From Candidatus Magnetocorallium paracelense (GTDB taxonomy: Bacteria; Nitrospirota; Thermodesulfovibrionia; Thermodesulfovibrionales; Magnetobacteriaceae), in assembly GCA_029001845.1 (NCBI GenBank), contig JAREWP010000037.1:1-54269 (forward strand): a stretch of 54,269 bases of DNA, written 5' to 3'. Positions 1-54,269 of the stretch are shown one piece after another (positions within the stretch are counted from its first letter, which is position 1; each line of letters starts with the position of its first letter). The notes under the pieces were generated by a model. That model was not told where the DNA came from and did not search any database. It saw only the letters and a list, made by a program, of their open reading frames with translations. A program made the position numbers and the translations under genes.

Positions 1-94
1 GACGATTGACGATTGACGATTGACGATTGACGATTGACGATTGACGATTGACGATTGACGATTGACGATTGACGATTGACGATTGACGATTGAC
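1..94. repeat. Heptamer tandem array (GACGATT)n
   Basis: The window opens inside about 13.4 head-to-tail copies of the 7-bp unit GACGATT with no mismatches that I can see. The left end is cut by the window edge, so the real copy number is unknown. The same word, directly or inverted (AATCGTC), recurs at 127-142 and around 718-738, so the array appears to have grown from a local repeat word. It has no open reading frame of its own. Slipped-strand copy-number change is expected for such a perfect short repeat. Confidence 0.95.
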
Positions 95-119
95 CTTAAA
101 CATATTATTAATAATTAAT

Positions 120-523
120 CGAAAATTGTCAATCGTCAATCGAAAATTCTAACATGGACTCTGTTAAGTTAAAGGATAGGACGAAGAGTTTTGCTCATCG
201 TTGTGTTAAGTTGGCTGTATCATTACCGAGTTCTTTTTTAGGCGATCATATTCGCGGACAACTTATTAGATGCTCTACATCTGTCGCTTCGAATTATCGA
301 GCGGCATGTATCGCTCAGTCACAAGCTGCTTTTGTTGCTAAACTGAGTATAGTTATAGAGGAAGCCGATGAATCTTATTTTTGGCTGGAGTTTATTGTTG
401 ATGAAGGACTTTTACATAAAAAGTTGGTAGAATCTCTTTTGAAAGAAGCAGACGAATTAACAGCCATTTTCATCTCATCACGCAAAACAGCCAGAAGATA
501 AGGATGGGGATTGACAATTTTCG
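120..523. repeat. 15-bp perfect inverted repeats around the four-helix-bundle gene
   Basis: CGAAAATTGTCAATC at 120-134 is the exact reverse complement of GATTGACAATTTTCG at 509-523. The two arms enclose the 115-codon gene at 154-501, with 19 bp on the left and 7 bp on the right. Related words (GTCAATCGAAAATCGTCAATC-like) recur at about 709-738, just before the next gene. The arrangement looks like a small gene cassette with terminal repeats. No transposase is nearby. Confidence 0.8.
154..501 (+). CDS. Four-helix bundle protein, S23/avd-like family
   Basis: This is a 115-residue all-helical protein. Features such as the CSTSVASNYRAAC stretch (about residues 40-52) and the Glu-rich EEADESYFWLEFI helix are typical of the family known as 23S rRNA intervening-sequence protein or four-helix bundle protein. 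Members form pentameric bundles; relatives include the accessory protein Avd of diversity-generating retroelements. Here there is no rRNA or reverse transcriptase nearby, so neither role is supported. The ATG has no convincing ribosome binding site. The gene sits between 15-bp inverted repeats and beside a heptamer array, which suggests a small mobile or repeat-associated unit. The family call is firm; the function is unknown. Confidence 0.8.
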   Translation: MDSVKLKDRTKSFAHRCVKLAVSLPSSFLGDHIRGQLIRCSTSVASNYRAACIAQSQAAFVAKLSIVIEEADESYFWLEFIVDEGLLHKKLVESLLKEADELTAIFISSRKTARR

Positions 524-575
524 ATTCTTTATATGGACATAAGCAGTTATAATAGTTTTTCAATAGTCAATACAA

Positions 576-706
576 TGTCATAAACTTAAGGAGCAAAGCA
601 CCTTCCGCCTTCACCGGCTAAACTCGAAGGCTTCGCTTCGCTGCGCCTTCTCAAACATGACCCGCTTCCGTCGGAAGGTGCTTCACCCCTTAAGTTAATG
701 GTATTG
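576..706. repeat. Palindromic intergenic element, long copy
   Basis: The outer arms read TGTCATAAACTTAAGG on the left and CCTTAAGTTAATGGTATTG on the right. Inner arms AGCACCTTCCG and CGGAAGGTGCT also pair, and the centre carries further short palindromes (GAAGGCTTCGCTTC). A shorter inverted copy is found at 19508-19558 with the same outer ends but without the middle. The region 502-750 holds nothing else apart from GATTGAC-type words and the ribosome binding site of the next gene. Confidence 0.8.
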
Positions 707-750
707 ATAGTCAATAGTCAATCGAAAATCGTCAATCCCAAGGGGGTTAT

Positions 751-2025
751 GTGAAAAAAGCGAGAATATTTATTGTTGAAGATGAAATAGTTATTGCCAA
801 GGACATTAAGAGGAGTCTTGATAAGTTCGGTTACTCTGTTGTGGGAACTGCCGCTTCGGGCGAGAGAGCCATTCAGAGGGCCTTGGAATTAAAGCCGGAC
901 CTGATTTTAATGGATATTGTTTTAAAGGGAAATATGGACGGTATAGAGGCGGCTAACGAGATTCAATCCTCTCTCGATGTACCGATTATTTATTTGACCG
1001 CTTATGCAGACAAGGTCGTTTTAGACAGAGCAAAAGCGACGGGGCCATTTGGATACATGCTCAAACCCTTTGAGGACAAAGAGATTTTCTCTACTATCGA
1101 AATGGCTTTGTACAAGCATGAAATGGAGAAAAAGCTTAAAGAGAAATCAGAGCAGCTCATAGATATAAACAGAAATCTGGAAAAACGTGTCAGCGAGGAG
1201 ATTAAAAAAAGAAGACGCCATGAGCAATTATTAATACAGCAATCAAAGCTGGCCGCCATGGGTGAAATGATCGCCGCCATAGCGCATCAGTGGCGTCAGC
1301 CCCTTACCAGTTTGGGGATAATTATTCAGGATATCGAAGATGCTTACGATTATGGTGAACTCGATAAACAACTTATCGAAAATACGGTTAAAGAGAGCAT
1401 GAAACAGATACAGTTTATGTCAAATACGATAGATGATTTCAGAAATTTTTTTAAACCAACCAAAGACAAAGCGCCTTTTGATGTTCTAAAGGCGATAAGG
1501 GAACTCATTTCATTAATTACCGATCAACTCAGAACCCATTTGATCGAGGTTGGTATTTCATGTACATGCACTCAGATGAGTTTTGATTCACATGAATCGG
1601 ACGAAAAGGAATACTGCGAGCATGGCCTGATGACTGTATCGGGATATCCCAATGAGTTTAAACAGGTTGTATTGAATGTTATAAACAATGCCAGGGACGC
1701 TATCATGGAAAGTCGAGACAGGGGCATCCTTAAAAGTAACGACCCGGGCCGGATTACCTTAAACACATCTTTCAGAGAAGTTGACAAGGTGATCGTTATT
1801 TATATAAGAGATAACGGGCCGGGAATACCTGATGATATTAAAGACAGAATTTTCGAGCCCTATTACACAACCAAGGACGAAGGTAAAGGAACGGGGATCG
1901 GTTTATATATGTCAAAGATGATTATTGAAAACAACATGGATGGGAAGTTCTATATTGACAGAGAAAGCGATGAGACGGTTTTTGTAATCGAATTGAAAAA
2001 GACTGAAGTGATAGATGGTTTTTAG
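751..2025 (+). CDS. Response-regulator/histidine-kinase protein (REC-HisKA-HATPase)
   Basis: This is a soluble 424-residue kinase with an N-terminal receiver (about 4-120; acidic pocket at E10-D11, phosphoacceptor D55, K105) joined by a coiled coil (about 120-165) to a HisKA domain with H179 in AHQWRQPL. A HATPase_c domain follows (N-box VVLNVINNARDA, then DNGPGIP and GTGIGLYMSKMII). The start is GTG at 751, preceded by AGGGGG at 741-746. The reversed order, with the receiver in front, suggests that phosphorylation of the receiver by another kinase controls kinase activity. It heads a + strand signalling block reaching to 11865. The domain call is firm; the partner and signal are unknown. Confidence 0.92.
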   Translation: MKKARIFIVEDEIVIAKDIKRSLDKFGYSVVGTAASGERAIQRALELKPDLILMDIVLKGNMDGIEAANEIQSSLDVPIIYLTAYADKVVLDRAKATGPFGYMLKPFEDKEIFSTIEMALYKHEMEKKLKEKSEQLIDINRNLEKRVSEEIKKRRRHEQLLIQQSKLAAMGEMIAAIAHQWRQPLTSLGIIIQDIEDAYDYGELDKQLIENTVKESMKQIQFMSNTIDDFRNFFKPTKDKAPFDVLKAIRELISLITDQLRTHLIEVGISCTCTQMSFDSHESDEKEYCEHGLMTVSGYPNEFKQVVLNVINNARDAIMESRDRGILKSNDPGRITLNTSFREVDKVIVIYIRDNGPGIPDDIKDRIFEPYYTTKDEGKGTGIGLYMSKMIIENNMDGKFYIDRESDETVFVIELKKTEVIDGF

Positions 2026-2043
2026 TCTTCTGAAACCAATCCA

Positions 2044-2125
2044 GATCACGAAGTTTGTTAATTTTTTTTTATTTTCTTCGCGCCCGTGATCTTCGTGGTT
2101 ATAAAATTATTTTTTAAGTACTTTT
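2044..2125. repeat. Dispersed repeat with CTTCGCGCCCG core, copy 1
   Basis: GATCACGAAG and CTTCGTGG arms flank a T-rich stretch and the core CTTCGCGCCCGTGATCTTCG, ending in TTTTTAAGTACTTTT. A second copy with the same order of blocks is at 18521-18614. The rest of 2026-2179 shows no gene. Confidence 0.75.
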
Positions 2126-2179
2126 GATTTGCGATTGTTTTTTCAATTTTAACCTGATTTACTGAGACCCTGAACTTGT

Positions 2180-3067
2180 GTGAGTTTTTCTTTTATGCTT
2201 TATAAAATGCCGCGTTTAGTGATGAAAGTGCTTCTTGCTTTTGCAATATGTATTAGCCTTTGCTCTGAGCTTAAAGCTGATGACGTTCTTACCTTCGCTG
2301 TGCATCCCTACCTCTCCGCCATGGAGTTGATAGACAGGTTTACTCCGCTTACGGAGTATCTCGAAGAGAAAGCAGACAAAAAAATTAAAATAGAAATAAG
2401 CGGAGATTACGAAGAGCATATTAACAGGATTGGCGAGAACAGTGTTCATTTTGCTTATATGGGGCCTGCCCCTTATGTAAGAATGGTGCTCAATTATGGG
2501 AAAAAACCGATTCTCGCCCGTCTCGAGATTAAAGGAAAGCCTTATTTCCGAGGCGCAATAATCGCCCGTAAAGGCAGTGCATTAACCTCTCTTGCAGATT
2601 TAAAGGGCAAAGGTTTCGCCTTTGGAGATCCCAATTCCACGATGAGTACGCTTGTACCAAAGTTTATGCTAAAAGAGGCCGGTGTAGATGTCAATGATCT
2701 TGCCGGATATGAATTCCTGAATAATCATCAAAATGTAGTTCTCGGTGTACTGTTAGGTAACTTTGACGCCGGGGCTGTAAAGGAAGAAATGTTTATTCTT
2801 TATAAAAAACGTGGTTTAAAGGCTCTTGCCAAAAGTCCGCCTATATCGGAGCATCTTTTTGTGGCTTCTTCTTTAGTTCCGGCTGATACTATAGAGTCAC
2901 TCCGTGAGGCGCTTTTCGATTTAAGCAAACACAAAAAGGGCGTTCAAATAATGAATACTATAAAAAAAGGGATGACCGGATTCGTCAGGGCTGAAGATTT
3001 TAATTACAATAATCTCAGAGCTATCATGGCGACAGTTAACTCTCCTGGATGGATAAAGAATGAATAA
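2180..3067 (+). CDS. PhnD-like periplasmic substrate-binding protein
   Basis: This 295-residue protein belongs to the phosphate/phosphite/phosphonate-binding family (PhnD/SsuA/TauA fold). Characteristic stretches are LTFAVHPYLSAMELIDRFTPL near the N-terminus, VHFAYMGPAPYVRM (about 90-103), a GKGFAFGDPNSTMS loop and DAGAVKEEMF. A signal peptide (hydrophobic ALLAF-type core ending around ELKADD) is present. The GTG at 2180 is the longest start, but ATG codons at 2195, 2207 and 2222 are also possible, and 2222 gives the neatest signal peptide. There is no ABC permease or ATPase nearby. It overlaps the following membrane PAS sensor by 8 bp, so it more likely serves as a periplasmic ligand receptor for a sensor, as TorT does for TorS. 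The ligand is unknown. Confidence 0.85.
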   Translation: MSFSFMLYKMPRLVMKVLLAFAICISLCSELKADDVLTFAVHPYLSAMELIDRFTPLTEYLEEKADKKIKIEISGDYEEHINRIGENSVHFAYMGPAPYVRMVLNYGKKPILARLEIKGKPYFRGAIIARKGSALTSLADLKGKGFAFGDPNSTMSTLVPKFMLKEAGVDVNDLAGYEFLNNHQNVVLGVLLGNFDAGAVKEEMFILYKKRGLKALAKSPPISEHLFVASSLVPADTIESLREALFDLSKHKKGVQIMNTIKKGMTGFVRAEDFNYNNLRAIMATVNSPGWIKNE

Positions 3068-4946
3068 CAGACGAGTATCTAATGTCAGACGTACAATCAC
3101 ACAGTTTATCCTAATATTATTCCTCTTTCTGTTGATCAATATATTTGTCATTTTTCATCACAAAGAGAGTATGTATGAAATGACTCGGAGTAGTGCTGTA
3201 CGAGAATTGAATCTCATTGGAGATTTGTTGGTTGAACCTCTTCTCAGGCATGACTATGCAACTGTAGAGCATTTTCTTGTGCAATGGGGGAAGGTACATA
3301 ATGACATTTGCGAATTAACGGCAATCGGAGAAAATGAATTTACCCTTGCCTCTTATAAGAGAATTGAGCTCACAAGCCATCCATTTAAAATAAAGCACTC
3401 CATTCGTTACAAGGATGAAAAATTGATAGAGCTGGAAATGGTTAAGGATTTTACAATTGTCCTGGCCGGTCTTAAGAGCTTTACTTTCCAGTTTATTGGC
3501 GGTATTTTTTTTCTGATTATAATTCTCGGGCTGGCAATATGGTTTTCCCTTAAACGTACTGCCATAACGCCTTTGGAGATGGAGATTGAAGATCGAGAAA
3601 GAATGGAAAATCAATTAATGGAAAAAACCATTTATCTGGACAATATACTCCACTCGTCAACCGATCTGGCCATAGCAACGACAGACCTCGATTTTACAAT
3701 TAAATATTATAATCCCGAAGCAGAGAGAATATTCGGGTACAGAGCTGAAGATGTTATCGGCCGTACAGTAATGGAAATGCATACAAAAGAGAAGGTTGAC
3801 CCGGCTCGTTTTCAACATGCCATCGATAAAGTGAGGAAGGAAGGCGAATACAGATATTCGGTAGAGCAGGATTGTGAAGGAGGCAAGAAATTTATAGAGT
3901 CCAGAGTATCGGGTATATGGAATCAGGAGAAGGATTTAATCGGTTTTGTTTTGACTGCCCGCGATGTTACCAAAAGAATGGAAGCTGCTGAGAATCTCGA
4001 TAAGTCTCTTTCCATTCTTTATGCTACTTTGGAGTCAACTGCCGATGGTCTGCTTGTCGTTGACAGATCAGGTAAAATCGTAAGTTATAATAATAAATTC
4101 ACAGAGATGTGGGGAATCCCGGAAAATATAATGGAATCCCGTAATGATAAAAGGGCCATGGAATATGTAAGGGAACTCTTAATGGAACCTGATGTCTTTG
4201 ACAAAAGGGTAAAGCAGCTCTATAACGATCATGAGGCGGAAAGTTTTGATATGCTTGAGTTCAAAGACGGAAGAGTATTCGAGAGATACTCTAAACCTCA
4301 AAAAATCTCGGGTATAACCGTGGGCAGGGTCTGGAGTTTTCGTGATGTTACCGGCAGGAAAATGGCGGAAAGGGCTTTATTGGAGAACCAGGAGCAATTG
4401 CAGGCCATTATAGATAATTCCACAGCCCTTATCTATCTTAAAGACAGAGAGGGAAAGTATCTCCTGATAAACCGCAGATACGAGGAGTTGTTTAAAATAA
4501 CAAGTGAGGACATCTCTTCCAGAACGGATTACGATATTTTCCCTGAAAATGTAGCGGCAACGCTGCGTTTGAATGACCTTAAGGTTTTGGAAGAGAAAAA
4601 ATCGATCGAATCAGAGGAGATCATACCCCATGAAGATGGTGAACACATCTATTTGTCCATCAAATTCCCCCTTAACGATCTTAAGGGCGAGCCTTACGGA
4701 GTCTGTTGTATATCAACGGATATAACGGAACGGAAGACTATGGAAAACAAACTGGTGACAATAAATAATGAACTGGCTCAAAAAACCAACTACCTGGAGA
4801 GGTTTCAAAAAATCACGGTGAACAGGGAACTGGATATGATTAAACTCAAGGAAGAGGTGAATGCATTGCTGGAGGGTTCGGGGCAGGAGAAAAGGTATCG
4901 TATTGTTGAGAAAACGTTAGAAAAAGAGTCACCTGAGTTTGTGTAA
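3060..4946 (+). CDS. Membrane PAS-domain sensor lacking a kinase
   Basis: The 628-residue protein has two membrane segments (about 13-33 and 145-165) with a periplasmic loop of about 110 residues between them. Three PAS/PAC domains follow (about 190-310, 315-440 and 445-565; PAC endings such as GFVLTARDVTKRME and GVCCISTDITERKTM), then a coiled-coil tail (about 565-628). There is no HisKA, HATPase, GGDEF or HD domain, so the protein ends where a kinase would normally begin. A separate membrane kinase starts 38 bp downstream. The two probably act as a split sensor, with the PhnD-like protein immediately upstream as a periplasmic partner. The architecture is visible; the split-sensor role is inference. 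Confidence 0.85.
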   Translation: MNNRRVSNVRRTITQFILILFLFLLINIFVIFHHKESMYEMTRSSAVRELNLIGDLLVEPLLRHDYATVEHFLVQWGKVHNDICELTAIGENEFTLASYKRIELTSHPFKIKHSIRYKDEKLIELEMVKDFTIVLAGLKSFTFQFIGGIFFLIIILGLAIWFSLKRTAITPLEMEIEDRERMENQLMEKTIYLDNILHSSTDLAIATTDLDFTIKYYNPEAERIFGYRAEDVIGRTVMEMHTKEKVDPARFQHAIDKVRKEGEYRYSVEQDCEGGKKFIESRVSGIWNQEKDLIGFVLTARDVTKRMEAAENLDKSLSILYATLESTADGLLVVDRSGKIVSYNNKFTEMWGIPENIMESRNDKRAMEYVRELLMEPDVFDKRVKQLYNDHEAESFDMLEFKDGRVFERYSKPQKISGITVGRVWSFRDVTGRKMAERALLENQEQLQAIIDNSTALIYLKDREGKYLLINRRYEELFKITSEDISSRTDYDIFPENVAATLRLNDLKVLEEKKSIESEEIIPHEDGEHIYLSIKFPLNDLKGEPYGVCCISTDITERKTMENKLVTINNELAQKTNYLERFQKITVNRELDMIKLKEEVNALLEGSGQEKRYRIVEKTLEKESPEFV

Positions 4947-4984
4947 CATTTCATAGACAGTAAAACCTCATACATTGAATCTCC

Positions 4985-6028
4985 ATGCCAACTACAGAGG
5001 TATTAAAAGATAAAATTATCAAACAGCTAAAAACCATAAACCTCTGGCATCTTGTCTGGATTTCGGTTATAGGTTCCGTCATATTCACCTTGATTATTGT
5101 CTCATTGATGAGTGTGATTTTCCATGGTTACGTCACATTCGATTATCTGATTACCGGAATGACGGCCGCTTTTTTCGTTTCGCTGGTCGTTATTTCAATA
5201 CTGATTTATCTGGTTCAACAATTACGGAGCAGAGATAAATCTTTGGAAAAGAAAACGATAGAGCTTGAAGAGCTGAATGCGGAACTGGAAGATAGAATTA
5301 AAGATGAAGTTGAGAAAAGCAGGGAGAAGGAGCTTTTGGTTTTTGAACAGATTCGTCAGATCGGCATAAGCGAGCTGTTAATAAATATCGCTCATCACTG
5401 GAGGCAGCCTCTGAATGCAATCGGAGTTCTTGTCCAGGATATAGAAGAGGGGTATAATTATGGAGAACTTTCAGGAGAAAGCCTTCGGAATAACGTGGAG
5501 TTAATCATGGCGGAGCTCTTGGAACTTTCAGATACCATTACGACATTCAATGAAATGTACCGTTCCGCAAAGGAGACGGTAAGCTTTCAGCCATCTGAAA
5601 TCATAGAGAAAGCATTGGCTTTTCTGGACGTTCGATTTAAAAACGATAGTATTAAGACAGCTATAACATTGCAAGATGACTTTTGGATTTCCGGTAATCC
5701 AAATGGCTTGTCACAGGCATTGGTGAAATTGTTGACAAACTCTGTAGAGATTTTTCATGAAAGGAAGACAGAAAACAGGGAGATAGCAATAAACCTGTGT
5801 GAGGACAGAGCAACCGGAAAAGCAGTCATTAATGTGTCAGACAATGGAGGGGGGATTGACGATACCGTGTTAAACAGAGTATTCGATCCCTATTTTACGA
5901 CTAAATACAAAGCAAGGGATAAAGGACTGGGACTATATCTGGTCAAAGTAATTATTGAAAATGAAATGCATGGGACTCTTAATGTGAAAAACACCGGCAA
6001 AGGTGTAACGTTTACGATTGAGGTATAG
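4985..6028 (+). CDS. Membrane histidine kinase, HxWRQPL type
   Basis: This 347-residue kinase has two transmembrane segments (about 21-45 and 57-80) with almost no periplasmic loop, a charged coiled coil (about 82-122), HisKA with H137 in AHHWRQPL, and HATPase_c (LLTNSVE as N-box, then DNGGGID, FDPYFTTK and KGLGLYLVKVII). It lacks an input domain of its own, which fits pairing with the kinase-less PAS sensor upstream. The HisKA resembles that of the kinase at 751-2025, down to the VQDIEEGYNYGE helix. The receiver that follows is 4 bp downstream, so the two are probably co-translated and cognate. Confidence 0.92.
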   Translation: MPTTEVLKDKIIKQLKTINLWHLVWISVIGSVIFTLIIVSLMSVIFHGYVTFDYLITGMTAAFFVSLVVISILIYLVQQLRSRDKSLEKKTIELEELNAELEDRIKDEVEKSREKELLVFEQIRQIGISELLINIAHHWRQPLNAIGVLVQDIEEGYNYGELSGESLRNNVELIMAELLELSDTITTFNEMYRSAKETVSFQPSEIIEKALAFLDVRFKNDSIKTAITLQDDFWISGNPNGLSQALVKLLTNSVEIFHERKTENREIAINLCEDRATGKAVINVSDNGGGIDDTVLNRVFDPYFTTKYKARDKGLGLYLVKVIIENEMHGTLNVKNTGKGVTFTIEV

Positions 6029-6032
6029 ATAT

Positions 6033-6416
6033 ATGGATGAGAAAGAAATTTTAGAAAAATTAAGTATTCTTTATGTTGAAGACGACAATATTGTAAGAGA
6101 AAAGATTGCAGGATTCTTAGGGAGAAGGTGTAAAAACGTGTTTAAGGCGGATAACGGTAAAGCGGGGTTTGATTTATATAAAAAACACAGTCCCGACGTC
6201 GTTATAACAGATATTGAGATGCCTGTTATGGATGGTCTTGAAATGATAGAAAAAATTCTTGAGCTTAATGAAAAGCAGGCTGTTATTATAACGACTGCCT
6301 ATGACGATGTGCAGCACAGGAGCTCAAGAGTTTGTCGTAACATTATTAAACCTATTGTAAACAAAAAACTGATTGAGGCTATTGTGGAGTGTAAAAAGGA
6401 GGGGACGTCATTATGA
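6033..6416 (+). CDS. Single-domain response regulator
   Basis: This 127-residue receiver has no output domain (acidic pair D17-D18, phosphoacceptor D60 in VVITDIEMP, T87-T88 and K106 in IIKPI). I chose ATG 6033; an in-frame TTG at 6018 would overlap the kinase gene. The stretch between the conserved Thr and Lys is about four residues shorter than usual and reads QHRSSRVCRN, unlike a normal helix 4. The +1 frame there reads AAQELKSLS, which looks more like a receiver helix. The stop overlaps the next gene by ATGA. It probably shuttles phosphate from the preceding kinase. Confidence 0.88.
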   Translation: MDEKEILEKLSILYVEDDNIVREKIAGFLGRRCKNVFKADNGKAGFDLYKKHSPDVVITDIEMPVMDGLEMIEKILELNEKQAVIITTAYDDVQHRSSRVCRNIIKPIVNKKLIEAIVECKKEGTSL

Positions 6417-7252
6417 ATAAAAAGGGAACGAGACTTCCGGCGTTGCTTTTATTTACAGTCGTGGTAATGTATGTTTTGTCCGGTTGTGAGTCCGGTAATC
6501 GATTCGATACGCTGGTGCAGAAAGTGTTGCCAATGGAACAGGCCGTCAGAGAGATCGAAGTAAGCATATGGGAAACAGCAGCCGCCATATTTCACTACTT
6601 GTCAGAACCATCGGATACGGCCTTGGAAGAGTATACGTTACAGATTAGAGATGTGGAAGTCTTTTTTGGTAAATATAAGGACCTTATTGACACTGACAAT
6701 GAAAGAGAAATGGCGACCAGGTTTGAAGCGATGTGGAACGATAGTGTAAGTAAAGCAGAGGAGCTTATTCAGTTGCGCAAAAAAATAATAAAAAAAGAGG
6801 AAGAGACATGGGACTCTGTGCACGAAGTTGACGATTTAATCGATTATAAGCTGCAACCTGTTTTAATGTCAGGAACACCCGATCTGCTTGAGAAAGAGCG
6901 GGCTGTCAGAGAGGTGGAGGTCAGCCTGTGGGAGATAATCAATGCTGTTAATTTCTATTTGTATAAACACTCCGATAAGGCGAAAAGGGAGTTCCCCACA
7001 CAGTTGGAGGACGTGAAGGAGTTCTGGGAGAAATATAAGGCGCTTGAAATTTCATCTGTCGAAAAACAGTATGTAAAAGAATTTGAAGAGCAGTGGCGTC
7101 AGGCTGTCATACTTATGAAGGAGTGCATATCTCTGGCCGATGAGCTTAGAGAAAGGGAGTTCATTTTTTGGGAGTCAATCCATAGTGTTGACGATATGGT
7201 CGATTTTGAAATACAGGAACAGATAAAATTAAGAATAGAAAAGATGAGGTAA
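6413..7252 (+). CDS. Lipoprotein with internally duplicated helical domain
   Basis: This 279-residue exported protein has a lipobox (VLSGC, lipidated C25). After that it consists of two homologous halves of about 110 residues. Each begins with VRE(I/V)EVS(I/L)WE, continues through a D-V-x-x-F-x-x-KYK block and ends with W(D/E)S(V/I)Hx-VDD(L/M)(I/V)D. The pattern of charged amphipathic helices resembles a four-helix periplasmic sensor module such as CHASE3, which also occurs duplicated in the next gene. It overlaps the receiver gene by 4 bp, so it belongs to the signalling operon. I do not recognise a named family. A role as a membrane-tethered partner of a sensor is inference. Confidence 0.75.
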   Translation: MNKKGTRLPALLLFTVVVMYVLSGCESGNRFDTLVQKVLPMEQAVREIEVSIWETAAAIFHYLSEPSDTALEEYTLQIRDVEVFFGKYKDLIDTDNEREMATRFEAMWNDSVSKAEELIQLRKKIIKKEEETWDSVHEVDDLIDYKLQPVLMSGTPDLLEKERAVREVEVSLWEIINAVNFYLYKHSDKAKREFPTQLEDVKEFWEKYKALEISSVEKQYVKEFEEQWRQAVILMKECISLADELREREFIFWESIHSVDDMVDFEIQEQIKLRIEKMR

Positions 7253-7505
7253 CTATTTAGGTGTATAGACTGAAGGCTGAAGACTGTCAGGTAACCTGAA
7301 CCAAACAGGTTTTCTGTTTACGTTTTAATGACAAATGACAAAATCCAAATATCAAATCAAATCCAAATGATTAAATGCCAAAGCCTTTTCATATCTTTTT
7401 TTTGACATTTGAGTTTTAGCATTCATTTGGCATTTGAGCTTTGGATTTTGACATTCAAAAATATTGGTGCTTTTTTGCGCACAATTTCATTTATAAGCGA
7501 CTAAA
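7253..7505. repeat. Intergenic repeat cluster before the hybrid kinase
   Basis: Three repeat types lie here. First, 7253-7295 carries a partial copy of the element seen at 19689-19830 (AGACTGAAGGCTGAAGAC). Second, 7330-7456 holds a long imperfect inverted repeat built on CAAATGACAAAATCCAAAT and its complement. Third, 7457-7505 is one copy of a 49-bp dispersed repeat (ATATTGGTGCTTTTTTGCGC ... TTATAAGCGACTAAA) that recurs at 33620-33667 and, inverted and diverged, at 52846-52892. The last copy ends only 31 bp before the kinase ATG, so it lies in the 5' leader or promoter of that gene. Confidence 0.8.
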
Positions 7506-7536
7506 TAACTGAGTAGTTACGAATGAGGTTTTATTC

Positions 7537-10500
7537 ATGCGATTTACAATTAAGGCAAAGATAATCACCCTTTGTTGTGTTTTTCTGCTTATATTTGTTC
7601 CTTCTCTTTTAATCCTGTTGAGGAATCTCACGGCTGTTGCAACGTCGTTTAAAGAGACCGTGTATCTGTCGAATCCTGTTACGGCGGATGTGCATGATCT
7701 CATTAAGCTCATAGTGGACATGGAGACAGGGCAGAGGGGTTTTATCATTACAGGAAAGGAGGCGTTTTTAGAACCCTATAACAAGGCGAATGAAGAGTTT
7801 GGAAGGAAATTGAAAGGCTTGAAGCAATCCCTGTCCCATCGTCCCGAATATCTCTCCTATCTTGAGAAGATAGAACATCTTAGAGCAAATTGGCTTGGCC
7901 GGGCCGGAAATCCGGAAATCGAATTACGACGTCAAATTAATAAAAGCGAGGTCAGTCTCAAGTCCATGGCAGAAATGGTTCATTCTGCAATGGGAAAGAG
8001 AATTATAGATAAAATCAGAGATATTGTAAATACAATGTCAGAGGATTTTAGAAAGAGCAACAGAAAGGATGAACTTATTCTGATAACCCAAATAAGTAAA
8101 GATGTTGTTGATTCGGAAACGGGCGTGAGAGGCTTTCTTTATGCCGGAGAGGATAAATTTTTGGAACCCTATTATCTCGGGCGGCATGAGTTTTCCAAGC
8201 ATGCTAAAACCATAAAAAGGCTCTTATATAGTGACAAAGACAACCTTCAAAAAGTAGCCCATATAGAAAAGCTCTATAAAGAGTGGTTGACAAAGGTTGC
8301 GAAACCTGAAATAGAGGCAAGGATTCAATATGAGAAAGACCCGCTCTCTATGGACGATATTGGCGAATTGCTTGGCAAAGGGAGGGGAAAAGCGATTATT
8401 GACGAAATCAGGGATGTGGCGGGAAGATTTATTGATGACCTTACAAAGGAGATGGATCGGGCTCTTTCTCTGTCAGAGGAGAAGACCAAGTTCGTCAGAG
8501 TGGTAAGCATCGTGGTGAGTATTGTCGGAATTTTTCTTTCGATTGGCTTTGCTTTCCTCTTATTCAACTCCATCGTAACCCCCATCAATCTGTTATTAAA
8601 GGGAACGAAGAGAGTTGGCGAAGGCGAGTTGGATCATACCATAGAAGTAAAAAGTAAAGACGAACTCGGCCTGTTAGCGCAATCCTTTAATAAAATGACA
8701 GAAGATTTAAGAGTTTCCAGGGATAAGATTGTATCGGCAAAGGAGTATACGGAAAACATAATTACATCCATGACAGATATGCTTATTGTAATTAATCGTG
8801 ACGGAACAATCAGAACAGTCAATCGGGCAAGCCTGAATCTTTTAGGGTATAAAGAAGATGAACTCATCGGAAAGCATGTGTCCACTATTTTTGCAGAAGG
8901 TGAATTAACAACGGGAAGTACCGGAATTGACGATTTAATTGATAAAGGCTTTATAGCGAATGTGGAAAAAACCTATCTCACAAAGGATAACAGAGAGGTG
9001 CCTGTTTTGTTTTCAGGTTCCGTTATGGGAGACGATGATCATGCCGGAGAAGGGATTGTGTGCGTGGCCCTGGATATTACAGAGCGTAAGCGCCTGGAAG
9101 AGGCTCTTTCTGCAGAGAGGCACCGTCTCGATATTACGTTGCATTCTATCGGTGACGGCGTGATATCGACTGACAACAAAGGCAATGTACTTTTAATCAA
9201 TAAAGTGGCTGAGGAGCTGACCGGATGGATAGGGGAGGAAGCAATCGGGAAGCCCTTGTTACAGGTCTTCAGGATTATAAACGAAAAGACTCGAAAACCT
9301 GTCGAAAATCCAGTGGAGAAAGTCCTGGAAAGCGGCTCTGTCGTTACTCTTGCCAATGATACGACTTTGATCTCAAAGGACGGAACAGAAAGGATCATTG
9401 CCGACAGCGCCGCGCCGGTGAGGGACAAAGCCGGCAATATTGCGGGCGCCGTTATGGTTTTCAGAGACTTTACTGAACGTAAGCACCTTGAGAGAGAGCT
9501 TGAAATCTTCAAGCAATTCGCGGAGTCCTCGGACCAGGGATTTGGAATTGCAAGGTTTGACAAGAAGATTGTGTATACAAACCATGCGTTATTAAAGATA
9601 ATTGGCGAAAAAAGCCTTGACCATATAAAAGACAGCAGCTTTTCGAAATATTATAATGAAAAAAGCCTGAAACGGATCGACCTGGTAGTCATCCCTGCTT
9701 TAATGAAAGAGGGAAGCTGGACCGGTGAACTGGAGATAATTTCTGCAGAGGGCAGTATTATACCGACATTCGAAAATTTTTTCGTGATCAGAGATTGGGA
9801 CGGAACGCCTTTGTATGTGGCCGATGTAATAACGGACTTCACCGAGAGAAAGAGGCGCGAATGCGATTTAATCGAAGCGCGGAAAACAGCTGTCGAGGCC
9901 TCACGCTTAAAGAGCGAGTTCCTTGCCAATATGAGTCATGAAATTCGCACGCCTCTAAACGGAATTGTCGGTATGACGGAGCTGCTGGAAGACTCCGACT
10001 TGACCGATGAACAGAGGAAATTCCTTGATATGGTAAAGTCATCGACAGATTCGCTTTTAAGTGTAATTAACGATATCCTGGATTTTTCAAAGATAGAAGC
10101 AGGGAGGCTCGATTTGGAGGATATCGAGTTCAAGTTACGTGACAGCATCGGTGATACATTGAAGATACTTGGCCTCAGAGCCCATGGTAAAGGGCTCGAA
10201 CTTGCCTGTTCCGTCTCTCCCGAAGCCCCTGAATTGGTAAGAGGAGACCCTGGAAGAGTACGGCAGATTATTGTCAATCTTGTGGGCAATGCCATAAAAT
10301 TCACCGTGAAAGGGGAAGTTGTGGTCAATATAGATGTAAAGGAACAGTCAGATGACGATGTGCTCTTACATTTTTCGATACGCGATACCGGCATCGGAAT
10401 CCCTGAAGGGAGGGTGAAAAGAATTTTCGATCCCTTTACTCAGGTAGATGGTTCTGTTACACGCAAATACGGTGGCACGGGACTGGGTCTGGCCATATCT

Positions 10501-11865
10501 CGCGAGCTGATACTAATGATGGGCGGAGAGATATGGGTGGAAAGTGAAGAGGGGAAGGGCTCGGTGTTTCATTTTACCGCGCGTTTAGGTATGAAGCAAA
10601 TAAGTGAGGAAGAGCGTCTTCCTGTTGATATTGTGAATATGAGAGAGCTGTCGGTTTTGGTAGTGGATGACAATGCAACGAACCGGCAAATTTTAAAAGA
10701 GATGTTGGAGAGATGGGAGATGTTTCCCACTGTTGTGGAGGACGGTTTGGCCGCACTCGAGTCGATAGAAAGTTGCAGGGGTGAGGGAAAAGCCTTTGAT
10801 CTGATCCTATCAGACGTACATATGCCTGAAATCAGCGGTTTTACTCTTGTTAAAAGAATAAAAGAGAGCTTACAAGGAGAAATACCTCCTGTCATACTCC
10901 TGACATCGTCGGGCCAAAGAGGAGATGCCGAAAAGTGCAGGGACCTTGGGATTTCCGCATATCTGATGAAACCAGTAAAACAGTCCGAAATGATGGACGC
11001 TATTGTGACGATTTTTGGCAAGAAAGGGGTTACAGAGGAAACCCCTTTGATCACTCGTCATCAACTAAGGGAAAACAGAGAGAACTTTAACATACTACTT
11101 GCAGAAGACAATATGATTAACCAGGAAGCCGTAAAAAGGATGCTTGCCAGGTATGGCCACACAATTACAATCGCCAATAATGGGAAAGAGGTGCTCCTTC
11201 TCCTGGAAAATAACAACTTTGACCTCATACTGATGGACGTACAAATGCCTGAGATGGACGGATTCCAAACAACTGCGATTATCAGAGATCCCCTTTCCAA
11301 TGTAATGGATCCCACAATACCCATTATTGCAATGACAGCGCATGCCATGAAGGGAGATCGCGAAAAATGTCTTGAAGCAGGAATGGATGACTATATAGCC
11401 AAGCCTATAAGAAGGGATACATTATTTGAGGTGCTGAACAGAGAAGGGAAAAAGAGAAAAAACAGAAAAGCCTCTTCTGCTTTTGCAAAAGTTTCTCCCC
11501 ATTTGAAAAATGGCGAAACAGGGACGCCTGATAATATATTTGACAGAGGGGCCGCCATTAACAGGGTAGATGGGGATATAGAAGGGTTGACAGACATTGC
11601 CGGGCTGTTCTTAGAGCGTTCTCAAGAGATGCTTGGAAGGATAGGGGATGCAATTAAAAAGGGGGATTTAAAAGAGGCCGGAATGGCTGCGCACAGCATC
11701 AAAGGGACAGTGAGCCTCTTTTTTGCCGAGCGGTCGAAAAACGCGGCCATTGAAGTGGAAGAAATGGCGAACAGAGGTGAGATGTCAAATCTCGGGCCTG
11801 CCTTTGAAAGGCTTCAAAATGAGATAAAGCTGTTGTCTGAAGCGCTTGGGGAGATGTTGGGGTAG
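7537..11865 (+). CDS. Hybrid histidine kinase (2xCHASE3-HAMP-3xPAS-HK-2xREC-HPt)
   Basis: At 1442 residues this is the largest gene here. Order of parts: N-terminal membrane segment (about 8-30); two CHASE3-like repeats ([20 protein letters not shown] at about 61-80 and the similar [13 protein letters not shown]); a second membrane segment (about 318-342); HAMP; three PAS/PAC domains (about 405-775); HisKA with H801 in [10 protein letters not shown]; HATPase_c (GTGLGLAIS); receiver 1 with D1093; receiver 2 with D1234; and an HPt domain with H1386 in HSIKGT. All phosphotransfer residues are present, so it can carry a full internal His-Asp-His relay. No output regulator is encoded next to it; the lone receivers upstream are candidates. 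Confidence 0.93.
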
Positions 11866-12705
11866 TTACAGTTCGATTTCCATATCCTGAGCAACGGCAA
11901 AACACTCGATATCGATCTCTCTGCTTTTCAGAATGTTTTTGCAGTCTTCTACAATCTCGTCTACAGCGTTGTCCGTTCTTTCCTGATTATGATGAAACAG
12001 GCCGAAGCGTTTCACTCCCGCTTCGATGGCCAGATTTAAAGAATCTTTATAAACCGAGTGACCCCAGGTCTTCTTTTTTATATAATCTTCCTCATTATAC
12101 TCGGAATCGTGAATAAGGAGATCGACTCCTTTGCAAAAATCGACATAACCTTTGAAGTTCAGTCCGCCAAAATGTTGATAGGTAAGTTCATTGTCCGTGA
12201 GAAATACGAAGGATTTCCCGTTTTCAATAAATTTATAACCTGAACCGAAGTTCGGGTGGCTCAGATTTACAGGTATCACAAGAGTGGAGTTTATATGGAA
12301 TTGTTTTTCGCACAATCCTTTAAAAGAGATATCCGCTTTTAACTCATTGAAGTTAACAGGGAAATGGGGCGGTTCCATTGTCTTTGAAATCACTTTTTCC
12401 AATGCCTGTTGAGCAAAAGAGCAGCCGTACATTCTGATTGACGTTTCGTCCTTATAAAGAGGTTTAAAAAAGGGAAATCCTAAAATATGGTCCCAGTGGG
12501 CGTGGGTAAAGAGCATATAATAACTGTATTCGTTATTTTCCACCAGCCTGTTGCCAAGCCGTCTTATGCCGGAACCGGCGTCTATAATTATAATATCCTT
12601 ATCCGACGTTCTCAGTTCCAGGCATGTCGAGTCTCCTCCGTATTTTATAAACTCTTTGCCCGATACGGGAATTGAACCCCTTGCTCCCCAACATCTGATT
12701 AACAT
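11866..12705 (-). CDS. Metallo-beta-lactamase-fold hydrolase
   Basis: This 279-residue cytoplasmic protein opens with LIRCWGARGSIPVSG and carries the metal motif HAHWDH (H68, H70, D72, H73), followed by downstream His residues and the metal-ligand Asp region DLLIHDSEY. The opening is typical of the cyclic-nucleotide-phosphodiesterase-like branch of MBL-fold enzymes, often found in signalling operons next to receivers. Its stop abuts the convergent hybrid-kinase gene directly. It lies 59 bp downstream of the OmpR-type regulator gene on the same strand, so it may share that transcript. The substrate cannot be read from the sequence. Confidence 0.85.
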   Translation of the reverse strand: MLIRCWGARGSIPVSGKEFIKYGGDSTCLELRTSDKDIIIIDAGSGIRRLGNRLVENNEYSYYMLFTHAHWDHILGFPFFKPLYKDETSIRMYGCSFAQQALEKVISKTMEPPHFPVNFNELKADISFKGLCEKQFHINSTLVIPVNLSHPNFGSGYKFIENGKSFVFLTDNELTYQHFGGLNFKGYVDFCKGVDLLIHDSEYNEEDYIKKKTWGHSVYKDSLNLAIEAGVKRFGLFHHNQERTDNAVDEIVEDCKNILKSREIDIECFAVAQDMEIEL

Positions 12706-12764
12706 AATGAATTTTCCCCCTGAACTATGCCATTAACGGCATGATTTAAAACAATTGTCATTCT

Positions 12765-13451
12765 TCAACTGCCTGCATCGAACATGTATCCCACTCCCGG
12801 TACTGTCACGATGTATTGAGGATTTGTAGCGTCTTTTTCGATCTTCTGTCTTATATGCTGAATGTGAACATCGATAACTCTGCTCCATGAATAGAGAGAG
12901 GAGTTCTTCCAAACGCTTTTTCTGATTTTCTCTCTTTCTATTACTTCTCCTTTGTTGGCGATAAAATACAGAAGAAGATCGTATTCTTTCGGGGTCAGAT
13001 CGACCTGTTTGTCCCTTACTTTTACAATTCTTTTGCGTTTATCGATATCTATGTCGCCGCAGCTGATGTTATCACTGTTTTGTTCCGACGTTCTTCGCAG
13101 GCAAGCCCTTATTCTGGCCAACAGCTCGAGCGTTTCGAAGGGCTTTACAACATAGTCATCGGCGCCGCACTCCAATCCCAGTACTTTATCAGAGACTTTA
13201 TCCTTTGCCGTTAAAATGATTACAGGTGTATTCACTCCGCCTTCCCTGAGTCTGCCGCACATTTCAATGCCGTCACCATCGGGAAGCATCAGATCAAGGA
13301 TAATAAGATCGAATTCTTCTTTCTCCAGTATTTGTTCCGTATGCCCGAGATCCTCGGCGGTGGTGACATGGAAATTATGAATTTCAAGATTTGCTTTTAA
13401 TACCTTCAGTATGTCCTGGTCGTCATCAACGACTAAAATTCTCTTTTTCAT
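12765..13451 (-). CDS. OmpR/PhoB-family response regulator
   Basis: This 228-residue regulator has a receiver (D10-D11, phosphoacceptor D53 in IILDLMLPDGDG, K103) and a C-terminal winged helix (about 130-225; RKRIVKVRDKQVDLTPKEYDL and RVIDVHIQHIRQKIE). I chose ATG 13451, one base after the upstream kinase stop and preceded by AGAGG. A longer in-frame extension would overlap the kinase. The spacing shows a coupled pair with the haem-sensor kinase. The pair is divergent from the octahaem cytochrome gene, which is its most obvious target, but no direct-repeat binding site was identified with confidence. Confidence 0.93.
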   Translation of the reverse strand: MKKRILVVDDDQDILKVLKANLEIHNFHVTTAEDLGHTEQILEKEEFDLIILDLMLPDGDGIEMCGRLREGGVNTPVIILTAKDKVSDKVLGLECGADDYVVKPFETLELLARIRACLRRTSEQNSDNISCGDIDIDKRKRIVKVRDKQVDLTPKEYDLLLYFIANKGEVIEREKIRKSVWKNSSLYSWSRVIDVHIQHIRQKIEKDATNPQYIVTVPGVGYMFDAGS

Positions 13452-13452
13452 T

Positions 13453-15168
13453 TCAAACCTCTGCCATTTGTAATTTGAAATAGAATGTGCATCCTCTATC
13501 CTGAGTGTTAAAGAGTCCAATCTCGCCGTTATGCGCTTCGATAATGCCTTTACATATTGCAAGACCGAGACCGCTGCCGTAGTGAGATCCCTTTTTGTAA
13601 TACTTTTGAAATATATGCTCTCTCTCCTCATCGGCAATTCCCGGGCCGTAATCGGTTATCTCGGTAATTGCGCCGCCTGGGGCGGGGTAACTTCTTACTT
13701 CTATGGAACCGCCTTCTTCCGTAAAGTTGATTGCATTGTTTATAAGATTGATGAGTACTTGTTTAATTCTGTCGCTGTCGGCATACACCCTGATTTCACT
13801 CTCCAGATTGACATTAATTTCAATATTCCTCTTATTGATTATAGCCATAAATCCTTTAACGACTTCAATTATCAGATATGTAAGATAAACCGGAATAATA
13901 TGCATTTCCAGCCTGCCAAGTTCAAGACGTTCCATATCTATGGTGTTGTTAACTATTTTTATGAGCCTGTCTGCGTTGTTTTTTACGATACCGCAGAATT
14001 CCTTTATGTCCTTCGTTTCGCCGTCACAGGCGTCAATATTCTTTATCCTTTCGAAAATATAATCCATCGCCCCTTTTATCGATGTCAGGGGGGTCCTCAT
14101 CTCATGGGAGATACAGGCAATAAAGTCTGATTTTTTAACGTTAATTTCCGCCAGTTTGTTGTTCGCCTCTATAAGTCTTGTGTTTGTCTCCTTCAGATTT
14201 TTCACGGCATCTTTGACTTTGAAGTCCAGACCGTTGTGGTAATCGTCCAACTCTTTTGTCATATAAATAAATGTTTTACGGAGATCGGCGATTTCATCGC
14301 CTGAGCTGTAAGGCGCTTCGGCGCCTGACTTCCTTTTACCGTATTCTTTTATAAACGATATCAGGTTCAACAGCGGTCTGACGACTATAATATGAATTGT
14401 AAAAAAGAGAGAAAGTACAATAATTGCCGAAATCATATAGGTTATGAAAATCGTTTCTCTCTTGTTTTTCTTTACAAGTTCGACAATATCGTCAGAGGGA
14501 ATTGTAATGCTCAGGGCGCCGCGTATTTCACCGTTTTTGTCGCCGTACCTGGCGTGGCATTTCAGGCAGGATTCTTCCACATAGAGGGGTGCAATATATC
14601 TGAAAAAAGTTTTATTGTCCATTTCTTCGATTCTGAAAAATTCGGTAATTTGGCGATCCCCTGAAAAAAGCGTCATACCCTCTTTTTCAAAATCGTCGGG
14701 AGCATTTTCCGGATTAACGGGATCGAGGCTGGTCATATGATACCAAAAGACTCCTTCCTTTTTCGCGTATCCTGAAATCTCTTTTATCATCTTAACGACA
14801 TTTTTTCTTTTATTATTCCGCTTATCTGAAGTCTCTGAAGAGTATGGTTTTTTAGGTAATGAATCTGTTATGTCACTTTGGGAACGCTTTTGAGGTGAAA
14901 GCTTTTGGGCGGATGTTATGTCGTGATCCGCCAACCACTCTCTTGTCAGCAGTATTTGTCTGTACAGTGTCTCTGCCTTCAAACGGTTTTGGGAATACAA
15001 AAGGTTCTCATATCTCTTACCCATAGCGCGAAAGGTTACACTAAGGGAGATAATTAAAATAACCGTGACTATAAAAATAATTTTAAACTGAAAGCCCGGG
15101 TAATATTTTTTAAAAGAGCCGGAAGAAGTCAAATTATTATTAATTATAGAATTCTGGTAACTGTTCAC
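13453..15168 (-). CDS. Histidine kinase with covalent-haem sensor domain (DUF3365/Tll0287-like)
   Basis: The 571-residue membrane kinase has TM1 (about 30-47), a periplasmic domain (about 48-240), TM2 (about 240-263), HAMP, HisKA with H355 in SHEMRTPLTS, and HATPase_c (DYGPGI, GSGLGLAICKGII). The periplasmic domain contains a c-type haem motif CLKCH (C201-H205) and the TSLDPVNPENAPDDFE stretch typical of Tll0287-like haem domains, proposed as redox or small-ligand sensors. The start is uncertain: GTG 15168 lies inside an inverted repeat without a ribosome binding site, and a TTG 12 codons further in is possible. It is paired with the OmpR-type regulator and faces the octahaem cytochrome gene. 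A nitrite, NO or redox signal is plausible but inferred. Confidence 0.9.
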   Translation of the reverse strand: MNSYQNSIINNNLTSSGSFKKYYPGFQFKIIFIVTVILIISLSVTFRAMGKRYENLLYSQNRLKAETLYRQILLTREWLADHDITSAQKLSPQKRSQSDITDSLPKKPYSSETSDKRNNKRKNVVKMIKEISGYAKKEGVFWYHMTSLDPVNPENAPDDFEKEGMTLFSGDRQITEFFRIEEMDNKTFFRYIAPLYVEESCLKCHARYGDKNGEIRGALSITIPSDDIVELVKKNKRETIFITYMISAIIVLSLFFTIHIIVVRPLLNLISFIKEYGKRKSGAEAPYSSGDEIADLRKTFIYMTKELDDYHNGLDFKVKDAVKNLKETNTRLIEANNKLAEINVKKSDFIACISHEMRTPLTSIKGAMDYIFERIKNIDACDGETKDIKEFCGIVKNNADRLIKIVNNTIDMERLELGRLEMHIIPVYLTYLIIEVVKGFMAIINKRNIEINVNLESEIRVYADSDRIKQVLINLINNAINFTEEGGSIEVRSYPAPGGAITEITDYGPGIADEEREHIFQKYYKKGSHYGSGLGLAICKGIIEAHNGEIGLFNTQDRGCTFYFKLQMAEV

Positions 15169-15335
15169 AGAGTTCAGAGATCGGTGATCTGTTTAAAAAA
15201 GTTTGCCTGATTTTTCATGCCAAGAACTCGTAAGAAGGTTGAAATGCCAATTATGCTCGTGAAATTCAATTTTTAAAGTCCCTTTTACTTTCGACTGATC
15301 TCAGATCACGGTGAACAGTTACGAATTCTGTCAGA
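15145..15335. repeat. Inverted repeats in the kinase/cytochrome divergent region
   Basis: AGAATTCTGGTAACTGTTCAC (about 15148-15168) is matched, inverted and with two bases missing, by GTGAACAGTTACGAATTCTG (15312-15331). A second pair of arms lies inside (GAGATCGGTGATCTG and CTGATCTCAGATCAC). The unit is about 190 bp and overlaps the first codons of the kinase gene. It looks like a miniature palindromic element. It could also hold the control region for the divergent genes. Confidence 0.65.
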
Positions 15336-15583
15336 TTTATTGAAAATTAACAGTGTTTATCTTTAAATTAACTGTCAGTTATTTTAAAATTTTAAATCGC
15401 TCTAAATCAATCGGATATTGTATAATTATCAGGAAATCGGATTAAGGCTTGAAGGATTAAGGATTAAGGGATAGATGAATTCTTATAATTCAATGGTGTT
15501 ATCTCAGAATTAATCCTTATCCCTTTAAGCCTTCAATCCCAAACTGCTGCTTCGGCAGCTTAACTCGATATGGAGGTGGAGTA
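15169..15583 (+). promoter_or_regulatory. Divergent control region upstream of the octahaem cytochrome
   Basis: This 415-bp gap has no gene. It contains the right arm of the inverted repeat above, an AT-rich stretch with a TATAAT at 15421-15426 (no good -35 partner seen), the imperfect palindrome at 15436-15540, and a small GCTGC-TTCG-GCAGC hairpin at 15546-15559. A strong ribosome binding site GGAGGTGGAG (about 15571-15580) precedes the ATG at 15584. I could not assign a regulator site with confidence. Confidence 0.4.
15436..15540. repeat. Imperfect palindromic element (GATTAAGGCTTGAAGG type)
   Basis: The left arm, made of GGATTAAGGCTTGAAGGATT and AAGGATTAAGGG, pairs imperfectly with the right arm TTAATCCTTATCCCTTTAAG plus CCTTCAATCC. 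The unit lies 43 bp upstream of the cytochrome start, so it is probably within its 5' leader. Only one copy is seen in this window. Confidence 0.6.
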
Positions 15584-16936
15584 ATGAAAATCAGGAGTTT
15601 GTTATTAGTAATACTTATGGCTGTCTCTGCAATTGCCTTGTTATCCGGCAATGTGTACGCCGGTATCAAAATAAGCGAAGATTCGCAGGCATGTCTGAGC
15701 TGTCACAAATCAATGAATCCGGGAATTGTGGTTCCCTGGGAAGAAAGCAGGCATGCCAGCGCCGGAATCGGTTGCTATGAATGTCATCGAGCCGAAAAAT
15801 CGGACAGAGACGTCTTCGATCATAACGGCTTTGATATTTCCGTTATTGTTTCACCTAAAGATTGCGCCAAGTGCCATGCCGACGAAGTAAGGGAGATGAC
15901 TCAGTCTCACCATGCAAAGGCCAATAAATTCACAGGTTCTCTTGATAATGTACTCGGAAGGGTCGTCACGGGAGAGGCGAATTTCGATCTCGGGTGCGCG
16001 CAGTGTCACGGCTCTAATGTAATTGTCGGTCAGGACGGAAAACTTGTGACCGGCCCCTGGCCCAATACAGGTATTGGAAGGTTGAATCCCGACGGTTCGA
16101 ACGGCACATGCGTGGCATGTCATCAGAGACACTCCTTTAGCGTTGCCCAGGCAAGAGACCCCTATACGTGCGGTAAATGCCATCAGGGACCCGATCATCC
16201 CCAAATAGAAATCTTCTTATACTCCAAGCACGGTATTGCCTGGCACTCCAACAAGGATAAAATGAATATGGAAAAATCGAAATGGGTTCTCGGGGAAGAC
16301 TATTTTCAGGCCCCCACATGTGTCACATGTCATATGGGACAATCAAGAAAAGTCTCTCGTACGCATGATGTGGGATCGAGGATATACTGGACTCTGAGGC
16401 CTGTTATTTCAAAGCCTCTGCCGGAAGGTGAAAAGAGAAGAGCCAGGATGAAAAAGGTTTGCTCCGAATGCCATCAACAGCCATGGATTGATGGATTTTT
16501 CACTCAATTCGACAGATATGTGGAGCTTTATAACGAGAAATTTGCAAAACCTGCTTTGGATATAATGAAATTTTTGAAAGCGGAAAATGTAACGGACCCC
16601 ACTCCTTTTAACGAGCAGGTGGAAATCGACTTCTGGCATCTCTGGCACCATGAAGGCAGAAGAGGACGCCACGGCGCTTCCATGAACGCACCTGACTGGT
16701 CTCACTGGCACGGGATGTATGAGGTCGCTCTGAATTTCTATTTTCATCTGTTACCACATGCCGACAAAGCCGTAGCCGGTAAGGGTGACAGCGATCTCCT
16801 CAAAAGGTGGGAGGACTTAAGGAGCGGTATACTCGACAGGCAGGAACATAAGTGGTTTGGCGGAATGCCTAAAGAGGAACTGAGAAAGATAGTTGACTTC
16901 TATAAAAAGAGATACGGCAAGGAAGGCGGACAATAA
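15584..16936 (+). CDS. Octahaem c-type cytochrome, hydroxylamine-oxidoreductase-like
   Basis: The 450-residue precursor has a signal peptide cut after about residue 26 (NVYA-G) and eight CxxCH motifs: CLSCH, CYECH, CAKCH, CAQCH, CVACH, CGKCH, CVTCH and CSECH. The order, the His-rich linkers and the C-terminal block HWHGMYEVALNFYF match the HAO family of periplasmic octahaem enzymes. In the PDxxxWHG region (about 366-373) I read Trp-Ser-His where oxidative HAO, from memory, has the haem-crosslinking Tyr. That favours a reductive enzyme (nitrite or hydroxylamine to ammonium), as in epsilonproteobacterial HaoA. No NrfH/HaoC-like quinol dehydrogenase is adjacent. It stands alone before a strong terminator and is divergent from the haem-sensor kinase. 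The family is sure; the direction of catalysis is inferred. Confidence 0.9.
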   Translation: MKIRSLLLVILMAVSAIALLSGNVYAGIKISEDSQACLSCHKSMNPGIVVPWEESRHASAGIGCYECHRAEKSDRDVFDHNGFDISVIVSPKDCAKCHADEVREMTQSHHAKANKFTGSLDNVLGRVVTGEANFDLGCAQCHGSNVIVGQDGKLVTGPWPNTGIGRLNPDGSNGTCVACHQRHSFSVAQARDPYTCGKCHQGPDHPQIEIFLYSKHGIAWHSNKDKMNMEKSKWVLGEDYFQAPTCVTCHMGQSRKVSRTHDVGSRIYWTLRPVISKPLPEGEKRRARMKKVCSECHQQPWIDGFFTQFDRYVELYNEKFAKPALDIMKFLKAENVTDPTPFNEQVEIDFWHLWHHEGRRGRHGASMNAPDWSHWHGMYEVALNFYFHLLPHADKAVAGKGDSDLLKRWEDLRSGILDRQEHKWFGGMPKEELRKIVDFYKKRYGKEGGQ

Positions 16937-16952
16937 CAGAGCCCCTGTTTTG

Positions 16953-16984
16953 AAGGGAGGGATTTGATATCCCTCCCTTTTTTT
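16953..16984 (+). terminator. Rho-independent terminator after the octahaem cytochrome
   Basis: GGGAGGGAT and ATCCCTCCC form a perfect 9-bp stem around a TTGAT loop, followed by seven T. It lies 17 bp after the cytochrome stop, so the cytochrome is probably transcribed alone. Confidence 0.92.
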
Positions 16985-17028
16985 ATATTTGTCACGAAAA
17001 TAGACGAATGCGAACCGGAAGCATCAGC

Positions 17029-17093
17029 AATGTCCCGCCAAAACAAGCTGAAACTCGTAAACTCAAACGCCACCTTGTTTTGGCAAGACATCA
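17029..17093. repeat. Imperfect inverted repeat (GCCAAAACAAG)
   Basis: TGTCCCGCCAAAACAAGCTG (17032-17051) pairs with CACCTTGTTTTGGCAAGACA (17071-17090), two arms enclosing a 19-bp loop. The minus strand across it is open for about 60 codons, but the reading frame is low-complexity and has no start signal. I take it as a palindromic element rather than a gene. Only one copy is seen here. Confidence 0.5.
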
Positions 17094-17183
17094 CTGCTGC
17101 TTTTATCCATATTCATGTTTTGTGGTGAACCGGAGGTTCATGAATTTTGGACTGTAAATATAAATAAAAGAGTATCTGATAAG

Positions 17184-17942
17184 ATGGTGAAAAAAAATAT
17201 TTTACTTGTACTTTTAATGGTTTTGTACTTATGTATCTCCATACCTTATGTTATTGCTTTTGACAATAAGGATATGGAAAAAGCGCAGCTAAGGAACAGC
17301 GATGTGGATTTCCAAAATAATCCTGTTGATTATATGGCTTCTATTTATAGAGACTACCATGACTGGAGGATTGATGAGGGGTTAAAAAAATCCGACGCTG
17401 CAATCGGTATTGTTGACAAGATATATATTAAAGATCCTGAAAAGGAGTTTTCCGATCCGAAACTAAAGCTTAAAAAAGCATCGCAAGTGAGATCGACATT
17501 ATATACGCTCCTTGGAATGCTCAAATACAGGAAGTTTCTGACAACGGGGCATAAAGCAAGAGAAGAAGCCTACAGCCCTTTGATGGAAAAAATTAAAAAG
17601 GGAGAAGAATTAAGTGAAGACGACTTGGAGTCAATTGCCGGAGAGATCGAGGGAAGAGAAACCGATATTCAGGTAAAAAGCCTGTTCCGGGAAACTGTAA
17701 CAGCCTTTGAAACAGCAGTCAAAAGCGACCCCTCCAACCCTGCGCCACATTACCAACTTGGAACGGTATACAACGCTGCAACAGACAGCGATTACTCGAT
17801 GATTGCTGAAAAGGAATTTTACATATCCTATAAGTTGTCACTTAAAGAGGGGGACACTCAGGCGGCAGAGAGATCGCTCGAGGCGTTAAGGAATGTTAAC
17901 GAGAAGTCGGAATATCTAAAGCGTATAGAGGTTGGAAAATAA
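17184..17942 (+). CDS. Exported TPR-type protein
   Basis: I chose ATG 17184, which gives a 252-residue protein starting MVKKN with a clear signal peptide (VLLMVLYLCISIPYVIA, then FDNKD). An in-frame ATG at 17115 adds 23 residues ahead of the signal peptide and is unlikely. The mature part is helical and charged. Near the C-terminus (about 170-225) a TPR-like unit reads AVKSDPSNPAPHYQLGTVYN. The next gene overlaps it by one base and is also an exported TPR protein, so the two are probably co-translated and may form a complex. The position just after the octahaem cytochrome is suggestive, but a strong terminator separates them. The function is unknown. Confidence 0.75.
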   Translation: MVKKNILLVLLMVLYLCISIPYVIAFDNKDMEKAQLRNSDVDFQNNPVDYMASIYRDYHDWRIDEGLKKSDAAIGIVDKIYIKDPEKEFSDPKLKLKKASQVRSTLYTLLGMLKYRKFLTTGHKAREEAYSPLMEKIKKGEELSEDDLESIAGEIEGRETDIQVKSLFRETVTAFETAVKSDPSNPAPHYQLGTVYNAATDSDYSMIAEKEFYISYKLSLKEGDTQAAERSLEALRNVNEKSEYLKRIEVGK

Positions 17943-18400
17943 TGATGATTAAAGGGAGAGGCCGTCTTTTTATAGTATTATTTATTTTATTATTGCTCCT
18001 GTTTTCACCTGGTCAGCTCCTTTCCCAGACAAGCTCGTCTATTACTCAAAAAAGCGGTCCAATGCCTCCGCCTTCTGTTGAGGGGCTCGACGATTACAAA
18101 AAATTTATTGTATTTGCAGGCAGATATATTGAAGAGGGAGATTATGGCAATGCTTTGGATTCTCTTCACAGTGCCGAAAAAATCAGAGATAACGATCCTC
18201 TGTTGTATGAACTCCTCGGCATCGTGTACGATTCCGAAAGGATGTCTGAAAAGGCCTATGGGTATTATAAAAAGGCGGGAGAGATGTACCTGGCATCGGG
18301 TAATACAGATAAAGCCTGGAATATGCTCGGGTGGATGAGAACAGTGAAAATGGATTCAAAGGAAGTCCTGGATTTCGAGAAGAGATTGAAGGAGCGTTGA
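17942..18400 (+). CDS. Exported small TPR protein
   Basis: This 152-residue protein has an N-terminal hydrophobic segment (about 9-25; signal peptide ending near LLSQ) and two to three TPR-like helices (AGRYIEEGDYGNALDSLHSA, LLYELLGIVYD, EKAYGYYKKAGEMYLASG). Its start overlaps the stop of the upstream TPR gene (TAATG). It probably acts in the periplasm as a protein-binding partner of its neighbour. No catalytic motif is visible. Confidence 0.78.
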   Translation: MMIKGRGRLFIVLFILLLLLFSPGQLLSQTSSSITQKSGPMPPPSVEGLDDYKKFIVFAGRYIEEGDYGNALDSLHSAEKIRDNDPLLYELLGIVYDSERMSEKAYGYYKKAGEMYLASGNTDKAWNMLGWMRTVKMDSKEVLDFEKRLKER

Positions 18401-18520
18401 TACTTAATTTAGTCCCTGTATAAATTAAATCGGTGTTCGAAGTTGTTGTTTTTTAACCACAGATTTAAGAACCTGGTTAAATGGCCGGCAGTCGATAAAA
18501 CAATTGCAAGTTAAAAATAA

Positions 18521-18614
18521 CCACGAAGATGATCACGAAGTGCTTGAAGTTTTAAAGAATTTTTTTCTTCGCGCCCGCGACCTTCATGGTTAAAATTTTT
18601 TTTAAAGTACTTTT
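18521..18614. repeat. Dispersed repeat with CTTCGCGCCCG core, copy 2
   Basis: CCACGAAGATGATCACGAAG on the left and CTTCGCGCCCGCGACCTTCA plus TGGTTAAAA on the right form an imperfect palindrome. It shares its block order with the copy at 2044-2125. It ends in AAAGTACTTTT immediately before the ATG of the LPS-kinase-like gene at 18615, so the whole untranslated leader of that gene is repeat sequence. The rest of 18401-18614 shows nothing else. Confidence 0.75.
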
Positions 18615-19454
18615 ATGTACTCATTCACACAACGGCAGGGGCTCACCATAAATAATGACTATTTAGATTTATTGCACCAAAACTCCCTTTCCGATTTTAC
18701 CGTCCTGAAAAACTATACAGGCGGTACTCTCCTTAAAGACAACGTCTTCAGATCCGTTATGCGTTTTGAACTGGATGGCAGGACTTTTTATTTAAAACGA
18801 CACTTCTGGCCGTACAGAAAAAAAATCAAATCGATTCTGCCTTACTTAAAAAATGAGGACGCAGTCGGTGAGTGGAAAAATATTTTGCTCCTAAGCGAAC
18901 TCGGTTTCAACACAATGACTCCCGTTGCCTTTGGAGAAAAAAAGAGGGCCGGCATACCTGTATTTTCTTTAACCCTTACGGAGGATATTTATGACGCCGA
19001 AAAGCTGGAAAACTATTTCCCCGCCAACTTTACACCACCCCTTACCGGCGATAAAATTATGAAAAAGAGGACTCTGATTCGTATGATCGCTGCTCTGGCT
19101 GCGGATTTACATGAAAAGGGATTGAATCATCAGGATTTTTATATGGGCCATCTCTTAATCAGGTCGCCGGAAGGACCGATATTCATTATAGATCTTCAGA
19201 GGATGCACCGAAGAACCTCTATTCGCCGACTCGACAGAATAAAAGACCTTGCACAGGTCGCATACTCTGCGCGATGTACGGGAGTGATGTCGAAAAGCGA
19301 TTTTATGAGATTCGCCCATACATATTTCGGAACCGATAAGTTGTCGTCTCGTAACAGGGGGCTTATAAAAAGTATTATGGCGAAGGAGAGAAGAATAGCA
19401 AAACACGATGCAAAACTCAAAATGAGAAGATTGATCGCCTCCTCTGCCAGATAG
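18615..19454 (+). CDS. Lipopolysaccharide kinase (WaaP/InaA-like)
   Basis: This 279-residue protein has a small-kinase fold: a possible ATP lysine at K61 (FYLKRHF), catalytic loop NHQDFYMGHLLI (H172, D174) and metal-binding D193 in IIDLQRM. The HQDFYxxH signature belongs to the Kdo/WaaP-type kinases that phosphorylate sugars of the LPS inner core in the cytoplasm. The start ATG has no clear ribosome binding site because the leader is the repeat at 18521-18614. There are no other LPS genes nearby, so this is an isolated member. A different lipid or sugar acceptor is possible. Confidence 0.82.
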   Translation: MYSFTQRQGLTINNDYLDLLHQNSLSDFTVLKNYTGGTLLKDNVFRSVMRFELDGRTFYLKRHFWPYRKKIKSILPYLKNEDAVGEWKNILLLSELGFNTMTPVAFGEKKRAGIPVFSLTLTEDIYDAEKLENYFPANFTPPLTGDKIMKKRTLIRMIAALAADLHEKGLNHQDFYMGHLLIRSPEGPIFIIDLQRMHRRTSIRRLDRIKDLAQVAYSARCTGVMSKSDFMRFAHTYFGTDKLSSRNRGLIKSIMAKERRIAKHDAKLKMRRLIASSAR

Positions 19455-19507
19455 AATGATAATAAGAGATAAATGTCGAAAGAAATTTTCATATATGAGT
19501 CTGCAGC

Positions 19508-19558
19508 CAATACCATTAACTTAAGGCGGAAGGTGCTTTGCTCCTTAAGTTAATGACA
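19508..19558. repeat. Palindromic intergenic element, short inverted copy
   Basis: CAATACCATTAACTTAAGG and CCTTAAGTTAATGACA form the ends, with CGGAAGGTGCTTTGCT between them. Read on the minus strand it matches both outer ends of the element at 576-706, including the flanking TGTCAT and ATGGTATTG, but lacks the middle of about 80 bp. Confidence 0.8.
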
Positions 19559-19688
19559 GTGAGTCTGCAACTATATTGTTCTGTTTTTTTATGTTAGAAT
19601 AATATAATGAAAACGGTGGATTTAAAGGCGCTCAATGAGTAAAAAAGTTTTATACTGAATCATTACTTTTTTTATAAAGATGATCATT

Positions 19689-19830
19689 ACTCAGGTACAA
19701 GGCTGAAGGCTGAAGCAAAAAATTAAATGACTTAAGTAGCATCAGCCAATAAAAAATCTTAATGTTTTTATCGATAACGCATGTTTTACCTGATAGTCTT
19801 CAGCCTTCAGTCTTTACACCTAAGTAGTTA
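19689..19830. repeat. MITE-like element (AGGCTGAAGGCTGAAG ends)
   Basis: The left end ACTCAGGTACAAGGCTGAAG is an imperfect inverted match of the right end (CTTCAGCCTTCAGTC then TTTACACCTAAGT). The interior is AT-rich and has no reading frame. A partial copy of the right end lies at 7253-7295. Together with the element at 19508-19558 it fills most of the 433-bp gap before the toxin gene; no other feature is seen there. Confidence 0.65.
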
Positions 19831-19887
19831 CTAAAGATATTAATAGTGTAATTACTGCTTTGCCGGATTGTATTTTACTTAACGTCC

Positions 19888-20160
19888 ATGAAATTCGAAT
19901 GGAACGAAAACAAAGCAGCGACTAATTTTTTAAAACACAGAGTATCGTTTGACGAAGCAAAAACTGTGTTTCTTGATCCATTTTTTATAGATTTTTATGA
20001 TCCTGATCACTCTTATAATGAAGAAAGATACATTATTATTGGAAAATCCCGGCGAAACCGTTTACTGATTGTGTCTTATGTGGAGCGTGATGAAGCGATT
20101 CGTTTGATTAGTGCACGGGAACTAACGAAAGGAGAACGTGAGTTTTATGAGGAAGGTTAA
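19888..20160 (+). CDS. brnT: BrnT-family toxin
   Basis: This 90-residue protein has the BrnT layout: FEWNENKAATNFLKHRVSFDEA at the start, then FLDPF, YIIIGKSRRNRLLIVSYVER and the ending IRLISARELTKGEREFYEE. BrnT is a RelE-fold ribonuclease toxin. The next gene overlaps its 3' end by 14 bp (ATG 20147) or 23 bp (GTG 20138) and encodes the antitoxin, the usual order for brnTA. All recognisable blocks are intact, so it is likely functional. It is embedded in a repeat-rich stretch. Confidence 0.9.
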   Translation: MKFEWNENKAATNFLKHRVSFDEAKTVFLDPFFIDFYDPDHSYNEERYIIIGKSRRNRLLIVSYVERDEAIRLISARELTKGEREFYEEG

Positions 20161-20374
20161 ATCTAAACCTGAAGATGAACTTAAACCTGAATATGATTTA
20201 AGTACCTTGAGAGTGAGAAAGGTGGGTGCCGGAAGGAAAGAGCCGGTTCATTTAGACCCTGATGTTGCTAAAATGTTCCCTGATTCAGAGTCGGTTAATG
20301 AAGCATTGCGATTTATGATTAGAATTTTGAGAGAAAATAAACAAACTCTGCGGAGCATCGGTAACAATGACTAA
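20147..20374 (+). CDS. brnA: BrnA-like antitoxin
   Basis: About 75 residues from ATG 20147; GTG 20138 is an alternative start but is only 3 bases after the GGAG motif. The C-terminal part (HLDPDVAKMFPDSESVNEALRFMIRIL) is a ribbon-helix-helix-like end typical of BrnA antitoxins, preceded by a charged N-terminal toxin-binding tail. It overlaps brnT upstream and the DUF748 gene downstream (ATG 20367 before its own stop), so all three could be translated from one mRNA. The complex normally represses its own promoter. Confidence 0.82.
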   Translation: MRKVKSKPEDELKPEYDLSTLRVRKVGAGRKEPVHLDPDVAKMFPDSESVNEALRFMIRILRENKQTLRSIGNND

Positions 20375-23300
20375 TCGGGGAGTAGAGTCGATAGAAACAT
20401 CTCATACCTCATTCAGCACTATCCGTAAGTCTGTACGATTTTGGATAGTCGCCTCTTTTGTTACCTTTTTTATCCTTGTTTTGTCCCTTGCACCGATAGG
20501 TATGTCCTATGTGATCAAGCAGTGGCTGCTGTCTCATGGGGGCGATGTTGTGTCTTTAAAAAATATCGATTTCAACCCCTTTACAGGACGAGCTCTTTTT
20601 CAAGGATTGTCTGTAAGCGTGGATAACAGAGAGGTTTTGTCATTGACGGAGGCAAGAGTGAAGTTCGGATGGTTTCCGCTGATTCGTAAAAAAGCTGTTA
20701 TCGAGGAGGTCTTTGTCAGTGGGCTGGATATTTCAATTGAAGAACTTTCCGATAAATCCTGGCGTATTGGCGGAATTCGCCAGGATTTAACTGAGGGAGA
20801 AACAGATAATTCAGACAGCACCTCTGATGATGCATTATCTCCACCTTCATCGCCGTGGGGAGTTGGCTTGTGGTTATTTTCAATGGAAAAGAGCAATGTT
20901 CGTTTCCATGGTATGGATATAGAAGCTGTCTTGCAGGTAGATAACACAAGAATTACGCGTGTCATAAGTTGGGAAAGGGACAATGCCGCGGTAATCGAAT
21001 TTAAGGGAGCTTTTAATAAGGCCCCTTTACAAATAAGAGCAGAAGCTGCTCCCTTTGCCGAGACATTCCGCCTGGCGACTCAAGTCAAACTTACAGGGCT
21101 GACTCTTGACGATTTTGCTGTTTTAGCCAAATCCGATCTTTCCCGATTAAGCGGGATTGTGGATGTCGATTTTGACATGCAAGTGAAATTATCGAAAGAT
21201 AGGGGCATTGATTTGGTTCAGAAGGGTGCATTATCTCTGCAGCAGGTACATGTAACATCTTCGGACGCCGATATCGAGGCCGAGAAGTTTATGTGGTCAG
21301 GTATGACTCACATTGCCATGTCCTCAAGCGGTGAAGAGATTGAAGTGGATGGAAACGGTGATGTAACGGGCGACAAGATCGTATTTGTTCAGGAGAGTGA
21401 GAATATTACAGGAAAAAAGGGAGCATTTTCCTGGTCCGGAAAAGTCGGAGTAAAGAAAAAGAAAGGTGAGATCGATGCTGTTTTCGATGGAGATTTCCTG
21501 GCCCGTGATATTGAGTTTCAGGGCGACATCGGTTCTGTTAAGGAAGATCTCATCGAATGGAAGGGCTCTGCAGAGTATACAACCGTCGGTGAGGATGTTG
21601 CGCTTACGTTATCGGCAAAGGGGCGACTCGGAAGCGGCCCCCTCTCTGTTCAACTCTCTGAACAAGGTGTTGACCTGGATCAATCCGGCATTAATTGGGA
21701 AGGTTCATTCCTTTTGGAAGGTAAGGAAAATCCACCCTCTTCCAATATAAAAGCAGTTGGAAAGATCACAGGCGGAGAAGTGGCGCTTAAAGTGCAAAAG
21801 GAGAATTTGAGATATAAGCATTCGGGAATTATGTGGGACGGCCTGGCGGAACTTTCTACTCAACAGACAGAAGATGGTATGAAAGAGGGAATTCATATAC
21901 AAGGGGATTTTTCCGCCAATTCTATAGATATAACTTCCCTTGATGAAACTCTTTCTCTCATCGGAATCGGAGACTTATCTTTAAAGGGATTGGATGTGAC
22001 AGGACCGGACGCCTTTGATTTGGCTACACTCGATTTGAGAGAGCTTCATCTGTTGAATAATCCGGTGGAAGAGAAAGACAGGACTGATTCGGATTCCGAT
22101 CGGAAAATAAAAAGGACCCGAGAATCGTTGCTTTCTCTTAACCGTATAGAAATGGTGAAATCCGAAATAAGACTCCCCAATTCATTTCGAATTGATTCCC
22201 TTCAAATTGATGGTGCAAAAGCGTTTATTCGAAGGACCGGGGAAGGTGACATCGATTTAGTTAAAGACGCATTGGCTTTTATGGAGAGGGAAGTGGGAGA
22301 GGAAAAGAAAGAGAGCACTCCGGAAGCGGTTGTTGAGACTCCCGCCGCAGACAGCCCTGCTTCTCTTAACGTTTATATCGGCAAAGCGGAGATGACCGGC
22401 GAAAGCAGTGTGCGTTTTGAAGATATGTCTGTTTCTCCACCTTTTCTGACTCAAGTCGATTTCACTGAGATGTCGATATGGGACATTGATAACACCACTG
22501 CCGATAAGTCGATAAAGTTTTCATTGGCAGGGAAGTCGGGAAAATATTCGGATTTATCCTTTAAGGGAGATGTGACGCCTTTTGACGAGAAAATAAGTTT
22601 AAACCTGGTAAGTGAAATAAGAGGATTCGATATGCTGTCTCTGTCTCCATATACGGTCTCGATGATCGGTTACGGCTTTACAAGCGGAGAGATGAGCGCC
22701 GATATCGATGTGAAAGTGGACAAAGGAGTGATGGATGGGGAGACGAAACTAAAGCTTCTCAAACTGCACGTAGCACCGGACGAGACTGCCGCCAATGACG
22801 GGAAAAAGGGAAAATTATCAATTCCCCTGGAGACAGCGCTTGGAGTCTTGCGCAAAAAGGATGATTCGATTCAATTAAACGTTCCGATTTCAGGAAATAT
22901 CGATGATCCTGATTTCGATCTGAGTCATGCTATAAACACAGCACTCGGCAAAGCGGCAAGCGCTGCTGCCGTGGGCTATCTTTCCTATGCGCTACAGCCT
23001 TTCGGCGCCATTGTAACGGCAGCCAGGATCGCAGGCTCGATGGCGATGCGCGTGCGGCTTGATCCTGTATTTTTCGATTCCGGGAAAAAAACTCTTAATA
23101 ACAGCTCAATGGAATATCTCGATAAGGTTTCAAAAATACTGAATGATCGTAAGGAGATAAGCTTACAGGTTTGCGGACGTGCAACAGCGGATGACAGGGC
23201 TGCATTGCTAATGATTGAAAAAGCGAAAGCAGAATCTTTGAAAAAAGAGAAGACCGGTCAGCAGAAAAAAGTATCCGCTAATGGAGGAAAAGTCGCTGTG

Positions 23301-23492
23301 TCAAAGGAACAGCCGCCGGTCTTGCCACCCATTACCGACGAGCAGCTTCTTTCCATTGCAAAAGAGCGAGCTTTTGTAGTCAAGGATATATTAATTGAAA
23401 AACACGGGATCGATTCGGGACGCCTGATTTCATGTAAGCCTGAAATCGATAGTGATACAAAGGACAAGCCGAGAGTTGAGTTATTAATTTAG
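20367..23492 (+). CDS. DUF748/AsmA-like envelope protein
   Basis: The 1041-residue protein has one N-terminal membrane anchor (about 25-48), followed by a DUF748-type start (ALFQGLSVSVDNREVLSLTEARVKFGWFPLIRKKAVIEEV, in shorter pieces) and a long beta-rich body. A C-terminal DUF748 domain ends with an OmpA-like block (FDSGKKTLNNSSMEYLDKVSKIL). Such proteins span the periplasm; AsmA relatives are linked to lipid transfer and outer-membrane maintenance. It starts inside the antitoxin gene (8-bp overlap), which is an odd partnership. The function is predicted from fold only. Confidence 0.8.
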   Translation: MTNRGVESIETSHTSFSTIRKSVRFWIVASFVTFFILVLSLAPIGMSYVIKQWLLSHGGDVVSLKNIDFNPFTGRALFQGLSVSVDNREVLSLTEARVKFGWFPLIRKKAVIEEVFVSGLDISIEELSDKSWRIGGIRQDLTEGETDNSDSTSDDALSPPSSPWGVGLWLFSMEKSNVRFHGMDIEAVLQVDNTRITRVISWERDNAAVIEFKGAFNKAPLQIRAEAAPFAETFRLATQVKLTGLTLDDFAVLAKSDLSRLSGIVDVDFDMQVKLSKDRGIDLVQKGALSLQQVHVTSSDADIEAEKFMWSGMTHIAMSSSGEEIEVDGNGDVTGDKIVFVQESENITGKKGAFSWSGKVGVKKKKGEIDAVFDGDFLARDIEFQGDIGSVKEDLIEWKGSAEYTTVGEDVALTLSAKGRLGSGPLSVQLSEQGVDLDQSGINWEGSFLLEGKENPPSSNIKAVGKITGGEVALKVQKENLRYKHSGIMWDGLAELSTQQTEDGMKEGIHIQGDFSANSIDITSLDETLSLIGIGDLSLKGLDVTGPDAFDLATLDLRELHLLNNPVEEKDRTDSDSDRKIKRTRESLLSLNRIEMVKSEIRLPNSFRIDSLQIDGAKAFIRRTGEGDIDLVKDALAFMEREVGEEKKESTPEAVVETPAADSPASLNVYIGKAEMTGESSVRFEDMSVSPPFLTQVDFTEMSIWDIDNTTADKSIKFSLAGKSGKYSDLSFKGDVTPFDEKISLNLVSEIRGFDMLSLSPYTVSMIGYGFTSGEMSADIDVKVDKGVMDGETKLKLLKLHVAPDETAANDGKKGKLSIPLETALGVLRKKDDSIQLNVPISGNIDDPDFDLSHAINTALGKAASAAAVGYLSYALQPFGAIVTAARIAGSMAMRVRLDPVFFDSGKKTLNNSSMEYLDKVSKILNDRKEISLQVCGRATADDRAALLMIEKAKAESLKKEKTGQQKKVSANGGKVAVSKEQPPVLPPITDEQLLSIAKERAFVVKDILIEKHGIDSGRLISCKPEIDSDTKDKPRVELLI

Positions 23493-23516
23493 TGTCGTGT
23501 CTAATATGAAATGACC

Positions 23517-23636
23517 TTAAAGTGCAATGTAAGGTTTGCCGGCAAGTTCAATATTGCTTTCCTGAAATTTCTTGGAAATTTCCAAAAAATAAAACCTGAA
23601 GGCAGGTTTTATCGTTACAAATTTCGCTTTTCTCAT
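23517..23636 (-). CDS. Possible small protein, 39 aa
   Basis: A short open frame (starting MRKAKFVTIKPAFRFYF, ending KPYIAL) has ATG at 23636 preceded by a good ribosome binding site, AAGGAGTG, 8 bp upstream. It is not similar to anything I recognise. The perfect 8-bp hairpin AAAACCTG/CAGGTTTT at 23591-23610 falls inside it and could instead be a weak terminator for the + strand DUF748 gene. It may be the start of a longer broken gene. Coding status is uncertain. Confidence 0.35.
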   Translation of the reverse strand: MRKAKFVTIKPAFRFYFLEISKKFQESNIELAGKPYIAL

Positions 23637-23660
23637 TATAATCACTCCTTATGTATTATC

Positions 23661-23820
23661 TAAAAACAGCATTTAGCTGTCAGCCATCAGCTGTCAGCTC
23701 TCTAATTGCAACACTTTATGGTTCAAAACAGATTCACCTGTAAGGTGAAGCTTATTTTGGCATAACATCAGTTCTTTCCTTAGCTGAAGGCTGACCGCTG
23801 ATAGTTGACTGCTGTTTTAA
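23661..23820 (+). repeat. MITE-like element, family A, copy 1
   Basis: The ends TAAAAACAGCATTTAGCTG and GACTGCTGTTTTA are imperfect inverted repeats. The centre has the small palindrome TTCACCTGTAAGGTGAA and the conserved words GCAACACTTTATGG and GGCATAACATCA. Four further copies lie at 28195, 33664, 42383 (inverted) and 45115 (inverted). It contains no reading frame. Confidence 0.88.
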
Positions 23821-24017
23821 GATTATTAACATTCTATTTTTGCATGCTATAGTTTATAGATTTTCAATTTAAATGTAAAGTTAATTATTAAGGGATCGGA
23901 CATTATGATTTTTTTCGGAAGAAATGCAGCATAGCATCTACTTAAAACCACGTCGTGTTGTAAATTGCCTGTATTTAGGAAAGTGAAATGGGGATAGTCG
24001 AAAAATACTCACCGGTG

Positions 24018-24331
24018 TTATAGATCCAGTGCAAAAAGAACAGCTCCTCTTAACTCTTCAAGTTTATCGGAGGAAATTGTCGATATCAGAGAACCTATCA
24101 TTCCTTTCCGGACTGTCTGTATATGATCACAGTTTATGGCGCAATCTTTTTTCATACCATCTGCTGTGGTTAGAGAATAACTTCACTCGGAATATCCCTT
24201 ATTGTAGATGTAATCGGGGCAATAGTGGCTTCTCCAAGGTATTCGAGGGCAGAGTTGCGGGTTAATATGAGAACGGGCCTTTTCTTATCCGGTGATTAAA
24301 ACTTATACCATCTTATTTCTCCGCGTCTCAT
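24018..24331 (-). pseudogene. Broken MazF/PemK-type toxin
   Basis: Minus-strand translation from ATG 24331 (overlapping the antitoxin stop by ATGA) reads MRRGEIRWYKF, then an in-frame TAA, then SPDKKRPVLILTRNSALEYL and APITSTIRDIPSEV, which is a MazF-type sequence. After IL a frameshift is needed to continue as ADGMKKDCAINCDHIQTV and SSDKLEELRGAVLFALDL, ending at TAA 24018-24020. So the toxin carries one nonsense codon and one frameshift but is otherwise complete. The stretch 23821-24017 before it shows no gene. Confidence 0.82.
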
Positions 24332-24561
24332 TCATCACCCCAGTCCTGCTCATGCTCCCAGGCACTGAACTCTTCTTTTTTTACAGGTTGAGTTTCATAT
24401 CCTTTGCGATGTTTCTTTTCGAGTGTACGAACATGATGATCATTAATAGCTTTTTGTAATGCACTACGTGTAAATGCCGATCTGGTTGTTTTTAATTCCT
24501 TAACAACCCTGTCCACCATCTCAACCAGATTATTGTCTAATGTCATTTGTACTGTCTTCAT
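24328..24561 (-). CDS. Ribbon-helix-helix antitoxin (MazE-type partner)
   Basis: The 77-residue protein begins MKTVQMTLDNNLVEMVDRVV and continues with ELKTTRSAFTRSALQKAI, a ribbon-helix-helix DNA-binding domain. Its acidic tail ends with FSAWEHEQDWGDE, the part expected to bind a toxin. I chose ATG 24561, because the longer frame adds 26 residues that do not resemble the family. Its stop overlaps the start of the broken MazF-type toxin. The antitoxin looks intact while its toxin is dead, so it may survive as an antidote against related toxins or as a relic. Confidence 0.82.
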   Translation of the reverse strand: MKTVQMTLDNNLVEMVDRVVKELKTTRSAFTRSALQKAINDHHVRTLEKKHRKGYETQPVKKEEFSAWEHEQDWGDE

Positions 24562-24695
24562 AATTATGTTACATCTATAGGGATAATTATAGCTATTATA
24601 ATCCATAGTAAAATCATTGTCAATATATGGACGATGCAACGATGCATCAGGCTTTTAAAATTGTTAGAGAAGAAACTCTTCAATTTTGTGATTTA

Positions 24696-24704
24696 TGGTA
24701 TAAT
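24696..24704 (+). promoter_or_regulatory. Candidate extended -10 promoter for the uridine-kinase-like gene
   Basis: TGGTATAAT combines a TG extension with a consensus -10 hexamer. No good -35 is seen at the expected distance, which is common for extended -10 promoters. It lies about 105 bp upstream of the ATG at 24809, in a gap with no other feature. Confidence 0.45.
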
Positions 24705-24808
24705 ATTGAGGATATAAGTATTAAATCGGCATCATTCAGGATAGCATTATATTAATATTTTGCATCTGTTGTTGAAGTGCTAAACAGATAATAAAAAGGG
24801 GGTTACTT

Positions 24809-25441
24809 ATGCTTGGCGACGTATTGTTAATAGAAGAAAAACATGAAAAAGCTGCAAAAGTTATTCTGCAAAGAGTTTTAAAAGAGAAAAAGGACAAATA
24901 CATGATAGCAATATCGGGCGAATCAGGTTCAGGAAAATCGGAACTGGCCCATGTGTTGGCCAAAGAGCTTAAAAAAGTTGGTATTCGTGCAAAACCAATC
25001 CATATAGACAATTATTACAAAATTTCTCCTCTTGAAAGAACTGAATGGCGGAAAACCCAAGGTTTTGATAAAATCGGTTTCAACGAATACGACTGGGAAA
25101 CAATTTATAAGAACATCGAAGAGTTTAAAACCGGCGGAAAAGCGACCATGCCATGCATCGACATTGTAACGGATCAAGTTGACACGTTGATTACTGATTT
25201 TTCAGAAGTTCAGATGCTCATAATCGACGGTTTGTATGCCGTAAAAACGGATGGTGTTGACTTAAGAGTGTTTATAGAATTGACATATCATGATACCAAA
25301 AAGGCCCAAATTTTAAGGGGTAAAGAACCTCAAAACGAATACAGGCTAAAAGTTCTGGAAAGAGAGCATGAAAACGTTCAATCCCTTAAACCTACAGCCC
25401 ATATGTTTATAAACAAAGACTATATGGCTGTTGACGCTTAG
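24809..25441 (+). CDS. Uridine kinase-like P-loop protein
   Basis: The 210-residue protein has Walker A GESGSGKS (37-44), then PIHIDNYYK, the substrate-side Asp motif of the uridine kinase/phosphoribulokinase family, and MPCIDIVTDQVDTL, with LIIDGLYAV as Walker B. It would phosphorylate uridine, cytidine or a related small molecule in the cytoplasm. AGGGGG at 24798-24803 is the ribosome binding site. The TAG stop spans the first base of the palindromic element at 25438-25620, so the C-terminus may have been set by that insertion, although 210 residues is a normal length. There are no pyrimidine genes nearby. Confidence 0.8.
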   Translation: MLGDVLLIEEKHEKAAKVILQRVLKEKKDKYMIAISGESGSGKSELAHVLAKELKKVGIRAKPIHIDNYYKISPLERTEWRKTQGFDKIGFNEYDWETIYKNIEEFKTGGKATMPCIDIVTDQVDTLITDFSEVQMLIIDGLYAVKTDGVDLRVFIELTYHDTKKAQILRGKEPQNEYRLKVLEREHENVQSLKPTAHMFINKDYMAVDA

Positions 25442-25620
25442 GGCTTATCAGGAAATAACTTTAAAATTTTACATCCCGTATTCAGCTCATCTTCAATTGA
25501 TTTTCAATCGCAAGATCCTCGAAATAGTGCTACTATGCCTGCGATTTTACTCAATCAAATCAATTGAATCTAAACTAACCCGGGCACTATATGCCAAAGT
25601 TATTTTCTGACAAGCCCTTA
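25438..25620. repeat. MITE-like element with GGGCTTrTCAG ends
   Basis: TTAGGGCTTATCAGGAAATA at the left and, inverted, TTAAGGGCTTGTCAGAAAAT at the right are terminal inverted repeats that extend through ATAACTTT. The 180-bp unit contains no open frame; the centre (TTCAATTGATTTTCAATCGC and the inverted ATCAATTGAA) is also palindromic. The element supplies the last base of the stop codon of the gene before it. Confidence 0.8.
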
Positions 25621-26032
25621 ATCTCAACGTCTCTTTAATAAAGTTCGTTTGCAAGTCCGGAGTAAACAATAAAAATTATTCATGATGATTTCTCACAGGC
25701 GAATCTGTGTGTTCATTCCGGTCGCGTGCCGGTACTCCGGTGCGTTTGTTCATTCGCCACCGCCTGGGCAGACACGCAGGTCTGCCCAGGCATGTTCTTA
25801 ATAGCTGTCTGTTTTAGTGATAAACTATTGAAATTCCCTTGAAATTCCCTGCTCATTTGTGTTAATGTCCTGTAAATAAAATCACCCAGCTACTTCCTGT
25901 ACCGGATGTTTCTTTCAAAAAGGTGTAAAATACCATCCCGCCTGCTCAATTCAGGCATATCCGGCTTTTCTTATATTTAATCCAATACAGAGTTAACTGT
26001 ATTTAATATCATTAACTAAAAGGAGGGACGTT
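25621..26032. other. Gene-free stretch with a perfect 12-bp hairpin
   Basis: No reading frame is convincing here. At 25762-25791 GCCTGGGCAGAC and GTCTGCCCAGGC form a perfect 12-bp, GC-rich stem around ACGCAG, without a T tract, and C/G-rich direct words (CCGGTCGCGTGCCGG, CTCCGGTGCG) precede it. The GC-rich hairpin stands out from its AT-rich surroundings. It could be an RNA structure in the leader of the receiver/transporter operon or a small repeat. Confidence 0.5.
25984..26003 (+). promoter_or_regulatory. Candidate operator dyad before the receiver gene
   Basis: AATACAG-AGTTAA-CTGTATT is a dyad with perfect 7-bp arms, 29 bp upstream of the ATG at 26033 and just ahead of its ribosome binding site AAGGAGGG. 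The site fits a dimeric regulator. No regulator gene is adjacent, so the assignment is a guess. Confidence 0.35.
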
Positions 26033-26470
26033 ATGAAAACCCGTGTTTTAATTGTTGACGATGAAGAACAATTTGTAAACACCGTTGCCGAACGTCTTAA
26101 GATGAGAGATTACGACGTCACAGTATCTCTCAGCGGGCAGGGCTGTATCGATACTGTCAAAGAACTTAACTTTGACGTAGTCGTCCTGGATGTGCAAATG
26201 CCGGGAATTGACGGAATCGAAACGCTCCGCCAGATCAAGAGCCTGAAGCCTCTGATCGAAGTGATCATGCTGACCGGCCATGCAACTGTTGAAACTGCAA
26301 TAGAAGGAATGAGGCTGGGCGCCTTCGATTTTCTACTGAAGCCCTGTGAAACGGAGGCCCTTATTGTAAAAATCGATAATGCCTACAGCAGAAAAGCCGA
26401 TCATCAGGAACGAATTCGCGAGGCAATGGTCAGCGATATTATAAGTTCACCAAGATCTGTGCTGAAATGA
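26033..26470 (+). CDS. Single-receiver response regulator
   Basis: The 145-residue protein is one receiver domain (D10-D11, phosphoacceptor Asp in VVLDVQMPGIDG at about 53, T in MLTGHA, K in LLKPC) with a short charged tail. It has the NtrC-like receiver type but no AAA or DNA-binding output. It lies 25 bp upstream of an SLC13 transporter gene, each with its own ribosome binding site, so the two are co-transcribed. A receiver placed before such a transporter suggests phosphorylation-dependent control of transport or relay to another protein. No kinase is adjacent. Confidence 0.88.
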   Translation: MKTRVLIVDDEEQFVNTVAERLKMRDYDVTVSLSGQGCIDTVKELNFDVVVLDVQMPGIDGIETLRQIKSLKPLIEVIMLTGHATVETAIEGMRLGAFDFLLKPCETEALIVKIDNAYSRKADHQERIREAMVSDIISSPRSVLK

Positions 26471-26495
26471 TTTTGTTTAAAGGAGGAATCTGTAT

Positions 26496-28106
26496 ATGAG
26501 TCATGAAATAGAGCATGATGTCGGCGGTGGCGGTATACTGGCAAACAAGACATTATGGTTATGTATCGGTATTAGTATTTTTCTTATAGTGGCTTTTGCT
26601 GTGCCAACTCCGCACAGTATTGTAGAGATCGTGGAGAAATATGGTTTCGCCGAAAGAATGGAAGAGTGGGAAATAGCGGAAAACAAGGAAGAAGCAGCTA
26701 AGAAGACAATGATCGTTTTGGGAATCATTCCCATGGCGGTTATCTTCTTTGCAACAGAAGCGATTCCTATAGGATTGACAGGTATTCTAATGCCTACTCT
26801 GGCCTATTTTCTGCATCTTCTCCCCAGCCATTCCATTGGTAAAACCTTTGCAGGAGACGCTCCCATGTTTTTGCTGGGAGTACTTGCCATGGGAGTGGCC
26901 GTTGTAGATGTAGGTCTGCATAAGAGGCTGGCCACATGGCTGTTAGGCTGGACCAAAGGTTTCTGGGTGCCGGTTTTCGTGTTGTGTGTAAGTATGTCCG
27001 TTGTCGGTTCCTTTATCTCGGCCCATGCCATGTGCGCTTTTATGACGCCTGTTATGATGGCCGTGTATTTTGGTTCGGTATCGGCGAATACAAGGGGAGG
27101 GCAAGTTGTACATGACCCGGCCCTTGCCAAGTTTTTGCTCTTTGCACTTTGCTTCGCCCTGAATGTAGGGGGCGTCGGTTCTCCTGCCGCAGGTGGTCGT
27201 AACGTTATAATGATGGGTTTTTGGAGCGAATATAACGTTCCCATGGACTTTTTCACTTGGATGAAATATGGTCTGCCCCTGGTTCCGATACTGGGAGTAG
27301 TTGTCGCCCTTTACATGATGATTCTTTTTGGCAGACAAATTAAAACAAAAGACCTGACACCCGGACTTGCAGCAATTAAGGACGAAACAAAAAGAATGGG
27401 AAAAATGGTCTATGCCGAATATGTAACGCTCGGAATGCTTCTGGTTATTCTGTTTCTCTGGATAGTAGGAGGTGAAGAACTGGGTCTTGGCGGACCGTCG
27501 CTTCTCGCCCTTTTAATTCCCGTTATATTCAAGACAACAGACTGGAAAAAGATTCTTAATGGTATTTCCTGGGATGCGTGGTTCATGTACTGCGGCGCGC
27601 TGACTCTGGGAGCTCTTCTGAAAGAGAGCGGAGCAGCCATGTGGCTTGCAAAGACATTCCTGGAAATTCTCGGAGCGGTAGGTATGGATAAGGGATTCGG
27701 CCTCTGGGTTGGTCTTTCCGGTCTGTCCGGCCTGATTACAAACTTCATGTCAGACGCCGGTACGACGGCGCTCCTCGGTCCTATTGTCGTTCCGATGGGT
27801 ATTATGACAGGAGTCCCCGGAGAACCTTGGGCCACAGGCCTTGCCGTAGCCTTCGCAACCTCCTTTGCCCATTTCCTTATTGTGGGAACTCCCAATAACG
27901 CAATCGTTTACGGTCTGGGCACTTATCCAGACACAGGCGAAAAGGTTATTCACCCTGCCGACTTTATAAAGTACGGCTTTGTGCTCTTTCTGCTATCAAT
28001 GGCTGTCGTCTGGGTAGTGGGATTCCTCTTTGTTTACAATATAGTTGGTTTTCCGGAACATGTACTTGAAACAGCGACAAAGGTACTTGAAAGCGGCGTG
28101 AAATAA
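26496..28106 (+). CDS. SLC13/DASS-family anion transporter
   Basis: The 536-residue integral membrane protein has about 12 hydrophobic segments. Typical DASS features are the two re-entrant motifs, NVGGVGSPAAGGRNVIMM in the first half and GLITNFMSDAGTTALLGPI with VGTPNNAIVYGLG in the second. Family members take up dicarboxylates, sulfate or related anions, usually with sodium. The N-terminal 30 residues precede the first membrane segment. It is the last gene of a two-gene unit ending in a strong terminator. The substrate cannot be decided; sulfate or C4-dicarboxylate would fit this anaerobe. Confidence 0.88.
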   Translation: MSHEIEHDVGGGGILANKTLWLCIGISIFLIVAFAVPTPHSIVEIVEKYGFAERMEEWEIAENKEEAAKKTMIVLGIIPMAVIFFATEAIPIGLTGILMPTLAYFLHLLPSHSIGKTFAGDAPMFLLGVLAMGVAVVDVGLHKRLATWLLGWTKGFWVPVFVLCVSMSVVGSFISAHAMCAFMTPVMMAVYFGSVSANTRGGQVVHDPALAKFLLFALCFALNVGGVGSPAAGGRNVIMMGFWSEYNVPMDFFTWMKYGLPLVPILGVVVALYMMILFGRQIKTKDLTPGLAAIKDETKRMGKMVYAEYVTLGMLLVILFLWIVGGEELGLGGPSLLALLIPVIFKTTDWKKILNGISWDAWFMYCGALTLGALLKESGAAMWLAKTFLEILGAVGMDKGFGLWVGLSGLSGLITNFMSDAGTTALLGPIVVPMGIMTGVPGEPWATGLAVAFATSFAHFLIVGTPNNAIVYGLGTYPDTGEKVIHPADFIKYGFVLFLLSMAVVWVVGFLFVYNIVGFPEHVLETATKVLESGVK

Positions 28107-28131
28107 CTGCCTGAAAATTTTCAAACCTTTT

Positions 28132-28168
28132 AAAAGGCCCCGTCAATACATTGCGGGGCCTTTTTTTT
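28132..28168 (+). terminator. Rho-independent terminator after the SLC13 gene
   Basis: AAAAGGCCCCG and CGGGGCCTTTT form a perfect 11-bp stem with an 11-base loop, followed by TTTT, 26 bp after the stop codon. Confidence 0.92.
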
Positions 28169-28194
28169 CACCCCCAAGTGGACGACAGATGATC

Positions 28195-28335
28195 CTAAAA
28201 ACAGCATTTAGCTGTCAGCATTCAGCGGTCAACTCTCTGTTTTCAACGTTATGCATAAAATAACCTGCATATCACTTTTAGGTGAACGCTTTTTTAACGT
28301 AGCGCTTTAATTTTCTTTAGCTGACTGCTGTTTTA
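28195..28335 (+). repeat. MITE-like element, family A, copy 2
   Basis: The ends TAAAAACAGCATTTAGCTG and GCTGACTGCTGTTTTA match copy 1. The interior is diverged, but the central TTTTAGGTGAACG block is recognisable. It fills most of the 383-bp gap between the SLC13 and fhs genes. The rest of the gap has the two terminators and nothing else. Confidence 0.8.
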
Positions 28336-28440
28336 CTGAATAGTTACCCAAAAACTATAAATTTATAATACGGTGTTAAGTCTGTTCTAATGTCCGAGGA
28401 AGCAGGTGAAATTGGCAGGATTTGTTGGAAGTGTTAAGAT

Positions 28441-28473
28441 AAGGGCAGGTATGAGACCTGCCCTTTTGTTTTT
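28441..28473 (+). terminator. Hairpin between the convergent SLC13 and fhs genes
   Basis: AAGGGCAGGT and ACCTGCCCTT form a perfect 10-bp stem with loop ATGAG. T-rich TTGTTTTT follows on the + strand, so it is a proper terminator for + strand transcripts. It also lies 17 bp beyond the fhs stop on the minus strand, but without a good T tract in that direction. Confidence 0.7.
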
Positions 28474-28489
28474 ATGAAGATGATGTGTC

Positions 28490-30253
28490 TTAGAAGAGTC
28501 CTTTAACTCTCCCTGTTTCAACGTCAACATCGACTCTTCTGTATGCAGGATCTGAAGAGGTTCCGGGCATAAGCTTGACTGCTCCCGCCACAGGTACGAC
28601 AAATCCGGCTCCCTGGTAAATCAGAATATCTCTGACAAAAAGCTTCCAATCTTTGGGCGCTCCTTTTTTGTTAGGATCGTCGGACAGACTCAGGTGAGTT
28701 TTGACCATACATGTCCCAAGCTTACTGAGTTCGCTGTCTTCCTCTATCTTTTTGGCCATTTGATTGGCTTCTGCAGAGAATTCGGCTCCATCAGCGCCGT
28801 AGACATCTTTTGCTATCATCTCTATCCTTTTTCTCAAAGGCGTCTCGATCGGATAGAGAAGTTTGAAATCGTTTTCTTCGTTACAGGCGTCGACAACGGC
28901 GTCTGCCAGTTCCAGTGCGCCGTCTCCGCCCTTTTCCCAATGTCTCGAAAGCGCGACTCTGGCGCCTGCTGCTTCACAAATCTTTCTTATGGCGTTTATC
29001 TCATTGTCTGTGTCTGTATAAAAAGCATTGATGCACACAACAGGGTTGATACCTGCTTTTTTAACGGTATTGATGTGATGTATCAGGTTTACGCAACCGT
29101 TTTCCACCCAACCGACATTCTCTCCGCTGTACTCTTTTGGAATCGGCTTTCCGGGAACGGGTATCGGTGCTCCGCCGTGACATTTGAGAGCCCTGATCGT
29201 GGCGACAACAACTGCGGCATGAGGTTTTAAACCGGAGAAGCGGCACTTAAGGTTCCAAAATTTTTCAAAACCGATGTCTGCGCCAAATCCCGATTCGGTA
29301 ACATGATAGTCACCGAGTTTCAGTCCGACTCTGTCTGCGATGATGGAAGACTGGCCAATTGCGATATTTGCGAAAGGTCCGGCGTGAACCAGCACGGGTT
29401 GCCCTTCAATAGTCTGCATCAGGTTTGGATTCAATGCTTCTACCATCCAGGCAGTCATTGCGCCGTCTACTTCAAGATCGCCGGTTGTTACGGGCTCTCC
29501 TTTTTTATTGTAGGCAACGACTATTTTTCCCATTCTCTCTCTGAAGTCTTTCAGGTCATTGGCTACGGAGAGTATGGCCATTATTTCGGAAGAAACGGCT
29601 ATATCGAAACGGGACTTCATCATAAAGCCGTCCATTTTCCCGCCCATTCCGAGAATAATATCTCTAAGTGACTGGGCGCAGAAATCTATGATCCATCCCA
29701 TCTGTACATTTCTTGGATTTATGTCCAGCCTTTTCAGGTTTCTTTTTGCAAGCTGGTCATCGTTATAATTAAACTCGTGCTGCATTCTTGATGTAAGGGC
29801 GACCATTCCGAGGTTGTGGGAATTCATGATAGCGTTTATATCGCCTGTGAGTCCCAATGAGAAAGGAGTAAGGGGTATGCACTGAGAAAGTCCGCCGCCT
29901 GCGGCAGATCCCTTGATATTCATTGTCGGGCCGCCTGATGGCTGCCTGATGGCTGCGATTACGTTTTTGTCTCTCTTTCCCAGACCCTGTACCAATCCTA
30001 TGGTTGTCGTGGATTTTCCCTCTCCCAAAGGGGTGGGCGTTATCGCTGTCACATCGACATACTTTGCATCCGGTTTGTTTGATAGGCGATTAACGATGGC
30101 TTTAAAGTCTACTTTTGCCACATAATGACCATGCGGCAGGAGCTCCGATTTTTCGAGCCCTAACTTTTCAGCGAGCTCATAAACTGTTTTCATGTTTTTT
30201 TCTGCTGCCTCGGCTATTTCCCAGTCAGCATGTTTGGTTGGATCGATAGGCAT
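28490..30253 (-). CDS. fhs: Formate-tetrahydrofolate ligase
   Basis: The 587-residue enzyme makes 10-formyl-tetrahydrofolate from formate, ATP and tetrahydrofolate in the cytoplasm, the entry step of the methyl branch of the Wood-Ljungdahl pathway and a route of one-carbon supply. The P-loop-like motif [16 protein letters not shown] lies at about 72-87, followed by [20 protein letters not shown] and [18 protein letters not shown]. The protein is about 30 residues longer than the usual 555-560. The start ATG 30253 has GGAGGA upstream. It is monocistronic here; folD and other pathway genes are not in the window. Confidence 0.97.
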
Positions 30254-30610
30254 AAATAAGTCCTCCTTCTTGTGATATTTAAGAGTTCAGTTAAAAGTTT
30301 GGTTGAGAGCTATTAAAGCTTATCTATTAAGCATCATGAATAATTTGTTTACGAGGGAGGTTTTGTGTCAGTTAGTCTAACATTAGGACAAACTGATGGT
30401 CAAGAAGAAAAAGATCGGGTCGACAATTCTCCATGATTATTTGCAACCGGCAGGCCGGTCTTGGTTTGGGAGTGTATGAAGATTGACAAAAGGGGTGTAT
30501 TAAAACTATAATCAATTGTTTTTTTGGTTGTAGGAAACATTATAAAGCTCGGGGTTAAGAGATTCGGGATATTGAACAGCAACTTTCTCGTTGGAGTTTT
30601 CTTCCGGCTC

Positions 30611-30643
30611 TTGACAATTTACTTAATAAAATCTTTATTAAAT
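30611..30643 (+). promoter_or_regulatory. Candidate promoter upstream of trxA
   Basis: TTGACA at 30611-30616 is a consensus -35. The -10 region 17-19 bp downstream reads TTTATT/TATTAA (30634-30641). The rest of the 446-bp gap between fhs and trxA (30254-30699) shows no gene or repeat and must also hold the minus-strand fhs promoter. Confidence 0.45.
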
Positions 30644-30699
30644 AATCTGAACCTTTAAACTCCGAGATTTTTTTAATATTACAATTATTAGGAGGTTTT

Positions 30700-31029
30700 A
30701 TGGCAGAAGGAATAATAAATGCAACAACAGCTACTTGGGATGCTGAAGTGATTGGCGCAGGGGGAGTCGTTTTAGTCGATTTTTGGGCCGTATGGTGTGG
30801 GCCTTGCCGAATGGTTGCACCTACGGTTGAAGAGCTGGCAAAAGAATATGAGGGGAAGATAAAGGTTGTGAAACTCAATACCGATGAAAATCCTGACATA
30901 GCCAGTAAATATAAAATAATGGGTATACCTACTCTGATGTTTTTTAAAGACGGAAACAAGGTCGATCAGATTGTCGGTGCTGTGCCAAAGTCTCAGTTAA
31001 AGGATAAAATAGATTCCCTTTTAGGCTAA
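30700..31029 (+). CDS. trxA: Thioredoxin
   Basis: The 109-residue protein is a single thioredoxin fold with the active site WCGPC (C33, C36), buried Asp in VDFW, and cis-Pro in GIPTLMFF. It reduces cytoplasmic disulfides. TTAGGAGG lies just upstream of the ATG. It is followed 238 bp later by an exported TlpA-like thioredoxin, but it has its own promoter-like region. No thioredoxin reductase is nearby. The 238-bp gap after it shows no further feature. Confidence 0.95.
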
Positions 31030-31267
31030 TAGAGATAATATTTGGAATTTTAATATTTTATTATAAATTTTCTGTAAATTAAAGCATGCTTTCAGGCCGG
31101 TCGTGTGAAGATATAATTCAGACTACAGAAATTTTTTTTATTTAAGGCGTTTACAAAAAATTTACAAAATAGAAGCAGACCTACTTCATATCACTACATC
31201 TGTTTCTTTTTTTTACCTTCCGGCCTTTTGCCTCATGCCCTGACATTATTAACTTATATAGAAATGT

Positions 31268-31777
31268 ATGAAATATTTTATCGCCTCACCGGCTCTTTTT
31301 CTGCTGCTCCTGTTTTTTACGCTTTCCTGTCGTTTCGATCAACCCGGAGCCTTAAAGGTAGCTGAAGTTCCGCCGGATTTTCAATTGCCGGATATAGATG
31401 GAAGCATTATCTCCTTAAAAGAGTCGAAAGGAAAGGTGGTTCTTTTGGAGTTTTGGGCGACATGGTGTTCTCCATGTGTAGATGCAATTCCTTTCCTGAA
31501 TTCTCTGTATGATAATTATCGGGATAAAGGGCTTACCGTACTCGCCATAAACCTTGATGGTGATAACGGGGTAGGGCGTGTAAAAGATTTCGCTAAAGAG
31601 TACGATATAAAATATCCGATTCTTTTTTCGGACGATCTGACCGGTAAGCTCTATGGCGTATCGAATATACCTGTCACCTTTATAATTGACAGAGAACACA
31701 AGGTTGCCGGCAAGTATTACGGCGCGTCTCCGAGGATAAAGTCTGTAATTTCAGAGAAAATAAAGGAGTTATTATAA
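31268..31777 (+). CDS. TlpA/ResA-like thiol-disulfide lipoprotein
   Basis: The 169-residue protein has an N-terminal lipobox (FTLSC, lipidated C21) and an AhpC/TSA-Redoxin-type thioredoxin domain with WCSPC (C67, C70) and cis-Pro (SNIPVTFII). In the periplasm such proteins keep apocytochrome CxxCH cysteines reduced for haem attachment. That would suit an organism with the octahaem cytochrome and haem-sensor kinase found here, although no cytochrome c maturation genes are adjacent. Its stop is one base before the ffh GTG, so it shares an mRNA with ffh. Confidence 0.9.
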   Translation: MKYFIASPALFLLLLFFTLSCRFDQPGALKVAEVPPDFQLPDIDGSIISLKESKGKVVLLEFWATWCSPCVDAIPFLNSLYDNYRDKGLTVLAINLDGDNGVGRVKDFAKEYDIKYPILFSDDLTGKLYGVSNIPVTFIIDREHKVAGKYYGASPRIKSVISEKIKELL

Positions 31778-31778
31778 A

Positions 31779-33101
31779 GTGTTTGTATCGTTAAACGAAA
31801 AACTCGATTCTATATTTAAGAAGCTCAAGAGCAGGGGGCTTCTTAAGGAAGAGGACATAGACCTTGCCATGAAAGAGATACGCCTTGCTCTTTTGGAAGC
31901 TGATGTGAACTTTAAGGTCGTAAAGAGGCTTATCGGAAGAATCAAGGAGAAATCCATAGGCAATGAAGTGCTGGAAAGCCTTACTCCGGGACAACAGGTC
32001 GTCAAAATCGTCAACGATGAATTGTGCATACTTCTTGGAGAAAAACAGGAGAGGATACAGTTTTCTCCAAATCCTCCTACAATCATTATGATGACAGGTC
32101 TCCACGGTTCCGGTAAGACAACAACATCGGCAAAGCTGGGGAAGCTTTTAAAATCTCAGGGCAGGAGACCTATGCTGGTTGCAGCTGATTTACAACGTCC
32201 CGCCGCCATTGATCAGTTGATTGTCCTGGGAAAGCAGATCGATGTTCCTGTATACTTCTCCAAAGAAGAAAAGGATCCTGTTAAACTATGCGCCGGAGCA
32301 TTGAGTGAGGCCAAAAAAGAGGCCAGAGATATTTTGATTTTAGATACAGCCGGGCGTCTTCATATTGCCGACGACTTGATGGAGGAGTTGAAAAAAATCA
32401 AAGAAGCGGTAAAGGCTCATGAGATTCTTTTCATTGCCGATGCCATGACAGGTCAGGATGCCGTTAATGTGGCGAAAACATTTAATGATCTCCTTGAGAT
32501 AGGAGGGATTATTCTTACGAAAATGGATGGAGATGCAAGAGGCGGTGCTGCTCTTTCCATAAGGGAGGTCACCGGTAAGCCTATTAAATTTATAGGTACC
32601 GGAGAGACAATAGAGATGATCGAACCCTTCCATCCCGAAAGGATAGTTTCGCGCATTCTCGGTATGGGAGACGTATTAACATTAATAGAAAAGGCGCAGC
32701 AATCTATTACTGAAAAGGACGCTGAAACTTTAAAAGAAAAACTCCTTGGAGAGACATTTACTTTTGATGATCTGAGGGATCAGATTAAAAAAATTCGTTC
32801 CATGGGGCCTATAGAAAACCTTCTGTCCATGATTCCGGGTTTAAATAAGCAGTTAAAAGGGATCAATGTAGATGAAAAGCAGTTTGTTAAGATAGACGCC
32901 ATTATAAGCTCGATGACAAAGAAAGAACGTAGGAGTCCTCAGGTTCTGAACGGCAGCAGAAAGAAAAGAATCGCAGCCGGAAGCGGCACCACGATTACCG
33001 ATGTCAACAGATTGATAAAGCAGTACAAGGAGATGAAAAAAATGATGAAAATGTTTAAAGGAAAAAAGGGTCTCAGAATGCCTGATTTTATGCCTTTTTA
33101 A
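31779..33101 (+). CDS. ffh: Signal recognition particle protein Ffh
   Basis: The 440-residue GTPase binds signal sequences of nascent membrane proteins. It has an N domain (MFVSLNEKLDSIF start), G domain with GLHGSGKTTT (107-116), the DTAGR and TKMDGDARGG motifs, and a C-terminal Met-rich M domain (PGLNKQLKGINVDEKQFVK and MKKMMKMFKGKKG). The GTG start at 31779 gives the usual N-terminus. Unlike in many bacteria, rpsP and the rimM/trmD genes do not follow; an 828-bp repeat-rich gap follows instead. Confidence 0.96.
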   Translation: MFVSLNEKLDSIFKKLKSRGLLKEEDIDLAMKEIRLALLEADVNFKVVKRLIGRIKEKSIGNEVLESLTPGQQVVKIVNDELCILLGEKQERIQFSPNPPTIIMMTGLHGSGKTTTSAKLGKLLKSQGRRPMLVAADLQRPAAIDQLIVLGKQIDVPVYFSKEEKDPVKLCAGALSEAKKEARDILILDTAGRLHIADDLMEELKKIKEAVKAHEILFIADAMTGQDAVNVAKTFNDLLEIGGIILTKMDGDARGGAALSIREVTGKPIKFIGTGETIEMIEPFHPERIVSRILGMGDVLTLIEKAQQSITEKDAETLKEKLLGETFTFDDLRDQIKKIRSMGPIENLLSMIPGLNKQLKGINVDEKQFVKIDAIISSMTKKERRSPQVLNGSRKKRIAAGSGTTITDVNRLIKQYKEMKKMMKMFKGKKGLRMPDFMPF

Positions 33102-33402
33102 TGTATCTCCCGGATAGTCGCAGTTTTTTTCTTTTTTTCCTGAATCAATCCCGTAAACAGCTCTTAACCAACTAAATTCTCTGCCCTTTCTCTGCACCAA
33201 AGTCCACATCCAAAGCACGGAATCAGCACATGCTTTTGCAGACAATATTGTCATTCGATACAAAAATGTAGCGTCAAGAGAAGTGCGTTAATTGAGGAAT
33301 TCACTCTTTTTTACCCTCCAATCCCTTACCCATATGATCCTAACCCGGCATAACCGGAACCAAAGAGGTTTGGGGAATTTCGAAGAAATTCCCTTCAAGT
33401 CT

Positions 33403-33527
33403 CCTCTCCCCTTGAGGGGAGAGGACTAAGGTGAGGGGTGACGGTGCAGAAGCGTTACCCTATCGAGTACCTTACCGCACCCCCTCACCCCAACCCTCTC
33501 CCCCTTCAAAGGGGTAGAGGGAGTAAA
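33403..33527. repeat. Intergenic palindrome rich in CTCTCCCC/GGGGAGAG
   Basis: CTCTCCCCTTGAGGGGAGAG at about 33404-33423 is a near-perfect local palindrome. The outer GGTGAGGGGTG and CACCCCCTCACC, with CCCTCTCCCCCTTC, form a larger inverted repeat. A fragment of the same type (GCGAGGGGTGACGGTG) appears at 37206-37221. The part of the gap before it (33102-33402) shows no gene. Confidence 0.7.
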
Positions 33528-33619
33528 AAATCGCTGCTTTCACAGCTTTATTTTAAAAGTCAGTGCATATTTCTAAATGCTCAGAAGCCTTATATATAAA
33601 GGCTAAAACAGTGATAATC

Positions 33620-33667
33620 AAAATATTGGTGCTTTTTTGCGCACAATTTCATTTATAAGCGACTAAA
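33620..33667 (+). repeat. 49-bp dispersed repeat, family B, copy 2
   Basis: AAAATATTGGTGCTTTTTTG ... TTTATAAGCGACTAAA matches 7457-7505 nearly base for base. It runs straight into family A copy 3, so the two repeats abut at 33664-33667. Confidence 0.88.
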
Positions 33668-33795
33668 AAAAGCATTTAGCTGTCAGCTTTTAAATGGCAA
33701 CACTTTACTGTTCAGAACACTTTCACCCTTAAGGTGATGCTCGTTTTTGGCTTGATATCTGTATTTTCCTAAACTGACCGCTGACGGCTGTTTTA
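33664..33795 (+). repeat. MITE-like element, family A, copy 3
   Basis: The ends TAAAAAAAGCATTTAGCTG and GACGGCTGTTTTA match the family, and the centre TTTCACCCTTAAGGTGATGC and GGCAACACTTTACTG are conserved. The copy has lost about 20 bp of the left half. It lies 135 bp upstream of narK. Confidence 0.85.
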
Positions 33796-33867
33796 GGATG
33801 ATTTCTTTTTTTAAAATTTAATATTTGGTATGGTTTTTGATAGTAATTATGACTTCAATATTGTGAC

Positions 33868-33882
33868 TGATAATTATTATCA
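33868..33882 (+). promoter_or_regulatory. Perfect 7-1-7 Fur-type box upstream of narK
   Basis: TGATAATTATTATCA matches the 7-1-7 consensus TGATAATNATTATCA at every position, and the longer 19-bp window 33869-33887 differs from the classical Fur box at three positions. It lies 47 bp before the narK ATG (ribosome binding site CTGGAGG). The surrounding DNA is AT-rich, which raises the chance of a coincidental match. If real, it would put the iron-sulfur and haem-rich nitrate cluster under iron control. Confidence 0.6.
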
Positions 33883-33929
33883 TTATTGAAAGCAAACTCA
33901 TACATTCTAAATTCTACTGGAGGTAAAAA

Positions 33930-35402
33930 ATGACATCTAATAATCTGAATCTGTTCGACTTCTCGAAACCCAACATCAGACTGCTCCACCTGACATGGTT
34001 TGCATTTTTTCTTACATTTGCGATTTGGTTCAGTCATGCGCCTCTGCGTGACCTGATCATTGCTTCGTTCGGTATGACAAAGGCCCAGTGGAAAGCATTA
34101 ATTGTTTTGAATGTGGCTTTAACGATTCCCGCCAGAATCGTTATCGGCATTTTGGTTGATAAGCTCGGTCCCCGTCTGGTCTACAGCGGACTTTTGATCT
34201 CCTCCTCTTTTTTCTGTTTTGCCTTTGCCTTTGCTCAGACCTATGAGCAGCTTGCACTTTTCCGCTTTCTGCTTGGTTTTGTGGGGGCAGGATTTGTAAT
34301 CGGCATCCGTATGGTTGGTGAATGGTTTCCTGCCAAACAGGTCGGGCTGGCGGAAGGGGTTTACGGCGGCTGGGGAAATTTCGGCTCTGCTGCGGCAGCC
34401 ATGACCCTGCCTACGGTTGCCCTGCTCTTTGGAGGAGAAAACGGATGGCGTTACGCCGTTGCATCGACAGGCGTATTAGCACTGGTTTACGGTTTTTTAT
34501 ACTACTGGAGAGCAAGAAATACCCCAAAGGGGTCTACATATTTTAAGCCGAAAAAGAGCGGCGGACTGGAAGTGGCCAATAAGAGGGATTTCTGGTTTTA
34601 TTTGGCAATGAACATTCCTATGTACGTCATACTTGCCGTGCTGGCATGGAAACTCTCTCCTTCGGGAGTCAGTCTTCTTTCCGGTACAACAGTGAACTTA
34701 CTCTATGCTTTTTTGATTGTACTTGCCGCCATTCAGTTCAGTCAGATATATAAAGTGAACAAAGAGATGCTGAGAAGTGGTGCTGAAGAACACCAGAAGT
34801 ATAACTTTAAGCAGGTAGCTCTCCTTGACTGGGCTTATTTTGTTACATTCGGATCGGAGCTGGCCGTTGTTTCCATGCTGCCCGGCTTTTTCATGGATAC
34901 ATTCGAAGGGCTGACGGTGGCTCAGGCAGGTCTTTTGGGATCGGTGTACGCCTTTATGAATCTGGCGGCTCGACCTGGAGGCGGATGGATCAGTGATAAA
35001 TTCGGCCGTCGTCGTTCCATGATGATTCTTGTGGCGGGACTGGCTCTTGGGTATTTGATTTTATCTACCATCAATGGCTCATGGCCGATATGGTTGGCAG
35101 TCATTGCAGTTATGTCATGCTCCTTTTTCGTACAGGCCGGGGAGGGCGCGGTGTTTGCTATGGTGCCGCTGGTCAAACGGCGTTTAACAGGACAGATTGC
35201 CGGTATGGTAGGCGCTTATGGTAATGTCGGCGCTGTTACTTATCTCACTACCTTTACATTTGTAGATGCAAGCACCTTCTTTCTGGTAATTGCCGGCTCT
35301 GCAGTGATCTGCTTTTTTCTGGTATTATTTCTGGACGAACCAAAGGGCCACACAACGGAAGTGCTCCCTGACGGTACTGTGCAATTTATAGAAGTAAGCT
35401 GA
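33930..35402 (+). CDS. narK: Nitrate/nitrite transporter, MFS NarK family
   Basis: The 490-residue membrane protein has 12 predicted transmembrane segments. The family signatures are the Arg-containing [19 protein letters not shown] and the nitrate-signature glycine-rich [13 protein letters not shown], plus [17 protein letters not shown] in the second half. It takes up nitrate and/or exports nitrite across the inner membrane. It is the first gene of the nitrate cluster and is followed by a hairpin and the kinase/phosphatase gene. The extra loop in the middle (about 200-270) has two more hydrophobic stretches than usual, so the segment count could be 14. Confidence 0.92.
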
Positions 35403-35416
35403 AGTAAAGACAAGGC

Positions 35417-35458
35417 ATCAGGCAAGAGGCATAAGTTTTTATGCCCCTTGCCTGATTT
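35417..35458 (+). terminator. Long hairpin between narK and the kinase-phosphatase gene
   Basis: ATCAGGCAAGAGGCATAAG pairs with CTTGCCTGAT and TATGCCCC to make a nearly perfect stem around TTTTT, followed by only TTTATAAAA. It ends about 10 bp before the next ATG and likely works as a partial terminator or attenuator between narK and the downstream genes. It may also hide the start region, which has no ribosome binding site. Confidence 0.65.
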
Positions 35459-35468
35459 TATAAAAACG

Positions 35469-37199
35469 ATGTCAACAAAGCATTTGATCAATCAGTTGGA
35501 AGTCGAAATTTTTCAGTCTTCCCTGCGTGGTGAAAAGTCGGAAAATCAGGATGCCCTGGGGGCCAGATTACCTGAAGACGATCTGGCTGTGACCAAAGGG
35601 ATTGCTTTGATTATAGCAGACGGTGTGAGTGCTGCAGAAGCTGCAAGGGAAGCGAGTCACTCCTGTGTCATCGGCTTCTTATCGGATTATTATGCGACTC
35701 CCGATTCGTGGAGCGTTAAACAGTCTGCACAGTGCGTGCTGCAGTCTCTTAATCGATGGCTTTACGGCCGGAGTCAGATTCATATACAGGGCCGGGGTTT
35801 TATAACGACAATGAGCGTATTAATTATAAAATCCGGATGCGCCCATATTTTTCATGTGGGAGACGCAAGAATTTACAGGTGGAGAGACAACGATCTGGAG
35901 CAGCTTACGGAAGATCATGCCCATCATTATTCAGGGCACAGACACTACCTCTCCAGAGCGATCGGGGCCGATATTTTCCTGGATATTGACTATCGTATGA
36001 CAGATGTCCGAAAGGGCGATATCTATCTCCTCTCAACGGACGGTATACATGATTTCCTGACTCACAGGCAAATCCTTGAAGTAATGTCTGAACATAGTGA
36101 GAGCACAGAGGAAATCGTTACTATATTAAACGGCAGAGCCATAGAGGCCAAGAGCGATGACAATATGAGTTGCCAGGCCATTCGCATTATCGATCAACCC
36201 GACCAAAAAGGCGATGACGCCTTTCGATTGCTCAAAGAGCTGCCTTTCCCGCCGGATCTGGAACCCGGTCAAATAGTGGATGGTTGGAAAGTTATCAGAC
36301 AGATTCATGCCAGTACGAGAAGTCAGCTCTATCTGGTCGAGGATAAAGAGGGAGCGCGTTGTGTAATGAAAACCCCTTCCGTAAATTTTGAAGACGATCC
36401 GGGGTATATTGAGCGATTTGTTATGGAAGGATGGATCGGTTCGAGAGTGCAGAGCCCCTATGTTGTTAATATTGTACCTTCAACGGAAAAACGAACGTTT
36501 CTGTACTATCTTACAAAATATATTCCCGGGCTGACTCTGAATCAGTTAATAGAGGAGCGCGGGAAACTGGAGGTTACAGATGCAATCGATATTACGGAAC
36601 AGATTTCAAAAGGCTTGAGAGCCTTTCACCGCAAAGAGACCCTTCACCAGGATTTAAAACCGGATAATATTGTCATAGGTAAACACGGGGCAGTGATTAT
36701 CGACTTCGGATCGTGTCTGGTTGCCGGGATCGATGAGATTCAGGGGCCTTTTCAAAGGGAGGTTGCTTTGGGTACAATAGATTATTCCGCTCCTGAATAC
36801 CATTATGGAGGAAAACGTTCGGAAAGGAGCGATCAGTTTTCCCTGGCCCTGATTCTCTATGAAATGCTTACCGGCGAACACCCCTATGGTCGACAATTCG
36901 AGCATTGCAAAACGCTTCAGGATTTTCAAAGGTTAAAATACAAGCCTGCCCGTACATTCAGTCCTATGGTCCCTCTTTGGATTGACGGAGCCATCAACAG
37001 GGCGTTAAGTGTATCACAGGAACAACGTTATGAATCTCTGTCAGAGTTTATTTATGATCTCAAACATCCAAATCCAAAATACCTTTGTGCAACGGACAGA
37101 CCATTAATAGAAAAGCATCCCCTTCTGTTTTGGAAAATAGTGTCCACTCTTTTACTGGTCGGAAATTTGGTGTTTTTTTATCTGTTGAGTTTTCAATGA
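35469..37199 (+). CDS. PP2C phosphatase-Ser/Thr kinase fusion, membrane-anchored
   Basis: From ATG 35469 the protein has 576 residues; TTG 35448 lies inside the hairpin and is less likely. An N-terminal PP2C domain (about 10-240) has RGEKSENQDA, ADGVSAAE, GDARIY, STDGIHD and DDNMS with its metal-binding acids intact. A protein kinase domain (about 265-530) follows: VMK lysine, LHQDLKPDN catalytic loop (HQD instead of HRD), IDFGS and GTIDYSAPE. A C-terminal membrane anchor is at about 550-575. Fused kinase-phosphatases are known next to nitrate transporters in other proteobacteria. Here it lies between narK and narG and may control one of their products. The target is unknown. Confidence 0.92.
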   Translation: MSTKHLINQLEVEIFQSSLRGEKSENQDALGARLPEDDLAVTKGIALIIADGVSAAEAAREASHSCVIGFLSDYYATPDSWSVKQSAQCVLQSLNRWLYGRSQIHIQGRGFITTMSVLIIKSGCAHIFHVGDARIYRWRDNDLEQLTEDHAHHYSGHRHYLSRAIGADIFLDIDYRMTDVRKGDIYLLSTDGIHDFLTHRQILEVMSEHSESTEEIVTILNGRAIEAKSDDNMSCQAIRIIDQPDQKGDDAFRLLKELPFPPDLEPGQIVDGWKVIRQIHASTRSQLYLVEDKEGARCVMKTPSVNFEDDPGYIERFVMEGWIGSRVQSPYVVNIVPSTEKRTFLYYLTKYIPGLTLNQLIEERGKLEVTDAIDITEQISKGLRAFHRKETLHQDLKPDNIVIGKHGAVIIDFGSCLVAGIDEIQGPFQREVALGTIDYSAPEYHYGGKRSERSDQFSLALILYEMLTGEHPYGRQFEHCKTLQDFQRLKYKPARTFSPMVPLWIDGAINRALSVSQEQRYESLSEFIYDLKHPNPKYLCATDRPLIEKHPLLFWKIVSTLLLVGNLVFFYLLSFQ

Positions 37200-37309
37200 G
37201 ACAAGGCGAGGGGTGACGGTGGGAAAGGGTTGGGAAGAGAGGCTTGAGAATTGAGTGTTTATAAAAATGCTTTGTGTGAGAAAAATTTTTTACTCATGTC
37301 GGAGGAGTA

Positions 37310-40300
37310 ATGAGTCGGTTTTTGGAAAGATTACGTTTTTTTGACAGGAAAAAGGATGAGTTCGCTGACGGTTTCGGTGTGATTACTAATGAAGACCGTT
37401 CCTGGGAAGAGATATACAGACAGCAGTGGCAATATGACAAGATCGTTCGTTCTACTCACGGGTGCAACTGTACGGGATCGTGCAGTTGGAAGGTTTATGT
37501 AAAAGACGGATTCATCTCAAGGGAAGTTCAGCAAACCGATTATCCGCGGACCAGACCGGATATTCCGAATCATGAGCCGCGAGGTTGTCAGCGCGGTGCA
37601 AGTTACTCCTGGTATACATATGGCGCCAATCGTATTAAATATCCCATGATTCGTAAGACTCTTTTAACTATGTGGAGAGATGCCCGTAAAAGCCTGTCAC
37701 CTGTTGATGCATGGGCTTCTGTTGTGGAGTCGACGGATAAGGCGACTGCTTATAAAAAAGCACGTGGCATGGGAGGATTCATCCGTTCTTCATGGGACGA
37801 GGTGAATGAGATCATTGCAGCCGCCAATATTTATACCATAAAACAATACGGGCCTGACAGGATTATCGGTTTTTCTCCGATCCCGGCAATGTCCATGGTT
37901 TCCTATGCCGCAGGTTCTCGTTACCTCTCTCTGATTGGCGGAACATGTATGAGCTTTTACGACTGGTACTGCGATCTTCCTCCTTCCTCTCCAATGACCT
38001 GGGGCGAGCAGACCGATGTGCCTGAGTCAGCGGATTGGTATAACTCTACATATATAATTGTTTGGGGATCGAATGTACCGCAGACACGCACGCCTGACGC
38101 TCACTTTTTAACGGAAGTTCGTTACAAAGGGGCAAAAACAGTGGTAATTACACCTGATTACTCCGAAGCAGCCAGATTTGGCGATATCTGGCTGAGTCCG
38201 AAGCAGGGAACCGATTCAGCACTTGCTCTGGCTTTAGGCCATGTGATTTTAAAAGAGTATTTTATCGAAAAGCCAAGGAAATATTTTATTGACTATTGTC
38301 TTCAGTACTCCGATATGCCTATGCTTGTGTTGTTGGAAGAGCATGGAAACAATCTTTTTAAATCCGGTCGTTTTCTCCGCGCTTCCGATTTTTCCGAAAA
38401 GCTTTGTCAGGGTGATCGCATGGAATGGAAAACCCTTGTATGGGACGAGATTAGTGACAATCCCGCTGTTCCCAACGGATCGATCGGTTTCAGGTGGGAT
38501 AAAAACGGTCTGTGGAATCTCGATAATCGTGAAGCTTTGGAAGGTAAAGATATCAGACCCTTACTCAGTTTTATCGATTGTCTGTCTCAACGTGTTCAGG
38601 CGGCCTTCCCTTATTTTGGAGGCGATGGTGACGAGAATATCGTTATTCGCACCATACCGGTACGAAAAATTGTATTAAAAGATGGCAAAGAGGCCCTTGT
38701 CACTACGGTTTTCGATCTGATGACAGCGAGTTACGGCATTGAAAGGAAGTCCGCCGGCGAGGTGTCACAATCGACTTATGACGATGAAGCCCCTTACACG
38801 CCTGCATGGCAGGAAAAGATGACAGGCATTGCCAGAGAAAGAGTAACAGGTATTGCACGGGAGTTTGCAGAGAATGCAGAAAAAACAGGCGGCAAGTCAA
38901 TGATTATTGTGGGAGCTGCTTTAAACCACTGGTACCATGGGGATATGAGTTATCGCGGTCTGATCAATGTACTGATAATGTGCGGCTGTGTCGGCAAATC
39001 GGGCGGTGGTTGGGCCCATTATGTGGGACAGGAAAAACTTCGTCCCCAGACAGGTTGGTTACCCCTTGCCTTTGGCCTTGACTGGCATCGTCCGCCGCGC
39101 CATATGAACTCGACCTCCTTCTTTTATGCTCATTCCGAGCAGTGGAGGCATGAAAAGCTGAATACCAGAGATATCCTCTCTCCGCTGGTTGATAAAGAGA
39201 GCTATCCGGAACATCCCATCGACTGGAACGTAAAGGCCGAGCGTATGGGCTGGCTGCCATCGGCGCCTCAACTCAACAGAAACCCCCTTCATATTGCAGG
39301 AGAAGCTGACTCTGCAGGAATGGAAACAGAAGAATTTCTTGTTAATAACCTTAAAAGCGGTAATCTCTCCTTTGCAAGTGAAATGCCTGAAGATCCGAAG
39401 AATTTTCCAAGAAATATTTTTGTGTGGCGGTCCAATGTTTTAGGTTCGAGCAGCAAGGGACATGAATATTTTCTAAAGTATTTACTGGGTACACGAAACG
39501 GTGTAATGAACGACGGTTTGAACAATGCGGAATTTTCCGTACCTGAAGAAGTCAAATGGCATGAGAATCCTCCTGAAGGTAAGCTGGACCTTGTGGTTAC
39601 ACTGGATTTTCGGATGTCCTCCACATGCGTATATTCCGATATCGTTCTTCCCTGCGCCACATGGTATGAAAAAGATGATCTCAGTACAACGGATATGCAC
39701 CCCTTTATCCATCCCCTTACCAAAGCAGCAGAGCCGGCTTGGGAAGCTCGTTCTGACTGGGATATTTTTAAAGGAATCGCCGCTGTCTTTTCCCGAATGT
39801 CAAAAGGGATTCTTGGTTCGGAAAGGGATGTGGTAATGGTTCCGATACTCCACGATACGCCGGGGGAACTGGCTCAGGCCATAGGAATCAGAGATTGGAA
39901 AAAGGGGGAGTGCGATCCTGTGCCGGGTAAAACAATGCCAAATATATTCGTTGTGGAGAGACATTATCCCGATACGTTTAAGAAGTTTACTTCCCTTGGC
40001 CCTTTAATGGAAAAAATCGGTAATGGCAGTAAAGGGATTTCCTGGAAAACAGACGAAGAGGTGGAATTGGTCGGCCGCTTAAACAAAAGGGTAGTAGAAA
40101 ATGGCGTGAGCCTGAATCGACCTGTCATTAACTCTCCTGTTGATGCGGCGGAAGTTATACTCTCTCTCGCCCCTGAAACCAATGGTCATGTCGCCGTAAA
40201 AGCATGGAAGGCTTTGGAGGGTTTTACGGGAAAGGAGCACTCCCATCTGGCAGTATCCAGAGAGAGCGAAAAAATTGGTTTTCATGATCTGAAAGCTCAG

Positions 40301-41005
40301 CCCCGTAAGATTATTACCTCTCCTACATGGTCGGGCATCGAAGATGAGAGTGTTACTTATAATGCAGGCTATACCAATATCAACGAATCGATCCCCTGGA
40401 GAACTCTCACCGGAAGGCAGCAGTTCTATCAGGATCATGAGTGGATGGCTGCCTTTGGAGAACAATTGGTTGTATATAAGCCGCCAATCGATACAAAGAG
40501 CATAGATTCCGTGAAGGGGAAAAATTCAGCAGGCAATCGTGAAATTGTTCTTAACTGGATCACTCCTCATCAGAAATGGGGGATTCACAGTATGTACTCG
40601 GAAAACCTGATTATGCAGACATTGTCGCGTGGCGGGCCTGTTGTGTGGATAAGCGAGAAAGACGCCAAAGAGGCGAAAATCAGGGACAATGACCAGGTGG
40701 AAATTTTTAACTCCAACGGTGCTTTAACATGCCGCGCCGTGGTAAGCCAGCGAATTGGCAAAGGAATGATTCTGATGTATCATGCTCAGGAGAGGATATT
40801 GAATATCCCCGGTTCCGAGACGACCGGTACGCGAGGCGGTCACCACAACTCGGTGACAAAGGTTGTTACCAAACCAACCCATATGATCGGGGGGTACGCC
40901 CATCAGTCATATGGCTTTAACTATTACGGTACTGTGGGATGTAACAGAGATGAGTTTGTCGTTGTCAGGAAAATGAGTCATGTCGATTGGCTGGAGGGAA
41001 AATGA
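37310..41005 (+). CDS. narG: Respiratory nitrate reductase, catalytic subunit
   Basis: The 1231-residue molybdopterin enzyme reduces nitrate to nitrite at the cytoplasmic face of the inner membrane. It is close to E. coli NarG throughout. The FS0 [4Fe-4S] ligands are H50, C54, C58 and C93 (STHGCNCTGSCSW and PRGCQRG), and the Asp-containing GGTCMSFYDWYCDLPP segment carries the Mo ligand. An extra Cys (C52) lies inside the FS0 loop. There is no twin-arginine signal, which marks the cytoplasm-facing type rather than the exported archaeal or nxr-like type. The ribosome binding site is GGAGGAG. The stop overlaps narH by ATGA. Confidence 0.97.
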   Translation: MSRFLERLRFFDRKKDEFADGFGVITNEDRSWEEIYRQQWQYDKIVRSTHGCNCTGSCSWKVYVKDGFISREVQQTDYPRTRPDIPNHEPRGCQRGASYSWYTYGANRIKYPMIRKTLLTMWRDARKSLSPVDAWASVVESTDKATAYKKARGMGGFIRSSWDEVNEIIAAANIYTIKQYGPDRIIGFSPIPAMSMVSYAAGSRYLSLIGGTCMSFYDWYCDLPPSSPMTWGEQTDVPESADWYNSTYIIVWGSNVPQTRTPDAHFLTEVRYKGAKTVVITPDYSEAARFGDIWLSPKQGTDSALALALGHVILKEYFIEKPRKYFIDYCLQYSDMPMLVLLEEHGNNLFKSGRFLRASDFSEKLCQGDRMEWKTLVWDEISDNPAVPNGSIGFRWDKNGLWNLDNREALEGKDIRPLLSFIDCLSQRVQAAFPYFGGDGDENIVIRTIPVRKIVLKDGKEALVTTVFDLMTASYGIERKSAGEVSQSTYDDEAPYTPAWQEKMTGIARERVTGIAREFAENAEKTGGKSMIIVGAALNHWYHGDMSYRGLINVLIMCGCVGKSGGGWAHYVGQEKLRPQTGWLPLAFGLDWHRPPRHMNSTSFFYAHSEQWRHEKLNTRDILSPLVDKESYPEHPIDWNVKAERMGWLPSAPQLNRNPLHIAGEADSAGMETEEFLVNNLKSGNLSFASEMPEDPKNFPRNIFVWRSNVLGSSSKGHEYFLKYLLGTRNGVMNDGLNNAEFSVPEEVKWHENPPEGKLDLVVTLDFRMSSTCVYSDIVLPCATWYEKDDLSTTDMHPFIHPLTKAAEPAWEARSDWDIFKGIAAVFSRMSKGILGSERDVVMVPILHDTPGELAQAIGIRDWKKGECDPVPGKTMPNIFVVERHYPDTFKKFTSLGPLMEKIGNGSKGISWKTDEEVELVGRLNKRVVENGVSLNRPVINSPVDAAEVILSLAPETNGHVAVKAWKALEGFTGKEHSHLAVSRESEKIGFHDLKAQPRKIITSPTWSGIEDESVTYNAGYTNINESIPWRTLTGRQQFYQDHEWMAAFGEQLVVYKPPIDTKSIDSVKGKNSAGNREIVLNWITPHQKWGIHSMYSENLIMQTLSRGGPVVWISEKDAKEAKIRDNDQVEIFNSNGALTCRAVVSQRIGKGMILMYHAQERILNIPGSETTGTRGGHHNSVTKVVTKPTHMIGGYAHQSYGFNYYGTVGCNRDEFVVVRKMSHVDWLEGK

Positions 41006-42375
41006 AAATAGGCTCACAGATTGCAATGGTTCTGAACCTGGATAAATGTATCGGTTGCCATACCTGTTCGGTTACTTGTAAAAAGACGTGGACATCACGG
41101 GAAGGTATGGAGTACGGCTGGTTCAACAATGTAGAGACCCGGCCCGGGCTTGGTTATCCGAGAGAGTGGGAGAATCAGGAGAGATGGAAGGGAGGATGGA
41201 AACGGCTTGACAATGGAGCTATCGTACCGGGCATAGGAACGCGGGCCCGTGTTTTGTCAAAAATATTTGCAAACCCAGATTTGCCGGAAATAGACGACTA
41301 CTATGAGCCCTTTGATTTTGACTATGGCCGTCTCCATGAAGCTCCCGAGTCGGACCACCAGCCAATTGCCCGTCCGCGTTCGTCCATAACCGGCAGGACA
41401 ATGGAAAAAATAATGGCAGGGCCTAATTGGGATGATTCCCTTGGAGGCGAGTTTGAAAAGAGAAGTCGCGACAGGAATCTCGACAATACTCAAAAAGAGA
41501 TTCTCGGTGAATTTGAAAACACTTTCATGATATCTCTTCCCCGTTTATGTCATCACTGCCTCAACCCCGCATGTGTGGCGACATGTCCTTCCGGTGCAAT
41601 TTACAAGAGAAAAGAAGACGGTGTTGTGCTGATAGATCAGGAGAGGTGCAGGGGATGGAGAATGTGTATAAGCGGTTGCCCCTATAAGAAGATATACTAC
41701 AATTGGAAGTCTGGAAAATCGGAAAAGTGTATATTCTGTTATCCCAGAACAGAGTCCGGTATGACGACGTTGTGTTCGGAATCCTGTACAGGCAGGCTCA
41801 GATACCTTGGAGTGTTATTATACGACAAGGATGAGATTCAACGTATTGCATCGATTCCTTCGGAAAGTGATATATATGAGAAGCAGATCGGGATTTTTTT
41901 AAACCCCCATGATTCTGAAATCATTAAAGCGGCGGGACAGTGTGGGATTTCCGATTATACAATAGAAATTGCTCAAAAATCACCGGTGTACAAGTTCATC
42001 GTGCAATGGAAACTCGCCTTTCCTCTGCACCCTGAATACCGCACTCTTCCCATGGTCTGGTATGTACCTCCCTTAAGTCCGATTCGGTCGAATTTCGAAG
42101 AGAGCGGGAAAAGTACAAACAGCGTTATCCCGGATGTGGAATCATTAAGGATTCCCGTTAAATATCTTGCCAATATGTTCACATTCGGAGAGGAAGCCCC
42201 TGTAAAATCCGCTTTGAAGCGCATGCTGGCTATGAGGGCCTATAAAAGAAGTGAGAATGTAGAGGGATTCAAAAATAAAGCCTTTCCGGAAGAAACAGGA
42301 CTTACGGAGCAAGAAGCAGAGGAGATGTACCGGTATATGGCCATTGCAGATTATGAGGATCGTTTTGTTATATAA
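41002..42375 (+). CDS. narH: Nitrate reductase, iron-sulfur subunit
   Basis: The 457-residue electron-transfer subunit carries electrons from NarI haems to NarG. Four Cys clusters are present: CIGCHTCSVTC, CHHCLNPACVATC, CRGWRMCISGC (Trp in place of Cys, giving a [3Fe-4S] centre as in E. coli) and CIFCYPR with CSESC. I chose ATG 41002, preceded by GGAGGG; the frame is open 15 bases further up at a TTG. It is about 55 residues shorter than E. coli NarH, mostly at the C-terminus. The usual next gene narJ is missing. Confidence 0.97.
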   Translation: MKIGSQIAMVLNLDKCIGCHTCSVTCKKTWTSREGMEYGWFNNVETRPGLGYPREWENQERWKGGWKRLDNGAIVPGIGTRARVLSKIFANPDLPEIDDYYEPFDFDYGRLHEAPESDHQPIARPRSSITGRTMEKIMAGPNWDDSLGGEFEKRSRDRNLDNTQKEILGEFENTFMISLPRLCHHCLNPACVATCPSGAIYKRKEDGVVLIDQERCRGWRMCISGCPYKKIYYNWKSGKSEKCIFCYPRTESGMTTLCSESCTGRLRYLGVLLYDKDEIQRIASIPSESDIYEKQIGIFLNPHDSEIIKAAGQCGISDYTIEIAQKSPVYKFIVQWKLAFPLHPEYRTLPMVWYVPPLSPIRSNFEESGKSTNSVIPDVESLRIPVKYLANMFTFGEEAPVKSALKRMLAMRAYKRSENVEGFKNKAFPEETGLTEQEAEEMYRYMAIADYEDRFVI

Positions 42376-42382
42376 CCATTAA

Positions 42383-42536
42383 TAAAAACAGCAGTCAGCT
42401 ATCAGCGGTCAGCCTTCAGCCAGGGAAAGTATTGATGTTATGCCAAGAATAAGCTTCATCTTATGGATGAAGGTGTTTTGAAACATAAAGTGTTGCAATT
42501 TAAAAGCTGATAGCTGACAGCTAAATGCTTATTATT
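42383..42536 (-). repeat. MITE-like element, family A, copy 4, between narH and narI
   Basis: On the minus strand it reads AAGCATTTAGCTGTCAGC ... TTGCAACACTTTATG ... GGCATAACATCAATACTTTC ... GACTGCTGTTTTTA, matching copies 1 and 5. It starts 8 bp after the narH stop and ends 13 bp before the narI ATG. It fills the position where narJ stands in other nar operons. Confidence 0.9.
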
Positions 42537-42548
42537 TAAGAGGTTTTT

Positions 42549-43247
42549 ATGTCCTATATACATACATTACTATTCGGAATATATCCCTATATCGCATTGT
42601 CGGTACTAATCGTCGGATCTATTATGCGATATGACAATGCACAGCATACATGGAAAGCGGGGTCCAGTCAGTTTCTTGGAAATGACGGCATAGGCCCCGG
42701 GAGTCTGCTCTTTCATTTAGGCATTATCTTTAGTTTTTTCGGGCATCTGGCCGGTATGCTGACGCCTGCTTCTTTCTATCACCATATCGTATCGCCTGAA
42801 ATGAAACAGACCTTTGCAATTACTTCAGGAGGGGTATTCGGTATTCTCTGTCTGATTGGTCTGATTATATTAATGCTGCGTCGTTTTAAAAATCCGAGAA
42901 TCGCTGCAACCGGCGAAAAGTCGGATAAATATCTTTTGTTGCTGCTTTGCCTTCAGATTCTGCTTGGACTGCTGAGTATTGTCGTGTCGGCGAAACATCC
43001 TGACGGCTCCATGATGATGCAGTTGGCGGCATGGTCGCAGGCTGTCGTGACATTTCGTCCTTTTACTGCCGTTGAGGCTGTTGAGGGGGTTCATATAATA
43101 TATAAAATGCATATATTTTTAGGATTAACCATATTCCTGATGTTTCCTTTCACCCGTCTCGTTCATATTTTAAGCGTCCCTGTGGGGTACTTGTGGCGTA
43201 CTTATCAGGTTGTAAGGGAGGGGGAAAGCAGCCCTGGAATTAAGTAA
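42549..43247 (+). CDS. narI: Nitrate reductase, cytochrome b (gamma) subunit
   Basis: The 232-residue membrane protein has five transmembrane helices and oxidises quinol, passing electrons to NarH. The four haem-ligand His residues are present in pairs: LLFHLGIIFSFFGHLAG (helix 2) and MHIFLGLTIFLMFPFTRLVH (helix 5). The ribosome binding site AAGAGG overlaps the end of the repeat that precedes the gene. It is followed 38 bp later by the sulfite-reductase-like genes. Confidence 0.95.
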   Translation: MSYIHTLLFGIYPYIALSVLIVGSIMRYDNAQHTWKAGSSQFLGNDGIGPGSLLFHLGIIFSFFGHLAGMLTPASFYHHIVSPEMKQTFAITSGGVFGILCLIGLIILMLRRFKNPRIAATGEKSDKYLLLLLCLQILLGLLSIVVSAKHPDGSMMMQLAAWSQAVVTFRPFTAVEAVEGVHIIYKMHIFLGLTIFLMFPFTRLVHILSVPVGYLWRTYQVVREGESSPGIK

Positions 43248-43285
43248 CAGTTCATCTTGAAAATAAAAAAATATGAGGAGCAAAC

Positions 43286-44290
43286 ATGGGTAAGTCCGTT
43301 AGTACGACAGAGTTTAACGAAATGTTGAAGACTCTGGCAGGCGAATACAGAATATTCGCACCGAAAAGGTTTGTACATCATGGCAAATGTACGGGTACTG
43401 ATCTGATCAGGTATGGAGAAGTGCACTCGTTAGATGAAATCGAGTATAAAGCGAAATCCAATTTCTCGCTAAAGGAGATTCTACACCCCATAAATCAGAC
43501 AATCTTCTATTTCACGGAAACAGAATTTTCCGAGCCTGCCACAGAGAACAAAGGGATTGTCATCTTCGCCAGACCATGCGATATAAACGGCGTTTTCAGA
43601 CTTGATAACATTTTTCTTCATAATGGTGATGAAGAGGACTATTATTACAAAAAACCGAGAGATAAAGTCAGGTTTGTGATGATGGAGTGTACAGTGGGTT
43701 TTGAAAACTGTTTTTGCGTGTCTATGGATACAAACAAGTCAGACGATTATCATATGGCCGTAAGATTTGGAGGAGAGGAATATCTTCTTGATATCAGGGA
43801 TCAGTTTTTTATCGATGTTTTGGAAGGGGTAGGAGAGGATATTGAGTTTACACCTGATTTTATCAAAAGAAATAGAGTGGAAGTAAGACTTCCTGAAATC
43901 GATAGAATGCCGCCGGCTATGTATGATCATGAGATGTGGGACGAGTACAGCACCAGGTGTATTGCCTGCGGACGATGCACCACCACCTGTATCACATGCA
44001 GTTGTTTTACGACAACGGATATTGCCAACGAAGATAATCCCAAGCAAGGTGAGAGACGCCGCACATGGGCTTCCTGTCACATTGAAGGATTTACCGATAT
44101 GGCCGGAGGTCATGGTTTCAGAAAGAAAAACGGCGAAAAGATGAGATTTAAGACGTTGCACAAAATTTACGATTACAACAGGCGGTTCGGAAAAGGACCT
44201 ATGTGTGTAGGCTGCGGGAGATGTGATGACGCCTGTCCTGTATATATCTCGTTTTCCAACTGTATAAACAAGGTGACAAGTTATGTGTAA
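43286..44290 (+). CDS. asrA: Anaerobic sulfite reductase subunit A
   Basis: The 334-residue iron-sulfur subunit carries electrons from AsrB to AsrC. Two ferredoxin-like Cys clusters lie near the C-terminus: CIACGRCTTTCITCSC (about 225-240) and CVGCGRCDDACPVY (about 309-322). Conserved blocks GIVIFARPCDINGV and GFENCFCVSM are typical. The family acts in the cytoplasm in NAD(P)H-linked reduction of sulfite to sulfide. It lies 38 bp after narI with its own ribosome binding site (GAGGAGC), so it may be on the nar transcript. Confidence 0.93.
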   Translation: MGKSVSTTEFNEMLKTLAGEYRIFAPKRFVHHGKCTGTDLIRYGEVHSLDEIEYKAKSNFSLKEILHPINQTIFYFTETEFSEPATENKGIVIFARPCDINGVFRLDNIFLHNGDEEDYYYKKPRDKVRFVMMECTVGFENCFCVSMDTNKSDDYHMAVRFGGEEYLLDIRDQFFIDVLEGVGEDIEFTPDFIKRNRVEVRLPEIDRMPPAMYDHEMWDEYSTRCIACGRCTTTCITCSCFTTTDIANEDNPKQGERRRTWASCHIEGFTDMAGGHGFRKKNGEKMRFKTLHKIYDYNRRFGKGPMCVGCGRCDDACPVYISFSNCINKVTSYV

Positions 44291-44304
44291 AGGAGTCGAT
44301 AGCA

Positions 44305-45096
44305 GTGAATAATCCATATTTACCAAAACCATATCATATTCTGGAAATATTCCACGAATCAGAAACTGAATTCACCTTTAAACTGGAGCGCGATTATGAG
44401 ATTAACTTTGGTCAGTTTCTCCAGGTCTCATTACCGAGGATTGGAGAAGCGCCCATATCTGTGAGTGATTTCGGAGAGGGCTGGTTAGAGATGACAATCA
44501 GGGCTGTGGGTAACTTAACTAAGGATATCTTTAAACTCACGGCAGGCGATAAGATGTTTGTTCGCGGCCCATATGGTAACGGCTTTGATATGAGTGAGTA
44601 TATAGGAAAGCATCTTGTCATTGCCGCCGGAGGAACCGGGCTGGCTCCCGTTCGAAGCATGATTAATCATATTTACAGGGATGAGGGAGTGGTAGAAAAA
44701 CTTGATCTGCTTTTTGGATTTAAAAATCCCTCTTCCATTATCTTTAACAGAGATATTGAGAAGTGGAAAGAGAAATTCGACACCATGCTCACACTCGATG
44801 AAGCCTGCGGACTGGACGGTGTTTGTGAAGGGTTGATCACTAACTATGTTAAAGACGTCAGGCTCTCGGAGTTCGAAAAGATGGCGGTCATTGTAATAGG
44901 ACCGCCTGTCATGATGAAGTATACTGCCGGGGAGTTTGTAGAGAGAGGGGTGCCGGAGGAGAAGATATGGGTCTCCTTCGAACGTAACATGTCCTGCGCA
45001 CTGGGCAAGTGCGGGCACTGCAAAATAGACGAAACATATGTCTGCCTGGAAGGGCCGGTGTTCAATTATTCAAAGGCCGTTAAGTTAATCGATTAA
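44305..45096 (+). CDS. asrB: Anaerobic sulfite reductase subunit B
   Basis: The 263-residue flavin/NAD-binding subunit belongs to the ferredoxin-NADP reductase-like PyrK/AsrB group. It has an FAD-binding beta-barrel (about 1-95), the NAD-binding GTGLAPVRSMI loop (about 112-122), and a C-terminal [2Fe-2S] site CALGKCGHCKIDETYVC. The start is GTG 44305, with AGGAG 10 bp upstream; it is 14 bp after asrA. It delivers electrons from NAD(P)H to AsrA. The operon is interrupted after it by a family A repeat. Confidence 0.93.
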   Translation: MNNPYLPKPYHILEIFHESETEFTFKLERDYEINFGQFLQVSLPRIGEAPISVSDFGEGWLEMTIRAVGNLTKDIFKLTAGDKMFVRGPYGNGFDMSEYIGKHLVIAAGGTGLAPVRSMINHIYRDEGVVEKLDLLFGFKNPSSIIFNRDIEKWKEKFDTMLTLDEACGLDGVCEGLITNYVKDVRLSEFEKMAVIVIGPPVMMKYTAGEFVERGVPEEKIWVSFERNMSCALGKCGHCKIDETYVCLEGPVFNYSKAVKLID

Positions 45097-45114
45097 GAGG
45101 TGACAATTAATAAC

Positions 45115-45261
45115 TAAAAACAGCAATCAGCTGTCAGAGGTCAGCCTTCAGCTAAGTAAAGAATTGATGTTATGCCAATAATAAGCTTCACCTAATGGGC
45201 GAATCTGTTTTGAACCATAAAGTGTTGCAATTAAAGAGCTGACAGCTATATGCTTTTTTTA
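45115..45261 (-). repeat. MITE-like element, family A, copy 5, between asrB and asrC
   Basis: On the minus strand it starts TAAAAAAAGCATATAGCTG, then has TTGCAACACTTTATGGTTC, the central TTAGGTGAAGC and the end TGATTGCTGTTTTTAG. It begins 18 bp after the asrB stop and ends about 70 bp before asrC. It is in the same orientation as copy 4. Confidence 0.9.
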
Positions 45262-45332
45262 GTTAATATTTTCTTTGTGTCTTTGTGTGAGAATAAATAT
45301 CTTGTTTTAGACTGCTCTTAAAAGGAGAAAAA

Positions 45333-46331
45333 ATGACACTCGATATAAACATAGGAAAAGTTATAAAAAATGCTTACCGTATCACATCTACAAGAGGACT
45401 GACTGCTCTGAGAGTAAGGATACCGGGAGGGCATCTGGAAACAAAATATTTGGATATTTTAAAAAAGATTGCCGATGATTTTGGTAACGGCACTCTTCAT
45501 ATGACTACAAGGCAGGGTTTTGAAATTCCAGGAATTGATTTAAAGAGAATTCCAGAAATAAACCAACGGATAGGTCCTGTGATTCAGGGGATTGAGATTG
45601 ATACGGCAGGTATTGATATCTCCGAGCCGGAGGCAGGTTATCCTGCTGCCGGTACGAGGAATATTGCTTCCTGTATAGGCGGCAGAGTATGCCCCTTTGC
45701 GAACTGCGATACCACCGATCTTGCCTTTAAAATAGAGAAGAAGGTGTATCCCAATAATTTTCATGTAAAAATCGCTGTTACAGGATGTCCCAATGATTGC
45801 ATAAAAGGTCATCTCCATGATTTTGGAATTATAGGACTCTGCGAGCCTGTGTATGATTACTCAAGGTGTATCGGATGTGGGGCATGCAGCAACAATTGTA
45901 GAGCTGTCGCCACAGGCGCTCTTATTCTTAAAAACGGAAAAATCAGGCGTGACGAAAGAAGGTGCATAGGTTGTGGGGAGTGCGTACTCCAATGTCCCAC
46001 AGCGGCATGGACAAGAAATCCGATGAAATTCTATAAAATGGTAATTATGGGGCGTACAGGAAAGAAGAATCCCAGAATAGCGCGTCCTTTTCTCATTTGG
46101 GTCAATGAGAGCGTCGTTATGGACGTTTTGACCAATACATATCAGTATATCGATAAATATATAAACAAATCTCTCCCAAAGGAGCATGTCGGTTACATCG
46201 TGGACCGAACCGGTTATCCGACTTTCAGGGATTTTGTACTGGACGGAGTGAAACTGAATCCTGAGGCAAAGTTGTCACAACACATAAATTGGGGAGGATA
46301 TGAAAATGCATCTTACTTGTTTATCAAGTAA
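45333..46331 (+). CDS. asrC: Anaerobic sulfite reductase subunit C (sirohaem)
   Basis: The 332-residue catalytic subunit binds sirohaem and a [4Fe-4S] cluster through CIGGRVC (Cys-x5-Cys) and TGCPNDC (Cys-x3-Cys). Two further ferredoxin clusters are inserted: CIGCGACSNNC and CIGCGECVLQC. It reduces sulfite to sulfide by six electrons; related sirohaem enzymes also reduce nitrite to ammonium. It has its own ribosome binding site (AAAAGGAG), which helps because a repeat separates it from asrB. The gene is intact. Confidence 0.94.
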   Translation: MTLDINIGKVIKNAYRITSTRGLTALRVRIPGGHLETKYLDILKKIADDFGNGTLHMTTRQGFEIPGIDLKRIPEINQRIGPVIQGIEIDTAGIDISEPEAGYPAAGTRNIASCIGGRVCPFANCDTTDLAFKIEKKVYPNNFHVKIAVTGCPNDCIKGHLHDFGIIGLCEPVYDYSRCIGCGACSNNCRAVATGALILKNGKIRRDERRCIGCGECVLQCPTAAWTRNPMKFYKMVIMGRTGKKNPRIARPFLIWVNESVVMDVLTNTYQYIDKYINKSLPKEHVGYIVDRTGYPTFRDFVLDGVKLNPEAKLSQHINWGGYENASYLFIK

Positions 46332-46381
46332 AAAAGTGTTGATATAGATTACACAATGTCATTACATATAGATACTTTGCC

Positions 46382-46411
46382 GGCTTTTTCAATCCTTATC
46401 GATAAAAAGCC
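46382..46411 (+). other. Hairpin after asrC
   Basis: GGCTTTTT and AAAAAGCC make an 8-bp stem around a 14-base AT-rich loop, 50 bp after the asrC stop. There is no T tract, so it is at most a weak terminator. The gap up to hisA holds nothing else. Confidence 0.35.
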
Positions 46412-46493
46412 AGACGATTGGCTGTATGAAAGTTGCAAAAAAAGCCAGTGGCAATATAAAATATTTCATTGAAAGGAGAGCATAGCACTTGAT

Positions 46494-47213
46494 ATGAAGA
46501 TTATTCCTGCCATAGATTTGAAAGAAGGACAATGCGTAAGACTTCTTCAGGGAAAAAAAGATGAGGTCACGGTCTATTCCGACGACCCGGGAAGTACTGC
46601 AAAGAAGTGGGTTGATTGTGGCGCCGAGATCATTCACATCGTTGATCTTGACGGCGCCTTTACCGGTACTCAGAAAAATATTAGCGGGATCGAGAAGATT
46701 CGTAAAGCCGTAGACGTCACCCTGGAGCTTGGCGGCGGAATTAGAGATATGGAAAGGATAAGATTTTTAACCGATCTGGGAATAGACAGAATTATTATCG
46801 GTACGGCAGCGATTGAAAATCCTGAATTGCTAAAAAATGCCTGTAGGGAATTCCCGGGGAGAGTATTTGTCGGTATAGATACCAAAGACGGAATGGTGGC
46901 CGTTAAAGGATGGGAGGAGATCACTCAAAAAAAGGCAATAGATCTCTCTCTGGAGATGGAGAAAATCGGCGTTGCAGGCATTATTTACACTGACATAAGA
47001 AGAGACGGGATGTTGACCGGTCCGAATATCGAAGCTACCAGGGAGATTTCCGAGGCCGTTACTATTCCGGTTATTGCATCGGGCGGTATTTCCGGCATGG
47101 ATGATATTCGCAATCTTCTTGAAATAAATGGGCTTTACGGAGCGATTACCGGTAAGGCCATCTATTCAGGGGCCATAGATCTGAGAGAGGCTATTGAACT
47201 TTCCAATCAATAG
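46494..47213 (+). CDS. hisA: Phosphoribosylformimino-5-aminoimidazole carboxamide ribotide isomerase
   Basis: The 239-residue TIM-barrel enzyme catalyses the fourth step of histidine synthesis, an Amadori rearrangement. The catalytic acids D8 (IPAIDL) and D129 (VGIDTKDG) are present, along with the phosphate-binding loops ELGGGIRD and ASGGISG. GAAAGGAG lies upstream. It is a lone gene here, not in a his operon. The PRA-isomerase PriA type cannot be excluded without alignment, but HisA is most likely. Confidence 0.93.
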   Translation: MKIIPAIDLKEGQCVRLLQGKKDEVTVYSDDPGSTAKKWVDCGAEIIHIVDLDGAFTGTQKNISGIEKIRKAVDVTLELGGGIRDMERIRFLTDLGIDRIIIGTAAIENPELLKNACREFPGRVFVGIDTKDGMVAVKGWEEITQKKAIDLSLEMEKIGVAGIIYTDIRRDGMLTGPNIEATREISEAVTIPVIASGGISGMDDIRNLLEINGLYGAITGKAIYSGAIDLREAIELSNQ

Positions 47214-47230
47214 AAGAGCGGCGATAATAC

Positions 47231-47827
47231 GTGTCTAATCCCGATGACCTCCCTCCCAAAACTCCTTTTACCAGAACCGGAATCATTGCACTCACTTTTT
47301 TGACAGAAGGTGTGGCCGTTGTACTGGCTCTTATTCTGGCGAATGTTTTCGAAATCAGGCTTTTTGTACGATCACCGGATTTATTAAAAGACATTATTAT
47401 CGGAACGTCAGGAGCTTCCCTGCCTCTTTTTCTCTTTATTTTCACCCTATCGGAATACGCCGAGTCGATACCTTTTTTAAGTTCCTTAAAAAGGACGTTA
47501 ATCAATGAAGTCAGGCCCATCTTTGCCAATGTCAGCTTAACGGATATTATTGCAATATCCCTTCTTGCAGGTGTTGCCGAGGAACTTCTTTTCAGAGGTG
47601 TGATTCAGGTAAAACTGGGCATTTTCTGGACAAGCATTATCTTCGGTCTCCTCCATTTTATTACTCCTGCATACTTCCTGATAGCAACTTTTATGGGAAT
47701 TTATATAGGATTGATGTTCGATTATTATCAAAGCATAGTGATCCCGATTCAGCTCCACTTTATCTATGACCTGGGTGCTTTGATTTATCTAAAATATCTT
47801 ATTCGCGAAAAAGAAGAAGGTAATTAA
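47231..47827 (+). CDS. CPBP-family intramembrane metalloprotease
   Basis: This 198-residue, multi-spanning membrane protein has the CPBP (Abi) motifs AEELLFRG (EExxxR, about 116-123), FGLLHF (about 137-142) and LHFIYD near the C-terminus, which supply the catalytic Glu and metal ligands. Members act as CAAX-type prenyl proteases or in immunity and stress. The start is GTG 47231, 17 bp after hisA and without a strong ribosome binding site, so it probably depends on hisA translation. The substrate is unknown. Confidence 0.87.
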   Translation: MSNPDDLPPKTPFTRTGIIALTFLTEGVAVVLALILANVFEIRLFVRSPDLLKDIIIGTSGASLPLFLFIFTLSEYAESIPFLSSLKRTLINEVRPIFANVSLTDIIAISLLAGVAEELLFRGVIQVKLGIFWTSIIFGLLHFITPAYFLIATFMGIYIGLMFDYYQSIVIPIQLHFIYDLGALIYLKYLIREKEEGN

Positions 47828-47905
47828 TAAACATTGCAAAAACAAATCTCTGTCAGTCAGCTATCAATTTCTATAGTGACTCATGCCGGGTTAGATTAAA
47901 TTACC

Positions 47906-48404
47906 CTAATCACTACATAACTCATCAATCAATTTTTTACGTAAAGTGTCCACCTGGTTTATCAAAGATTCGGAGAGCTTTAAAGAGTCCTCTGCATCAT
48001 ACTCGTCTATGGATTCAAAGTCACCATAATCAACATCAGTTCTCCTTGAGAGGAGGAGTTTAAAATCCTTCACTATCTTAGTAGGGAGAATACCAGATTT
48101 AATAAATCTGAGGCTTACCATTGTTATGACGTCGTCATGAGTTTCAGGATTTACACCTTGAAGAATCAAGAGTGACCTTATCGCATTAAGGGTTGACTCA
48201 AAAATAAATTCGCATTTTTATTTTTGAGTCAACCCTAAGAGCCGCATAATAACTCCTGTTAACAGACGTCTTAAACCTGAATTCTTTAAAATTACTGCGA
48301 GCGTCTTTCAAAAACTCAAGAGCCTTTTCCATCCTGATATGGCTGAGACTCTTTTTATCTTTTGGTTCTAATTGAAGTGGTCTTGACAAACCCGTCCACT
48401 TCAC
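47906..48404 (-). pseudogene. HEPN-domain gene split by a 46-bp palindrome
   Basis: The 5' part (start GTG 48404 or ATG 48332) reads MEKALEFLKDARSNF and SVNRSYYAAL, the start of a HEPN helical domain. The 3' part resumes as NAIRSLLILQGVNPETHDDV and ends at 47906 (LIDELCSD). Between them lies a 46-bp perfect palindrome at 48190-48235 that brings an in-frame stop. Removing the element and one TTA copy joins AAL and NAIRS in frame and gives a complete domain of about 140 residues. HEPN proteins often act as toxin RNases beside nucleotidyltransferase antitoxins, but none is adjacent. The 5' end overlaps the P-type ATPase stop. Confidence 0.88.
48190..48235. mobile_element. 46-bp perfect palindromic insertion with TAA target duplication
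   Basis: GGGTTGACTCAAAAATAAA and its exact 19-bp complement enclose the 8-base loop TTCGCATT. The element is flanked on both sides by TAA (48187-48189 and 48236-48238) on the + strand. Deleting the element with one TAA restores the HEPN reading frame. It carries no gene and must have been moved by an enzyme encoded elsewhere. It could alternatively form as a DNA or RNA hairpin. Confidence 0.85.
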
Positions 48405-50532
48405 ATGGACGTTTATCCTCTATTTCTATCGGTTCATCCTTTTGATATTTTACCAAAGGCCATAGAGTATTAGAGACTCCGACAACGGTCCCCAGATAAT
48501 ATAATACCATTCCCGTTAAAAGACCGAAGTTAAATAGATAAACTCCTCCTATGCAGATTACACCCGGAACGATCGTGGCCTTAAAATTGGTGCTCATTGT
48601 ATTTTCAAATTGATCCACAAGTTCGAAAAGCTGTTTCAGATGGTTCAGACTTCCATCCATCAGAACGATTTGAGCAGTATCGACAGCCACAGTGGAAGCA
48701 CCTTTAAGGGAGATAGAAACTTGAGCCGATTTGAGGGCAATTGCATCATTTATACCGTCACCGATAAAGCAGACAAATCGACCTTCCTTCGATAGTCCTT
48801 TAACCAAATCGGCTTTATTTTCAGGTAAAACTTCTGCAAAATAATTGTCTATTCCCAGAGCTTCAGCCATACAACGAGTGGGTTCTTCATGGTCACCTGA
48901 AACTATATAAAGTTTTATATTTCGTTGCTTCAGGTATTGAATAATTTCAGCCGCTTCAGGACGGATAGTCGGATGTATTTCGAAGATACCTTTCAATTGG
49001 TTATTAATGCTTATATAAATCAACGAAAACCCTTCAGACTCTGCTTTATTCTGAATATCCATGGTAATTTCCGGTAATTCAATTCCTTCACGAGACATAA
49101 AACGGGCGCTACCAATGAAAATCCGGTCTCCATTAATTCTGACTTTAATACCATAACCTACTTCATAGTCGGCTTCATCCAAATCAGGTAAATTTATATC
49201 TTTACTCTCCGATTTATCTACAATCGCCCTGGCTATCGGGTGCGTGTGACGATATTCAGCAGCCGCAGCATAGCCTAACAGGGTATCTTCATCATAATCT
49301 GCAATACAATGAATTTGGGTGACTTCGGGTTGTTCCATAGTCAAAGTACCTGTTTTATCAAAGACAACGGTATCGACTTGACGTATTGATTCCAATACCC
49401 TTCCATCTTTAATCAAAATTCCGTTGCGAGAGAGAATTTGCAGATAGCTGAGTACTGTGAGCGGGCCTAATGAGATCATATTCGCACCGAGGGCGGACCA
49501 CATGACAGTCAGTGCAGGTCCTGATCCCTTTAATATCCACGTTGTTCCTGTAATACCTAATTCAAATGGCACAAACTTATCTGCAATTTCCTGTCCGCGA
49601 ATAACAAGCGTATCTTTATAGTTTTGAGCATTTTCGAGTACTTTGGCAATTTTAGCTGCAACAGTTTCTTCTCCTGCTGTTTCCACACAGATATGAATAC
49701 TACCTGACAACATCAATGTAGCCGCAAACACCTTGTCGCCGGTTGCTTTCTCCACCGGCTGACTTTCACCGGTAAGAATATGCTGATCGATGGTAGCATC
49801 TCCTTTCTTAATGCTACCATCTACAGGGATGATTTCTCCTGTGTTAACAACTACAACATCCCCTGGCTGTATTGCGGTAATATCGACTTCAATTTCTACA
49901 CCATCTTTTTCGAGCCACGCCTTTGGCGGATGATTGCCAAAAACACTTACCAGTTGCTTTTTAGAGTGATCTTCGGTTTTATTGATAATTTTAACAAAAA
50001 ATCTGCCTACCAGCCCCCCCACGGCAGCCAGGATTAAATGACCATCTACAATCATGCCTACTATCAGAATTCCGTTTATCATAAATAAGCTGAAAAAACG
50101 TTTAGATTTAATATCACGCCAAATAAATTTATAAAGATCTCGGGCCAAATACATGATCATTGTTACACTTAATATTGAAAATAGAGGTGATATACTGCCC
50201 AATAAAGCTGTTGTAACCGCTCCGGCAGAAAGAATAATGTTTTGATTAACATTTTCCTGTTCTTTTCGCATCCCCGTGCTTAAGTCTGCAGATTTCGTTA
50301 ACTGCTGTCGTTCATCGTCGCTTACAACACTCTTTACATCTTTAAAAAGTTTTGTTAAGCTAAAATTTTTTTTGCCTGCACTGTTCTCTAAATATAGGGT
50401 TTCACTGCTATTCGATCGGGTGTTAACACTGTCGGATTGTTCGGATGTTTTGACAGACAGTTGATCTTTGTTACGCTTTCTCATAAAAAATGTAGCCCCG
50501 GCAATACCGATTAAAGTAAGTTCAATTAACAT
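48355..50532 (-). CDS. P1B-like heavy-metal P-type ATPase without CPC motif
   Basis: The 725-residue transporter has the full catalytic core: TGES (about 253), phosphorylated D392 in DKTGTLT, the P1B-specific HP signature (RHTHP) and GDGIND. Where P1B pumps carry CPC or a variant in the sixth membrane helix, this protein reads MISLGPLTVLSYL (about 349-361), with no Cys at all. There is also no N-terminal heavy-metal domain; instead, a single membrane helix and a charged low-complexity stretch lead in. The transported ion is therefore unclear. The last 50 bp overlap the broken HEPN gene. Nothing is seen in 50533-50677 upstream. Confidence 0.85.
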   Translation of the reverse strand: MLIELTLIGIAGATFFMRKRNKDQLSVKTSEQSDSVNTRSNSSETLYLENSAGKKNFSLTKLFKDVKSVVSDDERQQLTKSADLSTGMRKEQENVNQNIILSAGAVTTALLGSISPLFSILSVTMIMYLARDLYKFIWRDIKSKRFFSLFMINGILIVGMIVDGHLILAAVGGLVGRFFVKIINKTEDHSKKQLVSVFGNHPPKAWLEKDGVEIEVDITAIQPGDVVVVNTGEIIPVDGSIKKGDATIDQHILTGESQPVEKATGDKVFAATLMLSGSIHICVETAGEETVAAKIAKVLENAQNYKDTLVIRGQEIADKFVPFELGITGTTWILKGSGPALTVMWSALGANMISLGPLTVLSYLQILSRNGILIKDGRVLESIRQVDTVVFDKTGTLTMEQPEVTQIHCIADYDEDTLLGYAAAAEYRHTHPIARAIVDKSESKDINLPDLDEADYEVGYGIKVRINGDRIFIGSARFMSREGIELPEITMDIQNKAESEGFSLIYISINNQLKGIFEIHPTIRPEAAEIIQYLKQRNIKLYIVSGDHEEPTRCMAEALGIDNYFAEVLPENKADLVKGLSKEGRFVCFIGDGINDAIALKSAQVSISLKGASTVAVDTAQIVLMDGSLNHLKQLFELVDQFENTMSTNFKATIVPGVICIGGVYLFNFGLLTGMVLYYLGTVVGVSNTLWPLVKYQKDEPIEIEDKRPCEVDGFVKTTSIRTKR

Positions 50533-50677
50533 GATAAATTCCCATAATCTTCCTTCGAATATTCAGCTTCTAATTATAGCAAATCCTATCATCTTTAATC
50601 ATAAATTCTCCCTTTAATGTTAATAGTTTGCCTGTTCCCGCCTACTCTCCCAGTTAAAAAGTCAATTAATAGATATT

Positions 50678-51076
50678 GTGGTCATAAAGAGGGTGGAGGT
50701 AAAAGATTTCGGTCTGGTTTTAGACCGGATCTATTGGGAGGCCTTTGATAACTTAAATGAGCATAATCTTATATCTTTCAAGTCATATGTCGAGACATTC
50801 GGTTCCTATGAGACAGAGGAGTTGTTCGGACATTTAATCAACTAAGGATACAGGATTTCTCAAGGCCGCTAAAGAGAGAGGAGTAATGGATCTTGATCTC
50901 GGTACGATCAAAAAGATAAGGTTTATAAGGACAAGAACAACGGATAATCCGGTACTCGGATTATAGAGAAGGTAAAGAGTTGTTATGAAATATTAAAAAA
51001 AGAAGGCAGTTTAATATCACAGGTAAGCGGTTATTTAAAGAAGATAGGAAAATATAAAGGAGAGGTGATCTGGTGA
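50678..51076 (+). pseudogene. Degenerate coding remnant of unknown type
   Basis: Three pieces in different frames follow each other: VEVKDFGLVLDRIYWEAF ... EELFGHLIN (stop), then TGFLKAAKERGVMDLDLG ... TTDNPVLGL (stop), then EKVKSCYEILKKEGSLISQV ... YKGEVIW (stop at 51076). Codon use is coding-like, so this is a decayed gene with at least two frameshifts. I do not recognise the family. It seems to have landed where the antitoxin of the HigB-type toxin next door should be. Confidence 0.55.
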
Positions 51077-51092
51077 TATCAATTAACATTTT

Positions 51093-51376
51093 TTAACCTC
51101 CATGATAATCTTCATAATCAACAACTTCTGTATCTTCACCATTAAATACAAATGTCATGCGCCAATTACCACTAACATTAACTGCCCATGTACCTTTGCG
51201 CTTACCGGATAGTTCATGTAAATTTAAACCCGGTAAGTTCATATCACGAGGGCATGTAGCCACATTTAAACGACCAAGAATATGCCTCAAACGTTTTTCG
51301 TGTTTAGCTTGAACACCTGCTTTGTTTCCTGTTATAAAAAACTTTCGATTCCTTTATGCTTAAAGCTTTTAATCAT
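51093..51376 (-). pseudogene. HigB-type toxin with a frameshift
   Basis: From ATG 51376 the minus strand reads MIKSFKHKGIESF, then needs one extra T in a T run near residue 14 to continue as ITGNKAGVQAKHEKRLRHIL, GRLNVATCPRDMNLPGLNLH and VSGNWRMTFVF, ending YEDYHGG. Blocks of the RelE-fold HigB toxin (RLNVAT, LHELSGKRKGTWAV, NWRMTF) are intact. The open part alone (51093-51290) begins too late to be a full toxin. The fault is a single base in a homopolymer, so a sequencing error must be considered. A ribosome binding site and ATG for an antitoxin follow (about 51080-51090), but its frame is lost at once. Confidence 0.75.
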
Positions 51377-51601
51377 GTATTAATTGCAATCTATAATACT
51401 ACCTTAATTATATCATAGTTTCCCTAAACGTTGCATAGGACTAAATAGATTTTCATGAGAATGATTTCACTTCGATTCTCCGGATTAAATAACAGCTAAG
51501 AGATTACTTAGATTTCTTGTTGTTGAAATTATATAGATTTGCATTGAGAATGCAAATTTGTCTTGATATTCATATTGATGATTAGTTAATCTAATTACAA
51601 T

Positions 51602-52831
51602 ATGGTATATAAAAAAGAAGGCTATATTCAACGCGAGATTGAATCCGTTCTGAAAGACCTGGTTAAACACTTTCCAGCCGTTGCCTTAACGGGCCCGCGC
51701 CAGTCGGGCAAGTCCACGCTCCTCTCCGCTATTTTTAGTGAAACCCATACCCTGGTATCCTTTGATGACCCTCTTATGAGGGAAAGGGCTATGTCTGATC
51801 CCGGTTTATTTATAGAATCATTGGGAAAACGGATTATCTTCGATGAAATACAATATGTCCCCCAAATCATTTCATATATCAAGATGCTGATCGATAAAGA
51901 TCGGGATATAAGAGGAAGATTTATAATAACCGGGTCACAGCAGTTTAATTTAATAAAAGATCTGAGTGATTCTCTGGCCGGAAGAATAGCGCTTTTGGAC
52001 CTTCTGCCTTTTTCGATCATTGAGCAGAGAAAGGTTCCCCTGCTGAAAAGTAGATTATCGGATCCATTGGAGTGCTTTGTTCATTCATGTTTGAGGGGCT
52101 CATTCCCTGAGGTTAACACACACTATGAAATGGACATTCGAAATTGGTATGGCAGTTATATCCAGACCTATCTGGAAAGAGATATCCGAACAATTTACAA
52201 TATCGGAAGTTTAAGGGAATTTCATCAGTTTTTACGACTTCTGGCGTCAAGATGCTCTCAGATATTATCTTTAAGCAGTTTTGCCAATGATCTTGGTATT
52301 AGTGTGAATACCGTAAAAAAGTGGATTTCAATATTAGAGGCAAGTCGGATAATTTATATTTTACCCCCCTTTTACCGTAATCTTGGAAAAAGAGTCAGAA
52401 AGAGCCCGAAGATATATTTTTTAGACTCCGGATTGGTGTGCTACCTGACAGGTATAAAAGAGAGAGATTACCTTCTGAATGGTACAATGGTCGGGCCGTT
52501 ATTTGAAAATTTTGTGATTCAGGAAACGGTCAAACATTTTTTTAACAGAGGAAGGAGGCCGAACCTGTTCTATCTCCGTTCCCACAATGATCTTGAGGTG
52601 GATCTTATCATAGAAGAGAGCTTGAAATTATACCCATTCGAAATTAAATTCACAAAGACTCCTCAACTGAAAATGGCCAGACAGATTGAACGGTTTAAGT
52701 CACTTTTTAGCGAGTTACAAATAGAGAAAGGAAATCTTATCACTATTTCGGATCATCACAGCCCATTGACAAAAGATGTTTCCGTTATAAATATGGATAC
52801 ATATGTACAAAAATTTGTTGATTTTGGATAA
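51602..52831 (+). CDS. AAA-type ATPase with DUF4143 domain
   Basis: The 409-residue protein has Walker A GPRQSGKS (31-38), Walker B RIIFDEIQ (about 76-83), a sensor FIITGSQQF, and a C-terminal DUF4143 domain with a conserved nuclease-like end (FYLRSHNDLEVDLIIEESLKLYPFEIKFTKT, in pieces). Such proteins are common in repeat-rich genomes, but the biological role is not known. The ATG has no ribosome binding site. The 225-bp gap before it is AT-rich and shows nothing. No partner gene is evident. Confidence 0.88.
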   Translation: MVYKKEGYIQREIESVLKDLVKHFPAVALTGPRQSGKSTLLSAIFSETHTLVSFDDPLMRERAMSDPGLFIESLGKRIIFDEIQYVPQIISYIKMLIDKDRDIRGRFIITGSQQFNLIKDLSDSLAGRIALLDLLPFSIIEQRKVPLLKSRLSDPLECFVHSCLRGSFPEVNTHYEMDIRNWYGSYIQTYLERDIRTIYNIGSLREFHQFLRLLASRCSQILSLSSFANDLGISVNTVKKWISILEASRIIYILPPFYRNLGKRVRKSPKIYFLDSGLVCYLTGIKERDYLLNGTMVGPLFENFVIQETVKHFFNRGRRPNLFYLRSHNDLEVDLIIEESLKLYPFEIKFTKTPQLKMARQIERFKSLFSELQIEKGNLITISDHHSPLTKDVSVINMDTYVQKFVDFG

Positions 52832-52845
52832 AAAATCATAATGCT

Positions 52846-52892
52846 TTTAGTCGCTTATGAGTAAAATCGTGTGCAAAACGGTCACGATATTT
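52846..52892 (-). repeat. 49-bp dispersed repeat, family B, diverged inverted copy
   Basis: TTTAGTCGCTTATGAGTAAA ... GTGTGCAAAACGG ... GATATTT is the reverse complement of the copies at 7457 and 33620 with about a dozen changes. It lies between the DUF4143 gene and the convergent next gene, 25 bp beyond the stop of the latter. Confidence 0.65.
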
Positions 52893-52916
52893 ATTTAAGA
52901 AGGAATCAAATGACCT

Positions 52917-54122
52917 CTAAGGGAAGGTATAATAAACATTTCGCGCAACTTCAACCCTGTGCCAATAATCTTTCGACCAAGTGTCGTGAGGTAGTATTTG
53001 TAAACGTTTCCGATTTTTTTTAACCAAAGCCGGAAGGCTGTATATGTTTTTTTTCATAGGTGCAAGTTTCATTTCATCTGTTCCGTCTCGATGTTCTACC
53101 CATCGGTAGTGTTTAAAAAAGCTTACATCGTTGGCTGTAGTTTCAATACGCAGAACTATACCATGCTTGTCATACATCTTGATCGATACTTTGTCCATCC
53201 GGTGTTTAATTCGGGTACCCTCTATTCCGGTGTGGAAGTTAGTGCCTGCTTCCCCCTGATATTGTCCGGTAAGCTTACGACCGAGAAATGTAGCGATATT
53301 ATCAACTTTGACAGCATGTATGGCGGTTCGCACAAACTCCTCACAGATCGGGGCAAGGTCGCTGTGTTTATTGAAGATGATATCAGTGGCGTATTCCACC
53401 TGCATCAGGCTCCAGTGATATCCCTGAGAGAATTCTTTAATAACGGGACAGTATTTTTCGGCAATCTTATTAAGGGTTTTATTGAGAACTTTAGGGGTAA
53501 TATTGTCAGAGAGCCTCTGCGCTTTTTCGAAATCATCAACTTCTATAAAGGCATTGTCAACCATCTTGTAAGCTATGCCGTTACTGTTGAGCTTTCCCGC
53601 AAGCTCGTTGTGACCGTTGTAATAAAATTGCAAGCGAAATGGCGCCCACGTGGGAACTCTCAGATAACACAGGCCCAATTCCGGTGTTATGAAATAGAAG
53701 TAATAATGCAGGCATTTGCCATCTGTGTATTTAAGAAAGGTCTTAAGGGTCTTTTTATTATGCCATGGCCTATAAGATGTGCATGGTTCCAGGGCCGAAA
53801 ATATATGTACCAAACCGGGCCGGTCTCCACGCTCCCTGATTATCTCTTTAACACGGCTCTCTTTGCGAAAGCTCTTTTTACGTATATACTCTGTCTCAAG
53901 ACCATTATCGCAAGCCAATTTCTCAGCGTTCAGACGAATCATATCCCTCAACGGCTCCGCCCATTTCGTATAATCAAATATGCGAATACCTTTTGCGTAA
54001 AGAAAAGCGGTCATCCCGTCGGCATAACAGATGTTGGGTATTGTACCGGTAATAACTACCCGGTCAAGGCAGGATATTGTTCCCCGAATCTTTGTACTGT
54101 GTCGCTCAATAAAATGACACAT
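52917..54122 (-). CDS. Conserved protein of a repetitive, possibly mobile family (truncated)
   Basis: About 401 residues from ATG 54122, chosen because AGAGGTG lies 6 bp upstream; GTG 54131 is part of that site. The sequence MCHFIERHSTKIRGTISCLD, followed by VVITGTIPNICYADGMTAFL, belongs to a family I recall as multi-copy in Desulfobacterota genomes. Full members, from memory, continue for about 100 residues with a MarR-like winged helix. Here the protein ends after SLPALVKKNRKRLQ and TWSKDYWHRVEVARNVYYTF, so the C-terminal domain is lost or replaced. No catalytic motif is clear. The last 138 bp of the window (54132-54269) show nothing but the start region. Confidence 0.6.
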   Translation of the reverse strand: MCHFIERHSTKIRGTISCLDRVVITGTIPNICYADGMTAFLYAKGIRIFDYTKWAEPLRDMIRLNAEKLACDNGLETEYIRKKSFRKESRVKEIIRERGDRPGLVHIFSALEPCTSYRPWHNKKTLKTFLKYTDGKCLHYYFYFITPELGLCYLRVPTWAPFRLQFYYNGHNELAGKLNSNGIAYKMVDNAFIEVDDFEKAQRLSDNITPKVLNKTLNKIAEKYCPVIKEFSQGYHWSLMQVEYATDIIFNKHSDLAPICEEFVRTAIHAVKVDNIATFLGRKLTGQYQGEAGTNFHTGIEGTRIKHRMDKVSIKMYDKHGIVLRIETTANDVSFFKHYRWVEHRDGTDEMKLAPMKKNIYSLPALVKKNRKRLQILPHDTWSKDYWHRVEVARNVYYTFP

Positions 54123-54269
54123 CTGTATCACCTCTTATCGGTTTCCATTAATCAGTTTAGGGCATATGCCCTTTTCTTATATTGGCATATTTGGTTTGGA
54201 TTTTGCGTTGATGAGTCAGTAGTAGGGAACTATATTGCCCTTTTATAAAAATTTAATTTAAAAAATCAG

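Follow-up and report, generated by a model that had tools for sequence, protein, structure and literature searches.

A putative haem-sensing two-component switch linked to nitrite ammonification genes in Candidatus Magnetocorallium paracelense and its relatives

A kinase-regulator pair of Candidatus Magnetocorallium paracelense is likely to be a haem-sensing two-component switch that activates nitrite ammonification. The gene linkage, the shared recognition helix, and the operator with its position are shown by computation; the signal, DNA binding, activation, haem attachment and substrate are inferred. The pair lies in a 54,269-nucleotide stretch of DNA, referred to here as the window, whose features are collected in Table 1.

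Table 1. Features of the window discussed in the text.
Feature	Position	Strand	Remarks
Response regulator, OmpR/PhoB type	12765..13451	-	Pfam Response_reg and Trans_reg_C
Sensor histidine kinase	13453..15168	-	Pfam; 571 aa, GTG start
MITE-like dispersed repeat	15157..15325	.	~170 bp, between kinase and operator
Imperfect terminal inverted repeats of MITE-like element	15157-15185 / 15294-15322		
Predicted regulator operator	15332..15373	+	Four direct repeats, TTTATT-N5-TTAACA-N4-TTATCT-N5-TTAACT; no binding data
Candidate -10 hexamer, TAAAAT	15385..15390	+	11 bp past operator end; inferred from sequence alone
Octahaem cytochrome c, HAO superfamily	15584..16936	+	450 aa; predicted nitrite/hydroxylamine reductase, no assay
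TPR-repeat protein after octahaem gene	17115..17942	+	36.9% identity to L076 protein
Second TPR-repeat protein of the pair	17942..18400	+	47% identity to L076 protein
Nitrate module: NarK, PP2C-protein kinase fusion, NarG, NarH, NarI	33930..43247	+	

An earlier note had claimed a kinase with a periplasmic CLKCH haem domain of the Tll0287/DUF3365 type and an OmpR-type regulator, facing an HAO-like octahaem cytochrome. Both parts held: Pfam confirms the pair, and its two genes are divergent from that of an eight-haem cytochrome. The regulator starts 1 bp past the kinase stop, just outside the interval 13453-16936. The intergenic region, 15169-15583, is as the note gave it, though much of it belongs to a copy of the dispersed repeat. 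The genome contains 40 more matches to this MITE-like element, whose terminal repeat takes in the GTG annotated as the kinase start.

Orthologues of the kinase are present in 53 of the 395 genomes of the phylum (Nitrospirota). Nitrate/nitrite-ammonification genes, counted as Nap, NrfHA, octahaem nitrite reductase or the octahaem described here, are carried by 35 of these 53 loci (window included), far above chance; 18 show no nitrogen gene, and some of these are contig ends. The pair is found within 15 kb of 9 of 12 NapA genes (0.15 expected), 22 of 41 NrfA/ONR genes (0.5 expected) and 11 of 25 relatives of this octahaem (0.3 expected). The P values for this enrichment overstate independence, because the genomes are kin. 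The linkage held in the neighbourhood check that the earlier note had called for, but the divergent kinase/octahaem layout is rare, recurring only in Denitrovibrio (L188). Octahaem and NrfA/ONR both occur directly after the regulator gene in kinase loci, and no locus has both (11 and 18 loci have one alone; Fisher p 3e-5). Since the octahaem never shares a locus with NrfA/ONR, it appears to fill the nitrite-reductase slot. At a locus from Deltaproteobacteria (L186), a gene for an NrfH-like quinol dehydrogenase is directly upstream of the octahaem. The number of phyla identified outside Nitrospirota is a lower bound.

The regulator belongs to the OmpR/PhoB class, with a REC domain and a winged-helix Trans_reg_C domain; that it binds DNA is inferred. 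Response_reg and Trans_reg_C are its only domains above the Pfam cut-offs, and an NrfR-like regulator of the sigma54 (NtrC-like) type was rejected on these grounds. Alignment of the regulators adjoining the kinase reveals a near-invariant recognition helix, YSWSRVIDVHIQHIRQKIE.

A 42-bp operator of four direct repeats was learned de novo upstream of nitrogen operons with the window excluded. Its family consensus is TTTACA-N5-TTTACA-N4-TTAACA-N5-TTTACA. About 27 of the 54 promoters used for training carry the operator, almost always on the gene strand, and nearly all sites scoring above 9 in a 1.25-Mb scan precede NapA, ONR/NrfA, NrfH or octahaem genes. The repeats of the predicted operator start 11, 10 and 11 bp apart, a spacing typical of the OmpR/PhoB class. 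The window site scores 12.3 with the PWM trained without the window, and the next best site in the 54 kb scores 4.6; 0.05% of Markov-simulated regions attain the same score, and 0.01 matches are expected in the window by chance. When every octahaem promoter is left out of training, the values are 13.2 and 5.0. No other operator-core match with at most one mismatch exists in the 6-Mb genome, and this one is directly upstream of the octahaem gene. The site is weaker than most operators (25-36), and one of its repeats is degenerate. The candidate -10 hexamer is inferred, and its 11-bp gap from the operator is the commonest offset among the other operator promoters. These results support computationally, without binding data, the earlier proposal that the regulator binds the intergenic region.

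Octahaem promoters of relatives without the kinase have no such operator. Directly upstream of a second octahaem gene of the same genome (contig C16) are two overlapping sites with two mismatches; no operator site was detected at the third, long-branch paralogue (score -1.8). Within Magnetobacteriaceae, octahaem promoters score 12.3, 8.4 and -1.8 in genomes bearing the kinase and at most -5.1 in those lacking it (p 0.008). An operator-like array is present at the divergent octahaem of Denitrovibrio (Deferribacterota; p 0.002), an operator lies upstream of NrfA in Desulfuromonadales (0 of 500 shuffles), and a site scoring 12.8 lies upstream of ONR in Caldimicrobium. This PWM detected no operator at L186. 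A pattern with N5-N5-N5 spacing was rejected, its middle spacer being one base longer than in the learned N5-N4-N5; as a genome-wide control it gave 3 one-mismatch and 12 two-mismatch matches, none of them in the window. The strongest initial EM motif was the Shine-Dalgarno sequence and was set aside. When only the ten octahaem promoters were used for training, the search neither converged on the operator nor picked the window site.

The kinase consists of a transmembrane helix, a periplasmic sCache_haem (Tll0287/PF11845) domain with the CLKCH motif, a second transmembrane helix, HisKA (46.4 bits) and HATPase_c (85.5 bits); the helices were read from the sequence without a predictor. Residues 96-224 match PF11845 with 69.6 bits (cut-off 24.1), CLKCH occupies residues 201-205 inside this domain, and CXXCH is invariant in the 52 aligned kinase orthologues. 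An AF2 model of the sensor domain (pLDDT 77) has 5b82, which is Tll0287, as its best structural match (Z 12.7; Foldseek E 1.7e-6), followed by 3b42. Profile match, motif and Cache fold place the domain in sCache_haem; haem attachment is inferred. In the NO-sensing subgroup of sCache_haem an axial Cys ligand is absent, the distal site is open, and NO is held tightly and released slowly. The only cysteines in the window's modelled segment are the two of CLKCH, as read from the sequence and without a haem-bound structure. Of 58 sensor-domain positions with at least 90% conservation among orthologues, the window's kinase deviates at 20 (median sensor 2%), some of them in the HGG(V/I)(F/Y)V and NPAxVT motifs; of 60 such positions in the kinase core it deviates at 7. 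Because family-conserved residues have been lost, its ligand could possibly differ from that of its relatives.

The cytochrome has exactly eight CxxCH motifs, all kept in relatives, and these motifs together with profile similarity identify it as an IhOCC-like member of the HAO superfamily. Its best solved relative is 4qo5, the Ignicoccus hospitalis octahaem IhOCC (E 1e-54, or 6e-87 with a profile); HAOs rank after it (8e-37 with the family profile). The protein retains the Asp204-His205 pair of HAO, where IhOCC reads Asp-Val, and has Trp372 at the PDYTQWHG-type position near the C-terminus, as in IhOCC; several relatives have Tyr there. The profile alignment to solved HAOs stops short of this region, where the cross-linking Tyr (P460) of HAO would be sought. 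The window protein is bacterial and shorter than IhOCC. It contains no CxxCK, the motif that ONR/TvNiR and NrfA use at the active haem and that occurs exactly once in every NrfA/ONR at the kinase loci. Of the octahaem relatives retrieved, the nearest (66-69%) is from genome G019, which lacks both kinase and operator; the pair of TPR-repeat proteins follows the octahaem gene there too.

The nitrate module of the window is the probable nitrite source. NarG, NarH and NarI exceed their NCBIfam cut-offs, NarK falls slightly below its own, and a PWM scan of the window gave no operator match at narK or narG. Profile searches of the window's genome did not find NapA (TIGR01706) or NrfA/ONR (PF02335). 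The window also encodes an asrABC sulfite reductase.

In the proposed mechanism the kinase would hold a covalent c-type haem in its periplasmic Cache domain, and a nitrogen-oxide-linked change at this haem, most likely NO binding, or else a redox or coordination change, would alter kinase activity. Tight NO binding, with a koff of 6e-4 per s, has been shown for a signalling-fused sCache_haem domain of P. azotoformans (PMC12889525), and GSU0582 and GSU0935 bind NO in both redox states (PMC8396549). The phosphorylated regulator would bind the four repeats as tandem subunits, the last repeat taking the place of a -35 box, and RNA polymerase would be recruited to the -10 element at about 15385. 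The octahaem gene would thereby be activated, and its product would act in the periplasm as a reductase of nitrite (and of hydroxylamine or NO). The pair would serve operons for Nap, NrfHA and octahaem nitrite reductase in relatives; in the window's genome NarGHI would supply the nitrite, and two octahaem genes would belong to the regulon.

The same circuit and operator could instead respond to general redox potential, through an Fe(II)/Fe(III) change with ligand exchange at the haem, and not to NO or nitrite, with an oxidised periplasm turning the octahaem on. GSU0582 and GSU0935 have been proposed to signal by a redox-linked spin-state change (PMC8396549), and the window's sensor lacks several family-conserved residues; however, in relatives the circuit targets nitrate/nitrite enzymes specifically, and the signalling-fused domain tested so far has the kinetics of an NO sensor (PMC12889525). 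We lean slightly against this reading. It is also possible, though rather unlikely, that the pair controls the octahaem but that the substrate is not nitrite, the protein serving in hydroxylamine/NO detoxification, sulfur-oxyanion reduction or electron transfer. Multihaem enzymes of the superfamily are promiscuous, TvNiR reducing sulfite as well (PMC8840924), and the sulfite reductase genes of the window could be taken in the same sense. Against this, the octahaem takes the slot that ONR takes in relatives and never accompanies it, L186 has the adjacent quinol dehydrogenase gene, and the active-site pair of HAO is retained.

That the genes are chance neighbours, the pair controlling something else and the operator-like sequence being fortuitous or a remnant in decay since the MITE inserted, is unlikely. 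The rarity of the divergent layout, the MITE between the genes and the weakness of the site favour it, but the genome's only close core match is at the octahaem, two more sites are at its paralogue, and kinase-less relatives have no such sites.

The NO-sensing sCache_haem proteins of Deshpande et al. (2026 preprint, PMC12889525) share the Pfam family, CXXCH, Cache fold and histidine kinase fusion with the window's kinase, whose sensor domain is unusually divergent by comparison. That preprint reports such sensors to be widespread in Nitrospirota and is not known to name the genes or regulon that they control. NrfS-NrfR of Desulfovibrio is likewise a two-component system, and its genes diverge from the operon of a periplasmic nitrite reductase (PMC5701242; table in PMC12285233); it responds to nitrite and has also been proposed for nap (PMC5701242; PMC12285233). 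NrfR is sigma54-dependent, whereas the window's regulator is of the OmpR/PhoB type with a four-repeat operator and an octahaem target. NarXL/NarQP of E. coli also place nap and nrf under two-component control by nitrate/nitrite (PMC12285233). These systems are not known to have a haem sensor, and their sensor domain and regulator class differ from those of the window pair. The earlier note's circuit, from haem sensor to nitrogen-oxide reductase, is supported, with haem attachment, signal (NO, nitrite or redox), DNA binding and induction inferred. It had called the link, to its knowledge, unestablished, and the open-access literature searched yielded no connection of such a sensor with nitrite ammonification; NO binding by Tll0287-type sensor domains is already published (PMC12889525).

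A bolder reading, which the balance of evidence narrowly favours, is that sCache_haem kinase, OmpR-type regulator and operator define a nitrate/nitrite-ammonification regulon in more than one phylum, and that the IhOCC-type octahaem is its nitrite reductase wherever the locus lacks NrfA/ONR. Anaerobes commonly carry Cache sensors with a covalent haem; NO binding by these sensors has been shown only recently, and no control targets are reported in the literature searched. With an operator defined before the Nap, NrfHA, ONR and octahaem operons, these sensors would gain a target list, the HAO-like octahaem cytochromes, which are poorly understood, would be assigned a physiological partner, and the control of nitrite respiration that forms ammonium would be extended to uncultured Nitrospirota, magnetotactic ones included.

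Of 395 genomes in a sample of the phylum, 53, among them that of the window, have orthologues of the window's sCache_haem (Tll0287/DUF3365) histidine kinase (E at most 1e-90). The DNA around the other 52 was taken and its neighbours clustered. Nitrogen-respiration genes occur at 35 of the 53 loci, with NapA-like genes at 24, NrfA or octahaem nitrite reductase (NrfA/ONR) at 18, and members of the HAO-like octahaem family at 11; among the 18 that lack such genes, several are truncated by contig ends. Every NrfA/ONR protein of these loci has exactly one CxxCK, and the NrfH representative exceeds its cut-off. One representative of the NapA cluster is far over the NCBIfam cut-off, but others are NapA-like yet below it, so not all of the cluster can be called NapA. 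ORF starts were assigned mechanically. A distance of 15 kb or less separates the kinase from 22 of 41 NrfA/ONR genes (0.5 expected under random placement), 11 of 25 octahaem genes (0.3 expected) and 9 of 12 NapA genes (0.15 expected). The P values for this linkage overstate independence because the genomes are related; when adjacency to the kinase is mapped as a label on the octahaem tree, six or more changes are required. The earlier note had proposed conservation of the divergent arrangement as a check: the linkage of the kinase to nitrogen genes, the octahaem gene included, held, but the divergent layout itself recurs only in Denitrovibrio (locus L188).

No locus has both an octahaem and an NrfA/ONR gene, while 11 have the former alone and 18 the latter alone (Fisher p 3e-5). 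The slot directly after the regulator is occupied by octahaem in some loci and by NrfA/ONR in others. This exclusion and the shared slot suggest that the octahaem cytochrome likely substitutes for the nitrite reductase at these loci. Profile searches of the window's genome found neither NapA (TIGR01706) nor NrfA/ONR (PF02335).

The earlier note's observation that a haem kinase with an OmpR-type regulator faces an HAO-like octahaem cytochrome held on domain, model and motif evidence. The window's octahaem protein, one of three paralogues in the genome, is closest to the Ignicoccus octahaem cytochrome (IhOCC, 4qo5), with HAOs second. It retains the active-site Asp-His pair of HAO, and Trp372 stands at a position read as Tyr in several relatives. 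IhOCC reportedly reduces nitrite and hydroxylamine (Parey et al. 2016, FEBS J 283:3807). The AlphaFold2 model of the kinase sensor domain (mean pLDDT 77) has the solved haem protein Tll0287 as its top match (Foldseek E 1.7e-6; Z 12.7); the genome contains nine PF11845 domains. Within this family, tight NO binding without a stable complex with O2 is published for a signalling-fused domain (PMC12889525). The representatives from Geobacter take up NO whether oxidised or reduced, and their ligand changes with redox state (PMC8396549). In the window's kinase, 20 of 58 sensor-domain positions conserved in at least 90% of orthologues are changed, the highest count of 52 rows, unlike the kinase core, where only 7 of 60 are changed. 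Its exact ligand may therefore differ.

Features of the window, in order of position
Feature	Position	Strand	Remarks
OmpR/PhoB-type regulator	12765-13451	-	begins one base past the kinase
Sensor kinase	13453-15168	-	PF11845 (69.6 bits) with CLKCH, then HisKA and HATPase_c
Sensor domain of kinase	14497-14979		
MITE-like dispersed repeat	15157-15325		about 170 bp; imperfect terminal inverted repeats
Predicted operator	15332-15373	+	top site of both window strands, score 12.3; next 4.6
-10-like hexamer	15385-15390		TAAAAT
Inverted repeat	15444-15533		24-nt arms, 88% complementary; between predicted promoter and octahaem start
Octahaem cytochrome	15584-16936	+	450 aa; eight CxxCH; divergent from kinase
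Inverted repeat	17019-17102		32-nt arms, 81% complementary; between octahaem and TPR genes
Two TPR proteins	17115-18400		after octahaem gene
PP2C phosphatase-Ser/Thr protein kinase fusion	35448-37199		between narK and narG
narI and asrABC region	42376-46331		narI after narH; asrABC (sulfite reductase) directly after narI, same strand

Because alignment shows an almost identical recognition helix across the regulators beside the kinase, a common DNA site was sought with a purpose-written EM script (not MEME) in 54 nitrogen-gene upstream regions. The first run also held the window promoter (55 regions) and served only to seed the motif shape; refitting without the window yielded aAAATTTACAnaatcTTTACAnncaTTAACagCanATTTACa, in which four direct repeats span 42 bp. 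Sites are almost all on the gene strand, mainly 80-250 bp ahead of the start. In a 1.25-Mb scan, whose set contains the training promoters, sites scoring above 9 are nearly all upstream of NapA, ONR/NrfA, NrfH or octahaem genes.

The score of the window's predicted operator is reached by 0.05% of Markov-simulated regions. The site still ranks first without any octahaem promoter in training (13.2 vs 5.0) and with one whole family left out; with training on that one family alone it leads only narrowly (5.0 vs 3.1), and training on the ten octahaem promoters alone did not recover it. A plain pattern of four TTWAYW with spacers of 5, 4 and 5 is matched with one mismatch or none at a single place in the 6-Mb genome, positions 15336-15373. 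Of eleven matches with two mismatches, two overlap each other immediately ahead of the second octahaem gene. A reversed-pattern control gave a similar total, so the evidence lies in the position of the sites and not in their number. Regulator binding within 15169-15583, whose absence the earlier note had named among its refuting conditions, is supported only in so far as a predicted operator lies there.

Octahaem promoters of the Magnetobacteriaceae score 12.3, 8.4 and -1.8 in the two kinase-bearing genomes and -5.1 or less in kinase-less ones (p 0.008). No operator site precedes the third, long-branched paralogue in the window's genome (-17.0), which was excluded; the contrast is weaker when it is included. 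In other phyla, the Denitrovibrio locus has an operator-like array (p 0.002 vs shuffles), TTTACA repeats lie upstream of NrfA in Desulfuromonadales (L185; 0 of 500 shuffles as high), and a site of 12.8 lies upstream of ONR in Caldimicrobium (L189). In another genome, G354, a strong site (21.5) lies downstream of the regulator at the extreme contig end, and the G354 octahaem gene closest to that of the window (73%) starts at the edge of a different contig. The two contigs could adjoin, which has not been shown.

Several other features of the window, one contig of a 6.0-Mb genome, were observed. The MITE-like repeat has at least 40 further genome matches (70-91% identity; 40 of 123 candidates scored), and the GTG codon annotated as the kinase start falls within the terminal repeat of this element. 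The inverted repeat ahead of the octahaem gene is possibly a leader hairpin, and the one behind it may be another small mobile element. Two TPR proteins also follow the octahaem gene in genome G019 (locus L076, 9381-10671), where a NapA-like 1116-aa molybdoenzyme comes next. NarK, NarG, NarH, NarI and AsrABC are encoded within the window; no ORF of at least 120 aa lies between narH and narI, and no NarJ was seen there.

In several promoters, that of the window included, TA-rich -10-like hexamers follow the end of the operator after about 11 bp. From this it is inferred, without binding data, that the regulator would bind as tandem subunits and activate transcription. PhoB-type activators work with a geometry of this sort.

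Both the haem Cache domain and its ability to bind NO have been published before (PMC12889525). The NrfS-NrfR two-component system of Desulfovibrio is likewise divergent, there from nrfHA, but its regulator is sigma54-dependent, unlike the OmpR/PhoB-type regulator of the window (PMC5701242). The open-access literature searched yielded no report of a c-haem kinase linked with an octahaem cytochrome or with nitrite ammonification. The circuit proposed here is, in our assessment, open to a concrete and cheap test.

Follow-up and report, generated by a model that had tools for sequence, protein, structure and literature searches.

Palindromes of the REP type or derived from IS200/IS605 are short hairpins that are not known to carry target duplications or to lie between two long terminal repeats. 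Prokaryotic MITEs, among them RUP, Correia and ERIC, are non-autonomous, palindromic and dispersed, with terminal repeats and target duplications. A 2024 review gives their size range as 50–500 bp (PMC10969869). Insertion sequences of the ISAzo13 family (PF07592, DDE_Tnp_ISAZ013), about 1.3–1.9 kb in length, encode a transposase, end in GGG...CAAAAATAA and are flanked by duplicated TTA or TAA. Their target duplications have been described as 3 bp long (PMC10045372).

The window analysed here is the whole 54,269-nucleotide stretch of contig JAREWP010000037.1 from Candidatus Magnetocorallium paracelense. It contains a 46-bp hairpin that resembles REP palindromes in being short, but has a duplication and DDE-type ends of its own. 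It shares the listed features of prokaryotic MITEs, although it lies just below their size range and is probably a deletion product. Its ends and its 3-bp duplication are those of ISAzo13 elements, whereas it has no transposase and is far smaller. The hairpin is a relic of an ordinary MITE, not a new kind of mobile element.

The hairpin and the interrupted HEPN gene

The features at the site are as follows.

47906–48186, minus strand: C-terminal part of a HEPN gene, PF05168 positions 38–114
48187–48189, no strand: left copy of the target duplication, TAA (sequence read, homologue comparison)
48190–48235, no strand: 46-bp hairpin; 48190–48216 are the first 27 nt of a MITE and 48217–48235 its last 19 nt, with 133 bp absent between them
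48190–48208: left arm of the hairpin, GGGTTGACTCAAAAATAAA, 19 nt
48209–48216: loop between the arms, TTCGCATT, 8 nt
48217–48235: right arm of the hairpin, TTTATTTTTGAGTCAACCC, 19 nt
48236–48238, no strand: right copy of the target duplication, TAA (sequence read, homologue comparison)
48239–48386, minus strand: N-terminal part of the HEPN gene, Pfam HEPN positions 5–35; homology reaches about 48386

The sequence agrees with the first-pass annotation of a 46-bp element with exact 19-bp arms, an 8-base loop and TAA at both ends. The arms are 100% complementary, and 20 nt each when the flanking A/T is counted. The term "perfect palindrome" used in that annotation holds for the arms but not for the element as a whole, an inverted repeat whose arms are separated by a loop and not a gapless palindrome. 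Folding energy was well below that of shuffled sequences (z = −9), and no shuffle was equally good. An Rfam scan of the window gave no match.

The two gene halves divide the Pfam HEPN model (PF05168) between them, at model positions 5–35 and 38–114, and start codon candidates occur at 48332 (ATG), 48389 (TTG) and 48404 (GTG). Reading from the N-terminal half, a stop codon is reached within the insert, 12 codons past the junction. The halves entered the alignment and searches as two separate fragments, with the flanks kept unjoined. In the alignment with 19 HEPN homologues from the same order they abut without a gap, and in these homologues the YYA-x-L motif runs directly into the next helix, with no insert. 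The insert is likewise absent from a frameshifted paralogue of the HEPN gene in this genome (C9:126377–126732). Since all 19 homologues are uninterrupted at this site, the window has a net gain of 49 bp, made up of the 46-bp hairpin and 3 bp of duplicated target. The focal TAA/TAA, together with homologues that continue exactly in frame, is the 3-bp duplication expected of an ISAzo13-derived element. A DNA-level empty site was not found among 60 relatives, none of the same genus; because the best DNA match was only 70% identical, the empty site is established at the protein level. These data bear out the earlier proposals that a HEPN gene had been split with a 3-bp duplication, with both target and product readable.

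The closest HEPN homologue (L061, G023:C4, 983–1761) lies directly behind a nucleotidyltransferase-like (MNT-like) gene, unlike the window gene, which follows a P-type ATPase (48355–50532).

The 179-bp parent and its superfamily

The genome was searched for the hairpin arm, as the first-pass annotation had suggested. With as many as three mismatches allowed, its 6.0 Mb gave 33 matches, against none for the reversed control pattern. Most of these were the paired ends of a 179-bp MITE, present in nine full copies 98–100% identical to the query copy. The MITE has the ends GGGYTGACTCAAAAATAA with TWA flanks, and in the nine copies these ends are inverted repeats of each other over 18 nt with 0–1 mismatch. 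With its near-identical copies, diverged subfamilies, terminal inverted repeats and target duplication, it has the characteristics of a prokaryotic MITE. Folded along its full length, the element forms a long, imperfect hairpin (z = −13).

In six of the nine copies, the MITE prefix of 27 nt and suffix of 19 nt make up the 46-bp hairpin exactly, without overlap. The hairpin is therefore an internally deleted copy of this MITE, with 133 bp removed. The deletion junction contains no microhomology and so shows no sign of simple slippage between direct repeats. The short form occurs only in the window: a pattern scan of the genome (GGG...AAAATA ends, 4–34 base gap) found no second hairpin of this kind. 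The first-pass annotation had let its reading depend on a second copy existing somewhere; the arm proved abundant, whereas the 46-bp form is single. Its view of the hairpin as non-autonomous mobile-element sequence with a 3-bp duplication was upheld, but the hairpin is a remnant of the 179-bp MITE and not a separate family.

Single arms at C9:120518, C90:97439, C24:27420 and C15:59593 were considered as ends of full insertion sequences and rejected, as they had no partner end and no adjoining transposase.

The genome contains further elements of about 180 bp that share the core of the 179-bp MITE but differ in their ends (GGGTCTGCGCAAAAATAA, GGGTCAGGTCAGAAATAA, GGGACTCGAAAATTAC). A common core with differing ends indicates that the MITEs form a superfamily. 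One full-length relative from another subfamily lies in the window itself:

25441–25617, no strand: MITE relative of 177 bp, ends GGGCTTATCAGGAAATAA and GGGCTTGTCAGAAAATAA, TTA on both sides

In the subfamilies represented by L110–L128 and L180–L190, a shared palindromic core is found with different ends, as though the middle had stayed constant while the ends were swapped.

Across all subfamilies, the two flanking triplets were identical in 20 of 29 TWA-flanked (TTA or TAA) copies. The other nine (L001, L010, L016, L019, L114, L119, L123, L125 and L127) had mixed flanks, TTA/TAA or TAA/TTA, as did one ISAzo13 element (L101, TAA/TTA). Mixed flanks may come from duplications that vary in length (2 or 4 bp) or from some other process. 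Some of the nine copies can be read just as well with a 2-bp TA or a 4-bp TTAA duplication. Transfer of donor flanks was considered and set aside. Shortened forms are also found elsewhere. In MAG S10.Bin075, 159-bp elements are accompanied by forms of 77 bp and 66 bp, the two flanks of each being identical (TTA or TAA), and the Magnetocorallium genome contains truncated fragments of another MITE subfamily.

ISAzo13 elements with matching ends

The 18-nt MITE end was scanned across 85,000 species genomes, and 31 DNA stretches matched. In two of the 31, an extended ISAzo13-family transposase (PF07592) adjoins the end: L095, from a Moorella MAG (E = 2.3e-111), and L101, from the Deltaproteobacteria MAG M_MetaBat.211 (E = 1.6e-112). 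Both were found by searching with that end, so agreement over their first 18 nt is built into the search; independent of it are the transposase, 9 further nt and, in L101, the far end. L101 is a complete element of 1,927 bp, and one of its ends, GGGCTGACTCAAAAATAACTTTACATT, is the same 27 nt as in the Magnetocorallium MITE at C81:27425; L095 shares this end. Its far end was found independently. The MITE thus has ends in common with autonomous elements, in other genomes. Fragments of the ISAzo13 family also occurred in L104 and L087. The extended MITE end had no match in viral contigs.

ISAzo13 elements of the same phylum were selected by their transposase rather than their ends, the PF07592 profile being matched in 19 of 198 phylum genomes. 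Their tips were GGG or GGC overall. L134 has the end GGCCTCACGCAAAAATAA with inner CAAAAATAA and TTA/TTA flanks, while GGG tips were found in L135, flanked by TTA/TTA, and in L157, flanked by TAA/TAA.

These matches suggest that an ISAzo13-type transposase probably moved the 179-bp MITE, and that the element works like an ISAzo13 MITE. The ISAzo13 transposases would then be candidate movers of a superfamily that numbers dozens of copies here. In the literature searched, no paper was found linking a MITE to ISAzo13. The earlier suggestion of a transposase of wholly unknown type finds no support in these ends, which match DDE insertion sequences of the ISAzo13 family. Involvement of IS200/IS605 or REP-type enzymes was likewise not supported, given the 3-bp duplication at the HEPN site and the ISAzo13-type DDE ends. 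The insertion sequence with matching ends that the first-pass annotation had looked to was found in other bacteria (L095, L101) but not in the same genome. Neither the PF07592 profile nor a protein search detected an ISAzo13 transposase in the 103-contig draft assembly; the cognate enzyme may have been lost, or may lie within a gap of the assembly.

Origin of the 46-bp form

In the proposed mechanism, a DDE transposase of the ISAzo13 family, acting in trans, would bind the GGGTTGACTCAAAAATAA ends of the MITE and insert it at a TAA of the HEPN gene, generating the 3-bp duplication. The full MITE forms a long end-to-end hairpin, and palindromes of this kind are prone to losing their central part when they are replicated. 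Loss of 133 bp from the inserted copy would leave a terminal repeat at either end and 8 nt in between. We consider it quite probable that an ISAzo13-type MITE entered the HEPN gene in this way and that its palindromic middle was deleted later. The deletion most likely came after rather than before insertion, a timing that rests on the single 46-bp copy.

The main rival differs in this order of events: the deletion would have occurred elsewhere, and the 46-bp form, acting as a minimal transposon, would then have inserted itself into the HEPN gene. The arms are perfect, the tips intact and the TAA duplication clean, all of which fits such a history. It is retained because the short forms of S10.Bin075, with clean duplications at 66 and 77 bp, leave room for movement. 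However, the scan found no other such hairpin in the genome, and a duplex of 46 bp would give a transposase scant room to pair two 19-bp ends. We regard this order as unlikely. Had the 46-bp form moved itself, it would be about the smallest known DNA transposon, consisting of two 19-bp ends with a spacer of 8 bp. The locus presents a MITE of which just the ends remain, and its target, its product and its parent can all be read. It also cautions that a minimal palindrome, however striking, can be the deletion relic of a common repeat.

Two further explanations concern the enzyme and the nature of the hairpin. The mover could come from a different DDE family with 3-bp TNA duplications, whether IS5-type (IS1031/ISL2) or PIF/Harbinger-like. 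IS5-type groups also produce short, T/A-rich target duplications, and the genome carries a few PF01609 transposases. Duplications in the Harbinger/ISL2/IS5 group are 0–4 bp long (PMC10045372). Neither the MITE ends nor TWA-adjacent GGG tips were present at any of the five PF01609 loci, however, so these transposases were rejected as movers, while matching ends do occur on ISAzo13 elements; another DDE family is accordingly improbable. Least probable by far, and barely credible, is that the hairpin belongs to the locus natively, as a terminator or another regulatory structure. The fold is strong, and terminator-looking GGGTTGACTC...GAGTCAACC hairpins of similar appearance occur in Bacillus-type contigs (L080, L089, L097). 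Against this stand the position inside a reading frame, the homologues without a hairpin, the target duplication, and the identity with the ends of a dispersed repeat.

Other repeats were also observed in the window. An 88-bp imperfect hairpin at 33416–33503, rich in CCCTCACC/GGTGAGGG, resembles another dispersed repeat, and near the contig end, at 61–147, there is an inverted repeat made of tandem ATTGACG units.
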